From the NCBI GenBank assembly GCA_947650365.1, contig OX393556.1:79032079-79096078 (forward strand): a stretch of DNA of 64,000 nt, given 5' to 3'. This document shows positions 1 through 64,000 of this stretch, in pieces. This DNA comes from Chamaelirium japonicum. Lineage: Eukaryota > Streptophyta > Magnoliopsida > Liliales > Melanthiaceae. Made by a program: the position numbers and the translations under genes. The notes below the pieces were generated by a model that was not told the DNA's origin, did no database searches, and saw only the letters and a list, made by a program, of their open reading frames with translations. How positions within the stretch are numbered: position 1 is the first letter of the stretch; every line of letters starts with the position of its first letter.

Positions 1-180
1 TCTAGGGTAACATGATCATCCTCACCAATTTTCAATGAATTCCAAAACTTCTAGGGTCATCAAATGGTAGAAGCTTTATCTACCGTCCGTAGTAACCGTT
101 AATTTTGCTTCTACCATTTGATGACCCTAGAAGTTTTGGAATTCCTTAAAAATTGGTGAGGATGATCATGTTACCCTAGA
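1..180. repeat. Near-perfect foldback repeat
   Basis: Positions 1-82 are the reverse complement of about 100-180 with few mismatches, leaving a loop of about 20 bases. The arms begin TCTAGGGTAACATG and end CATGTTACCCTAGA. Part of the arm (AATTCCAAAACTTCTAGGGT) recurs in direct orientation at about 206-225, so the unit continues past 180 as a degenerate copy. No coding potential is seen. Its left boundary cannot be judged because the window starts here. Confidence 0.8.
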
Positions 181-283
181 GAACACACCCACCGATTTTC
201 ACGAAATTCCAAAACTTCTAGGGTGGTCAAAATATCCGTAGCTCATTTTCTCCTTCCGTAGCTCATAGCTCACCTAAGCATTC

Positions 284-355
<72 letters not shown>

Positions 356-358
<3 letters not shown>

Positions 359-513
359 CTGGTGCTCACCGTCGTGCGTAATCAGGCGTACTCAACATGG
401 ATCATAATCGTCCAAGATAATCAAGTGCAAATCGGCGCATATACATGATCATGTCAAACGGTTGTGATCGATGGTGAGTACACTCAACAGTGCACGACGG
501 TGAGCACCAGATC
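356..513. mobile_element. MITE-like hairpin beside a TA tract
   Basis: The ends are 22-bp inverted repeats beginning GATCTGGTGCTCACC (356-377 against 492-513). The interior has weaker inverted similarity around GTACTCAACA. A TA tract of about 70 bp abuts the left end. No protein is encoded, so any mobility would be non-autonomous. Confidence 0.7.
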
Positions 514-678
514 ATTACTATATAGGTTTATATTGCGCCAGGTGTCCAGTGAAAACACAAAGTAAGAGGGCATAAGCATTTAATAGGGATGAACACTAAA
601 AAGACATAAAGCAAAAACTAAAAGAAAACGTGTACACGTGTCTCCTTTAAAACTCAAGCTCACCAACTTCCCAACCCT

Positions 679-709
<31 letters not shown>

Positions 710-940
710 GAGAGAAAGAGAGTCCCCCTCTAGTGCGATCCTGTTGGTGCGATCCGAGCACTGTGGGCCGCCCGATTTAATTTGTTTGGCTATGATGCAC
801 GGTTTGGATGGTGTATGCAACACACCTAACGGTGTAGGCAGCGAAAATCAATATGTTGATGTGCTTCACTGCATATGTTGCAGTCTTGCCAGTGCATATG
901 TTACTCGTTAGGGTCACACCAACAGAAACGCACAGGAAGG

Positions 941-1020
<80 letters not shown>

Positions 1021-1022
<2 letters not shown>

Positions 1023-1137
1023 AGAATGCTTAGGTGCGGTTTGCAGTCCGCAGCCGTCCGATGCACCGGCTGTGTGCATCTGATGCATGGAGTGGTGCAT
1101 CGGACGGCTGCGAACCGCAGACCACACCTAAGCATCC

Positions 1138-1140
<3 letters not shown>
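1021..1140. mobile_element. MITE-like hairpin between TA tracts
   Basis: The arms pair almost completely: GAATGCTTAGGTG near 1023 against CACCTAAGCATCC near the right end, with the inner CAGCCGTCCGATGCACC pairing with GGTGCATCGGACGGCTG. Both outer edges run directly into TA tracts. The inner half (GCNGCCGTCNGATGCA) resembles the hairpins at 1789-1903 and 1959-2086, so the three look like one family. Confidence 0.75.
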
Positions 1141-1182
<42 letters not shown>

Positions 1183-1185
<3 letters not shown>

Positions 1186-1717
1186 CTCACCTGCAGGACA
1201 TCCCGCAGGGATTATTTGTGGGACACCATTTTGAGCATTGGATTTCGAATCAACAGATGGGAGGATGATTTTCCCTACACTCTTTTGAACGTTGGATTTT
1301 GAATCAGCAGATGGGATTCGTGGGTGTAGGGCTATTAGGACAAAAAAAAAATCGTTGTTACTGTAGCTGCTACAGTAACATCGATTTTATTGTCCTATTA
1401 GCCCTACACCCACCACAAATCCCATCTGTTGATCCGTCGGAATCCGATGGAACGGATGGGATTGATTCCAATGGATCAACGGTTGGGATTCGTGGTGAGT
1501 GTAGAGCCAATAGGACAAAAAGAAATCGTTGTTACTGTAGCAGCTACAGTAACGATTTTTTGTCCTATTAGCCCTACACCCATGAATCCCATCCGTTGAT
1601 TCAAAATCCAACGCCCCAAAGAATGTAAGGCAAATCATCTCATCCATTGATTCGAAATCCAACACTGAAAACGGTGTCCTACAAATAATCCCTGCGGGAC
1701 ATCCCATAGATGAGCAC
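1183..1717. mobile_element. Foldback element of about 0.5 kb with internal palindromes
   Basis: The terminal inverted repeats begin GTGCTCACCTGCAGGACAT (1183 on) and end in ATCCCATAGATGAGCAC (to 1717), sharing the GGGATTATTTGTNGGACAC arm. The interior repeats a block reading 'gggtgtagggctattaggacaaaa' in both orientations. It carries two copies of the TGTTACTGTAGC / GCTACAGTAACA palindrome (1356-1380 and 1530-1553). TA or CT tracts flank both ends. It is related in layout to the element at 2116-2511. Confidence 0.75.
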
Positions 1718-1719
1718 TA

Positions 1720-1788
<69 letters not shown>

Positions 1789-1900
1789 TGATAAAATGCG
1801 GTGTGCGCTGCGTGACACTACAGTCGTCTGATGCACACGCTGCGTGCGTGCAGTGCATCAAACGACTGCGGTGTCGCGCCGCACGCACCGCACACCGCAT

Positions 1901-1903
<3 letters not shown>
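1789..1903. mobile_element. MITE-like hairpin between TA tracts
   Basis: The arms ATGCGGTGTGCGCTGCG and the right arm ending GCACCGCACACCGCATCC pair, with the inner GTCGTCTGATGCA pairing with TGCATCAAACGAC. The left edge is a GA tract that follows a TA tract; the right edge is a TA tract. It shares the GATGCA core with its neighbours at 1021 and 1959. Confidence 0.7.
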
Positions 1904-1958
<55 letters not shown>

Positions 1959-1959
<1 letters not shown>

Positions 1960-2084
1960 TGCTATAATGCAGCATTGCACCGCAGCCGTTTGATGCACCG
2001 CTGCGTGCATGCGATGCACGCAGCGCATGCATCAGTCGGCTGCGGTGCAATGCCGCACGTACCGCATGCCGCATTATAGCATGC

Positions 2085-2086
<2 letters not shown>
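1959..2086. mobile_element. MITE-like hairpin between TA tracts
   Basis: The arms begin GATGCTATAATGC and end GCATTATAGCATGC. The inner arms GCATTGCACCGCAGCCG and CGGCTGCGGTGCAATGC pair. A GA tract and TA tract lie on the left and a TA tract on the right. Same family as 1021-1140 by its inner core. Confidence 0.7.
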
Positions 2087-2930
<844 letters not shown>

Positions 2931-2932
<2 letters not shown>

Positions 2933-3540
2933 CATGCTTGGTTGCGCTGTGCGCTGCCGAACCCAAATGCGCTGCGCACTGAGAGCCGTCCGATTGAAAC
3001 CGATCAAACGGCCCGGCCTGATTCCCGCTCCCGCTCCCGCACCGCACCGCACAGCCTGCACCGTACCGCACCGCACCGAACAGCAACCGTCTGATCGCAC
3101 CCACCCGTCCGATCGAGCGGCCGCTGCACATTTCGTTGTTACTGTAGCGGCTACAGTAACAGCGAAATGTGTTACGGGCCGTTCGATCATCCAGTTTGAT
3201 AGGAATCGAGTGGCCAGAAACACATATCGCTGTTACTGTAGCCGCTACAGTAACAGCGAAATGTGTTACGGGCCGTTCGATCGAAAAGTTTGGGGGGAAT
3301 CGAGCGGTCCGAATCACATTTCGCTGTTACTGTAGCCGCTACAGTAACAGCGAAATATGCAGCGGCCGCTCGATCGGACGGGTGGGTGCGATCGGACGGT
3401 TGCTGTTCGGTGCGGTGCTGTGCGGTGCGGTGCGGGAGTGGGAGCGGGAATCAGGCCGGGCCGTTTGATCGGTTTCGATCGGACGGCTCTCAGTGCGCAG
3501 CGCATTTGGGTTCGGCAGCGCACAGCGCAACCAAGCATGC

Positions 3541-3541
<1 letters not shown>
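2931..3541. mobile_element. Large GC-rich palindromic element with three internal palindromes
   Basis: About 180 bp at each end form an inverted repeat (GGCATGCTTGGTTGCGC at the left, GCGCAACCAAGCATGCC at the right). The arms include GC-rich runs built from GCACCGCACCGCAC. The centre holds three near-tandem copies, about 90-95 bp apart, of the TGTTACTGTAGC / GCTACAGTAACA palindrome (3137-3161, 3231-3255, 3325-3349), each inside a TTTCG..CGAAA stem. A TA tract abuts the left end and a CT-TA tract the right end. The high GC of the arms is unlike the surrounding AT-rich DNA. Confidence 0.75.
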
Positions 3542-3597
<56 letters not shown>

Positions 3598-3615
3598 TAG
3601 ATAGAGAGAGAGAGA

Positions 3616-3799
3616 GGGATGGAACTATGTATGGCCCAAGGGGGCCCCTGACCCCGCCTCAATTATTATTATTTTTTTAATTTTATATCGTAAAATTATA
3701 AAAAAAAATATTGGTTTATGCTTTGCCCCCCCCCCCCCCCCCACAAGAATAAATTATTATGCTTTGGCCCCTCCCAATACAAAATCCTGGTTCTGTCCC

Positions 3800-3800
<1 letters not shown>
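3616..3800. mobile_element. Small inverted-repeat element
   Basis: The left end AGGGATGGAACTATG and the reverse complement of the right end (AGGGACAGAACCAGGATT) match imperfectly. Both lead into purine-rich GGGGCC-type blocks (GGCCCAAGGGGGCC on the left, GGCCCCTCCCAATACAA on the right). A 16-base C tract lies near 3726-3741. It sits between a GA tract and a TA tract, like the other elements of the train. Confidence 0.5.
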
Positions 3801-3832
<32 letters not shown>

Positions 3833-3833
<1 letters not shown>

Positions 3834-4558
3834 ATACGGGGTATGAGCTGACAGCCCATTTGGGCATTTGGGCTGTCAGCTCACAGCCCTCCGATCTTGA
3901 TCACCTGCCGTTCGTTTATAAAAAAAAAACACCCAACAACTGCCGCTCTCTCTCCCTCTCCCTCTCTCTCGCGAGCGACAGCCCCGTCCCTGACCTCCCG
4001 CTCCAGCTGCCCCCTCCAGCACCAGCACCGGCACCGGATCCGGCCGGGGGACGGCGCGCAGCCGGGCCGGAGGCTGTTCGGCTCCGGTGCCGGGGACGGC
4101 GTGCAGGGGTCGGGGTCGGGGGCGCAGGGCCGGGGGCCGGGGCCGGGGCCGGAGGCGAGCGCAGGGCCAGGGGCACCGGAGGTCGGGGACGGGCGCAGCT
4201 GCCAGGGACGCCGGAGGCCGGGGGCCCGAGACCGGCGCAGGGGCCGGGGGCCGGGCCGGAGGCGGGCGCAGCTGCCAGGGATTGCCGGAGGGGATCGGAG
4301 CCGTAGATGGGCGCAGGGCCCGGGGCCGAGGGCCGGGGGTTGGGCCGGAGTCGGTCGCCGCTGCCGGGGGCGCCGGAGGGGATCGGGGCCGGAGACGGGA
4401 GGGGTCGGGGACGAGCTTCAGCGAAGGAGAGAGAGAGATAGAGAGAGGGGCAGTTGTTGGGTGTTTCTTTTTATTATAAACGGACGGCCAGTGATCAAGA
4501 TCGGAGGGCTGTGAGCTGACAGCCCAAATGCCCAAATGGGCTGTCAGCTCATACCCCG

Positions 4559-4562
<4 letters not shown>
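3833..4562. mobile_element. Foldback element with cruciform arms and a very GC-rich core
   Basis: The outer arms of about 130 bp are inverted, starting AATACGGGGTATGAG and ending CTCATACCCCGTATT. Each arm is itself palindromic: GAGCTGACAGCCCA and TGGGCTGTCAGCTC face each other within 3845-3882, and again within about 4511-4550. The core (about 3990-4400) is extremely GC-rich and made of diverged GGGGCCGGGGC repeats, with a unit starting GGGCGCAGCTGCCAGGGA seen near 4192 and again near 4265. Long open frames here come from this composition and are not taken as genes. Confidence 0.75.
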
Positions 4563-4636
<74 letters not shown>

Positions 4637-4638
<2 letters not shown>

Positions 4639-4940
4639 CGATTCGAATTATTTCCAAGACCTTACATTTACAATGAGGCTACATATCAGCGCACAATATA
4701 TGTTTAGGCTAATGTCAACCCAAAACATCAAGTTTATTCCCTTTGCTGAAATTTTGCTATCAAACCTACTTGCATAAACACTCGGTTACTTTACATACTA
4801 GGCAAAGCCATACACAATATAAAGAATGGAAACAAGTCTCAACCAACAATATTAACCAACGTCAAGGTACATGGAAGTATGTCATGGATGGAAAAGATAA
4901 AGAAAGAACAACAAAAAAGGATTGAAACATCCATTATAAC
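4637..4940. other. Right part of CCR4-like intron 3, nothing recognised
   Basis: AT-rich unique-looking sequence between the hairpin train and exon 3. No open frame, RNA gene or repeat boundary is evident. It is intronic for the minus-strand gene. Confidence 0.5.
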
Positions 4941-5006
4941 CTTCCAAATACCCGCATATCCTCGTACTGCTAGTTCCTCTTCTAAGTCATGAAATCTGTC
5001 AACCTC
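4941..5006 (-). CDS. CCR4: CCR4-like deadenylase, exon 3 (22 codons)
   Basis: This 66-bp exon encodes EVDRFHDLEEELAVRGYAGI followed by WK. It continues directly from the preceding exon, which ends ..MCLQ. The joined MCLQEVDRF wording is the metal-binding segment of the endonuclease/exonuclease/phosphatase fold of plant CCR4 homologs, where the Glu of QE coordinates the catalytic magnesium (established knowledge). The splice acceptor is TACCCTTTCAG before GAGGTTGAC (boundary at 5006) and the donor is AAG followed by GTTATA (boundary at 4941). Both junctions are in phase 0. The downstream exons, which should carry the remaining catalytic motifs (GDFN and SDH type), are not found between 1 and 4940 and must lie left of the window or be lost. 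Intron 3 therefore exceeds 4.9 kb. Confidence 0.85.
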
Positions 5007-6700
5007 CTGAAAGGGTACATCATCAAAATAAACATTCAAGGCATATGAAGCACAATTATATAAATCTGAACAGATGGCAAGTCAGTTATGACAAACCAAG
5101 GGCTTAGAAGATGAAATTGAACCAAAAGTATCAGATAATTAACAAAATGGCAGTATTTTTGTTCCCAATTAATACAAAATCATTTATATGAATTACTAAA
5201 GCTAATTGATGCAGGATCCTACCGGATCGATAAAATTAATTAACGATATGACACTTAAGTTCCACATTTTTTAGCTAATTTAGCAATTGGTGGGTAATTA
5301 GGCATCGTTAAGTGTTTTAATGAGTCACTTAATAATCGCATTGAGTTGTTTAGTAACTTAGAAGGCTGAGTCATTTAGTCAATACGCAGAATTCTGGGTC
5401 AAATTGGCTAGCATAAGTCCTGCCAATCGTCTTAGTTGATTCAGTTTCCTATTTTCTAAAATTTTCTGTAATTTTCTAAATGATACTATAATATAATTTA
5501 TGGGTCAAAGGAAATGAGTGCAAATTATATTGGAGGAGTCCTCTTAAAAAAAGGACAAGGAAGGATTTAATGAGAAAGATATCAGCAGTTAAGATAGCGG
5601 ATTGTAGGGCATATAAAGAAACAAAATAGAGGGTAGTTGTTGTTTCCACGGTAGAAAAGCATACAGGGGTTTCTCCCTGTATTCCCCACCCACAGGCGGA
5701 AAACCCTGTAATCTCTGCTCAGGCGACATAAGGTTTCACAAAAGCCTTTTCTGTGTGCATATCTATAACTTTTGTAATTTCTTCCTCTCCCACACCCACG
5801 GACTCTCTTCCTCTCTCATTCAAGCAATGGGTACCCTTTTTGAGCCTTTATGGCCACTAGTTGTAACTCTAGTTTGCTCTTTTTCTTTAATCTACATTGC
5901 TAAACAATATGAGGAGAAAATTCAAAGTCTTGGACTCGTACTCAATGAAGTATGAGAGTAGTCCTATGAACTCGGGCTGGGTCTTGCCATGTTTTCTATT
6001 TAAAGAAGATTTACCCTCTATTATAAGGCATTGAAATTATTAAAAATATTCAACATTGTTGATTTTCCTTTAAAGAAGAGCTGATTTTTGGCCTTGCACT
6101 CTACCTCTTCCCTCTCCCTTCTCATCTTATGCATGGCGCAGTGAAGCACCTATGAATCAGTACTTTCTGCATAGCTAATTGATATTTAGTATGACTCACG
6201 AATGGTTATGATAAGGTTCAGATAGTCAATAATATTAGTTCTGAAAGTCGATACTACCTAGTAATGATTCAATAGTTTCAAGAAAATAATTTAATAGGAA
6301 ATTGGATGGTGTTGATATAGAAAATGTAATTCTTTATCATATGTCCGAGAGCTTAACAGTAAGGGCATTCTAGTGATTAAAAAAATCTCAAATGGTAATA
6401 TGCTAGCCACAAAACTTATTGTCCACAACAGATTGAACAACTGTGATCAAGAAGAACTATTTTTAGTCAGCTTTAAAAAAAAATTCTCAGGAATTCATTT
6501 CTTTACCTTTGTTATCAACCTAGCATCACGGTTCACGGAAGCCCTCCCATATCTTTATGTCAATTGCACAAACACAATCCTCCATGGATCAAATCTCCAA
6601 GAGAAATGGTTTATCTATGAAAGAAAAATAAAAAACTAACAGCAATACCAAAAGGAAGTGCGAGAAGCCTCATACTCGAATCAACAATGGGTTTAAATTG
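5007..6700. other. CCR4-like intron 2, left part; possible old retroelement leader near 5550-5830
   Basis: No gene is supported. Around 5590-5760 there is a TATA-like 'catataaagaaac' followed by C-rich leader-like sequence (TTTCTCCCTGTATTCCCC) and then short open frames, which resembles the promoter and leader part of a retroelement LTR. No matching terminal repeats or TSD were found, so this is left unclassified. The rest is AT-rich with no clear signal. Confidence 0.3.
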
Positions 6701-6806
6701 ACTGCTGAACTCTATGGTACTCGACGACATCTGAAACATGTCGATTCCAACACATGTGCGAACAAAATAGAACAGAATAGTACTCCAAGTATAACAGTGT
6801 ATGGAT

Positions 6807-7121
6807 TAGAGTACAGATGGGGACCATGTAGACAATTGGATCTCACACTCATGGGACCGGTCTCGGATCCCGATAGGATCCAATTCGAATTCGACATGCT
6901 GGAACGTCAAAATAGTAAATAGCAAAGAGAATATTTTACACAGACACACACTCTTCTATTTTTTTAGTAGAAAATACCCTCAGCACTAGTCAGCTTGTGC
7001 GTTATATGAATTAGAGTGTATTTGGGGACCACATGGACGAGAGATCTCACACTCATGGTACTGGTATCTGATTCCGATAGGGTCAATTCGAATTCAACAC
7101 GCTGGAATGTCAGAAGAATTT
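6807..7121. repeat. Local tandem duplication of a segment of about 110 bp
   Basis: Positions about 6807-6915 and 7011-7121 share a diverged block containing GGGGACCA, AGATCTCACACTCATGG and ATTCGAATTC, spaced about 200 bp apart. Neither copy is coding. It lies in CCR4-like intron 2. Confidence 0.6.
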
Positions 7122-7127
7122 AAATAA

Positions 7128-7843
7128 CCGAAGAAGCACTGACACTGGTACGGGGGCACGAGTACGACACGACACGGGTTCGCCGACACGGCAAATCCTA
7201 AAAAAGGACACGGGTACGGCAGGGACACGGCAAAATAAATTTATATTTTTAAATATATATTTTATGTATGTTTGCAATTCATATATATATTTCAATAATT
7301 GGAAAAACCTCATAGAAAACAACTAAAAGGAAAATTTAATGCATACTGAATCGCTATCGTTAGTTACATCCAGCCCGATTGGTGAATCGCAGACAGCTCT
7401 AAATGGTATGGAAAATAACGGTTGTGTTTCAGTTTTGACTTCAACCTATCTGAAACCTCAGAGGATAAGATAAGTTAAAGCCAAACCTGAATCGTAACCG
7501 TCCATCATAACCATCCTGACAAGTGAATCACACTCAGGCTCAAATGGCATGCAAAAGAACGGCTGCGATTCAGTTTTGGCTTCAACCTATCTGATTCTCT
7601 GAGGTTATAATCTCAGAGGATCAGATAGGTTGAAGCCAAAGCTGAATCACCACAGCTTGTAACCCGACCCTATATCAAACAGTCCGTCAACCCGCAGTGT
7701 CCCGAGTGTCCGACAATGTCCGGCCCCCGGAAGTACGTAGGACACGGCATATGTGTGTCCGGCGAGTGTCCGACGAGTGTCGATGTCCGACACGTGTCCA
7801 ACACGGGTACGGGAGGCCTGGGGAAGTGTCCATGATTCCTAGT
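7128..7843. mobile_element. Unclassified element rich in GACACGG motifs
   Basis: Both ends carry runs of the GACACG/CGTGTC motif in opposite senses: GCACTGACACTGGTACGG on the left and CACGTGTCCAACACGGG then GTGTCCATGATTCC on the right. The interior (about 7340-7660) holds two inverted blocks around 'cttcaacctatctga' and the palindrome CTCTGAGGTTATAATCTCAGAG. Similar CGTGTC-bordered repeats are common in plant introns (established knowledge), but I cannot assign a superfamily. The C-rich open frames on the minus strand are taken as by-products. Confidence 0.45.
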
Positions 7844-7979
7844 AAATAACAGAGGAACAACTTTACACAGCCCACACTTCTCTCCATCCCCTTCTATTTT
7901 TAAAGTCCAAAATACCATTAGCAGCCTACACTATCAGAATAAATTAGATCACAGATATACACGCCCTACGCTTCTACAT

Positions 7980-8240
7980 AGCATCATCGTCATATTCATA
8001 TCCGAGACCACATTGAAATTGCTTCAGCATAGAAATGTTCATCAGGAAGATTCAAACAATGTCCCGCATAATACTCCAAACATATTTGTAAACCTCAGTG
8101 TCGGGCATAAACAACTGCAACATGTGGATATCTAGGTTAGTGATAAGTAATGGGTTGTAGCATGTTGCAGCTGATGAACTTGACTTGTAGCTGCATAGCA
8201 TCATCATCATCCATATCCAAACCCATATTGCAATGGCCTG
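7980..8240. repeat. Diverged local duplication
   Basis: A segment starting GCATCATCGTCATATTCAT near 7982 recurs as GCATCATCATCATCCATAT near 8198, each followed by 'ccgagaccacattgaaattgc'-like sequence. The spacing is about 217 bp, close to that of the duplication at 6807-7121, so the area seems prone to local duplication. Confidence 0.5.
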
Positions 8241-8465
8241 CGAATATAAACGACTATCAGAAGATGGGTACAATTTCCCCCATATCGACTTGTATAACCA
8301 CAGCTCTAGGATTGACAGTTTGAGCCCCCTCTCTGAATATCATGGATCCCAGCATGAAACCATCATCAATCAGTGTTGAGGGGGTTCCACAAGTCTATTA
8401 TCTCCCAATATCCTTCTTGACATGCTTCTTATGGTATGCATGTCCACCCTAAAATCCTTAAAAGT

Positions 8466-8582
8466 GATTCATTATCTCCAATTATTCTGGATTTATGTGG
8501 CTTTTCAAACTTAGAAAATTAAGTGATTCATTATCACCAAATTATTCTGAATTTATATGCAGTTTCAAACTTAGAAAATCAA
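8466..8582. repeat. Tandem repeat, about 62-bp unit, two copies
   Basis: The block GTGATTCATTATCNCCA followed by TTATTCTG and TTTCAAACTTAGAAAAT occurs twice in a row. It is non-coding and lies in CCR4-like intron 2. Confidence 0.65.
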
Positions 8583-8765
8583 ATCTTACCGTTTGATTTG
8601 GTTTGTGGTGATCCAATATGGATTCCACACATTAATTTTATGTAAATTCAGTAATTTTTTCTTTCCACCATTCGATAATTGATCTCCCAACTTCAAACAA
8701 TCTCAAAAAGTTGTGAATCAAACCTCTAGACCTATCTTAAATTCAGTACACATATGGGATAATAG

Positions 8766-9590
8766 GTGCTCACAACTTCAAATAGAGATCGATTACTACT
8801 CAAAGTGTTTAGTCATAAATATGGTTTGAAATTTCGATCAAAATACCAAAATATTGTCGAAATATCTCGGTTCGGTCACGGGCGAAACGAAAGGGGTTTG
8901 AAACCTGGACCCCTTCTTCGGCGAAGTTTCAGGATTTCGAGGGTATTTCAGTCACTTCATCAAGATTTCGACTGAAACAATTGGGAGTATGGGACCCACC
9001 GAAACCATGTCTTGCCCCCCCTGGTTTCGTTGTCCACTTCGCCGAAGTTTTACCGTTTCATGCGCATTTCGATCATTCCATCCAGATTTTGATCGAAACA
9101 ATAGGCCCATCGAAACCACTTGTTGTCCCCCTAGTTTAATTATACACTTCACTGAAATTTCGTTATTTCATGGGCATTTCGATTATTTTGTTCGAAACCA
9201 ACCCACAGATTTCGTAATCGTAAAACCTGTGGGCTGGTTTCAGTGGGGCTGAGGCCTATAAATGCTAACAATTTTAGACTGAAGCCTCCCCATTTCGCCT
9301 AGATTTTGCCCGAAACCTCCAAACTTCGCCGGATTTTACTGATTATCATGATCCATGCAAGCTTACTATGTATTTGGTGTGTGATTTCTTCAAACAATTC
9401 ATGTAAATTGTATGCACAACTATAAAAGACTTAAATTTAAAAATTCAATAAAAAACATCAAAAAATCTTCTTTTTTTTTACCATTTCAAAAAATTTCATA
9501 ATTTCAATCGAAATTTCAAATATTCAACCAAAATTTTGCTTCAGACCGAAACCAGACATGAAACCAAAGTTTAAAACCATGGCACTACAA
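8766..9590. mobile_element. Dispersed repeat with GAAAC/CGAAATTTC ends, copy 1
   Basis: This AT-rich segment is studded with CGAAATTTCG-like words and ends ACCGAAACCAGACATGAAA then TTTAAAACCATGG. A block reading 'catgcaagcttactatgtatttg' then 'tgtatgcacaacta' near 9353-9430 recurs near 55905-55995, followed by the same ending near 56160. The two copies therefore belong to one interspersed family. No protein with a known transposase motif is visible, and the superfamily is unknown. Confidence 0.5.
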
Positions 9591-9599
9591 ATGCAAATC

Positions 9600-10745
9600 A
9601 GATGTTGGATCTCTAAAACAAACACAGCTAATTGAGTCAAAATTGAAACAACCTAAAATAAAAAACAACAAATAACATGCTTAAAATAAAATAGTCCAAA
9701 TTGAACTAAATTTAAGTATGTGCATATCATAATCCTATGGATTCCATCATCAAGTTAGTTTCAAATTTTCAATCACCATAAGCTTAAAATAAAATAGTCT
9801 AAATAACATGATTTATGCAATCTACAAATACCTCTAAACATTCATAGTCTCTAACTATAGACCATCCTAGAATTCATAGCTCGCACAAAGTGTCAAAGGA
9901 ATACATCCACCCACAAATACACCAGAAGGCCAGTAGGCCAAAATATTTGAAACAACTTCATTCTTTGCACCAAAACCAAGCCATCCAATATGAATAAGGT
10001 GACTTGTAAACCAAGGAGGGGCAAGCACATACTAACTCTTCAATAGACATCGCTTTCTACCACTTCTAAACATGGGAAGAAAATATGAAACAAGGTTCTA
10101 CGAAATAACTACCAATCCCACCATGGAAATTAAATACCCCATATACAACCTAAGTTCTCTAAAAACTATTTAACATGACTAGATCCCTAGATAGATCTGC
10201 CAACAACACATCAAGTCTCCCATCTTTTCATCAAGCATGGAAGACCAGCTCAACCTCACAAGGATTCAAAACCAACTTCTGAATCTTAATAGGCAAAGGC
10301 TTGCCTAAATAGGAACCATCATAAAGCTAACGAGTAAGGACCGAACAAGTCACTTTGTCCTCTAATGGATGACGACCTCCCATCATGGCACACCGCCACA
10401 AAACGCCATACCACCAAATTTGAGTTACATTAAATTGGAGCAAAGAGAAATCTTCTTCTATGCGAAGGCATATCAATTCCTCACATGCCCTCTTATCTTC
10501 AAGTCAAAGCAGTACTTTAAACATTAGAAAGCTAAGAAGCCTATGGAACAAATATGAGTTTGCAAAAAGGGTAAGGTTCAAAAGGTATTTCCACAAAAAA
10601 AAAGGGGAAGTTTGACAAAAGTTCTTTTTGAGAGATGACTTTTAGTTACAAGAAACGTTAATTTCAAAATATAGCTCAAGTCCCTCCCGACGAATATATA
10701 CTCTTTCTGAAATGAATATATACTCTTTCTAAAGATGAATCTAAA
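9600..10745. other. Degenerate sequence, unrecognised
   Basis: No intact open frame. The minus strand reads as broken protein-like text around 10230-10400 (for example SYLGKPLPIKIQKLV), which suggests an old coding fragment, but I cannot identify its family. The right end (about 10690-10745) carries a repeated ATATATACTCTTTCTGAA word that is also found just beyond the Helitron at 15240 and at 52744. Confidence 0.35.
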
Positions 10746-13700
10746 TCTATACTAAAACGGAAGCCTCACAAGGAGCTTCCGCCATGTCGCACAACATTAT
10801 TTAGAGCATCCGCCATGTGGCACGGCATTTATTTATGAAGAAACCATGTGGCACGATAGAAGAAAACTTTGGGCTGTTAGCTTTTCATCACTGCCTTCTT
10901 GGAGTAAATGTGATTTAGAGAGAGAGAGATCATCATGGGGTTCTTAAATGAAAAGTCATTTCCATCGCAATTTTCTTGGATTAAATGTGATTTAGAGAGT
11001 GAGAGAGAGAGAGGGAGAGACTCATGGGGCTCTTGAAGGGGATTCACCGATTCAGCAATGGTGGGCCTTTATTATCCCAATCTACAATGGCATCCAGCAA
11101 TTAGCCCCAACGTTTCCTCTCCTTCCTTATCTTTTTTTTTCATGGATATTTTTTTTTAATTAGGGGATTTATTTCGCTAATCACAATCGTCAGCCCCCAA
11201 TGTTTCCTCACCTTCTTTATCTGATTGTCCTTAATTTGCACCATATTAATTTGGGTAAAAAATTATTTGACCCAATTAATTTAGGAAAGAGGAGGCTTGT
11301 CCTTCATCTCTCTTCATTTTTTTGTTTCCCCAACATTAATTCGACACCTGCCCTTCCTTATCTTTCCCTTTCTTAATCAAATTGACCCAAAAAAAAAAAA
11401 AAAAATCTCTCTCGGGCGTCATTCAATTAGGCCCCGATCGATCACCCTCGATATCTTTCCCTAATTTTCAGATTTTTTTCACAATTTACGAAGGCAACCA
11501 ACGTTTCCTCTCCATTCCTTCATTAATGACCCATCTTATGAAGAGGAATCTCCCTCCATTCCTCTCAGACGATGAGTGCCGGTTTTCTCCTCTCATGGAT
11601 CACAACGGCAGCCAATGTTTGCTCTCCCGGGCTTCATTATTGAGCCATGATTTGAAGATGAATCACCCTCCATTCCTCTCAGACGATGGGATCTGTTTTT
11701 CTACTAACCCTATAAAGAATGGACATGTCAATGGCTGGTTATGCAAGGGCTTCAAAGGAGACTGTGTAAGGTATTGCTATATTTTTCCTGTTCCTATTAA
11801 AAAATTGTATATTCATATGGGAGTTTCATTCTTCTATCTTGAGATTATATGTTTCTCATCCGCCCTTGATCCCAAAAATGACGTTTTTGTATTTTTTATC
11901 CATAACATAGATGTCTTATGAATATTTTCATCTTTCCCGACATGAGTTTTTTTTTGCCACAGTTCATAAGATGTTATTTTTTAATGGGTTTAGTAATTGC
12001 AGAGATTTCACAAGGATTAATCGGACTCCAAATTGGAAATCAGATCTTATACTACAAAGTATCTTGAAAAACAAGGTAGTTTCACATCACTTCATCATGT
12101 GCCTGAATATTTCTCCTTTCTTCATCCCTTTTAAAACAGGCTTGGTGAATGATGACTGATAAAAAAATTTTCTTCCTTTTTGTAAAAGCATAAAAATTGT
12201 TCTTCTCACTCCTTTATATGCATTTTTGCATTCTTGATGCATATACAATTTTCAATTAACCATATCTTTTTTTTTTTTTTGAAACGTTCAATTAACTATA
12301 TCAGTGATTGATATCTTTCAATCTACATAACAAACATTTGATGTTTAATATCGGTGAGGGTATGCGATGCAGATTTTCAAAAAATAATGGATAAAGAATT
12401 ACAAGTACTTATAGAATCACCCGGTTGAGTAGTAAAATAAGGATTAATGCAACAGCAAGAGCTATTTTATATGTTTAAAGCAAAAGTATGAAGCAAATGC
12501 AAAAATGATGTTCATTACAACAATCTAATATGTAATACAAGAACCATAACAAACCCAGAGAGGAATTAAGTAGATCTAATCCAGAAAATTACTAAACAAG
12601 GAGGAAGAGGAATAGAATAGAGGGACACAACAAATTCTAATGTAATATTGGATGGCTGCAGCAATAACCAAGAAGTATATCATGAATAAAACAAGAAGTA
12701 TACTAAAATGAAGACCTCTCACCTGGGTTCTGACACGTGGAGCCTTATTGAAGAAGGGTTCTCAATCGGGATCTGAAATGTGTAACCTATTGCAAACCGC
12801 TGTGTGAACGCATTTATAAAAAATAATAATAATAATCGTTGTGTGAACGTCTCCATCTAGATGGTAGAGGGTTGTATCACCAGAGTTTTATCACTGTGAG
12901 AAAATAAACACCAACTGCGTTTGCTTCCGGTCCAATCTGAGCAAGCCACGTCGTTTATTGAAGACGGGTTCTTGCTAGGGGTCTTACACGCGGAACCTAT
13001 TGCAAACAATCGCTGTGTGAAGGATTGTATCATTCAGGATCTGACACGTGGAAACTAATGAATGCTTTTTATCCAAAAAAAAATGTAGTGAGATCCTATT
13101 GCAAACAATCTCTGTGTGAAGCATTGTATCGACCGGGATCTGACACGTGGAAACTAACGAAAGCTTTTATAAAAAAAATGTAGTAAGATTGCTATAGTGG
13201 ATTTTTGCTACTGACTACATTTGCTCTGTTTGCTTCAGGACCAATCGTAGTGTACTACACAAGCAACAAGATTTTCCTTTCCCAGTATGCCCCCTTTAAA
13301 TGGAGCACATAGCGCACTATGATTGAACAGGAAAGAAATTTAGCAAACTTACCCGGCAGCAAATATGCACTCTGGATCAATATGTGAACTCAACCTGCCA
13401 GTTTTATGTTGTCAGGGGTTTGCTTTATTTTCTACCGGCCCAATTGCAGCAATCCACGTCGTCATTCCCATCCATTGTTTCATTTCTATTTCCCTGTTAA
13501 CACGTCCACCGCTTTCTAGACAACTATTTTACGCATTAAAAAATCCACACCTGTAGAATTTCAAACATCACACCGAGTTCTTCAAATTCCAGGCGTTTCT
13601 CTCCCCCTTTAAAGCTTGAAATGAGGATACGCCCAAAATGATTAGGTAACGTATTAATCCTTTTGTTTCCCTCAAATCCTTTTCTCTCTCTTCATTATTT

Positions 13701-15239
13701 TGATTTGATTCAATACCCACTTCTTCCTCTCTTCATATTTTTTTTAGTAATCGTAAAATTCAAATAATAAGTCTGGATCTGTGAATGATTGAGTTTTAAT
13801 TTGAAGCATGAATTAAGGTTGTATCCATTGAACCCCTTTTTCTATAATTGAAAATTTCAATTAAGGGTCACCCCCTTACCTCTATCCTCTATAGATCACA
13901 AGGATGCATCTGAATGACCTTGACATTGCATCAAAAACAAAGATTTTCAGAGGTTTTCATACCTCAGATTTCTTACTAATTTTTTCCTTTCGTTCTTACC
14001 TATCAGTTGTTTCTTACTTTTTTATGAATGCTCGGAGTATGCAAGATATTGTCGTTGGGTCCAATTAAAGAAGAGAGGATGAAGCTTGGATTTTCTTGAA
14101 GCCTCTGTTTAACCTAGAAGGTAACACATTTCCATCTTTCGCTAAACGGTTCTCCTTACTATTTGAAGATACCATTCCGAATATATCCATGTGGATCTTT
14201 CGTTATCAAAATTTAAAATAGTGCCTATTTAATAGAAAAGGTTTTCCAAAGTCATAAGCAATTACTTCTTAGATTAAATCTTATATCAAATTGCATGCTG
14301 CAAGTTGTTATTAGAACTTACAAAAATTTTCTTTTCTTTTATCACATTACAATAAGTTTTAAAATGAAATAAATGGTTGGAAAAAATTAGCTACCAGCCA
14401 TGCCATAATTTTCAACACATCCATACTCATACAACTTAGTTCTCCCCTCAATAATGGGTTGTAGCCTTTCGAGTCAGGCCTTGGATGTGCGGCGCTCTCA
14501 CTTCAATGGTGCATGCCAATCTCTTTTGATTTTAACTGTGTTATTTTTAACATTTTCAATGTCATAAAAAAAAGTCGAGGGGCCATTGTGAAATGAGTTG
14601 CATGGCTCAGGGGAGGTTTTTGTAATTTTTCCATAAAAAGAAATAGTAAAAGAAGAGGAGATTGTATATTATCTAAGAAAATAAACTAACAACTTGGGAT
14701 GGTAATTATAGAGGTTCAGCTTTGCTATTATGTTAATAGAGTACACAAGACAAAACAAGTGGAAATACCATCATCAAAGCATGGGTGAACTCAAGCAGGC
14801 GAGGGATGAAACCCGATGGGCAAGGTTCCTTTGCTAGGTTTGGAAAAACTGGATGCGGCAGGCGAAGGAGCAACGTCCACAGTGCTACTGCTCCCGAGCA
14901 ATGGAGAAGGCGAGGAGGGCTTCGCCTTGATGAACATGAGCAAGAACTATTGAATTGTTTGGTGCCAAGAGATATTTATAATTAAAGCAATTATAGTTCT
15001 CTTGAACTTTATTTCTCATTTTTCTTGCCAAATGCACAAAATGAATTGGAATGGGTTTTTTATCATTTTAATGCCCATATCCAATGAGATGTCTTATTTA
15101 CCAAACTCTTCAATTGGGTGCTAAAGGTCAACTTCAACTTCAATTTTAATTTTTTTTTTAGTTTACAAATCGAATTATAAAAACAAAATGTTGATAAATT
15201 TTTTTATCAATTTCGTGCATTGCACGGGTTACTAACTAG
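10746..15239 (+). mobile_element. Non-autonomous Helitron
   Basis: The 5' end TCTATACTAAAACGG and the 3' end CTAG (15236-15239) are the classic Helitron termini. A short GC-rich hairpin CGTGC-ATT-GCACG lies about 10 bases before CTAG, as expected. The insertion lies between A (10745) and T (15240), the known Helitron target, and no TSD is expected or seen. The flanking sequence rejoins sensibly: similar TATACTCTTTCTGAA words occur on both sides. No Rep/helicase reading frame is present, so it depends on a partner for movement. Inside are a diverged 116-bp tandem duplication (11518-11577 and 11634-11693, sharing CCATTCCTCTCAGACGATG) and several diverged copies of a GATCTGACACGTGGAAACTAA block between 12720 and 13160. 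No captured host gene is recognised. Confidence 0.85.
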
Positions 15240-15812
15240 TATATACTCTTTCTGAAGACGAATGTATACTTGTAGGTACCTTAGGTAATATAGCAAATTA
15301 TGGTGTCCTGCAGCTAATATTGCAAAATATTTAAGGACCCATACCTAATTTGCCGGAAAAAAAAACCTATAAAAAAGCCTTTAAGAGTTGCCAATCCTGG
15401 CATAAAGCCAAACTGATTCTTGAAACGCAATCCTTATTCATATCCTTATTCTTGAAACGCAATCCTGATTCTCCACCATCTTATTCCAATGGTAAAAATG
15501 ATTCAAAGTATGCATCACTTTATTCTGAACAATGTGACAAAATCTTGCCAATCAATTATCAAAATCTCAAACAAGATAGTAACTAAACCAACACAATGTT
15601 TACCAACTTCCGTATGGAGACTCGGAGAGTAGATATACATGAAGGAAAGTATAGTCTATTTAGAAAAGTAACCAGGATGAGATATTCCATATAGAACTCC
15701 AATGACTGTGCAAACCAAAAGAAGAGCAGTACAATAGGCACAAATAAAACCAATAAAGAATGCATCATACAAGAACAAGTTACAGGAACCTCTACAGAAC
15801 TACAAGATGTAC
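15240..15812. other. CCR4-like intron 2, 5' part
   Basis: Intronic sequence between the Helitron and exon 2. It begins with the ATATACTCTTTCTGAAGACG word of the pre-insertion repeat. No gene, RNA or repeat boundary is otherwise seen. Confidence 0.5.
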
Positions 15813-15979
15813 CTGAAGACACATGATGTCAGGATCCCACAATCCAAATTCTATCAACAGCCTTCTTTGTCGCCACCCCCAATCTAAAATGTGATGTGGT
15901 ATGTGAAAGTATAGCTTGGATCGATGATCTCTAGCAAGGTAGTCCGCAAGAATATTGTATGAAAGCACTATGAACCGCT
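15813..15979 (-). CDS. CCR4: CCR4-like deadenylase, exon 2, start of the catalytic domain
   Basis: This exon opens the catalytic domain of a poly(A) deadenylase of the CCR4 family, which removes 3' poly(A) tails from mRNA as part of cytoplasmic mRNA turnover. The product reads RFIVLSYNILADYLARDH, then LYFHIPHHILDWGWRQRR, and ends WDPDIMCLQ. LSYNILADYLA is the signature start of the domain, and its Asn contributes to the active site. The acceptor is CTTGCTAG at 15980-15981 and the donor is CAG followed by GTACAT at 15812. The exon is 167 bp: two bases complete a split Glu codon from exon 1, then 55 codons. The intron to exon 3 is 10.8 kb (5007-15812) and full of transposon sequence, yet the reading frame across it is exact. 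Confidence 0.9.
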
Positions 15980-17707
15980 CTAGCAAGGTTATAAGGCAAA
16001 TAAGTCAAGAGAACAATATTAAACACACAAGCATAATAAATACAAAAAAGGACAGGCACAGCAGAAACGAGTACACTGAAAAATTGTATTTACTTTAGAT
16101 ATCTATATTATAATGTTAATATAATCACATTAAAACATAAATTTATCCAACCAAGCAACCGTGGAATTAAGTGACCAGTCAATGTAATACCGACACATTA
16201 TATAGGACAGTAAATAAACTTTCTTCAATAATACTTTCTGCAATTTAACAGAGTCACACGAGTAAGACCTGATTTTTTTTCTCAAAAACCTCATAATAAT
16301 TAAACAATTAGAAATGGATTAATTGAAAGGAATCTAAGATTTACCATATTCAAAACTTTCAGAAAAGTACACTTCAATTTGATCGAACAAATATTTGAAT
16401 GCATTTTTCGTTGAATTGATCTTCCCAGGTTAGTGCTAGATGGTATATCACACACCCCAAAACAAATTTCTGAAAAAAACCACACCGGAGAAGTCGAATG
16501 ATATGCTTTGAGGGTTTAAAGTTTAGGGTTTTGGTTTTTTAAAGGTTTAGGAGTTGAGGTTCAAAATTTTGGAGAATTTTGAAAATTTCAAGAAATTTCA
16601 GGAGATTTTGAACCATGCTCATAATATCATGCTTGTTTTTGTTCTTGTTAATCTTGAATTTATGGTTATGTAAATGATAATTGTTATTTAAAATAATGGT
16701 TGAGATAATCTTGAATTTATAATAATTTTAAAACATATATATTATATATAATATCAAAATAATAATTAATAATAGTCAAAACGCCTAGGCGTAGACGGCC
16801 CTCCACCGCTCGACTAGCTCCTAGCGCTTTTTAAAACCTTGACGCTAGTTCAGCTTCTTCTCCACATCTTGTGGGTCACCCTCCCTACTCCGCCCTTTCA
16901 TCCAAGTCGGTAATCGTTACTCGTTCCTTGGCCTCAATCTTCATTAGTTTTCGGGCTTAGACATTAGTTGGCTTCTCTAGTTAATTTGCCATTGGGATCT
17001 TTTGTTAGATCTTAATTCTTTGTTTGAAACTTTGCATTTATTGTGATATCTTTACGCTTAGTATATGTTGTGATTATATGATGAAATCTGAATTTGCATG
17101 GTTCTCTATTACTTATTGATATTTAAATAATAGGTTTGTGTGGTTGATGGATATATGTGTAGGCCTTTTAAATATCACTTCTAAAAAATAATTTTAAAGT
17201 GCCGAAAACTAGTTTTAATTGTTAAAATCTGCACTTAGGTTTCTCTAAGAAACCCGCATGCATCAATAGTGAAGATGGGACTATGTAAAAATGGGCAGAT
17301 GGAAAGGAGTAAAAGAAAGGTGGAATGTGTCATGGAAAAGCGCAAGTTGGACCATCATCCAAAAAAATAAAAAAAATTATCCCTAACACATAAAAATTAC
17401 ATAATTTCCTTGCTACATCCATCAAAATAAAAACCGTATCTTTTCTAGAAAATTCTTTGTAATATTTAACAATCATTTCTTTCATGAGATGCATTGAAGC
17501 TCACCTCTCGTGAGTGCATTAGCTTCAAATGTATTAGTATAGTGTAGAAAGGAGTATTCGGTAAGCTAGAAAAAGGTTACACTTTGGTATTTCAATACCA
17601 GTTTGACAGTGAGATGGGAAAGGTGCGGCTGAAGCTCCTTTTCACTAGTGAGGTTGTTTTTCTGTTTAATTCACAGGATTGGGATGAAGGTGTGACACAA
17701 GTCTTAC
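15980..17707. other. CCR4-like intron 1
   Basis: A 1.73-kb GT-AG intron (minus-strand donor GTAAGAC, acceptor CTTGCTAG). It holds AT-rich sequence and, at about 16500-16850, a stretch with AAATTTCAAGAAATTTC words and CGCCTAGGCG ending TTTTTAAAACCTTG, which looks like a decayed interspersed repeat. No gene is seen inside. Confidence 0.6.
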
Positions 17708-18164
17708 CACACTGCGGTGGAGGCTGCGACAGAGAGTAGTTCCAATGCCTGAAATCAGCCGGCCTAGATGGCGGACGCGGGCGGTAGTGCGGCGGAGGTG
17801 GTGGGCGGAAATGCGGTGGTGGGGGCGGGCGGAAGTGCTGCGGGTGAGCGCCCTGCGGAATCCAAGCATCGCCCTGAAAACCGTAGTTCGCGTCCCTCAC
17901 GGATCTGAGGTGAGAATCGCCGGTCACGAAAGCGGCACCTCCACGAGCGTCCGGTGGCGGGCGGTCGCAGAAGCCCCGTCGCCACGGTCTCCGGCCTCGG
18001 GCCTGCGGGCGAACAAGGGAGATGAGATAATAAGGTTGGGGGGTTAAGGGTAAGGGTTTGGAGAGAAATTTGATGAATCGTACGTACGTACGTACGTTGA
18101 ATCGGGGGTAATACATGGCGGATTCGGTGTTGATTAATTTGAAGGAAGGAGGTACGAATCGCAT
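17708..18164 (-). CDS. CCR4: CCR4-like deadenylase, exon 1 (N-terminal, low complexity)
   Basis: This exon encodes the variable N-terminus. It includes GGAAFVTGDSHLRSVRDAN, then a Pro/His/Arg-rich stretch with repeated HFRPPPPPHFRPPPPP wording, then a segment ending PPPQC. The FVTGDSH.RSVRDAN wording is typical of the plant CCR4 homolog 6 group. The donor is TGTG followed by GTAAGAC (boundary at 17708). The exon ends one base into a codon, which fits exon 2. The open frame continues upstream to 18434, but that part is a CGACCT/GGGGGC simple repeat overlapping a SINE-like segment. The start is therefore placed at the Met at 18164; a second in-frame Met at 18116 is also possible. The frame crosses an ACGT tandem repeat near 18081-18097. 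The Arg-rich stretch after the start could be an organelle-targeting peptide, but this is only inference. Confidence 0.8.
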
Positions 18165-18344
18165 GGCGGCTTTTAACACAAAAGGAGACGGGGGAAGTCG
18201 AGAAGGCGCATCGGCGGCATTGCTCTCTCTCTCTGTTAGGACTTCAAACGAGTGGAGAACCCATCCACCAAAGGCCTGGGCACCACCCACCACACGGCGC
18301 TCAGCAGTTTTGGCGTTCAGGTGATGAAATTCCCCTACGCACTC

Positions 18345-18480
18345 CAGCCTTGGGTAACTCGAGGTCGAGGTCGAGGTCGAGGTCGAGGGGCGGGGGCGGG
18401 GGCGGGATTCGAACCCCCACCACAACCTCCTCATCCAACCGTCAATTGACTATTGCTTTACCAACCAACACTCCTATCTC
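18345..18480 (-). mobile_element. tRNA-derived SINE head (candidate)
   Basis: Read on the minus strand, GTTGGTTGGTAAAGCA (D-arm and A-box like) is followed about 55 bases later by GGTTCGAATCC, a perfect Pol III B box / T-arm core. The downstream end runs into a GGGGGC tract and four CGACCT repeats rather than a CCA end. This fits a SINE head more than a working tRNA, since acceptor-stem pairing is not evident. It lies just upstream of the chosen CCR4-like start and may explain why the open frame extends to 18434. Confidence 0.4.
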
Positions 18481-19086
18481 CCTATGGGTATGGTCAAGTG
18501 GTTTTTTTTGTTTTTTTTGGGTGAGATCCGAAACTTTTCGGGTAATGGCCGGACGAATCCCTCCGGAAGTGAGTGAAGCCCGACCACTCGGCAATTCCCA
18601 CTTCACTCCTCGGTCTCCGTCGACACTGGTCCAATAATATGTAGCCTCCTCCTTCTTGCTCTTTCCTCCTTTTTCTTCTGCCTCTTCCTCCTCCTTCCTC
18701 CTCCTCCTATCCCTCCTCCTTCCTCCTCCCAAGTACCCCTCCTCCTCCTCCTACACACAGTCGTTTTAGACCGCCTCCTTTCTTGTGCACTCAACCATAC
18801 GGTACCAAGTGCATCCATATCTCATTCGGTCATCGGCGGTCGAGTGTTCATCGGTGAGCCAAATGTTTTTAGATGCACTCGGCATAGCATTGCCGAGTGC
18901 ACAGGAAAGGGGGTCGGGCTAAAATGGTAGAGAGAGAGAGAGAGGATCTAGCTCCGATTTTCCTTCGACGAGGCTGTCAATTGGAGGTGGGAACATACCT
19001 CCCATGAGTCAAAGAGGTCACTGCTCCTCCTCTTTCCCCATTGTTGCAGGGGGCCATGTGTTATTGCTCGAAGCCGATTGGAGGTC
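18481..19086. other. Upstream region of the CCR4-like gene, no gene seen
   Basis: It includes T tracts (18498-18520), a long TCC-rich polypyrimidine tract (about 18650-18760), a perfect 11-bp inverted repeat TGCACTCGGCA / TGCCGAGTGCA near 18873-18900 and a GA tract near 18932-18944. The GCACTCGG / CCGAGTGC words resemble sub-terminal motifs of CACTA-type elements, but no CACTA terminus is present. Confidence 0.4.
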
Positions 19087-19149
19087 TTTTTTTTTTGGAA
19101 TGAGGTCAAGGGCATTGGTCTTTTTTTTTTTTGGTAGGAACCATGGGGG

Positions 19150-20560
19150 TTCTATTTTATGGCGCCCTGCTCGATCAATAGAAAACTCATTACAATTATT
19201 AATCTTCTCTAAGTCTGTATAATAAGTTGTTAAAATACAATCAGGAACAACAGAGGAAGAGAAAGAGGCCCTTTCTGAGAGGGTCTTTTTGGCCAATAAA
19301 TCGGTGCAACCGCTTAGATCTCTACGGATGTGACAGAACCGACACTCTTCGAAGAGATTGATAATCATCCTGCAGTCGGATACATAACGTTGTACCCGCC
19401 ATGGAGGAGAGAGATCTCCATCTGACAAGATGTGAAAAAGGGTCTGGTTATCCCTCTCAACTACCACTCGAGTTGCCGCCAAGGAGAGTGACGCCTTTAA
19501 CCCATGAAGCAAAGCTATGACTTCAATAACAATAGGTTCACAAGCATCATAGAATTCTCCCGCAGAGAGAATGTGTGCTCCAGTACTATCCTGATGATAA
19601 TACCGGTTGCTGCCTCCATATTATTTAAAGCACCATCTGTATTCACCTTATAAGACCCATTACTATGGGGGAGCCAGTGTGAGGGATGGGAATCCAATTG
19701 TATCGTGTCTTGATTGTTGAAATTGTTGAACAGTACATTAGAAGCAATAATAGTGGATAGAGGGTTAGGTTTGATATGATCAAAAACACATCGATTTCTT
19801 GCTTCCCAAATGTTCCACATAATAATGGCAACATAGCTAAATCGATTGTGAAACTCCTTGTCCCACTTCAAAAAACTATTAATCCAATCAACTAATGAAC
19901 CCTTAACCCCATCTGTTCTTAGTTGGAACTCGGAGTCAAACCAAACAACCTTTGCGAAGTTGCAATAAAATAAGAGGTGCTCACTGGATTCATCTACCTC
20001 AGTGTAGATTGGACATAACCATCAAGTACGACAGTCTATCACCAAGGCTTTTAGCCATCGGAATACATCCTTGGAGGGCTCACCAGACAAACATCAGAGT
20101 TTTCGGTATACAGTCCTTCAACTTCCAAAGAGATCTCCACCTAAAGCTCGCACATGCAGTAGGGGGGAGGGAAGAAGAGGCTGCATTCTTCTCCTTAAAC
20201 AATGCCCAGTACGCAGAGCTAACTATGAAGTTGCCCTTCGAGGATGGTGGCCATAAGAGAGAGTCCAGTGATGTTGTTGCAACTAGGTGGATGTGAAGGA
20301 TGTCATTAGTCTCAAATTGGGTAAAACTCATTTTAGCAAGCTTATCAACATACCAGCAACGTTGGGTTTGATCTATCAGAGGTTCCACTCTCATCTCTTC
20401 TATACATGGATAGGACGTGACTATATGGTCTCCCGGGATGCTGGGGGTCCACCTATCATTGACCAAGTTAACCGATTTGCCATCTCCGATCGCCCAACAA
20501 ATAAATTGCTTGATGTGATCTCGGCCGACCAGTATGCTACGCCAAGGATGTGAGGCACCG
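19150..20560 (-). pseudogene. LINE zf-RVT and RNase H region (ORF2 C-terminus)
   Basis: The region from about 20560 down to 19900 reads as the zinc-binding reverse transcriptase domain (SFRWRSLWKLKDCIPKTL). Next comes an RNase H block reading GSYKVNTDGALNN (first catalytic Asp) and then, in another frame, RVVVERDNQTLFHIL and CHIRRDLSGCTDLLAKK. A stop or frameshift at about 19513 separates the two halves. The plus-strand open frames in this stretch are shadows. Confidence 0.75.
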
Positions 20561-21960
20561 GGGGCGGGAGGCGTCTGCCAAAAACCATATTTGTTTAGGT
20601 ATCTATTGGTCAGGATCTGGGCCCACCAACTATCTGGGTTGACTAGAAATTTCCAAGCAACTTTCATAAGCATAGCCTGATTAACGAGCATCATGTTTCG
20701 AAAACCAAGCCCTCCAAAGAGTTTTGGTTGCAAAAACTTATTCCAGCCCACTAAGTAAATGTGACATATATTGGAATCAAAACCCCACCAGAAATCTCTT
20801 TGGATAGCATTGAGGTGATCTGTAATAGATTTGGGGATGCTCATCATAAACATGAAGTAAGTTGGTATAGAGGACAAGGTAGATTTCATGAGAATCGTAT
20901 GGCCCGCATGAGACAAAGTCCTCGCTTTACAGCCTTTGAGTTTGGATTTGAGTTTATCTTCCAAGAAGGAATAGGCTCTGATTTTAGATCTACCTATAAA
21001 TAAAGGAGATCCCAGATAAAACTCCTCTTGATTCATTATCGACACTCTGAAGATATCCGCCAGAGCTTGTTGCCGGATCCGAGGTACATTTCTAGACATA
21101 GTTAATTTAGACTTGGAAGTGTTGACAAGTTGTCCCGACCAACCATAGAACTTGTCAAATATCAACTTCGTATTAGCCATTTCCAATTCAACTTCTCTGC
21201 CAAAAATAAATATATCATCTGCATAAAAAAGAGGTGAGAGACGATCGAACCTTGTTTTCCCACTCTAATGCTATGGATGAGAGAGGGCTTCTGAGTAGAA
21301 CAGGAATAGATACGGCGATAGAGGGCAACCTTGTCTAAGTCCACGACCGGCTATGATGTGACCTTCAAGCGACCCATTGATGATAGGAGAATAGGTAACA
21401 TTAGCAATACAAACATTCACAAGATTGATGAAGTCATAAGAGAAACCTTGGGCCTTCAATATTTGAAAAATAAAGGACCACTCCACCCGGTTGTAAGCCT
21501 TGGCTATGTCGACCTTAAGCGCGAAGTAACCGCGACGGCCATTGGAACTCTTGATGGTAGCAAGCACCTCCTGAGCGATTATTATGCTGTTAGCAATAAA
21601 TTTGCCTGGGACAAAGGCACTTTGGTTCTTGGAGATGCATTTGCTAAGCAGAGGCTTCAGTCTGTTTGCAATAATTTTAGTTCAAATCTTATAGGAGACG
21701 TTACATAAAGTGATAGGCCGAAAATCAGATGGTGTCTCAGGCACCTTTTTCTTTGGTATTAGAGCAATGTGAGGGGCATTAATCTGCGGTGGCATAACTT
21801 TAGAGGTAAAAAACTTGAATGGCTTTAACTAGGTCCTGACCAACCACATGCCAACAAGTTTTGTAAAATCTTGCTATCAGACCATCAGGCCCCGGGGACT
21901 TCAAATTGTTCATAGCAAATAGGGTAGCCTTAATCTCTTCCTCTGTCGGGACCCAAGTAA
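20560..21960 (-). pseudogene. LINE reverse transcriptase domain
   Basis: This is the polymerase of the LINE. Minus-strand reading gives YFALKVDIAKAYNRVEWSF (catalytic Asp in palm motif A), then GLRQGCPLSPYLF, then after a frameshift FLYADDIFIFGREVE (YADD codons at 21214-21225), then the thumb region. The catalytic aspartates are still encoded, but the frame breaks between the GCPLSP block and YADD and again near the N-terminal part. Confidence 0.85.
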
Positions 21961-22274
21961 GAGAGTAATTGTCCTCCGATGAGATAATTGTAGAAAAACA
22001 AAGCTCTGATAGGTCAGCTCTGGGCCGAGAAGAGGAATAGAGAACATGAAAATACTTCTAGAAGACTTCTGCAATAGCATCCGGTTTGAAAACCCAATTG
22101 CCGGCATCATCTTTGATAGCTGAGATCCGATTTCTCCTTCTGCGGTTCAAGACTGCCGAATGGTGAAACTTGGTATTTCTGTCCCCATCTTTGAGCCAAT
22201 GGGATTTTGATCTTTGCCTCCAATACATCGCTTCAAGATCAAGGAGTATATGATGTTGGATTTGAAGCCGGCCT

Positions 22275-23215
22275 TTAGTAGCAAGATTTTCCTTTGATGG
22301 TGCTAACTAACATTTGAAGCTTAACTATAGAATCTTTAACAGTGTTAAGACGACAACGAATGGATCCAAAAGATTTGTTATTCCATCTACTAAGGTGTTT
22401 TGCCACCACATCGCACTTAGCTCTGAATGCATGGAGGTTGGTGCTCACTGGACCATTAGCCCAAGCATTGTGAACCATTGTGATGAATTCCGGGCTAGTT
22501 TTCCAGAACTCTTCAAAACGAAAAGGCCGCTTGCGCTTTTTGATAGCTGAGGATAGGTTTAAAAGGATGGGTGAATGATCACTACCCAACCGTGGAAGGT
22601 GCGACACCCCTGCCACCGGGAATTTAAGCCGCCATCCAACATTAGCCATGACCTTATCCATCCTCTCCCTCATAAATTGGTGGGTATTTCTGTTGTTGTC
22701 CCAGGTGTACGCTGCTCCTTGGAAGCCAATATCTAGCAAGCCCAGCGAATTCAAGAAATTGAGAAGATTTTGGCAATTTTGAGAAGAGACTGGCAAGTCG
22801 CCCTCTCTATCTACAGGTGTTAGGATATCATTATAATCACCCATAATACAAAATGGATGATCCATACCTTCTAGTTGTTGCCGAAGCCGATTCCAAACAG
22901 CTAGTCTCTGTTGACGTTGGGGGTGGCCATAGACTCCCACTAATACCCACCTATCTTGAGCTTGATTGACATTGGCAATGATGAAATTGGGACTGCTGCT
23001 GCTGATGTTAATGTTCACATTTGGAGACCAGGAGAGACAAATGCCCCATGAGAGGCCTCTCGCCGAAACGTCAAAGTAGTTGCCGAAGTTGAGATAATCT
23101 TAGATGAATTGCATCTTGGTAGAAGAAGCTTTAGTTTCAGATAAGATTAGAACATCCGGTGCTGAGCTCCGAAGGAGATTGAACAAATTATGGACTGTAG
23201 GGGGGACTCCCCAGA
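22275..23215 (-). pseudogene. LINE apurinic endonuclease domain (ORF2 N-terminus)
   Basis: This part nicks target DNA to prime reverse transcription. The N-terminus (near 23160, minus strand) reads APDVLILSETKAS. It is followed by GVYGHPQ, the metal- and DNA-contacting FCIMGDYNDI and the catalytic GSDHSPI motif, all typical of the endonuclease/exonuclease/phosphatase fold of L1 LINEs. A stop near 23100 and the lack of continuity with the reverse transcriptase show it is a pseudogene. It should not be confused with the host CCR4 gene, which uses the same fold. Confidence 0.85.
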
Positions 23216-23239
23216 CCCCTACAGTTCCAACTTAAGAGC

Positions 23240-23500
23240 TTCATTGATCGAGTGGCAGTTGTTTATCTGCAGCTGCCACTTGAAAAGGAGATGTGGATTC
23301 GACAACGTCAATGGTAATAGATGGGCTACTCAGTTGTATGTTCTTTTTGTTTTTTTTTGTTTAGAGATCCCAAGTACTCATCTTGGCCAATAGCAGAAAA
23401 GTTACATTTGCCAAGTCTCGAGCCCCGATCTTCTATAGTCATTGTGAGTTTAAGATTCGCTTTAATGAGGCACCCGAATTTGGAGATTTTAGAATGATGG
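23240..23500 (-). pseudogene. LINE ORF1 remnant, 3' part
   Basis: Open text on the minus strand continues, across the Cassandra insertion, from the 5' part at 24741-24986. Taking out the insertion and one GATGG copy restores contiguity. No RNA-recognition or zinc-knuckle motif is recognised in what remains, so assignment as ORF1 rests on its position 5' of the endonuclease. Confidence 0.5.
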
Positions 23501-23550
23501 TGTAACATCCGCTCCAAACATACAAGATATTGTCCACTTTGCCCGTGCCC

Positions 23551-23643
23551 GCACGAGAACTTCCCAAGGAGGTCACCCATCCTAGTACTGCTCTCGCCCA
23601 AGCACGCTTAACTATGGAGTTCTTACGAAATCCGTAGCGGCGC
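23551..23643 (-). other. 5S rRNA-derived segment in Cassandra LTR 1
   Basis: The minus strand reads GTTAAGCGTGCTTGGGCGAG, then CTAGGATGGGTGACCTCC, then GGGAAGTTCTCGTG, the central and 3' parts of plant 5S rRNA. The 5' third (GGATGCGATCATACC in true 5S) is replaced, so it is a retrotransposon promoter module and not an rRNA gene. Confidence 0.85.
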
Positions 23644-23968
23644 ACGGCTTTAAAACGCGTCTTTTATGTTTGGGAGGGGAAATTATATAAGTAGCTCAGG
23701 ATCTCCTTCTCTCCAGGCGATGTGGGGCTAACACGTGGCCTTGTACACCTCACCTCACCTCACCTCATCCATCTTGGCATCACAGCCTCAGGAGTCTTGG
23801 CTCTTGGCTCTTAGCCTATTGGATTTTGGTTGTCACAATACACCCCCCATAGGGCTACATGTCCTCGTGTAGGGTTAGACCCCCCCATCTCGAGGAGAAC
23901 CGGCTCTGATACCATTTTGTAACATCCGTCCCAAATATACAAGATATTGTCCGCTTTGCCCGTGCCTG

Positions 23969-24058
23969 CACGAGAACTTCCCAGGGAGGTCACCCATTCT
24001 AGTACTGCTCTCGCCCGAGCACGCTTAACTACGAAGTTCTTACGAAATCCGTAGCGAC
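23969..24058 (-). other. 5S rRNA-derived segment in Cassandra LTR 2
   Basis: Same 5S-like module as in LTR 1, with scattered substitutions (for example CCTGCACGAG and a TACGAAGTTC variant). Confidence 0.8.
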
Positions 24059-24299
24059 ACACAACTTTAAAACGCGTCTTCTATGTTTGGAAGGGGAAAT
24101 TATATAAGTAGCTCATGATCTCCTTCTCTCTAGACGATGTGGGGCTAACACGTGGCCTTGTACATCTCACCTCACCTCATCCATCTTGGCATCACAGCCT
24201 TAGGAGTCTTGGCTCTTGGCCTATTGGATCTTGGTTGTCATAATTTTTTATAACATTCGCTCCAAACGCACAAGATATTGTTCGCTTTGCTCGTGTCCG

Positions 24300-24392
24300 C
24301 ACGAGAACTTCCCAGGGAGGTCATTCATCCTAGTACTACTCTCGCCCGAGCACGCTTAACTATGGAGTTCTTACGAAATCCGTAGCGGCGCA
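24300..24392 (-). other. 5S rRNA-derived segment in Cassandra LTR 3
   Basis: Same module, more diverged (GTCATTCATCCTAGTACTA). This LTR begins TATAACATTCGCT instead of TGTAACATCCGCC, so its terminal TG has decayed. Confidence 0.75.
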
Positions 24393-24593
24393 CGATTTTA
24401 AAACACGTCTTCTATGTTTGGGAGGGAAAATTATATAAATAGCTTAGGATCTCCTTCTCTCCAGGCCATGTAGGGCTAACTCGTGGCCTTGTACACCTCT
24501 TCTCACCTCACCTCATCCATCTTGGGATCCCAGCCTCAGGAGTCTAGGCTCTTGGCTATTGGCTATTGGATCTTGGTCGACCCTAAAACCATG

Positions 24594-24689
24594 CGCCGCT
24601 ACGGATTTCGTAAGAACTTCGTAGTTAAGCGTGCTCGGATGAGAGCAGTACTAGGATGGGTGACCTCCCTGGGAAGTTCTCGTGCGGGC
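24594..24689 (+). other. 5S rRNA-derived segment in the inverted Cassandra LTR fragment
   Basis: The plus strand reads CGTAGTTAAGCGTGCTCGGA, then CTAGGATGGGTGACCTCC, then GGGAAGTTCTCGTG. Orientation is opposite to the three neighbouring copies. Confidence 0.8.
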
Positions 24690-24740
24690 ACAGGCAAAGT
24701 GGATAATATCTTGTATGTTTGGGGCAGATGTTACAGATGG

Positions 24741-24986
24741 ACCTGATCATTTAACATCTTTGGAGGGCAAATCGGATTTCGCGACATACTTAGAGCTAGA
24801 TTGTAGTAGCCCCAATCAAGACTCAAGGATCCTTGATATTGCACCATTAAGGGGATCCCACGAGAATCTGCGTCACTGCCTTCAAAGGCAACTGGATAAC
24901 CCACTATTGAATGGGTTGAAGTAGCTTCCTTAATAGGTTTGCCAGGTGGCGAAGAAAAGGTCTCTACAATAAGTTTCATATTTGTC
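24741..24986 (-). pseudogene. LINE ORF1 remnant, 5' part
   Basis: The 5' end of the LINE copy lies at the TSD (24987), so the element starts inside ORF1 and lacks its 5' UTR. The minus-strand frame is open from about 25003 down to the Cassandra junction. No domain is recognised. It carries a direct continuation of the sequence at 23240-23500. Confidence 0.5.
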
Positions 24987-25002
24987 TCAAGGGCATTGGT
25001 CA

Positions 25003-25437
25003 TTCATTATGGAATGAGGTCCAAGGGCATTGGCCATTCATTCTTTGATCATACTTGGTAGAGAGTTAGCCGTCTATTGATTGAAGTTATAATTGTTCAG
25101 AGAAAAACGAGCAAGAGTATGAGCAACTTTGTTACCATCCCTAGGAGTGAACGGAAATCTGATCGGCGCTTTCCTCTTTGCGTACTACTCCCTGATGTCT
25201 TGATGATGGTAGTGATTTTCCAAGGTGGGTCCCGATAAGGTGGTGTTGAAGCTGTGACTATTTCAAGTGCATCACCTTCCACGATACAATTGCGGTGATT
25301 CAGCTCCAACACCAACTTGATGCTTGTCTTGAAACTTGAAAGCCTGCAACTTCTACCCAACTCGGATGCCCATAGGAAACTCCAATGGATTTAGCCGACT
25401 GGAGGTAGTCGGGGCTGGGATTTTTTAGCCGGGTCCC
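25003..25437 (-). pseudogene. Older LINE fragment, RNase H domain
   Basis: The minus strand reads LVLELNHRNCIVEGDALEIV, then PPWKITTIIK, the RNase H part of a plant L1 LINE ORF2 (the Glu-Gly-Asp block carries catalytic residues). The upstream part is frame-broken. The younger LINE at 19121-24986 inserted at its low-coordinate side and the hAT element at 25446 at its other side, so only this slice survives. A tandem 'ggaatgaggtcaagggcattgg' duplication borders it. Confidence 0.7.
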
Positions 25438-25478
25438 ACCACATCTAGGGTTGCAACTTGGGCGGGCCAACCCGAACC

Positions 25479-27501
25479 TATATGTGTGGAAAAAGATTCG
25501 AGTCGTCTTTATTGCACAAAACAAGATTACAGAGGCCGGGACCCATGGACTCGGGGGTGGTGAGCCGGGTGCAGTGAAGATTTGATCAGGAGATTGTGGG
25601 AGAGATCCTATGGAGGGTCCCTTTGATCCGCGTCTCCATGTTACTTCGTGTGAGAGCTCTAGAAGGATTGCTCAGGACGGAGATATTTACAGAGTGAGGG
25701 TTTCTTGAGAGGCTAAGTATTTGTCGCCATTCCTTTTGTCCCTTCCGTACTTCGCGCTTTCTCGGCTATGGGGTCTTTGGCTTCGTTCCTCGATCTTCGC
25801 ATCTCTCTCGGCTCTGGCTAGATCTCGACGTCCTTGATCGTCGGTTCGCAGTGTCGATCGTGCTTTGGCTTCGACTTTGGCTTTACTTTCGGCTTTGGCT
25901 TTGATTTGGCATGGCTCTGGCTTCTGCTTTGCTTTGGCGCTTGCGCTTGAACGTAGAAGGGTAGAGGCTTGCGATACTTTAGTTCTTCTAGACTTCGCGT
26001 CGTATCAGCTAGAACATGTGGTGCTTTCCTCGTGACCGTCGTAGTTGCTTGGCTTTGGTACTTGCGTTGCTTTGGCCCGGGCTTTATCGGTGCTTTTGCT
26101 TCGGCTTCTTGTGTTGGCTTTTGCTTTGGCGTTGACTCGATCTTCTTCTCAAACGGCAATGACTACGCCTTCACTTCTTTTTTATTCTTTTGGCTTTCTC
26201 GATGGTTATGGCGTCGGCTTGACTTCTTCTTTCTCCGGACTTCTTTGGCGTGATCAGAGTTGAAGACTTTGTTTTGAAAATAACGGATGTAGCGCCGCTT
26301 TGGGTGTCCTTCTCTAAGCTTTCTTCTTCGTGAATAGAGTGGATGTTGTTGAAGACAACGGGGCGATGCTGCTTCGATCTTCTTCTCCGGGCTTTTGGAC
26401 TTGATCGGAGTTGAAGGCTTGTTGAAGACGATGGGGTGATGCCGCTTTGATCTTCTTCTCCGGGATTTTGGGTTTGATCGGAGTCAAAGTCTTGTTGAAG
26501 ACGACGAGGTGGTGCCGCTTCGATCTTCTTCTCCGGGCTTTTGAGCTTGATCGGAGTTGAAGGGTTGTTGAAGACGACAGGGTGGTGCCACTTCGATCAT
26601 CTTCTCCGGGCTTTTGGGCTTGATCAAAGTCAAAGGCTTGTTGAAGACGACAGGGTAGTGCTGCTTTGATCTTCTTCTCCGGCCTTTGCTTCTGGTGTCT
26701 TTGGTGTTGAAGGTTTTTTCTTCTTCGAGCTTTCTCCTTCGTGCATGGAGTCAAAGGGTTGATCTTCTTGTGTAAGGGTCTTCACGTTGATAAGGACTTT
26801 CAATGGACTAAGGCGGTCCTAAAGGGATAGGCTTGCCCGAGCCTTGTGAAGCCTTGGGTCATTGAAGGCGTGTCTTCTCCTTTGCAGAGCTTCCTTGCTT
26901 CTGTCTTCGACCTCTTGAGCCTTCCCCCTCCCCCTCTATTTATAGGTGAAGGGGGTGGGGAGAGATATAGGAAGATTCATTTAAATCCCTTGATTATCTC
27001 TCCCATAACTATCCAAGATTCATTCCATCATTTATGGGAGAATAAACCTTCATTTATTTTCCTTTTCTGGTGGAGTAGTTATGGCCTAATCATTTTGAAT
27101 TTTATTTAAATCTTACACATTAAATTGATGGTGACCTGGCTTCGTTTCATGTCCGTCGGATCGAGGGATCGATATATATCCACGCTTGTGTAGACGTCTA
27201 CGCAACCTCCCCCCGTGCATGGCAATTTTCTTTTCTTTTTCTTCTTATTTTCTTTCCTTTTCTTTCTTTCTTTCTTTTCTTTCCTTTCTTTTCTTTTCCT
27301 CCCTTGGCCGGCTGCACCCTTCCCACGAGAAAGGGGGGGCCACGGTTTGGCAAGGGGCTGGATGGGCCCCACTTGAGGATGGGCCTACCCAGCCTCTCCT
27401 TCGGTCGGATCCGGTGGGACCCCTTAGCTTAGCGTGGGCCCATTTGCCCTTGGGTTGGCTTGCACGGGTCGGGCTCGGGTGCGATCAAATTTGTGTCTAT
27501 A
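25479..27501 (-). repeat. 3' LTR of the gypsy element
   Basis: It aligns over its whole length with 40273-42342. Recognisable blocks are the GTCGTCTTTATTGCACAAAA edge, the long 'cttgttgaagacgacggggtggtgccgctt' tandem array (about 26330-26680) and the CTTTTCTTT-rich tract near 27230-27300. Open frames here (for example KKIKAASPHRLQQAFNSDQ) arise from the tandem array. The unit of that array is about 72 bp and encodes nothing recognised. Confidence 0.85.
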
Positions 27502-27620
27502 AATGCCCCGTCAAAGATGAGTGCGCTTGCGAAAAATGTGTAACCCTTGTTTACGTAGGAAACGCACAGCGCTTGTCCTTGATTCCTTTTCTGAACAGAG
27601 TTGAAGCTTATTTAAAGACA
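27496..27620 (+). promoter_or_regulatory. Candidate promoter for the antisense ORF
   Basis: At the inner edge of the 3' LTR the plus strand reads TCTATAAATGCCC (27496-27508), and a second TATA-like TATTTAAAG lies near 27610. Both are upstream of the antisense reading region and in its direction. A leader of about 0.9 kb containing GC-rich blocks would then precede the first recognisable protein text. Position and motif only; no transcript evidence. Confidence 0.3.
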
Positions 27621-28350
27621 CCTACCCCTCTGCTTCTTTCATCCAGCGTCTGTTCTTGCGGAGGACTGAGGCTTGGAGACCGCCGTCGGAAGGGGCTACC
27701 TAGGGTTGCACAGGACTTGCTCCGTCTTCCTAATTGTCGCCTCTTTCGTCGGCGGCGACGGTTGTCGCAAAGGATCAGCAATGGTGCGTGAGTTGAAGAT
27801 CGTTGTGAAGGTGAGCTTCAAGTGAAGAGGGGAAGATAATCGAGGTGATGAGGATGGGGCACTGTGATCGAGGTGTCGCTCTTCACCCTTTTTCTTCTTC
27901 TTCTTTCTTCTTTGGCATGCGGAGGTAGTGGCAGCGGCGATGGGCGGCGCGGGTATGGGGCGTAGTGACGGCGGCCTGCAGCGTGGGGCGCAGTGGCGGT
28001 GGCCTACGGCGCGGGCATGGGGCGTGGAGGCCAGGCGGTGCGAGGGGCCGATTCGGGCAAGCGGACGTGGGGCCGAGTTGCGTGGGCGGACACGGGGTCG
28101 AATCAAGTGGGCGGATGCGGAGCCGAGCCGGGTGGGGTCCGACCGAGTCGAAGAAGAGGGGGGGGGGGGCTACGGGCCCCCCTCTAGTTTGTGGGGTGTG
28201 CCCCCTTCGTGCGAGTTCTGATGAGGGGGGACTGCGGCCCCTCGGTCTCTCTCTCTTTTTTTTTTCGGACTTTGGGATTGCGGGGTCTCTTGCTTGGTGA
28301 CGGGACTATCAGGGCCAGTAGGGTCTGTTTTAGACAAGAACCCCTTGCCG

Positions 28351-28395
28351 TTAAGCGTGCTTGAGCAGTATAAGGATGGGTGACCACTAGGAGGT
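28351..28395 (+). other. Isolated 5S rRNA-like fragment
   Basis: GTTAAGCGTGCTTGAGCAGT and AAGGATGGGTGACCACTAGG match the middle of plant 5S rRNA in order and orientation. No other Cassandra LTR sequence flanks it. It sits just upstream of the antisense ORF. Confidence 0.6.
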
Positions 28396-28437
28396 TTTTT
28401 TTTTGGCTGGCTTCTATTCGTTGGACTTAGCTGGCCT

Positions 28438-31400
28438 TTGCTGGACTTGACTTGCCTCTCCTTGTATTCTTTCAGGGATCGAGCATTCAAGAGCTTGGCT
28501 TCTCCGGGGTGGATTGTTGAGGACTTCTTCGACGGGAGTAAGTACCTTTGCATCCCCCTAACTCGGGTGTATCGCTACCGCACTTCGAAGAGAGATGATC
28601 GTCTGTCAATGCTCCGGATTCCCATCCATGAACGCATCACAGAGGATAGAGTTGCCAATACGAATTACGGGATGCCGAAGCTGAGCGATAAGGTTTATAT
28701 TGATGAGGCGATCTCCGTGAAGCTTCTTCTCCCGAGTTTGAGTCTGCCCTTCTATCACTGCGCCGAAGATTTTGTGCCTACGCCGATAGTGGCCTCGAAG
28801 ATCTGCTCTCATTTGACTCGATGCGGCATGGATCCTGGCCTCATGGGAATATTCAATACCTCTATGACTTTTGCGAGTGAATGGGTGAGCTTTCAGAAGT
28901 TTTCGGGACAGAGCCTAAGACGAAACCGTTGGTGAAGTTACTAGCACTAGCTCTCCGAGAGTACAATCGTCCTGAGGGAATGTACCAAGTTCTCTGCGAA
29001 CTTTGGTGCTCGGATACCAACACGTTTCTTACTGGAGCGGGAGAAATAGAGATTTCTCTCCGCGATGTTCACATTATCACCGGATGCCCCAAGGTGCGGA
29101 ATTACTATCAAGAAAAGGTGTTGGCTCTGAAGGATTTGATGGATACCAGTTTCTCCCTGAGTTATTGTCTTCTTTTGTTCAAGGCATATGCTATCATTGC
29201 GATGCGAGGTCAATCGGATCGGGTTCGTTATTCGTCTTGGGTAGATTTTTTGTTCAGGGGTGAGTACCGGTCTCCTGCCCCTTCTGCTCACCCGATGTGA
29301 AAAAGTTTCTAGATGAAGAGGCCTCCACTGCGATCCTTCGTGAGGCCGATTGAGTCTTTAGCCCGAGTGAAGCATTCAATGGTGGGGAAACGAAGCCCAT
29401 GGGAGGTTCTTGGTTTGGAGCGTGACAGCGAGGAGTGGTGAGCCATTAATCGAGCTGCCGGTTTGGCCATTTTCCTTTGTCAGTTCGTGCTTCCTTGTAC
29501 CGGCGAAGTCATTCGTCCTGGGAATTTTCTTGTAGTGTCCTGGATGGCGAGGGGAGAGCTCTTCAACCTGGCACCAGCTATCTTGTGCGCTTTATACGAA
29601 GGGCTTAGTGGCACGTATTGGAGCTTGTCTAATTCGGACAACACCAAAGGGGAAGTCGGCCGGTCCAACTCCTTTGGCCCCCTGCACTACTTGTACGGTT
29701 GGGTGGCTCTTCGTTTCCCGAAAGGGATCTTCACCAGACGTGGGCATCCAGTAGATTTGTCATTCTTGCCAAGCGTAGGGGGGATTTTGAATGCCTTCAT
29801 TAGCTGGGAATGCCTGAAGGAGTGTGCTCAAACGCTTTTGAGAAAGATAGAAAGCACAGACTTCGAGTTTATATCAGAGCACTCAGTTATGCCTCTAGAG
29901 AGGTCAATGGTTTATGACAATGAGGAGCTCTCTGACGGCTTGTACTGGAATATGGTCAGCTATCGTCCAGGCTACTTGGTTTGGCGTCGAGGAGACACAG
30001 TGAAGGTGGAGCAGTACTCCCCTCACCAATTTGCTCACCAACAGGGATTTCGATAGGAGGTGCCCGGCATGCCGTAGCGGCTGCAAGGGCGCATTAGTCC
30101 ACAGGAGGACTATCACCTCTGGACTTCTCTTTATACTCGGTTGACTGGCTGCAGCTTCTTTCCTAGGACCAAGTCGGGATTGAGAGATGTCGTGACTCTA
30201 AGTTATTGTAAATGGATTGATGAGCGAGTATCTTCACTACTGGCTAGCCTTCCGATTGATGTCTTGGCGGATAGCGAGTTCAAAGACTTCAATTTTGATC
30301 CTTCGGCGGGATCGAAGGATCGTCACCTCTGGCTGGGAGCTCAGAGGATCGGGAAGACTTGTAGCCATCTTTCCAGCGCTCGCTGGGTTTCTTCTTCGGT
30401 TCCCGTGTCAGGGGTCGACCCTATGAGTGCCCCTGGGCCCTCCATCTTCCAGAAGACAGCACTTGAAAGTTCCTCGCCTAAGAGACAGAAGCTGTGTATT
30501 CCATGTGGGGTGACTTCGAGGGTGCCCTGGCAGGCAGAGGATATTGAGGAGCCTTGTCTTTTAGGGGATGAGGTGATCCCTCCATCCGGGATAGCTTTGT
30601 CCGACTTTGCAGGTATGCATCCGGTTTTTCTTTTTGCTCCTTCTTTGATTTCTGGGGACTTCATCATGCTGAGTAGTGTGTCCTTTTTCTTTGGCCAGAC
30701 TTCGTCCTAGTAGGGGAACATGAGTTGGATTCTTCGAAAGCGTGCTAGGGGCGTTCCCTTACTGAGGCTGCACGGGAAGCGCCTGGGAAGTGTGGGCTAG
30801 ATATCCCCATGGATGACCTGGCCCTTCTCGAGCTTTGCGGGAAAAACTTTCCTAGTGGCGACATAGATCTGGATGACATAGACGTCGATGCTTTGTCCTT
30901 TCATGAGGAGACCGAGTTTTGAGTGTCGGCAGACGGCATACTCCGATTGTCATTTTCTCAGGTTTGGTGGAGAAGACGGTTGGCGCGGCAGCGGTGACAA
31001 TTCTTCCAGTTTTGCTGACCTCACTAGCGAAGATAGCTCCTATGGCAGCCGCAACAGTGGGTAAAGCTTTGCCCACGTACTTTGAGGCACTAGCGAAGAT
31101 ATCAGGTCGATGCTTGAGTCGTTCCAGGACGAGGGTTTTGGCGCTCTCCACGACTGGTGCTCTACTGATGGTACTGAGTTTTGTGCAAGCTTGGCGGAGT
31201 TCAAGGTGGATAGTTCTTCGTTTGCCGTGTAGATGAGCTTGCTCGTGACTGATAGTGAAGCTTATCGTTCCCGACGGGCTATATTGGAGGGAAGTACCCC
31301 TTTTGAGTTAGCAGCAGCCAAGGAGAGTTTGGGTCAGTCGGAGCTTCAGCTTGCAGATGCGACTTCAAGTTTGACGAAGGCGCAAAAGAAGGTGTAATCG

Positions 31401-31607
31401 GTGCGAGCTTCTCTTCAGAAAGCAGAATCTTGCTTGGAGCGAGCCAAGACTGCGGAAAGGACTTTGAAGGCAAGCTTCTAAAAGCAGCAAGCGGACTTGT
31501 CAGCTAGTCGTGAGCTCCTGGCCACTCGCCCTTTAGAGTTGCAGCAAGTGAAGGCCACTAAAGAGGAGCTGTTGCGACGTCTTCGAGCTGTGGATACTCT
31601 CTACTAG
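28438..31607 (+). pseudogene. Antisense ORF of the gypsy element with plant mobile domain-like signature
   Basis: The region runs opposite to gag-pol, between integrase and the 3' LTR. Protein-like text continues through several frame changes. Segments are 28438-28935 (ASPGWIVEDFFDGSKYLC, VYIDEAISVKLLLPSL), 28881-29300 (YQVLCELWCSDTNTFLTGAG, EIEISLRDVHIITGCP), 29463-30056 (VVSWMARGELFNLAPAILCA, GPLHYLYGWVALRFP) and 30141-30710. A Lys/Glu/Leu-rich tail (about 31300-31607: SLQKAESCLERAKTAERT, ELLRRLRAVDTLY) looks like a coiled coil. The GEIEISLRDVHIITGCP block matches the start of the plant mobile domain (aminotransferase-like) family, which is linked to Tat-lineage elements. Stops after 28935, 29300 and 30056 show decay. 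Its biochemical role is unknown. Confidence 0.7.
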
Positions 31608-31792
31608 TTGTATCTTGTTTTGACATTTCGCACTGTAGTTTCTTTTACGGATTCATACCATATATGGAATATTGTTAGCATCTTTTTTTGTTGGACTGAA
31701 CCTGAAGTAACTTCTCAAGTTGCCTACATACCCCTCTAAGGGGGATCAAGTCACACGTAGTTCATTTTTTTTTTCCTAAGTGCGGCCTTGCC

Positions 31793-32131
31793 TTAGGCAT
31801 AGTACCTTTTGAGGTACTTGTCGTTGATAGGGCTGAGTATTAGCCCTTCTGGCGTCATGAGCAGGTACGTGCCACTGGAGTAGACTTCTTTGACGGTGTG
31901 CAGTCCATCCCACTTGGCGTCAAACTTTTTTCCTCCTCGGTGTGAGAGAATGATGGGGTGCCTGACTGCCAGCACCAGCTCTCCTGTTTAGAAGGATCGA
32001 GGACGAATCTTCTTGTTGAAGGCGCGAGTCAACCTAGCTTGATAGCACTTCAGGCGTTGCTAAGCTTCGAAACATCTCTCATCTAGTGCCTCTAGTTCCG
32101 CTAGGCGAAGTTGGGTGTTGCCGTCGCTAGC
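31793..32131 (-). pseudogene. gypsy integrase C-terminal end
   Basis: Beyond the Cassandra insertion the minus strand resumes with a segment reading NTQLRLAELEALDERCFEA, then LVLAVRHPIILSHRGGKKF, KWDGLHTVKEVYSSGTYLL and a final LKRYYA before the stop at 31793. The GxKFxxKWxGPY-like block is the usual C-terminal integrase module. The region between it and the core is frame-broken. Confidence 0.75.
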
Positions 32132-32188
32132 GAGACTGTAACATCCGCCCCAAACACACAAGATATTGTCCGCTTTGCCCGTGCCCGC

Positions 32189-32281
32189 ACGAGAACTTCC
32201 CAGGGTGGTCACCCATCCTAGTACTACTCTCGCCCGAGCACGCTTAACTACAGAGTTCTTATGAAATCCGTAGCGGCGCAC
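32189..32281 (-). other. 5S rRNA-derived segment in the low-coordinate (3') LTR of the intact Cassandra
   Basis: The minus strand carries GTTAAGCGTGCTCGGGCGAG and CTAGGATGGGTGACCACC, as in the other Cassandra LTRs. The GTTAAGCGTGCT and GGATGGGTGACC words overlap the internal Pol III control region of 5S genes. Confidence 0.85.
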
Positions 32282-32600
32282 GGTTTTAAAACGCGTCTAC
32301 TATGTTTGGGAGGGGAAATTATATAAGTAGCTCAGGATCTCCTTCTCTCCAGGCGATGTGGGGCTAACTCATGGCCTTGTACACCTCACCTCACCTCATC
32401 CATCTTGGCATTCTCGCCTCAGGAGTCTTGGCTCTTGGCTATTGGTCTATTGGATCTTGGTCGTCACAATCCACCCCCCTTAGGGCTACACGTCCTCGTG
32501 TAGGGTTAGACCCCCCCATCCCGAGGAGAACCGGCTCTGATACCATTTTGTAACATCCGCCCCAAACACACAAGATATTGTCCGCTTTGCCCGTGCCCGC

Positions 32601-32693
32601 ATGAGAACTTCCTAGGGTGGTCACCCATCCTAGTACTACTCTCGCCCGAGCACGCTTAACTACGGAGTTCTTACGAAATCCGTAGCGGTGTAC
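32601..32693 (-). other. 5S rRNA-derived segment in the high-coordinate (5') LTR of the intact Cassandra
   Basis: Same module as 32189-32281 with a few substitutions, including CATGAGAACTTCCTAGGG on the plus strand. Confidence 0.85.
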
Positions 32694-32890
32694 GGCTTTA
32701 AAACGCGTCTACTATGTTTGGGAGGGGAAATTATATAAGTAGCTCAGGATCTCCTTCTCTCCAAGCGATGTGGGGCTAACTCATGGCCTTGTACACCTCA
32801 CCTTACCTCACCTCATCCATCTTGGCATTCCCGCCTTAGGAGTCTTGGCTCTTGGCTATTGGTCTATTGGATCTTTGTCGTCACAGAGAC

Positions 32891-33776
32891 CTTCTTGGAT
32901 TGCTATCCTGAGTAAAGGGATCTAGAGCTCTAGTGGAAGAACGGCTTCTACCTAGTAGACAAGGGAGTACGGAGTTGGTTGTGTCGGAGTGCGGAAGGAA
33001 GTGCGGTATGTCCATAATGCTTCGCCCATGTGTTCGTGTCAGTCCTTCTTCGATTTCGAGACGACCTTCTCTAAAAGCTTGCAGAGAGTCTTGTTAAAGG
33101 CTTCTGCCAGACCATTGGCTAGGGTGTTGTACATCGTTGAGCACCTTTGCTTAATGTCGAACTTAGTGCAAAACTGACTGACAGCGGCATTCTTGAACTG
33201 CTTCCCGTTGTCCGTGATGATGTAGCGAGGGACGCTGTATCAAAAAATGATATCATTCTAGATGAAATTGATGACAGAGTGCCTTGTGACTTCTCGCAAT
33301 GGTATTGCTTCAGCCCATTTGGAGAAGTAATCTGTTGCTGCCAAAATGTAGAGATGTTACTTGGATGACTTGGGCAAAGGACCAACGATGTCAAGTCCCT
33401 ATCCATCGAAGGGTTATGACGCAATTGTCGGATGCAAGGGTTTTGGTGGCTGCCGGATGTAGTCGCCGTGGAGCTGACAAGGTTGGCACTTCTTGGCGAA
33501 TTCCAAGCAATCATTGATCATCGTGGGCCAGTAGTATCCCATCCTCTTGATGCGGATATGGAGCTTTGGATCGGACTGGTGCGTGCTGCAAATTCCAGCA
33601 TGGACTTCTTGCAGCGCCGCTTCCTCTTCTTCTTTTGCTAAACATCTCAGGAGGGTACCGTTGTAGCTAAAACGGTAGAGCTTATTGTTGAAGTGAAAGA
33701 ACTTCAGGGACCGACGACGAATATCAACCTTGCACTTTAGATCATCAGGGAGCCTTCCATGGGTGAGATAGTCCAT
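32891..33776 (-). pseudogene. gypsy integrase, N-terminal and catalytic domains
   Basis: The zinc-binding HHCC part (33414-33776) reads EEEEAALQEVHAGICSTHQS and KKCQPCQLHGDYI. The catalytic core follows in broken frames: ATDYFSKWAEAIPL, IITDNGKQFKNAA and ANGLAEAFNKTL, which supply the D, D and E residues. The Cassandra insertion (TSD GAGAC) cuts the gene just after the core. Confidence 0.8.
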
Positions 33777-34060
33777 GAAGAGTTGTCTCTAATTTTAATC
33801 TTCAATTACGAGGACATGCACTGCATTGACTTGACCTGGAATCCGAGCAGGGATGTCTTCCTTAGTGATCACTATTCTTTTGCAAATGGGGACGACGAGC
33901 GGACTTCTGTAGCCGCCAAATTTGCAAGTGTGTCGGCCTGTTGGTTGAGATTCCTGTAGACATGCTGAATAGAAGTAGCCTTGAATACGTTGAGAAGTTC
34001 CATAGCTCGCTTGTGCAATGGCACGAGGTCTTCTTTGTTGACTTCTTATGCCTCGAAGAC

Positions 34061-34285
34061 TTATTGGATGATGAGCTGGGAGTCGTAGAAAATCTCGAGT
34101 CCTTGAAGCTTCATGTCGTCAGCGAGTTCGAGGCCGACGAGCACTGCTTGATCTTCAGCCACGTTGTTGGAGCATGGTTTTGATAGCAGGAATAAGAATG
34201 AAAGTATCTCATCGTTTGGGGTGACAAAAACGACTCCTGCCCCGCCACATCTTGCCTTGTTGCGCCATCGAAGAACATCTTCCAA
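34061..34285 (-). pseudogene. gypsy second (archaeal-type) RNase H domain
   Basis: The minus strand reads GGAGVVFVTPNDEILSF and NNVAEDQAVLVGLELADDM, ending with FYDSQLIIQ. The N-x-A-E-x-x-A-L and D-S-x-L signatures are those of the extra plant RNase H acquired by the Tat lineage. A frame break near 34280 separates it from the upstream part. Confidence 0.75.
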
Positions 34286-34549
34286 GAGGGAGCGATGTCG
34301 ATGGAGAACACTTCCTCGTCTGGGTGGTCTTTTGATAGTTTCATTGTGTTGGGAGAGGATATTCCGCTAGGAAGTCCACGAGTGCTTACCCCTTGACTGC
34401 CTTCTGTGGAACGAAGGTAATATCGAACTCGAGGAGGAGCAGTGCCCATTTGGCCAAGCGTCCGGAGAGCACTAGTCTTGACATAATGTATTTGAAAGGG
34501 TCGACTCTTGAAATGAGCCTGATGACGTGAGCCAGCATGTAGTGTCATA

Positions 34550-35935
34550 GCTTCTTTGTAGCGAAGATGAGTGGCAGACGAACTCTTTCAATCGGGGAGT
34601 AGTTTAGTTCTGCGCCAACAAGGGTGCAACTCAAGTAGTAGCATGATGTCTCCTTGCCTAGCTCGTTGTCTTGAGCCAGGAGTGCCCCCAAGGACTGCTC
34701 CTAGGCGCTAATTTAAAGGATCAGGGGCTTTCCTTGACTGGTGCTGATAGAACTGGCGACTTTAGCAGATATTCCTTGATACTTTAGAGGGCTTCTTGGC
34801 AAGCTTCGTCCCACTTGAATGGCGGCCCTTTCTTCATAAGGCGACTAAAGGGCTGATAGCTTCCGGCTAGGTTGGCGATGAATCTTTTGATGTACACCAG
34901 GTGGCCCTGGAGACCTCTGAGATCCTGCACCATCTTTGGAACAGGCATATTGAGAATATCGTCAATTTTGGCTTAGTCTATCTCAATGCCTCGATGCCGC
35001 ACGACAAAGCCGAGGAATTTACCCGAGGAGACTCTGAACGTGCATTTGAGTGGGTTCATGTGGAGTTGGTATCTTCGAAGTTGTTTGAAGATCAGCTCGA
35101 GGTCTTGAAGATGTATTGACTTCTTCTTGGACTTTACGACAAGGTCGTCGATGTAGCACTCCATATTTTGATGAAGAATGTTGTCGAAGATTCTCTGCAT
35201 GGCTCGTTGGTAGGTGGCTCCTGTATTTTTCAAGCCGAAGGGCATGACTTTATAGCAGTAGATCCCCTTTGGTGTGCGGAACACCGTGAGCTCCTCGTCT
35301 TTGGGCGCCATTCGGATCTGGTTGTAGCCTGAAGATCCGTTTATGAAAGTTAGCACTTCGTGGCCTATCGTCACGTCCATCATTAGTTCCGTGATTGGCA
35401 ACGGGAAATCGTCCTTGGGGCATGCATTGTTTAGGTCTCTGAAGTCCATGCACATCCTAATTTGACCGTTCTTCTTCTTGACTGGAACAATGCTAGAGAT
35501 CTAAGTCAGGTACTTGAGCTCTTGGATGAAGGCGGCTTCGATGAGCTTAATTTATTCGCTTTCTATCTGGGGTAGCAGCTCCGGTCGGTAACGTCTTTGT
35601 CCTTGCTTGATGGCGCTAGCTCCGTGTTTGACGCCGAGCTGGTGTACTGCAATATTAGGATCGAGACCTGACATCTCCTTGTAAGACCATGCGAAGACAT
35701 CTCTGTATTCTCGGAGCAGCTTGATATATGCAGCTTCTTCTTTGGGAGTCAAGAGTATGCTGATGATTGTAGGTCGAGGCTCTTTTTCTGTGCCCAGGTT
35801 GATTTCCTTCAAGTCGTCAACGGTAGACTGCCCCCTTTTTTCGAGGACTGGCGGGGCATCTTGCAACTCATCGTCTAAAGTAGAAGAATCACCATTTTCA
35901 GTTCCAATAATGGAGATATGATTGATAGCCGCCAT
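34550..35935 (-). pseudogene. gypsy reverse transcriptase
   Basis: The N-terminal part (35552-35935) reads YRDVFAWSYKEMSGLDPNI. The palm (34973-35455) reads MCMDFRDLNNACPKDDFPLP, TFINGSSGYNQI, KVMPFGLKNTGATYQRAMQ and CYIDDLVVKSKK. YIDD keeps both catalytic aspartates, but the motif A Asp is changed to Asn (FINGSSGYNQ instead of FIDG..). The connection and first RNase H region follow down to about 34550 with several stops. Confidence 0.85.
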
Positions 35936-36164
35936 GTATCAATCATAGAAGATTTTATTCGGAGACCTTGTCGAACACATCAACTTGAGTGGGTGGGTGG
36001 GCATCGAAACGGCTTCCCTAACTGGCATTCCCAAACGGTCGAACACCGACTTCCTCTTTGCTTGCTTGATTGGCCCGAGTCTTTTCGAACACGGATCTAT
36101 ACTTTGAATTTGGCCGGCTTTGACTGCTTTTCTTTTTCATCTGGAGTATGGCCCGACATTGAGC

Positions 36165-37793
36165 TCATCGCCATCTTCTTTTGGCTAACTTGATATTGGG
36201 ACGGACGACATAGGTAGAGCGTGCATCGAAGACTGACGATCCTTCAGTTGTTTCATCTATCATCTTCACCTCAATGTAGTTGGAGGTGAAGGTCTTCTTT
36301 GTTGCAATCTTGATGACCATCGGGGTTTGACTAGAGCCGATGTCTCGCCGATTTGGGAGAATTTGCTCGCCGCTTTGAAAAAGACGAGCTTGAGTCTTGA
36401 TCATCCCATGCGGTATCACAGCTGAAAGAAGCGTGCCCATATGCATGACACTTTCTTTGTTGTAGTCGGCATTGAACAGCAGTTTAGCGGCGTTTTGCCC
36501 CCAACTCCCTTTCGGCTTGAATGCGAGTTGACTGGAGTTGAAGGAGCCAACAGGTTCTGTCGGATTCGAAGCTTGCATCAGACCAAGTAGTGGCAATGTC
36601 ATCTCTTTCAAGGTGATGACGTTGGCCTCTGACAGTGGTGGAGCCGTTTCTTTCATTGAAGCAAGAGTTTGTCGTTGTGTTTGCAAAGCCATTGAGACAT
36701 GAGGCATAGGACCGACACAGCTTGGACGGGCAACGGAGTATGTTGCGTGGATTTTGGCTTGAAGCTGATACGCATCCTTTGTCTTGATCTCAGTGCTTCC
36801 TTGACTTCGAGTATCGCCTTGCTGGATGGTTGCTCTGGATTTGCAGGTAGAGGTGTTTTGTCCCGCCTCACCTTTTTAGCCTTTTAGGTTCGAGGAGCTT
36901 TAGTTGGAAGGACTTCTAAAAAAAGGTCTTTTGCTTGGTAAACCTTGGCATTGGCAAGGTGTGCTTCGGCCTCATTGAACGACTTGTCATCAGTGACGAT
37001 GCACTTCTCCATGCCTTCCTCGTAGTACTTGAGGCACTGGTGCCAGGTGGACACCACGATATCGTTTTTGTGTAGCCATGGTCTTCCTAGCAAGAGGCAA
37101 TATGATGTCTGACAGTGAATGACGTGGAAGAGGACTGTCGTGTCAAGCTGGCTGATGTAAAGCTTCAAATGAATGATCCCGATGGTGGACTATCCGCCCT
37201 AATTGAACCCTTGAATAACCAGTTGTGAGAGCTGGTCAGTGGTAATGTCGAGCTGTCTCATTGTTTGGATGGGCATGATGTTGACGGCGGAGCCACAGTC
37301 TAGAAGGATTCGATTTATCGGCCTTTTCTTGATGTACCCTGAGACGTAGATGGGCCGGTTGTGCAGTCGTGCTCCGAGTTGCAGATCTTCATCTGAGAAG
37401 GTTATTGTTGCATCACAGGAGGCAACAGTTCTGCCCTTCTTAATATCCTTCCTCTTTCTTTTATGGCTGACTGGATCTGCCAAGGCCGCGGCCATCGCTA
37501 GGCAAGCTTTCTTTGGGGAGGTGCAATGCTTCTATAAGCGGCAAGTGTAAGATTGCCTCGTTGTAGGAAGCAGTGCCCTCCTTGTCGGAGCTGTCCCTCT
37601 CTTTGTCAGAGTTGCTTTCTTCAGAAGACTCGATCTCGCCTTTCTTTTTTGGCATCTCGTGAACTTCGGCAATGTAACACGAGACTCTGAGGTGCTGATC
37701 GGCTGGGAGGAAGTGATCGGGGAAGAACTCTTGCAACGTTACCGGTTCTGGAGGGCTTTGCTGGAGGAGATCATCTAGATTTACTGGCGGCAC
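36165..37793 (-). pseudogene. gypsy protease region and linker
   Basis: The aspartic protease fold reads NRILLDCGSAVNIMPIQT (near 37290), where the usual D-S/T-G triad has become D-C-G, and ends YCLLLGRPWLHKNDIV (36884-37168). The stretch 37461-37793 upstream is acidic and low complexity. The stretch 36165-36707 downstream is the linker to reverse transcriptase. Stops occur between these pieces. Confidence 0.7.
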
Positions 37794-38279
37794 TTTGAAC
37801 GCCTTTCTTCCTCGAGCTTTGCTTTTCTTTCTATAGGTTCTTCATTCAGGGAGCTTTCTTATCACCCGATCTAGCTTGTGATGTCTTGCTGGCCATAGCC
37901 TTCGCCTCCGAGGTAGAATGATCCATGCATCTTCATCGGTGGATTCTCCCTCGCCAAGGTGAAGATTTGGAGCGGCAACTGCAAGTTCTTCATTGACTGG
38001 AGAAACTTGCTCTTCTGGAGGCTCTGCTGGCTCATCTTCGGATCCCCAACCGGTGGGCTTGATCTCTTCCATTGAAACGGATGAAGGCTTGGAGTAGAGA
38101 ACGTAGTAGTCAAACTTACCCGAGGGCTAGCCCAACAGGCCGACTTCTGGATCTCCTTGCTCGTACCTTTCTTGGAGAGTTTGTTGAGATGTGACTTTGC
38201 TCAGGAGAGGTACTGGCGTGAGCGACGGTTGCCCCCGGGGCAATGGTGTTTTATTCCTAGCGAGTACAGGAGCACGTCA

Positions 38280-40100
38280 TCATCGCTTCGAGACCTTTGG
38301 TTGTAAAATAGGCTTCGCGATTGGCCTTTGATGATTGATGTGCAACTTGGGCATTCTCTGTCCTGCAGCAATGAGTACCGGCGGAAAGGAACAGAAGGTG
38401 ATGGACGTCATGTTTGTTGTAGCGACATTACCAGAGTCGATTTTAATCTTTCCTTGCTTTGCGATTGCCATGATTCTCTCTTTGAAGACGAAGCACTTCT
38501 CGATGGGATGGCTAACCACCCGATGATACTTGCAGAAGAGTGGATCATCGACACGATGCATTTGTTCGGGCCTCTTTGAAGGAGGAAGCTCGATCATCTT
38601 TTCTTGCAGCAACTGGTCAAACATGGAGGAGACTTCCGAGTCCGGGAAGGGATACTCCTTGGCTTCAAGTTCCTCGAGCGTTATTCTAGGTGGCCGCTGA
38701 GGCTACGAAGGCGTTATGATGGCCTTGTCCGGCTTGCTACCGATCTTGAGTGGTTTGGAAGTTGAAGTGACATCGACTTTCTTTGGTTTGGATGCCGGCT
38801 GTTTGTCCTTCTTCTCCACCTTCAGAAAGTCTTTGCTTTTCGAGTCCCTGTGATTTGCTAAACTGAGCTCCATGTCGTGGGCTCGTGTTGCGAGTTCTTT
38901 GAAGGACCAAGGCTTGATCCCTTTGAGGATGTGCAGCAAGCCCCAGTGCATGCCTTGGGTGCACATCTCGATGGCCGAGTCTTCAGACAAGCGATCTCGT
39001 GAATTTAGCGCAAGGTTCCTCCAATGATCGATGTAGTCGATCACCGGCTCATCCTTTCTTTGCTTGACGGCAGTAAGCTCAGTTATGCTAACGATGTGTC
39101 GGGTGTTGTAGAAGCGGTTGAGGAACTCCCTCTCCATCTGGTCCCAACTATCGATGGATCCTGGAAGGAGATCAATATACTAGTCAAACGCATTACCTTT
39201 GAAGGTGTGAACGAACTGCTTCACCATCTCATCGCCGTACGTACTGGCATTGTTGCAAGTTTCGACGAAGTGGGCGACGTGCTGCCTTGGATTTCCATTT
39301 TCGTTGAAGTGTTGGAACTTTGGGGGCTGGAACCTGGTAGGGAAACACAACTGTTGGATCCTTGCGGTGTAAGGCTTCTAGTAGGCCGCCGTGATTGGAA
39401 GAAGACTGCCGTTGTGGGAACGCATCATATCGGCCACCAATGACTGTATCTGCTGGGTAGTCATCGTTGCCACCACCGATGGTTGTGTGTCCACCAAGAC
39501 TGGTATTGGAGAGATGACCTTTGCTAAGACGGGAGTTGAAGAGAGTGCAAGAGTAGTCGCTAGAACTGTCGGGGCAACCTCTGCCAGAGTTGAAGATGGC
39601 ATTGAAGCGGCTACTGGAGATGCAGGAGTTTGATTAACTGTTGTAGCATCCCTCGCGCTTAGCCTTTGAAGGAAGGTGTTGATGTGACGATCCTTCTCCT
39701 CCATCAGCCGAGTGATTTACGCCATGTGTTCACCCATTTGCATGACTTGGAGTTGAAGAGTGGATGGGGGATGATGATGCAAGACATATTGATGTTGCAT
39801 GCCTGTATCCTCAACATCATCGTCGGAGATGTAGTTGCGCCGACTTGCTTCTGTTTGATGACGGACGTTTACCCCCTGCAAAGGGGGTGCAGGGTCCATC
39901 GGAGAACCCAACTGGGCTCGGGGTTGGGGCTGGTCCTCCCCAAATTTCTGGATATGTGTTCTAGGACCGAGGCTCGTTTCTTCATGCACTAAGGCCTCGT
40001 CAGTGCTTTGGCGAGCATCTTCGGCAGTAATTTCTAACGCAAAAATATCCGCAAGAGTTCGAGTATGCTGAGTATAGACACGTACCATCGGGGGAACGTC
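38280..40100 (-). pseudogene. gypsy gag region
   Basis: The capsid-type segment (38703-39137) reads REFLNRFYNTRHIVSITEL and DYIDHWRNLALNSRDRL, typical of the retrotransposon gag family. It is preceded by a Thr/Pro/Val-rich N-terminal region (39378-40088) and followed by FCKYHRVVSHPIEKCFVFK (38280-38624), a CxxH..HxxxxC metal-binding block common in Tat-lineage gag. Frame changes separate the three parts, so no intact gag is made. The start of gag is probably near the Met at 40088. Confidence 0.75.
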
Positions 40101-40247
40101 ATCCTCCGGGTTTTCTAAACCACCATATCGGAGTCGTGGAGACTCGACGATGGGTCATAGGCTTGTTGGAGCAAATGTATCATTGTTTGTCCCGGCCATG
40201 ACAAAACTTGAGGTAACTCCTTCAGACGTACGGATGAGAGAAGAGGA

Positions 40248-40266
40248 GGTCCCATCGGGCGTGCCA
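40248..40266 (-). promoter_or_regulatory. Primer-binding site of the gypsy element
   Basis: Just inside the 5' LTR, the minus strand reads TGGCACGCCCGATGGGACC, starting with the TGG expected opposite a tRNA CCA end. It lies 6 bases from the LTR edge. I have not matched it to a specific tRNA. Confidence 0.6.
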
Positions 40267-40272
40267 AAAATC

Positions 40273-42342
40273 TGTATGCGAGAAAAAAGATTCGGGTCGT
40301 CTTTATTGCACAAAACAAGATTACAAAGGCTGGGACCTGGGGACTCATGGGTGGTGAGTCGAGTACGGCGAAGATTTGATCAGGAGATTGTGGGATAGAT
40401 CCTCTGAAGGGTCTATTTGATCCACGTCTCCATATTACTACGTACGAGAGCTCTAGAGGGGTTGCCTAGGATGAAGATCTTTACAGGGTGAGGGTTTCTT
40501 GAGAGGCTAAGGATTTATCACCGATGCTTTTGTCCCTTCCATGCTTCGCGCTTTCTTGGCTAGGGGGTCTTTGGCTTCGTTCCTCGGTCTTCGTGTCTCC
40601 CTCGGCTCTGGCTAGATCTCAGCGTCCTTGATCATCGGTTCGCAGCGTCGATCGTGGTTTGGCTTCGGCTTTGGCTTTACTTTTGACTTTGGCTTTGCTT
40701 TGGCGTGGCTCTGGCTTCTACTTTGCTTTGGTGCTTGCGCTTGAACGTAGAAGGGTAGAGGCTTGTGATGCTTTAGTTCTTCCGAACTTCATGTCGTATC
40801 AGCTAGAACGTGCGGTACTTTATTTGTGACCGTCGTAGTTGCCTGGCTTTGGCACTTGTGTTGCTTTGGCGTGGGCTTTACTGGTGCTTTTACTTCGGCT
40901 TCTTGTGTTGGCTTTTGCTTTGGCATTGGCTCGATCTTTTTCTCGAATGGCGATAGCTACACCTTTACTTCTTCTTTATTCTTTCGGCTTTCTTGATGTT
41001 GGTAGCGTCGGCTTGACTTCTCCTCTTCTCTGGGCTTCTTTAGTGTGATCGAAGTTGAAGACTTTGTTTTGAAGACAACGGGTATAGTACCGTTTCGGGT
41101 GTCCTTCTCCAAGCTTTCTTCTTCGTGAATGGAGCAGATGTTGTTGAAGACGACGGGACGATGCCGCTTCGATCTTCTTCTCTAAGCTTTTGGGCTTGAT
41201 CGGAGTCGCAGGCTTGTTGAAGACGACGAGGTGATGTCGCTTCAATCTTCTTCTTCGGGCTTTTGGGCTTGATCGGAGTCGAAGGCTTGTTGAAGACGAC
41301 GGGGTGGTGCCGCTTCGATCTTCTTCTTCGGACTTTTGGGCTTGATCGGAGTCGAAGGCTTGTTGAAGACGATAGGGTGGTGCCGCTTTGATCTTCTTCT
41401 CCGGGCTTTTGGGCTTGATCAAAGTCAAAGGCTTGTTGAAGACAACAGGGTGGTGCCGCTTCGATCTTCTTCTCTGGTCTTTGCTTTTGGCGTCTTCGAA
41501 GTTGAAGGTTTTTTCTTCTCCGAGCTTTCTCCTTCGTGCACGGAGTCGAAAGGTTGATCTTCTTGTGCAAGGGTATTCATGTTGATGAGGACTTTCAATA
41601 TACTAAGCCGGTCCGAAAGGGATAGGATTGTTCGAGTCTTGTGAAGCCTTGGGTCGTTGAAGGCGTGTCTCCTCCTTTGCAGAGCTTTCTTGCTTTTGTT
41701 TTCGACCTCTTGAGACCTCCCTCTCCCCCTCTATTTATAGGTGAAGGGGGGTGGGAAGAGATATGGAAAGGTTCATTTAAATCCCTTGATTATCTCTCCC
41801 ATAACTACCCAAGATTCATTCCCTCATTTATAGGAGAATAAACCTTCATTTATTTTCATTTTCTGGCGGAGTAGTTATGGCCCAATCATTTTGAATTTTA
41901 TTTGAATCTTGCACATTAAATCGATGGCGACCCGGGTTCGTTTCTTGTCTATCGGATCGAGGGATCGACGTAGATCCACGCTTGTGTAGACGTCTACGCA
42001 ACCTCCCCCCGCACATGGCGGTTTTCTTTCCTTTTTCTTCTTATTTTATTTCCTTTTATTTTCTTTCTTTTGTTTCTCTTTTTCTTTTTTTTCTTTTCTT
42101 TCTTTTTCTTTCTTCTTTTCTTTTCCTCCCTTGGTCGGCTGCACCCTTCCAACAGGAAGAGGGGGGGGGGGGGGGGGGCATGGTTTGGCAATGGACCGGG
42201 TGGCCCCCACTTGAGGATGGGCCTACCCGGCCTCTCCTTTGGTCGGATTCGGTGGGCCCCCCTTAGCCTGGCGCGGGCCCGTTTGCCCTTGGGTTGGCCT
42301 GCACAGGTCGGGCTCGGGTGCGATCAAATTTGTGTTTCTACA
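40273..42342 (-). repeat. 5' LTR of the gypsy element
   Basis: Partner of 25479-27501, 2070 bp, with a better-preserved TG at 40273 and CA at 42341-42342. It contains the same array of units of about 72 bp (about 41130-41490), here with an extra diverged unit, and a G tract at about 42163-42177. Confidence 0.85.
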
Positions 42343-43065
42343 GAACCCAACCTGATTTTTTGTGGGTCTGGGTTGGGATTTTGCCTTATCGGATTGGGCC
42401 TGGGTTCAAAATACTAAACCCGGCTTGAATTCGGGTTGGGCATGGGCAGGGGTATCGGGCAACCCGACCTAATCCGAACCCCGACCCCTATATTCAATAT
42501 ATAATATTCATGAAGATGTGGGGTTATATGTAGTAGTGGGAAATGAACTTTAAGTGTTTTTTTTTTGTTTCATTATGATAATGCAAAACTAAACCTATGC
42601 TTGGGATTTTGCTTTAATTTGAACATGTCTTTGTTTACATTTAAAAGTTATTACACTTTTATGTTTGATTGATAATGTCAAATGGTTTGTTTAAGGTAAC
42701 TTGGAACTTTGTCTTCTTTTGTTTCACCTTCTGTTTCTGAATCTGTTTACCATCTCCTTTTTTTAGTTTATTTCTTATATTGGTAGTTTTTGGAGCTTGC
42801 TTTAATCTCGTAACAACTTTGAAATCGAAACCTACTTTGTATGGAACCCAATCCAACCTTCGACTCGACGCAACCCGACCCACATACAAAACGCGGGCAA
42901 CCCCCGATCTTAACCCTAGTTCTAATTGTTGAGCTCAGGTTGGGCTTGGGCTGGCCAACTCCAACCCAACCTCGGGTTGGGTTGGGCTTGGGTTGAGGAT
43001 TCAGCACCATAGGTTGGGCTCGGGTTGACCTCCCGACCCACCCAAGTTGCAGCTCTAACCACATC

Positions 43066-43734
43066 CGCCTCTTTTTTCTACGTTGTAGCAGCAACCACCT
43101 CTTCCTGTCATATCACTCCCTCCTCAAACCTCTTTTTTTTTTTTTGTTCATCAAAGGGGGGATCACAAGAGACGCTACATGCCAGCGTTAGCATGCACGA
43201 GCACATAAGATCGTATTCGTACCTGGTAAGAATAAGACCACTAGCAAGTAGGAGAAACGCCACCATCGGTGTAACACTGGACCCTAAATGAAATGATAAG
43301 CAACCAAAGTAGCAAGTCCACCACCAACTCGTTGGTGTAGCAACAAGAGCCCGCCACCCAATCGGGAACTACACAGTCTGCCACTGGTGGGGAACAACAC
43401 CAACCATCGCTCCGACGATCAAACCATCTGTCAGAGCACTGGTGGTGAGAAAACATGATCTACAACCTCAAAACGGGATGTACAACATCAAAAACATGAT
43501 CTACCACAAGATTCAACATATCCAGCAGCACCGGCGAAGAGTAAGAGCAATATCGACCCCAATCTACCACGAAATCCGTCACCATCGCCTCAAAGCCACT
43601 AGGGACCACCACCGAGCAGCGGATGGGTCTGGAAAAACCATCAGCATACTCCGGTTGGGGTCCAAAAACCAGCACTCCTGTTGCCACCAACCGGAAACCC
43701 ACGAGCCGAGCGTGAACGACTCCGATCTGAGCAG
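43066..43734. other. Sequence between hAT and copia elements, unrecognised
   Basis: It contains a T tract (43132-43145) and a stretch rich in CCACCAC and CATGATCTAC repeats, including a local duplication of 'aaacatgatctac' (43447 and 43493). Open frames on both strands show no known domain. The sequence resumes after the copia element at 51028. Confidence 0.4.
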
Positions 43735-44860
43735 TGTTGGGTGTGTGTTTGAAAACCACACAAAACAAAAGGGGTTTAGTCTCATATCGGTAAGGGGAGA
43801 AATCCCCTACCAAGTTAAAAGGGATTGCCCACTTCCCCCAACTAGTCATCACATTATAGAAGGGGCTCCACAAGCTCACACGCATGCGCGCGTGCGTGCC
43901 GAGCCGAGCCATGCCGGGTCGGGCCTGGGCTTGGGCTTGGGCTTGGGCGGCGCGTGTGTGTGCGCCCATGGACCCGGACACGATAGCATCTCCGAAATGG
44001 GCTGGTCCGCACCTGCCTTATTTTTTTTTTAGTCCTCCTCCACATTTATTATTTTCCATCGAGGACACTAGCCGTTACAAGAGAAGCGCTGCATGCTAGC
44101 CGTTGTGGGCAAGCTATGTGCAAGCTGTAACGTGCGGAGTAAATGGGCTTGATCGCAACCCATAAACTGCTCCCCTCCTTTAGCCCTCTATTAACTGCCC
44201 GAGGCCTATATAAGGCCCAGTGCAGCCATAGAGCAGTACACACAAAAATTGAGAATTGCTCTCTACTCTCTGTCTCTCCCTCTCCCGTTTTCTCTAGCCC
44301 TTACTGCGGTGCTACCTCCTTGCTCTGAGAAGACTCTCTCGTATCAAAGTTGTGCTGCGGTGCTGCCTCCTTGCTTCGAGAAGACCTTCGTCGAGTCGCT
44401 GGGTTCCTAAAAGTACATCGAGGTTCGCATAGCCTTCTTGAAGTCGTGCCAACGAGAAGGAGGTCGCCTGACCGGGGTCGTCGTATCTCTGAGAACCATT
44501 GCTATGAGACCCGAACGAGGGGAGCAATAAGTTTCTTGGGACAGCGCCTAGCGTGCTTCGACAATCAGGCTAGAGTTTCTAACTCTAATTTCTTGCTATT
44601 AGTAGATCTATTGAAAACGATTTGCATCTAATTCTAAACACTAAATAATTTAGATAGTTTATTTCTCTCTTTTAGAAAAGTTCGGCAAGGTGAATGACGG
44701 TTCCATAAAACCCACTCTGCCTTGGCAAACAATTTCTAAAAGAAATTTGTGACGTGCCTTTGTTTGCAAATATTATAGTTGCTAAACAATCAATCCTTTA
44801 ATATTAATAATTTGATTAAACTCCTAAGTTTGCTAGTATAGAATTGTTAGATTTCCAACA
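43735..44860 (+). repeat. 5' LTR of the copia element
   Basis: 1126 bp, TGTTGG...CCAACA. A TATA-like 'cctatataaggccc' lies at about 44205-44218, followed by CT-rich sequence, consistent with the promoter and transcript start region. Confidence 0.9.
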
Positions 44861-45302
44861 ATTCAATAAACTTATTTAATATTTAATCGTTCATCATATT
44901 CAAAAGGACTATTTATCATTCTCTATTGTGCAATCTACTATGTTACGTTTGTTATCGTAGAATAAATAGCTCGATCATTAGTCGTTAAAAGTTGCGTGAT
45001 AGTTATTAGTTGTAAAATTATTTTCTACAAAAATTAATTAGAAGCATAGATTATAGAAAAGACTAAAAGTCGTCTATTGAAAGTTCCACTGCCTATGGTG
45101 TCTAGACAGGCTTGACAAATCGGCATTAAATTACCCAAGGTAGCTTGGTATTTGAGCAAGCCTAGTGCTCCACCTCCTACCTGGAGCCCATCTGTCCGTT
45201 AGGATTTGGAAGTTTCATTTAGACTTCTAAAAGTCAAATCTATTCAAGAATTTTGAAATTGACAAAACTATTTTTCAATCCACAGATTTCAACTCCTCTC
45301 CT

Positions 45303-46325
45303 TTGTCTGAAATGGCCTCACCAAACCGTGAAACCCTTAGTGCCAAACCCGAGAAGTTTGACGAGTCTAACTTCAAGAGGTGGCAAAACCAGATGCGTTT
45401 CTGGCTAACCATACTTGGGTTATTATCAGCCATAGGTGAAACTGCACCAAGAGTATCTAGTGGGTCTAGTGAAACTCGTCGTACCCGAGCCTCCACTTTC
45501 TAAACTGACCCCGAATCAACTTCTAGCATTCCCACTAGGACCCCGAAAGAAATCAACTACCATGGCCTTCATAGGATCCTAGAGGCTCTATCTGATAGAC
45601 TTTATGATATATACTATACCATCCAAAACCCTAAGGATCTATGGGATACCCTAGAGCGTAAGTATGGCCTAGATGATGCTGGAGTAAAACGTTTCAAAAC
45701 GTCATAATTCAACAGCTTCAAAATAATTGACTCCAAACCCATGAATGATCAAATTCATGAGTTTGAGAACCTAGTCCAACATCTGAAGACTAATGGTTCC
45801 ACCCTTGATGAAACCTTCCAAATAGCCTGCCTTATAGATAAACTACCTGCTTCTTGGTCCAAGTTTTCTAAGCACCTAAGTCATACCCAAGGTGACCTAA
45901 CCCTAACTCAAGTTCTAAACTCTATTAGAATTGAGGAGCAACATAGGCTCAGGAAAAAGATATTCTCTGAATCTAAATCCAAGGTAAACAATATAGAGGG
46001 TCAACCATCCAAACCTTTCCAGAAGCCTAAGCATAAGTTCCAGAAGAAACCATTCCAACCTATGCTTAAGACATACACCAAGAAGCCATACCATAGCAAC
46101 CATAATCCAAACCATTCCAATGATCAAAAGAAGGAAGGAGTGCGTTGCTACTACGTCTGCGGTCAGACCAATCATATGGCTAACCAATGCTTCTACAAGA
46201 AGACAACACCACCTCCAAATCTAAGAAGGAATGGTTCAACGCCACCCGGCTCCCAAGTCAATATGGTGACCTCTGAAGTTGGCTCTTCTGGGACCGCTTT
46301 CAGGTCTATTCTCTTCACCCCTTAA
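45303..46325 (+). pseudogene. copia gag
   Basis: The structural protein starts near the Met at 45303 or 45312 and reads LSAKPEKFDESNFKRWQNQM, then after a stop at 45501 PKEINYHGLHRILEALSDRL, then after a second stop or break near 45706 KIIDSKPMNDQIHEFENLVQ, which is the UBN2-type gag core. The nucleocapsid knuckle reads CYYVCGQTNHMANQC, with three residues instead of two between the first cysteines. Lys-rich sequence precedes it, as expected for RNA binding. Two stops prevent translation of the full protein. Confidence 0.85.
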
Positions 46326-47855
46326 GTTAACATGACATTTCAAGTCTTTGATTGGTAGATTGACACAGGAGCTAACATTCACGTTTGCTCTGATCAATCT
46401 TTGTTTTCTACCTATCAGGTCTCAAGTGGAGGAGCTGTAGGCATGGGAAACAATGCTGAGGCTCGTGTGCTAGGGATAGGACGGATCGACCTGAAGCTGA
46501 CATCGGAGAAGACCCTAACCCTACGCTGAGTCCACCACGTTCCAGAGATTAAGAGGAATCTAACTAGTGGATCCTTATTAGTCCAACAGGGCTATAAACT
46601 TATATTTGAATCCAATAAGGTTGTAATCACCAAAGGAATGAATTTTATTGGAAAAGGATTTCTTTGTGATGGTTTATTTAAATTGAATGTATTCAATCCT
46701 TCTTCTACTACTTTGAATGTTGAGTCTTCGGCCACTTGGCACCAAAGACTCGATCATATGAACTATAATTCTATTAAGAAACTCATGATCCTAAACATTA
46801 TTCCTAAATCCGATACTAGGAATCTCGACAAGTGCGAGATATGCGTAGAAGCCAAACAACCTAAGAAACCCTTTAAAATCATCGATCGAGACTCCAAGAT
46901 ACTTGAACTAATTTACAGCGATGTATGTGATTTTGGGAGAACCTCGAGAGGTGGCAATAGATATTTTGTAATGTTCATAGATGACACTTCAAAATATTGC
47001 CACCTATACCTTATTAAGACTAAGGATAAAGTACTCAGTAAATTTAAAATTTACAGAGCTCAGGTTGAGAACCAATTAGACGAAAACATTAAGATCCTTA
47101 GGTCAGACCGAGGTGGGGAGTACACCTCAAATGAACTAAGTGAGTACTCTGAAGACTATGAAATACTCCATGAGGTCACAGCTCCTTACACTCCCCAATC
47201 CAATGGTGTAGCGGAGAGAAAAAATAGGACCCTAATAAATATGGTCAATTCCATATTAATAAGCTCTGGAGCGCCAGAGAACTTGTGGGGGAAAGCCCTA
47301 ATGACAGCCTGTTTTATCCTTAACCGTATTCCTTTCAAACACAATGACTTGACCCCATACGAAGTATGGAAACATAGAAAACCTAACTTAGAATATCTAA
47401 AAGTATGGGGGTGCCTAGCTAAGGTAAAGATCCCCGATAACAAAAGAAAGAAGATAGGATCTAAAACTGTAGATGCCATCTTTATCGGTTATGCTTCAGA
47501 CAGTAACGCTAATCGATTTTTAGTGTTTAACTCTGAAATAAGTGAAATAACAAATAACACCATAATCGAGGCTAGAGATGCCTCAAACTTCGAAAATATC
47601 TTTCCTTATAAGACTAGGATCAACACTAGGATCAATACTAGTAACCAGGCCTCTAGTTCTAATCAGGTAACCCAGATTGAACCCGAAGTCCAATTAGAAC
47701 CTGAAGACCAGACTGAACCAGTAACCCAAATCGAACCTAGGAGAAGTAAGCGTGCCCGTGTAGAAAAAGTATTTGATGACTTTTATGCACTTTTGGTGGA
47801 GGACTCTCCCTCTACCTATACAGATGCAATAAAGTCCATAGACTCACTCTTTTAG
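46326..47855 (+). pseudogene. copia protease, GAG pre-integrase and integrase
   Basis: The protease reads IDTGANIHVCSD just after an in-frame stop (near 46358). Another stop lies near 46528. The pre-integrase HQRLDHMNYNSIKKL precedes the integrase core: LIYSDVCDFGRTSRGGNRYF (first Asp), ILRSDRGGEYTSNELSEYS (second Asp) and YTPQSNGVAERKNRTL (Glu), so the DDE triad is complete. The open frame 46638-47855 carries the whole integrase and a Gln/Glu/Pro-rich linker. Confidence 0.9.
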
Positions 47856-49303
47856 AAGGAAGCCATAGATAACGAGATCCAATCCATACTTCAAAATCAT
47901 ACCTAGAAACTTACCAATTTACCTCCTGGTTGCAAAACCATAGGATGTAAATGGGTGTTTAAGAAGAAACTTAGACCCGACAGGACCATAGATAAATTTA
48001 AGGCACGACTTGTAGCCAAGGGCTTTACGCAAAAATCTGGTGTAGACTACTTTGATGTCTACTCATCTGTCACTAGGATAACCACGATTAGGATCCTCAT
48101 CGCCTTAGCTTCAATCTATAAGCTAGTCATACATCAAATGGATGTTAAAACTACTTTCTTAAATGACGACCTTAATGAGAAAATCTACATGAACCAACCC
48201 GAGGGACACCTGGACAAGAGGGAAAGATGTGTAAGTTAATTCGATCCCTCTATAGACTTAAACAAGCCCCAAACCAATGGCACATGAAATTCGTTGAAGT
48301 TATCTTATCCTATGGATTTGATATCAATACAACGGATTAATGTGTATACCATAAAGTAGATATTAACAATGTTGTCATCTTATGTCTGTATGTTGACAAT
48401 ATCCTAATATTCGGTTCAAACATACAAGTCATAAATGACATCAAATACTTCATATCCCAAAACTTCGACATGAAAGACATAAAACAAGCCGACGTTATTT
48501 TGAACACTAAGATCATTAGAAAAGATAATGGTTTAGTGCTATACCAATCCCACTATGTCAAAAAAATTCTTAAAAAATTCTACGACTTCGATTGCCAACC
48601 GGTATCCATACTATATGATCCAAACACCCATTTAACAAAGAATATTGGACTTCCTAAACTACAGAGTGAGTATGCTCAAATCATAGGATCGCTAGATTTT
48701 CTAGCAAACTATACTCGACCTGATATCGCTTACGTGGTAAATAGACTTAGTCAATATACGTCTAACCCAAATGAGTCCCATTGGAATGCGTTAGAAAGAG
48801 TTTTTAGATACCTTAAGGGAACCATATCATATGGTCTTCACTATAGTGGATATCCAGCTGTGTCAGAGAGATACTCTGATACCAACTGGATTAGTGACTC
48901 GATAGATATTAAGTCTAGAACCGGGTTTGTATTCCTACTAGGAGGTAGAGCCATATCTTGGAAATCCACCAAACAGACCGTTATAGCTAGGAGTACCATA
49001 GAATCAGAAATGATAACGCTAGATACCACTAGCACATAAGCAGAATGGCTTCGAGATCTCCTATATGAGATCCCATTGATAGAAAAGCCTTTACCGGCTA
49101 TATCTATCCATTGTAATTGTCGATCAGTTATTGATAAATGTAATCAAGAAAACGCTGATGTAAAAATCAATCGACATTTGAAAGTGAGACATAGATCTCT
49201 CAGATATAAGATAAAAAATAAAATAATAGCCCTAGACTTTGTTAGATCCAAAAAGAATTTGGCGGATCATCTAACTAAGGCCTCTCTAGGACAGTGGTCT
49301 TAG
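47856..49303 (+). pseudogene. copia reverse transcriptase and RNase H
   Basis: After a stop at 47853 the text continues as GCKWVFKKKLRPDRTIDKFK, ARLVAKGFTQKSGVDYFDVY and HQMDVKTTFLNDDLNEKIYM (motif A Asp present). A frame change near 48235 leads to SLYRLKQAPNQW and [13 protein letters not shown], where the catalytic YVDD has become YVDN. A stop follows TTD near 48338. RNase H follows: [39 protein letters not shown], then KKNLADHLTKA. The lost second catalytic Asp and the stops make this inactive. Confidence 0.9.
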
Positions 49304-49896
49304 AATCATCGAAGGGGATGTGATTAAGCTCATAAGAAAAATCACCGCAGTGGGAACCCAACCTCATGGAGGTTCAATGGGTAGAAACAAACTGTAGTAG
49401 TGATTGAAAATAAGGAGCACTGAATAATGTTCCCATCTCTATGGCATCAATACTTATTAAAAGCAAGGGGTAAGATGAGTTTAAAACTCTTAATAAGTCC
49501 AAGACCCATGCGGCGGGGTGTTGCCTTGCTCACACCCCTATTAGGACTTACCTATATGTATGTCGTTGTGAGGCCGCAACTCTGGGACCAGGGCTGCTCC
49601 CTAGAAACATACACGAAAAGATATCTACACAAGGTCATTAATAGCGCAACCCGCTTAGAACCATCGAAAACTGTACTACGTGTACTACCTGTAGAAACTC
49701 GATAAATGAGGCTGATTCAAGGTATAGTCCATCAAGTCTTCACGGATGTATACAACTGTACTAAGTAGAGGTTCAAACCGGAAGGTACCTACACCTACTG
49801 CGTAGTATAAGGAATCCAAGAAAGTCTTTTTACTTTATATTTTGAAAATTTTATTAATTATTTAATATTTAGTGGTTTTAAACACATGTGGGGGAT

Positions 49897-51027
49897 TGTT
49901 GGGTGTGTGTTTGAAAACCATACAAAAAAGGGGTTTAGTCCCATATTGGTAAGGGGAGAAATCCCCTACCAACTTAAAAGGGATTGCCCACTTCCCCCCA
50001 CTAGTCATCACACTAGAGGAGGGGCTCCACAAGCTCACACGTGTGCGCGCGTGCGTGCTGAGCCGAGCTGAGCCGGGCTTGGGCTTAGGCTTGGGCGGCA
50101 CGTGTATGTGCGCCCGCGAACCCGGACACGATAGCACCTCCGAAATGGGCTGGCCCGCACCTGCCTTATTTTTATTTTTATTTTTTAGTCCTCCTCCACA
50201 TTTATTATTTTCCATCGAGGATACTAGCCGTTACATGAGAAGCGCTGCATGCTAGCCGTTACGGGCAAGCTCTGTGCAAGCTGTAACGTGCGGAGTAAAT
50301 AGGCTTGATCACAGCCCATAAACCGTTCCCCTCCTTCAGCCCTCTATTAACTGCCCAAGGCCTATATGAGGCCCAGTGCAGCCATAGAGCAGTACACACA
50401 AAAATTGAGAATTGCTCCCTACTCTTTGTCTCTCCCTCTCCCGTTTTCTCTAGCCCTTACTGCAGTGCTACCTCCTTGCTCCGAGAAGACTCTCTCTCGG
50501 GTCAAAGTTGTGCTGCGGTGCTGCCTCCCTACTTCGAGAAGACCTTCGTCGAGTCGCTAGGTTCCTGAAAGTACTTCGAGGTTCGCAAAGCCTTCTTGAA
50601 GTCGTGCCGACGAGAAGGAGGTCGCCTGACCAGGGTCGTCGTATCTCCGAGAACCATTGCCACGAGACCCGCACGAGGGGGCAATAAGTTTCTTGGGACA
50701 ACACCTAGCGTGCTTCGACAATCAGGCTAGAGTTTCTAACACTAATTTCTTACTATTAGTAGATTTATTGAAAACGATTTGTATCTAATTCTAAACACTA
50801 AATAATTAGAAATAATTTAGATAGTTTATTTTTCTCTTTTAGAAATGTTCGGCAAGGTGAATGACGGTTCCATAGAACCCGCTCTGCATTGGCAGACAAT
50901 TTCTAAAAGAAATTTGAGACGTGCCTTTGTTTGCAAATATTATAGTTGCTAAACAGTCAATCCTTTAATATTAATAATTTGATTAAGCTCCTAAGTTTGC
51001 TAGTATAGAAAGGTTAGATTTCCAACA
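49897..51027 (+). repeat. 3' LTR of the copia element
   Basis: 1131 bp partner of 43735-44860. The TATA-like motif is altered to 'cctatatgaggccc'. Small indels distinguish it, including an extra AAATAATTAG-type unit near 50805-50820. Confidence 0.9.
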
Positions 51028-51564
51028 AGCAGGAGGTAGCTGCGAGCCACTGGAAAGAGGATCACAAAAAGTTGCACTGCTGGGGAAGCCCTTATATACA
51101 GGGGACCGGTCGGACCTCCTAGAAGCTTCCATACTGAATCCCCTTACCTCCCTGGAGCCGCCGACAGTGGCCGGAGTGGCTAAGAGGGGAAAGTCCTAAC
51201 CCTAACTCAGAGTCGAAAGAGGGAAAAGGGGGCCACTGTGCCTCAAGCCTTGATGCAGAGTATACTCTGGGATATGTGGCGTATATCTATACAAATCAAA
51301 ATTTGCAGTGGGCTATATGGGGGATAATTAAGATCATTCTTTTGTCATTTTAAAAGTTAAAACTAGTAAGTTAGAAACCAGTAAAATATGAGGGCTATTT
51401 AAAGATTTATGGAGTATATATAGAACTTTTCACTCAAATAACCTTAACTAAACATTTCTACCAGTAAAAATTCGGAATTGAAAGTGGATAAGATACTGGC
51501 CAAGGTCTCTGCTGTGGAGCTTTGGATTTACTTCTCCAATGAGGAAAGGGGTCTAATTCAGTAA
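51028..51564. other. Unrecognised sequence between copia and MITE
   Basis: Continuation of the pre-insertion sequence after the copia TSD. No gene or repeat boundary is seen. A short CT/GA-poor stretch with GGAAAGTCCTAACCC words is present but not informative. Confidence 0.4.
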
Positions 51565-51806
51565 GGCTCCGTTTGGTTTGAAGTATCTGATGCAGTAAGT
51601 CACTTTGAGGTAAGTATTCAGAATACCGTGTATAACTTACCTCATTTGCTTTGTAGTATCTGATACAGTAAGTCGATTTGGCATCTCTAGGATACCTGAT
51701 AACTAAGGCAACTCAATACTGCAAAATAAGCAATAAGACAAATACTCGTATTCAGAATACCTTGTAACTCTAATACCTCACAGGATACTTCGAACCAAAC
51801 GGAGCC
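51565..51806. mobile_element. PIF/Harbinger (Tourist-like) MITE
   Basis: A 242-bp element with terminal inverted repeats GGCTCCGTTTGGTTTGAAG on the left and CTTCGAACCAAACGGAGCC on the right. They are flanked by TAA on both sides (51562-51564 and 51807-51809), the 3-bp duplication typical of the superfamily. The repeat continues inward with AGTATC / GATACT. It encodes nothing. Confidence 0.85.
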
Positions 51807-52347
51807 TAAGTTAGAAAAGATAGAATCCCCACTCTTCCCCTCTCACCACAACATATATTAGGTAAAGATATGTACATAAAATTTTTCTCTCTTTCTAGCT
51901 TGAAAACACCCCCTCGATTTACCTAGGAGTGGATAGGGAAACCACCCCACCCGAGTGGGTTGGTGTGCAGTTCCAGAGAGATTAGTCTGAGCCCAAAGTG
52001 AGCTCATTGCCCGAAAGATTTCGGGGCACCCACTGCAGATGTCAAAAAAATATTAATAAATAAATAAATAGGAATAAATAAGAGAATGTATCAAATAGAG
52101 AGTTTATTCCCAACATCTTTTAAACAAATAAGCTGATGATGATGACATCGAATTCATATGCATTTGTTGTGTATCTGACCATTGATCCACAGTTCATTGT
52201 TATCGGGCGCGCTTACACAACTCATTTAAACCCTTGTATCAAAAAAAAATTTACAACACAATAGTTTTTTGGGGTAATTAGTCTTAAATCCCTGGAGAGA
52301 TCTTAATTTAAGCTTAGAGATATAGTTAGTTAGGATATTATCTAAAG

Positions 52348-52868
52348 TCCCTCCCGAAGCACACGTTTGTACTGCAAGTTCCTAGCTGAAATTATTACCT
52401 TTTTCAACCCTTTAACTGACAAAACTAACTCTCCATTACCCCTCCAACTAGCATACATTTGTCTCCAGCAAGAGTATACATTCGCCGGTTGACACAGTGC
52501 ATGTAGCGGTTGTTACAATGACTTCACTGTAGCATGAGTGCACATGATTTCACTATAACATGAGTATACATGATTTCACTATAGTTGCTACAGTGAAATC
52601 ATTATAGCAATAGTATACATTCATCTTCCGAAAGAGTATACATTCTTGGGGTTGCTACAATGATTTCATGATAGCTGCTACATTGATTTCAATGTAGTTG
52701 CTATCGTGAAATCAATGTAGCATCTGCCACATGCACCGTGTCAACCGACAAATATATATACTCTTTCTGAAGACAAATGTTTACTTTGTTGGAGGCATGG
52801 TTTTGTCATTGAGGGGGTAAAAGACAGGTGAGCGACTAGCTAGAGCACATGCCGTTTTGGGAGGAACT
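52348..52868. mobile_element. TIR element containing an inner inverted repeat
   Basis: The outer ends AAGTCCCTCCCGAAGCACA and the right end reading GCCGTTTTGGGAGGAACTT are imperfect inverted repeats, each followed inward by CTAGCTG / CGACTAGCTAG-like words and AACTGACAAAA / TTTTGTCATTGAGG. Inside, GGTTGACACAGTGCATGT (about 52478) faces ACATGCACCGTGTCAACC (about 52726). Between them lie repeated TTGCTACAGTGAAATC-type words in both directions. The TATACTCTTTCTGAAGA word seen next to the Helitron is also present. Confidence 0.5.
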
Positions 52869-52869
52869 T

Positions 52870-53157
52870 GTTTTTTTTTTTTTGGTGTGAAGAGAACACT
52901 AAGATGCTAGAGACCGCAAAAACTATCTCCGAAGAACAAGCCTCCCATGACAATCATCATGAATCAATGCCTAAAGATCCTGTGGGAGCGCGCCAATATA
53001 GAAAATGTCTCGATCAGAGCATCTAGCATCGTTAGCCAGCCAATCTGCAACCCGATTCCCCTCTCGAAACACATGTCCAATGCTAATAGGAGGCAGCACT
53101 CGGATAAGATGACCGACAATCTTCTGAAATAGGATACACCAACTTGATGCAATATTG
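52870..53157 (-). pseudogene. LINE RNase H fragment with poly(A)
   Basis: The minus strand reads CFERGNRVADWLANDAR, the C-terminal RNase H signature of plant L1 LINEs. It ends at a poly(A) seen as the plus-strand T tract 52871-52886. The fragment is cut at its 5' side by the plus-strand LINE at 53168 and resumes at about 53619 with a short stretch. Confidence 0.7.
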
Positions 53158-53167
53158 AAACATTGCC

Positions 53168-53610
53168 CCCATGGTTTTTCAGGATCTTGCTCAGGATGGG
53201 GAGGCTCCAGATCGAGAGGACCAGGCCCCCATGGTTTCTTTTGATCAGTACAAGAAGATGCCTCCTCATCTTGCCAACTGCCCCACGTTCCTTACCATGC
53301 CGAATCCAGAACTTCAGCCCCAAGCTAAAGAACCCTGGCCTAAGGGTCAGTCTGATAGGGTTACGAGGAGCAGGGGGGCCACTTAGTGTAGTTAGGACTC
53401 TGGTTCATTGTGCTATTGAGATAGTCTTAGGTGAGTGTTGCCTCAAGACTGGGGGCTACCATGTCGGTCTGCTCTCCGTGCGATGAGGTAGGGTTTTCTT
53501 GCTGGTTTGACCTCTTAGGTCGTGTGGTTTGCTTGCTCACTCAGAGACAAGCCGTGTCCTGTAACTGCCTTTATTTTTCAGTAATAGATAGGTTTTACCC
53601 TTCAAAAAAA
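53168..53610 (+). mobile_element. 5'-truncated LINE 3' end
   Basis: It is flanked by AAACATTGCC (53158-53167) and its copy (about 53609-53618). The right end is TTTACCCTTCAAAAAAAA, a typical plant LINE 3' terminus with a short poly(A). The left part carries the end of a coding region, and the right part is 3' UTR. It inserted into the minus-strand LINE fragment at 52870-53157. Confidence 0.75.
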
Positions 53611-53618
53611 ACATTGCC

Positions 53619-54219
53619 TGTCCTTTAGCTAATATAGCATTGGCTAAAAGGACTTAAGGCTAGGTCATTTTACCAAAATACTGAAAGCAAGTGCAATAAA
53701 CGAAAGGTGAGGGTCTCTGACAGTGTACTACTGTTTTGAACACAATGCTTGCACACTTGGATGACAGGCTTAGTTGTATGAGACCAACCCATGTTCGTTC
53801 ACTGGACTGATCTTACAGAGGGAAATAGAACTGACAAGTATTCCTAAAAGGATGATAATACTAAAAAAGATTAACAACCTATCGTTTTATTTATAAAGGA
53901 ACATAATGTGCACAACTGACCACTGACAATTTGCACAAGGATAATATAATTCCTGTGGGGGACCTACCAGCCTTGCCTGGGGCCCACAAGGAAACACAAC
54001 AACTCAAATCTGCACATAATCCTGCTCCGGTTTTCCATCTGAGTGTGCGCTTGAGACATTCACACATCTATAAATACAACAAACAATGCCTGCCCTGCGT
54101 GCTGAGATTAAACATATCAAAGATAATGAGACAACAAATTAAGAATGGCCGGCAGCTCAGCTGGTGTGGAAATAAAATCATACATCTCAATGCAATACAC
54201 AAGTGAAGGAAACAGGCTT
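53619..54219. other. 3' flank of the TSP1-domain gene, no other gene
   Basis: Downstream of the stop codon at 54220 on the minus strand. The part next to the stop is presumably 3' UTR. No clear poly(A) signal is chosen because several AT-rich candidates exist. Confidence 0.4.
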
Positions 54220-54274
54220 TCACGAATAACCCCCCATCATGATGTACACAAAGCCACTCGGCACCGAGTCTCTC
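54220..54274 (-). CDS. TSP1-domain membrane protein, last exon
   Basis: This exon ends the gene. It completes a split Arg codon and encodes RDSVPSGFVYIMMGGYS followed by TGA (54220-54222). The acceptor is CTTTCCTACAG just before 54274. With the preceding exon it forms a short basic then Tyr/Gly-rich cytoplasmic tail after the membrane segment. Phase agrees with the upstream donor (phase 2 to phase 2). Confidence 0.8.
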
Positions 54275-54444
54275 CTGTAGGAAAGAAAAAGAAAAAAAAC
54301 ACACCAGTATTTATTAGTCATAAAGCACAGCAGAGCAAAGAAGCAGTTGGCTGTTGCATCTCAGATTGGAGCATTCAACCGTAAGCAAGATCCCAACACT
54401 CCAAAAGTATGATTGATGAGAGAGATTTGTAGGCGGATGCGTAC

Positions 54445-54626
54445 CTTCTGTAAAACGTGTAGCCAGCAAACCCAAGTCCTCCTATGGCTACAAGCCCAAG
54501 AAGAATAAGGAATGTAACCAACCATCCAGACATCCCATCATTTTGACTCTTCTCATTTACGTCGTCGTCGTCGCCGTTGCTCAGGTCTGCACAGCTTTTC
54601 AGATTGCAGGGCTCCTGTCTAGCGGG
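54445..54626 (-). CDS. TSP1-domain membrane protein, transmembrane exon
   Basis: The exon begins PARQEPCNLKSCADLSN, the end of the Cys-rich extracellular part, then an acidic DDDD stretch, then a hydrophobic helix WLVTFLILLGLVAIGGLGFA followed by GYTFYR. This is a single transmembrane segment near the C-terminus with a short basic tail, which suggests a type I membrane protein. The acceptor is TTTTGTGTCAG before CCCGCT (boundary 54626) and the donor is AGAAG followed by GTACGC (boundary 54445). It joins the TSP1 exon in phase 0. A 4.3-kb intron (54627-58964) separates it from the TSP1 exon. Confidence 0.85.
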
Positions 54627-55439
54627 CTGACACAAAATAATGTCAACAGTAAGAGAAACAAGCACATGACCTACTTCATGGCTATGAGACATTATTATTA
54701 CATATGCCCCCACCCTAAAGAGTTGGAAATGGGCTAATCCCACACTAAAGATAGACTTTATATAATAAAAAAACAGCCTCGTTGGCCATCTGGATGCAGC
54801 TACAGGTCTATAAATTGAACTACTACAGAAAGAGATAAGAAGCTGAAGTTACCTTTACGAACATCAAGAAAAAGAATGTTAGCAAGCTTCTAATTGGATT
54901 GGGTTTAAGAGTCCTACTTTGCCACTATTCTAATTTCTACATAAGTTTAAAGGGAGCTCCATCGAATCCTCTCTCAGATTTCCTATTCTGCCTTTCTTCT
55001 CTCAGGCCAATTCTTCTGACCCAACATTTGACAATTACCATCATGGATGGTGGATATCCGTGTTGGTTCTCAGTGGGTAGATGGATTTCTCCAAAGTACA
55101 TGTGCAGCTGGAAGATTTCACCAGCAATAAATTCGTTCTAAAAACATTTTTTTTTCTTGTGGCTACTGTACAGATTGATTTCTATTACATTCGCATCAAT
55201 ATTTAGTCAATTTTTCAGCAGTTTTTATTTGAGCCTACCTGCTCTTTTGGGTTTTAATTTACTTTTAGTTGCATTATATATTTTTCACTTTTCAACCTCT
55301 GTTTTAGTCAATCGTGCATGTGGACTTTGTTTCACATTTGTTTTAGCCCACGGTGCAGTGGGCATAACACCCACTTTAGTGACTCGACTAATCAGCTATT
55401 CGCCTAAGTTTTGAGTCTAGACAAGTGACTAAATAGATT
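54627..55439. other. TSP1 gene intron, 3' part, no inner gene
   Basis: AT-rich, intronic. Open frames on the plus strand (for example 54899-55141) have no recognised domain. Confidence 0.4.
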
Positions 55440-56175
55440 CACGATCAAGATGATACGATCCCATGAACAAGACCTAAAATCAATTTGGATTGCACTAGAA
55501 TCTACTGAGAATGGGCTGGAGCCTAGAGGTCGTGGGACCTCGCCGGTCTCGACTGATACACTTCAAAACGAGTCAACACCCGAATAAAATATTTTAAAAC
55601 GTGGTAGCACCCGAACGAGAACATACCATTTGTGGCCACATGATATGCACTCCACCTTTGGATTTTGCAATCTCGAAAACATTTGTTCGTGAGATTTGAG
55701 GAAGTCGAGGAGTTCAGGTGCATTGCAAATAGGTCTGGGGATTTTGAATATTTGATTCTGGACGAAGGTCACAACCTAGATAGGACCATGTTGGCTAAAT
55801 TCGGTTGCTGGGCTCACACCTTGATGGCAAGAAGCACAGGACAATATCTTTGAAGTAGATCTCGTGAATGTGTGTTTTTTAAAAACAATTCATGTAAACA
55901 ATGGCATGATGCAAGCTTACTCTGTGTTTGATGTTTGTATTCTAATTTTAGTAATTTCTAAAAATAGTTCATATAAACATGTATGCACAACTAAAAATAA
56001 TATTATTTTTTTTGCAATTAAAAAATTTAAATTTAAACATTCAAAAAATAAAAATAAAAAATACTTTTTTTGGCCATTTCAATTTTTTTCCAACATTTCG
56101 ATCAAAATAACGAAATTTCGGTTTCGGTTTGGACCGAAACCAAACACGAAATCGAATTTTAAAACCATGATCCCA
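55440..56175. mobile_element. Dispersed repeat with GAAAC/CGAAATTTC ends, copy 2
   Basis: It shares the block 'catgatgcaagcttactctgtgtttgatg' then 'catgtatgcacaacta' and the terminal ACCGAAACCAAACACGAAA then TTTTAAAACCATG with the copy at 8766-9590. The minus strand around 55560-55770 reads as broken protein-like text with a CxxC (VECISCGHKWYV) that I cannot place. It lies in the long intron of the TSP1 gene. Confidence 0.45.
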
Positions 56176-56379
56176 TCTTGAACTGAAACCAAAACTAAAA
56201 CCGATCATGAAAACCTTGGTAATGGTATCTATATATACGAATAGGATTTATGAACAAAATTGCTAGAATAGTCGTAAAATTAAGCTTGTTTAAACCATGA
56301 AATTGTGGTGGAGGATGATGAAACAAAGGTTAAGAAAAATGACTACAATTTTGAAGAACCAATTCATATTTTATGTTAG

Positions 56380-56780
56380 AAAGGTCAACAATGGAGGCTA
56401 TTTTCTTCCTGAGACAACTAACTGAACAATCTGTAGAGAAGAAAAAAATCTTCTATGGCTTTTATTGACTTAGAGAGAGCTTACGATAAAGCACCATGAG
56501 ATGCAATCTGGTTAGCTTTAAGAAGAAAGGGATGTCTACCTAATGATTACCGAGTATATGAATGTTGGTGCAATTAAAGTATGAGAACATTGAGAAGCAA
56601 CCGTGGTGAGACAAATGAGTTTCCAATCATGATATAAAGGACTTCACCAAGGGTCAGTACTAAGCCCATATCTTTTTACTTGTCATTGGTGAACTTACTG
56701 CTAATATTTAAGAAGTATCATGGTGTATGTTATTTGCAAATGATATAGTGTATGTCAATGAGATAATTAAATGCTATATT
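56380..56780 (+). pseudogene. RTE-type LINE reverse transcriptase relic
   Basis: The plus strand reads MAFIDLERAYDKAP (palm motif A), then after breaks RGETNEFPIMI and YLSLVNLLLIFKKYHGVCY, the pattern of plant RTE-clade LINE polymerases. Many stops and a lost GLHQGS block mark it as old. It lies in the long intron of the TSP1 gene. Confidence 0.65.
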
Positions 56781-56980
56781 ATAATTATGCATCATTGTAA
56801 GATAAGAATAAAAAAATAGTCGAACTAAAACACAATATATGAAACACATTTTTAATGGAAACAATAAATCAATAATAATAAGGGAAAACTACAAAACCCT
56901 CCATGACCTAACACGCGATTTCACATTGGTTCCTCAAGTGTGTTTTTGAACAATTTGACTCCTGAGCAATGCTCCGTGTG

Positions 56981-57360
56981 TAGGATTGGCAAAAATCCGG
57001 GTCAAGAGCATATACTAATAACTATATGCCTGACCTGGACCCGGATTTGAACCAGCCTTGCTTGTTCGGAATTGACCCGATGTCAAATCGGACAACCCAG
57101 AACCAACCTAGATTGTTTGAATATATAATAAATTGTATTAATTTTAAATACAGTGCAACTATTTATACTACTTATATATATATATATATATATATCATAA
57201 CTTAAATTTTATTATATAATGTTATATATATTCGAACAAACCAGGTCAACTTGTCCAAATTGGTCAACAAGACTCGAATTAAAAAAAGAACAACCCGGAA
57301 TGTCTGAAACAGGGTCTTTCTAGGTCGATCGGATGGGTTGGACAAAAAATTGCCACCTTT
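56981..57360. mobile_element. Candidate hAT MITE
   Basis: The left end TAGGATTGGCAAAAATCC and the reverse complement of the right end (TAAAGGTGGCAATTTTTTG) are similar in the way hAT termini are. The flanking 8-mers (TCCGTGTG and TTTGTGTA) match imperfectly. The interior is rich in GACCCGG and GGTTGG words and holds a TA tract near 57171-57194. Confidence 0.4.
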
Positions 57361-58964
57361 ATTTGTGTAAGCAATTCTTTGTGTCTAGGGCAAGATTGGG
57401 CTGACCGAGAAGGTGTATAAGGTAATCATAGAAGTAGTAAGAACATGATTTTCAGAGAAGCTGTGAAAAAATTGAAGCTCAATACAAAGGCTTATATAAA
57501 TCCTTACAGGCATCATGGTTCTGCAAAGGTACGACTATACCCTTCCATTTCGTTGTCTAGTTAAGTTTAGCATGAGTAAAGATTTTAAGAATGAGAGTTG
57601 TGGAGATGGATATGTCACATTCTACTTGGTCGTCCCTCTACCTTTATGATCACAACATGGTCGATCCCTTACATTAGATCCAATACCCAAGCATTTCGGA
57701 AAAATGGTAACATCATTTTGCATCTTCAAAAAAGAGATGGGTTCTAATTGGTCAGATGTGAAATCTTCTAGTCTATTTTAAGCACTCCAACATTAGGAGG
57801 AGGATAATGCATGAGAGAGTTATTTGACACCCACCCAATTATGATACTTATCCAGATGACCCAAATACAGTTAATTACTTTCTATGGGTTTTATGAATCC
57901 TTTTCTGCAAGAGAACATCAACCATCACTTCATCACGAGTTCCAAGAGAAATTGACAAGTTGTCCACCATTGCCTATGCTAAATCCAAGTCAGGCATTGA
58001 ATCAAGTAATTACGTTTGCAGATGATCTAATGAGTTGCTCATGTGACAAAGCACGGAAGGGGCGGGAATAAATATCCAAAGATGGAAATCGGAGTGCATA
58101 GATGAAACCAATTGATAACGTTCTGGATGAACGTGAGAAGGGTCACAACGGGAAAATACTCGCAGCTAATGCCTCATTAAGTGATTGAAAGACATGCTCG
58201 AAAAAGCATATGGATTGCAGAGGAGCAATTACCGTTGAACCTAGCATTCATGTGGAGCATCTTCTCCTTAATCGAGGGAGTCAAGATCTCTCTAACCCAG
58301 CGAGATTGAAGATGGAGAATAATTGGAGCCTCAACATGCTTGAACTCGTAGTACTTATCCACCTTTTAATTTAACTTTATTAGTTACGGGCTCGGTTTGA
58401 ATAAGTTAGCTAAGAGATGACCTTTGTAAGTTGTTGCCCCTTGGAGATTTTAATTTTCTCATAGACGACTAGAATGTTAAAAGGGAATAGGGGATCTTCT
58501 GTAAAAAAAACGGATAATTATGGAAACGAACTATTAGCCCCTTTTTTTAAATTTTTTTTTGATAAGTATATTTTTGGAGGAAGAGAGAAATTGTGAATCC
58601 TCTAATCCATAGGGTCCACTCACGGAACAATTTTGACAAACACATTTATCTGTTGCCCCCCGTTATTTCTAATGTTATTGGGTTGTTAATTGATCCATCT
58701 TATTTGGATCTACTTCCGGCATCAATTAACACAAAGTTCGCCACACTTTTAAAAATGCTACACCATGGCAGCTACGATGTTTAGGAATGTATCTGTGGGA
58801 AGAATCAAAGTGATTGGAAGATTATGACTATTTTCCTAATAGATTAAATCAATCAATAGCTCATATTATATGACAGTATACTCCAAAGATGTTACTATAT
58901 TTAAACAGAGTATAAATTATCAGATAAAGGAACAATTGTGGAGTTGTAACCTGCCTTCACTCAC
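57361..58964. other. TSP1 gene intron, 5' part, unrecognised
   Basis: No gene is supported. The short open frames at 57811-58071 (+) and 58177-58362 (-) have no known domain. Confidence 0.4.
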
Positions 58965-59119
58965 CATTTCTTCCCCTGAACATCTGCTATCATCCACAGG
59001 ATAGTGTTGGATGGATGGGTCTTCAGTATTTCCAAAACAACCAACGTCTCGATAACGAATGCCACCATCACAGGGAGAGGAACACTTCATCCATGGTCCA
59101 GCAACCCACTTAAAATTTT
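58965..59119 (-). CDS. TSP1-domain membrane protein, thrombospondin repeat exon
   Basis: The exon encodes NFKWVAGPWMKCSSPCDGG, IRYRDVGCFGNTEDPS, then HYPVDDSRCSGEEM. The W-x4-W-x2-C-S-x2-C-x2-G-x3-R-x3-C pattern is the thrombospondin type-1 repeat, with the Trp and Arg residues of the layered core in place. Such repeats are common in animal secreted and adhesion proteins and rare in plants (established knowledge). The acceptor is TTGCTCGCAG (boundary 59119) and the donor is ATG followed by GTGAGTG (boundary 58965). It joins the next exon in phase 0, giving the cysteine order C..C..C of a full repeat with PCN..C in the following exon. Confidence 0.85.
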
Positions 59120-59397
59120 CTGCGAGCAAAGTGAGCCTCATGCATAGAAATTTCTTTTTCTATTATATAAATCTCACAATGACTATGACATTAATCACTC
59201 ATTGAATACATAAGAAATACTTGTGTATGTTATTGGCGAAAAAAATATACCCATCGATGGTTGGAAAACTGGGCAAAACAAGATATAGTATGCACCATCT
59301 ATTTATATATTATTAAAAATGGGAAAAGGTCCCTATGGAGGGGGGAAAGAACCCACACCACATAACAAAAGCAATAGATCAAGTCTTTGATAATTAC

Positions 59398-59565
59398 CTT
59401 GTGGCTTCAACTGCACAGCCAACCCAGCACCAGTTTTGCAATAACCCAATTTGCTGTTCTTGTCCATGAGGTAAGGTTCCGAGCAATCGGAACAACATAT
59501 ATACTCATCACCAAAGTCCAACTTGTTCTTGCATATTGTACACCTATTCGTTACCCTCGGGATTT
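59398..59565 (-). CDS. TSP1-domain membrane protein, Cys-rich exon
   Basis: The exon encodes IPRVTNRCTICKNKLDFGDE, then YICCSDCSEPYLMDKNSKLG, then YCKTGAGLAVQLKPQ. The CxxC and CCSDC pairs form a cysteine-rich module I do not recognise by name; they suggest a disulfide-rich or metal-binding fold. The acceptor is TTATGAGCAG (boundary 59565) and the donor is AAG followed by GTAATTA (boundary 59398). The exon is 168 bp and both of its splice junctions fall after the first base of a codon. Confidence 0.85.
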
Positions 59566-61390
59566 CTGCTCATAAGGAGTGAAGGAATAAGTTGAGAAGT
59601 GAGACTAGGAGAATCTACTAGAATATGCTCTTCAAAGGATTATATGACTTGGAGAGTTTTGACATAATGATTTTCCTCTTACTTTTCAAGTCAAAGAGAA
59701 AGTAAAGGGTGATTACATAAATATTTGAAATATCTATCAATTTTCTATTACATTGCTATCTTTATCAAAAATTTAGCATGATCATCTCAGAACTTCCATT
59801 GCACCTACAACATAATTCGAAAATTGTCCCAATCTCCAGCCACTTGACAAAAAGAATGGTGACAAGAACTCAAAGGAATAGAGAAAGGAACAATGTTATG
59901 AGTGTTTCTAAATTCTATTGATCGGTAATGGACCATAACATGTAAAAGGTATGAGTAGGACAAAAACAGGTCCCAAAGCTGAAATGATACGTTACGTTAT
60001 TGGATTAGGATGAACGACCAAGTCTAGATTTTTTTAATTTAGCCCTCCAATGTTGTTTCTTTCTCCATTTTCATTCTTTAGTTTAATATTTGAATCCAAA
60101 TGAGACTAATTGTAAAAGTTAGTATCTAATTGGATTTCTAGGATTAATTATCTTAGTGGTCTCTTAGATCATGACTGGTTTACAGTGGACCAAATGTCTT
60201 AATAAGTTTCAAAATTTGAGAACCCACCTCAAAAAAGAGAAAAAATAGGAATCAGTACTAGAGAAAGGAAGGAAACTCAAGGAGGATGTGGGGCCCATAG
60301 AGATCTTGTGATAGCGCATCAAAAGATAAAAGGAGGCTCCAACGCTTTGCTTCTCAATGAACCAATCAACTATCCCCATCCTAATACATCTTACTTCCAA
60401 TTCCTTTTCTAAACTGGCCTCATTATACTACATGTTGGAACAATTTATACAGAAAATTAAATGTCAAGAGCAAGGATCAAACTAATGAAAAAAATCATGA
60501 TATATCGCGAAATATTTGATATTTTTAAGGGGTCGATACAAAATACCCCTTGCAAAGTTGGACGAGTTGACAATTGCACGTATAAAGCAATATATTCGAA
60601 TAAATCGGAAAAATCAAGAAAATCGAAGGGGGGGGGGGGGGGGGGGGGAGGACTAGAAAAATAAAAAATTCCAAAATTTGTATTTATGTTTGATTTATGA
60701 TCGTGCCGAGTTTCATTCCAAAATTCCATCATTTAATAATTCCATCATTTTTATGTTTAGATTGTTGTGCGCCAGTACAAAATACATAGAAATACATTTT
60801 ATGTGAAGCTCTACACCACTAGAAAGTATAGGAACGTGACCTGAGTGATCATGTGTATATTCTTTATTTATAATGGTCAAGAGATTTGTTGAAAAAATCC
60901 ATCAAAAGATCAATATTTTCACGGTGTCTATAAAAATGCAACATTTCCATACTACCAAAAAAATTTAAAAGTGTAATGAACTTTGTGGAGTTATTGGGTC
61001 GATATCAAATTTTTGAACTTTGGTCAAAAAGATAATATTACATTGCTCTTGTGCATTGTGGTATTTTCAGCTTTACATGAATAAGTAGAAATTTATTGTG
61101 CTTTGTTTTCTTTTTTTTTGGTGCAATTTATTGTGCTTTGTTTTCCCTTCTCACATCTACTTAGATAGATCTCTCCCTTTTGGTCATGGACTCGACGAAG
61201 AAGAACCTAGATTCATTCATAATCCATTATATTGTTCTATCAACCGAGAGGCGAGAGCTGAAATCATTTTCCAATCTCATTTTCCGATACCAAGAAGAAC
61301 TTTTTTATTCTCCATGTTTCTTCATCCTTACATATCCATACTCGGTTTATCTTCATAAGTTGTCACTCTTTTTTTAGGTGTTTCCCATTA
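59566..61390. other. Intron between the first two visible TSP1-gene exons, left part
   Basis: No gene is recognised. A run of about 22 G (60627-60648) is the most striking feature. The open frame at 61098-61358 (+) has no known family. The rest is AT-rich. Confidence 0.4.
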
Positions 61391-61399
61391 CAGTTGATC

Positions 61400-63640
61400 T
61401 CATATTTAGGCCAATGTTATCCTAGAAACACTCATATTTATATCTAATGTAAACGAAATATTTTCTACGTCTTTTCTAACACCTTCCATTAATATTATTT
61501 TAGATCTTCCGCTTCTCCTTTCACCTTCCACATTAATCTGAGACCCTCTCCTTATAAGGGTGTTCTCTTCTCTACATTGTACATGTCCATAACATCTTAA
61601 TATGTTCTAATATTTTGTCCTCAATTGGTGACACTCCAATACTTCCTCTAATGGACTCGCTACTCACTCTATCCATCCTAGTTTTTCCACGCATCCGCAT
61701 CCATGTCAACATTCTCATTTCTACCATGCTTATCTTATGTGCTTAAGCTCTCTTAAGGAGTATAACATTGTGGTCTTATTGTTGTCTTGTAAAATTTACC
61801 CATAAGTCTTAAAGGCATGCATCGATCACATAGGACTCCCGAAGCTCCTCTCAACTTCATCCAACCAACTCCATTTCTATGAAATATATCATCATTTATT
61901 TCTCCATTCTACTATATAATAGAGCAAAGATATTGAAACTAATCACATTGTTGTATTTCTTACCCATCAAAATGCACAAGATATGTTTTGTTTTTGTTCT
62001 ACTAACTTTTAAACCCTTTATCTTCCAAAGTCTTTCTCCATAGTTCCAATTTAGCATTTAACCTTATCATTGTCTCATCAACTAACATTATATCATCTAG
62101 GAATAACATACACTATGGTACTTCTTGAATATTATCAATAAGTTCATCAATGACAATAGTAAAATTTATGAGCTTAACAGAGACTATTGGTGAAGTCCCA
62201 TAGTAATTGAAAATTCATTTGTCCCACCACTACTTATCATGCCAGTAACTGCTACCCAATACATGTCTTCAATAATTTTAATATAACCTACACGCACCCC
62301 TTTCCTTCTTAAATTCCACAAAATAACATCTTGTCGTATTCCTTCATAACTTTCTCTAAGTCATAAAAACCATATGAAGATTCCTTTTCTTGTCTCTAAA
62401 CCTTCTTATTAGTTGTCTTAGCACGAAAAAAAAAATCTCCATTATTAAACTTCCTGGCATAAATGATAAATCCGAATTGATACTCTGAATTCTTATCATC
62501 CTTCTAATCTTTGATCAATCATTTTCTCCCACAATTTCATGGTAAAAACACTTAATTCCATAATAATTGGAACAATTTCGAATCACTTTTAATTTTGTAT
62601 ATAGGTACCATACTACAATAATACTTCTCCAATAATTTGGCATACTCCTTTTGTCAAGATTTTATTAGTTAAACAAATTAACACAGTTCTTAAGATTTTC
62701 CAAACTTCTATTTGTACTCTATCATGGACACGTGCTTTACCCTTATGCATCATTTGTAACGCATCATTCACTTTAGTTATTTTAATTGAACGATAGTAAA
62801 TATGTCAACACCTTTATTGTGGTCGTTCTAAATAAACACCTCCAGTGGAGTTCTCATTAAGTAAATTCTGAGACTAGCATTTCCATCTATCTTTAATCGC
62901 ATCCTCCTTCACAAAGATAGTATTGCCCTTAGCCTTGATACAACCGACTTGACCTATATCACCAGCTTTCCTTTCCCTTATGCTAGCAAATTTGTTTCTT
63001 TCTCACTTTCCTTGGAGCCTAACTTATCATACAAGTTATTAAAAGATGCAAACTTAGCCTTCCTATCTTTTTACCATCCTTCTTAGCCTTCCTATCTTTT
63101 TACCTAAAGAAAGGCTCCAGCCTACCCTTAGGGCTCTCTCCTACCCCAGAGTCTTGATCTGTACTCATGTTTTGTTTTCAATAAACCGGTCGGGTCCATG
63201 CCTAACCTCCCTGCCCAAGGGATATAAAAAAAAAAGCCCTTAATGTCATTTTTTTCCGTCATTCCATAAAGCATGATCTATTTTCCTTGATTGCCTTTGG
63301 ACCTCATCATTCGACCACCATGTTACTTTGACCTCACGCCGATAATCTCTAGATTTTCCAAGAACTCCTCTAGTAATTCTCTTAACATGATTTGTCATTT
63401 GATTCATTATCATATTTGGGTGCTTTTCAGGTTAAATTCCCCTCGTTCACAAACTTCTTTCTAAAGGATGTCATATCATTCCCTTTTAAATTCCACCACC
63501 TTATTCATGTAACTATTGTAGTTTGTTTTTCCTTCTTTCTCTTACTATACACATTGATAAATAGTAGCGATATGTTATGTTGTCAAACTTTCTCTTGGTA
63601 TCACCTTACAATCTTTGTGGGTGATCTCCCATTTCTTCTT
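61400..63640 (-). pseudogene. RTE-type LINE relic
   Basis: The minus strand, in many broken frames, reads the polymerase of an RTE-clade LINE. Near 62150-62330 are GYIKIIEDMYWVAVT and TNEFSITMGLHQ; near 61600-61760 is the C-terminal EMRMLTWMRMRGKTRMDRV and then IGVSPIEDKILEHIKMLW. It runs opposite to the relic at 56380-56780. It fills most of the intron between the first two visible exons of the TSP1 gene. Confidence 0.65.
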
Positions 63641-63821
63641 AAACAAAATAATCTATATTGGATCCATTATTGTAGGTAAATGCTCATCTCTATTTAAAAT
63701 ATGTATAAGTTGCCACTATATTATAGAACACCACGAACTCCGGTATAAATAAGTCTATATAAGTGTATCACTCAATTGAAATATCTATACTACCTCTGTA
63801 GGTAAAGTGAACTTTACAAAC

Positions 63822-63980
63822 CTGGTTTGCAGCAGTGGAAATGTGTATGGAAGGGAAGGCATGATGGATAACTTGATTCGCCACAAAGACCATTGCAGTC
63901 ATTTGACTTATCAGTAAGGATGTAACCTGCATCACATTCTCCAAGCCATTTGCTGTGACATGACTCGGTCCAGTAGCACC
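63822..63980 (-). CDS. TSP1-domain membrane protein, first visible exon
   Basis: The exon encodes CYWTESCHSKWLGECDAGYI, LTDKSNDCNGLCGESSYP, then LPFHTHFHCCKP. Ten cysteines in 53 residues indicate an extracellular disulfide-rich module. The acceptor is TCTTTTGTAG (boundary 63980) and the donor is CCAG followed by GTTTGT (boundary 63822). It joins the next exon after a 4.26-kb intron in phase 1. The gene's start and signal peptide lie right of the window. The likely place of action is the secretory pathway or cell surface, inferred from the Cys content and the later transmembrane segment. Confidence 0.8.
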
Positions 63981-64000
63981 CTACAAAAGAGAGAAAAGTG

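Follow-up and report, generated by a model that had tools for sequence, protein, structure and literature searches.

The window analysed here, a 64,000-nucleotide stretch of Chamaelirium japonicum DNA, raises the question of whether coding-type sequence that runs opposite to a retrotransposon's gag-pol is a dead relic or the remains of a gene whose protein was under selection. By comparing this locus with its relatives in the host genome, we find that the window holds a decayed Tat-type copy, and that its family probably carries a selected, two-exon antisense gene whose transcript would be spliced and whose product would be a nuclear regulator of the element.

The host element and its broken antisense gene

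The window element is an old Tat-type Ty3/gypsy copy (Table 1). The target duplication GAACC flanks both outer ends of its long terminal repeats (LTRs), which are 87.9% identical; across 2023 aligned sites, 204 transitions and 40 transversions separate them (K2P 0.135, or 0.084 once CG/CHG-type sites are removed). At two plant rates, we take this divergence to correspond to an insertion ~3–10 million years ago. The RVT_3 match, presumably of the aRH type, lies between the RT and integrase matches, where the additional RNase H that defines Tat elements stands between RT/RH and INT, and the first-pass annotation was right to call the element Tat-like. Passages of PMC6317226 give the domain order of angiosperm Tat elements (Ogre/Retand), additional RNase H included. 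Ogre-type traits are also present, in the form of long LTRs and an extra open reading frame (ORF) that bears a plant mobile domain (PMD); according to parts of the same source the PMD occurs in 57% of Ogre elements, which makes it a frequent trait there and not a strict one. Further marks of Ogre are a tRNA-Arg primer site and an intron-like gap that parts the gag-prot ORF from the RT ORF; in the window copy, gag-pol is too decayed for such a gap to be read.

Table 1. Features of the Tat-type element and of its antisense gene in the window
Feature	Position	Strand	Basis and remarks
Tat-type Ty3/gypsy element	25479-42342	-	LTR pair and Pfam domains
3' LTR, 2023 nt	25479..27501	-	pairs with 40273-42342; GAACC outside
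5' LTR, 2070 nt	40273..42342	-	pairs with 25479-27501
Decayed gag-pol	33042..40154	-	Pfam matches
gag	38706-39179	-	Pfam match
Protease-like piece	37202-37531	-	Pfam, E 0.1 only
RT	34976-35500	-	Pfam match
RVT_3 (RNase-H-like)	34064-34366 and 33875-34045	-	PF13456, 30.8 and 26.3 bits, cut-off 21.6
Integrase	33417-33788 and 33042-33239	-	Pfam; rve piece 26.4 bits, below cut-off 32.6
Exon 1: likely start, PMD, nuclear-signal-like motif near 3' end	28672..30612	+	Pfam; limits from alignment of relatives
Putative intron, 86 nt, GT...AG, pyrimidine-rich 3' end	30613..30698	+	comparison with relatives
Exon 2: acidic stretch, helix-rich tail	30699..31607	+	comparison with relatives

The Pfam matches of gag-pol all lie on the minus strand, and the protein-coding-type sequence opposite to them lies on the plus strand, which agrees with the antisense orientation proposed by the first-pass annotation; the motif that it had quoted as typical of the PMD is found at 29040-29090. 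The PMD profile search, set beforehand as a refuting test, returned two co-linear PF10536 matches in one frame, covering profile positions 19-55 at 28881-29297 (E 1.1e-6, 28.6 bits) and 111-189 at 29442-30053 (E 9.2e-4, 18.9 bits), both below the Pfam cut-off of 34.9 bits. Five exon-1 proteins from relatives all exceed this cut-off (63.4-74.7 bits), and two of the five have an unbroken match to profile positions 19-345 of 347. Ten other pieces of the window (four overlapping minus-strand ORFs, two in other plus-strand frames, one on the plus strand opposite gag and three further plus-strand pieces from the same region) gave no PMD match at E<=1.

The single long ORF of ~3 kb that had been proposed did not hold up. 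The window contains decayed pieces of frame, which comparison resolves into two exons and a putative intron, with limits set by alignment to 39 relatives. The proposed right end stands, because it coincides with the family stop codon at 31605-31607, whereas the proposed left end at 28438 precedes the likely start (28672) by 234 nt. Across 28881-30710, frame +0 contains 6 stops, compared to a mean of 26 in 2000 dinucleotide shuffles, and a best frame with 6 stops or fewer arose in 0/2000 of them. The frame changes within the overlap 28881-28932 and is interrupted by in-frame stops at 29298, 29310, 29439, 30054 and 30075. Exon 2 has also decayed, being shorter than in the relatives and containing early stops, and the openness of 30708-31607 alone is not significant (39/200 shuffles equally good). 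Because the antisense gene is broken here, a full protein from the window copy is very probably absent.

Two further measures were applied to the window copy. Codon usage, judged against the gag-pol codons, did not support the antisense frame, and minus-strand frames scored equally high. By minimum-break count, the plus strand of 28384-30707 was better than 200/200 shuffles and gag-pol was likewise; the opposite strands beat 199/200 shuffles (plus strand of gag-pol) and 188/200 (minus strand of 28384-30707). Both strands beat most shuffles, and this count therefore discriminates strands poorly.

Other repeats occupy the window. A TRIM-like miniature LTR element of 749 nt is nested in the Tat element at 32137-32885, bordered on both sides by a GAGAC duplication, with 95% identical LTRs (32137-32468 and 32549-32885) and an 80-nt interior; the interior sequence TCTGATACCA is, we presume, the complement of a tRNA-Met-type primer site. 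Relatives with three LTRs lie at 23501-24577. On the plus strand, a Copia-type element at 43735-51028 has direct repeats (43735-44861 and 49897-51028, 90.9% identical) that enclose copia gag, integrase and SH3 domains. LINE-like remains lie on the minus strand at 20083-23018, with an Exo_endo_phos match in 22278-23018 (E 7e-9) and no Pfam match at E<=0.01 in 20083-21186. The region 900-4700 is dense in inverted repeats, with 135 pairs that are 60 nt or longer. Several foldback arms there are >90% complementary, and the region resembles a nest of foldback elements.

Selection on the antisense frame among family copies

We searched the host genome (1,518,659,071 bases in 3253 contigs) with a 139-residue piece and obtained 2630 candidate matches. 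The best 150 of the 2630 were scored; all matched, with 75-81% identity, the window copy itself excepted. Forty of these 150 copies were taken as slices of 4.5 kb: the 8 top-ranked ones, then 32 chosen chiefly for the length of their open frames, a choice that inflates the count of intact copies. Thirty-eight were used. L018, a rearranged slice that holds two gene copies, was removed ahead of the alignment, which thus covered 39 relatives; L015, whose alignment fails past exon 1, was set aside for the splice-site and selection comparisons. These 38 relatives and the window copy form the 39 rows compared below. Further downstream, the opposite strand carries integrase and RVT_3 in 8/8 slices and RT in 7/8. 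Consequently, the antisense arrangement is a trait of the family. Both exons are open and joined by GT-AG ends in 14/39 rows, within a sample that favours long frames. Searches for homologs beyond the host genome, in plasmids, in IMG/VR (queried with the RT piece and two PMD pieces) and in GTDB contigs, found none.

The test for selection compares two classes of variants. If copies decay neutrally once inserted, private variants, defined as singletons, are expected to disregard the frame, and shared variants to be mostly an inheritance from active lineages; the counts follow this expectation. The Fisher tests assume independent sites. Across the 38 copies, the shared variants of exon 1 fall on codon positions 1/2/3 in the numbers 118/76/460, compared to 203/188/177 for private variants. 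Counted as synonymous/nonsynonymous changes, exon 1 has 471/181 shared versus 150/392 private variants, which yields a ratio of ratios of 0.147 (Fisher p 1.1e-54). Exon 2 had no influence on the choice of copies; in the reading phase expected from splicing, it has 219/136 shared versus 73/233 private variants (0.195, p 5.8e-23), and its first 150 nt are themselves selected (0.167, p 2.2e-5). No significant effect was found in the same 38 copies for the intron (16/33 shared versus 6/21 private, 0.589, p 0.43), the upstream stretch (0.753, p 0.25) or the downstream stretch (0.655, p 0.28). The other two frames have ratios of 1.9-2.6.

When transversions alone are counted, exon 1 still shows the effect (0.279, p 1.7e-9), and exon 2 shows it more weakly (0.478, p 0.018); the intron's ratio is then also low (0.25, p 0.32), on 25 classified changes. 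An 18-copy subset gave ratios of 0.173 for exon 1 and 0.237 for exon 2. These comparisons show strong purifying selection on the antisense frame during the active period of the family, and the selection among copies that the first-pass annotation had asked about is present.

At the 5' end of the gene, an ATG occupies the putative start position in 37/40 rows, and no further in-frame ATG common to at least 12 rows occurs between this start and 270 nt upstream. The 60-nt windows upstream of -239 have no significant coding signal, and neither a conserved TATA box nor a TATA-type motif was found upstream in 6/6 copies examined.

The putative intron and competing explanations

The comparison shows two blocks that bear the mark of selection, split by a short stretch with no significant selection and conserved GT...AG ends. 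The coding signal ends at the GT and restarts at an AG ~82 nt later in a different frame. The GT is present in 38/39 rows and the AG in 37/39, typically as CAG/GTATG at the upstream junction and with a pyrimidine-rich run before the CAG downstream. The codon at the junction has one base in exon 1 and two in exon 2; therefore, the phases fit. From this alignment, the antisense gene is very probably spliced, with two exons and the putative intron between them.

The two blocks could instead be separate antisense ORFs, one encoding a PMD protein and the other a coiled-coil protein. They do differ in frame in most copies, and conserved GT and AG ends are not rare: in flanking non-coding sequence, 5/33 GT and 5/23 AG columns are equally conserved, so that conservation of the two ends alone is unexceptional. 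However, codons 1-36 of exon 2 are selected and yet have no in-phase ATG in 39/39 rows; in 17 rows the first such ATG has codon index 195 or 196. These early codons must join an upstream start, and we judge separate ORFs to be quite unlikely. Ribosomal frameshifting or plain read-through would also link exon 1 to exon 2, and the intact-like copy L046 has a stop-free 81-nt intron through which its frame reads, so that splicing is not obligatory for L046. For the family, this link is highly improbable. The stretch varies in length from 73 to 93 nt, with all three classes modulo 3 occupied (31/4/4 rows), whereas exon 2 keeps one fixed phase relative to the AG; no significant selection is seen in the stretch; and in L033 and L047 the exon 1 frame would soon meet stops.

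It is also conceivable that the antisense RNA, and not a protein, is what matters, by forming double-stranded RNA that damps the element, a role that parts of PMC7264820 put forward as possible for antisense ORFs of plant LTR elements. Such a role could act in addition to the protein, but neither a threefold codon pattern nor a shortage of nonsynonymous changes among shared variants in two phase-matched blocks would be expected from it, and we give it little chance. The window copy may, lastly, be an ordinary dead relic, with a PMD-type extra ORF and nothing past what has been published. This copy is indeed broken, and the PMD in Gypsy elements is already on record: besides its occurrence in Ogre elements (PMC6317226), sections of PMC5418596 describe PMD clades exclusive to Gypsy elements, and a plant Gypsy survey ranks the PMD as the commonest non-canonical domain (PMC9289625, in part). 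Against this explanation, which we consider unlikely, neither the exon-intron structure nor the contrast between shared and private variants was found in the literature searched, although Steinbauerova 2011 and Gomez-Orte 2013 (Grande gene23) could hold part of it.

According to the preferred reading, a spliced two-exon gene, the antisense gene lies on the opposite strand, in the interval from pol to the 3' LTR, and its transcript would be spliced at the GT...AG ends, joining exon 1 to exon 2. Its protein output would then depend on antisense transcription plus splicing. The putative intron is on the antisense strand and therefore stays in place when the sense genomic RNA is spliced, so that daughter copies would keep it. 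Survival of an antisense intron through retrotransposition follows from established splicing logic, which we infer to apply here.

The predicted protein and related systems

The predicted spliced product has ~968 residues and contains the PMD, a basic motif, an acidic segment and a helical tail. The basic motif PPKRRKVCI is exact in 22/39 rows; judged by eye, we take it to resemble a nuclear signal. The acidic stretch in exon 2 of L033 has net charges of -4 and -6 in its first two 40-residue blocks. The coiled-coil-like tail of the first-pass annotation is weakly supported: the helix-rich tail of one relative has a weak heptad signal, whose power 129/5000 shuffles reach, and no such signal is visible in the window copy's own pieces. 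A solved-structure search returned a best E of 0.17 for one piece and no match at E<=1 for a 15-row alignment. The predicted structure of 29442-30053 alone (mean pLDDT 42) was rejected. We infer that the product is a putative nuclear regulator, whose likeliest role would be to act in trans on the transcription or silencing of the element.

The PMD is also found in host proteins. Parts of PMC7156037 and PMC5418596 describe MAIN/MAIL1 as PMD proteins with a nuclear function in silencing; in contrast to the family studied here, these are host genes. Compared to 20 other PMD loci of the host genome, exon 1 has one weak match (L051, 37%, E 7e-4), and exon 2 has none, so that no tail resembling exon 2 is found beside them. 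One locus (L049, G000:C4:7686103-7687191) contains a single-exon, host-like PMD frame that matches the whole profile at 334.7 bits. In several others the match is divided in two (profile positions 1-181 and 228/236-346), suggestive of a PMD interrupted by an intron at those loci, unlike in the element family. At least 10 near-identical PMD loci, with ~12 stops each over profile positions 6-295 (G000 C7:15041388, C11:52136887, C2:72501884 and others), are another amplified PMD family of the host genome.

Among retrotransposons, the extra ORFs of Tat/Ogre elements likewise place a PMD outside gag-pol (Neumann 2019, PMC6317226; the PMD-A clades of Ikeda 2017, PMC5418596; both in part). The window family differs from them by its two exons, its exon-2 tail and its measured selection, and the portions of the two papers considered here make no mention of splicing of PMD ORFs. 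Retand elements also have antisense ORFs in the interval from pol to the 3' LTR, with Grande gene23 and RIRE2 among the examples, and parts of Vicient 2025 (PMC11963269) describe products with helical or SMC-like parts and propose that they are regulatory and nuclear. These ORFs share Transposase_28 (PF04195), which gave no match at E<=1 in the scanned window pieces, nor in the proteins scanned from relatives (5 for exon 1, 3 for exon 2). The Retand elements in PMC11963269 have LTRs of 315-1194 bp, compared to ~2.0 kb in the window element, and the terms 'mobile domain', 'PMD', 'PF10536' and 'intron' are absent from the text of that paper.

A second likeness lies outside plants. On paper, HTLV-1 HBZ would share the mode of action of the predicted protein: both would be encoded antisense, come from a spliced transcript, regulate in the nucleus and have acidic and helical segments. 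The HBZ transcript is spliced, and its protein has acidic and coiled-coil parts. HBZ is a bZIP protein and the window family encodes a PMD; the likeness drawn here is one of arrangement. The nuclear role of HBZ is as told in part of PMC11963269. That the PMD protein would compete with or hijack the host MAIN/MAIL1-PP7L complex, in an arrangement reached independently of HBZ, we regard as doubtful; the idea of competition with host PMD proteins has been published (PMC8616336, in part).

Parts of the review PMC7264820 describe the functions that antisense ORFs have in plant LTR elements as unknown and urge a search for spliced antisense transcripts. The family offers clear selection on an antisense protein, as read from its copies, together with a concrete splice prediction. 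A role in silencing, as suggested by the first-pass annotation, is a hypothesis published in part of PMC8616336, according to which the PMD proteins of elements counter silencing, and for this anti-silencing idea a selected and defined candidate partner protein is now available.
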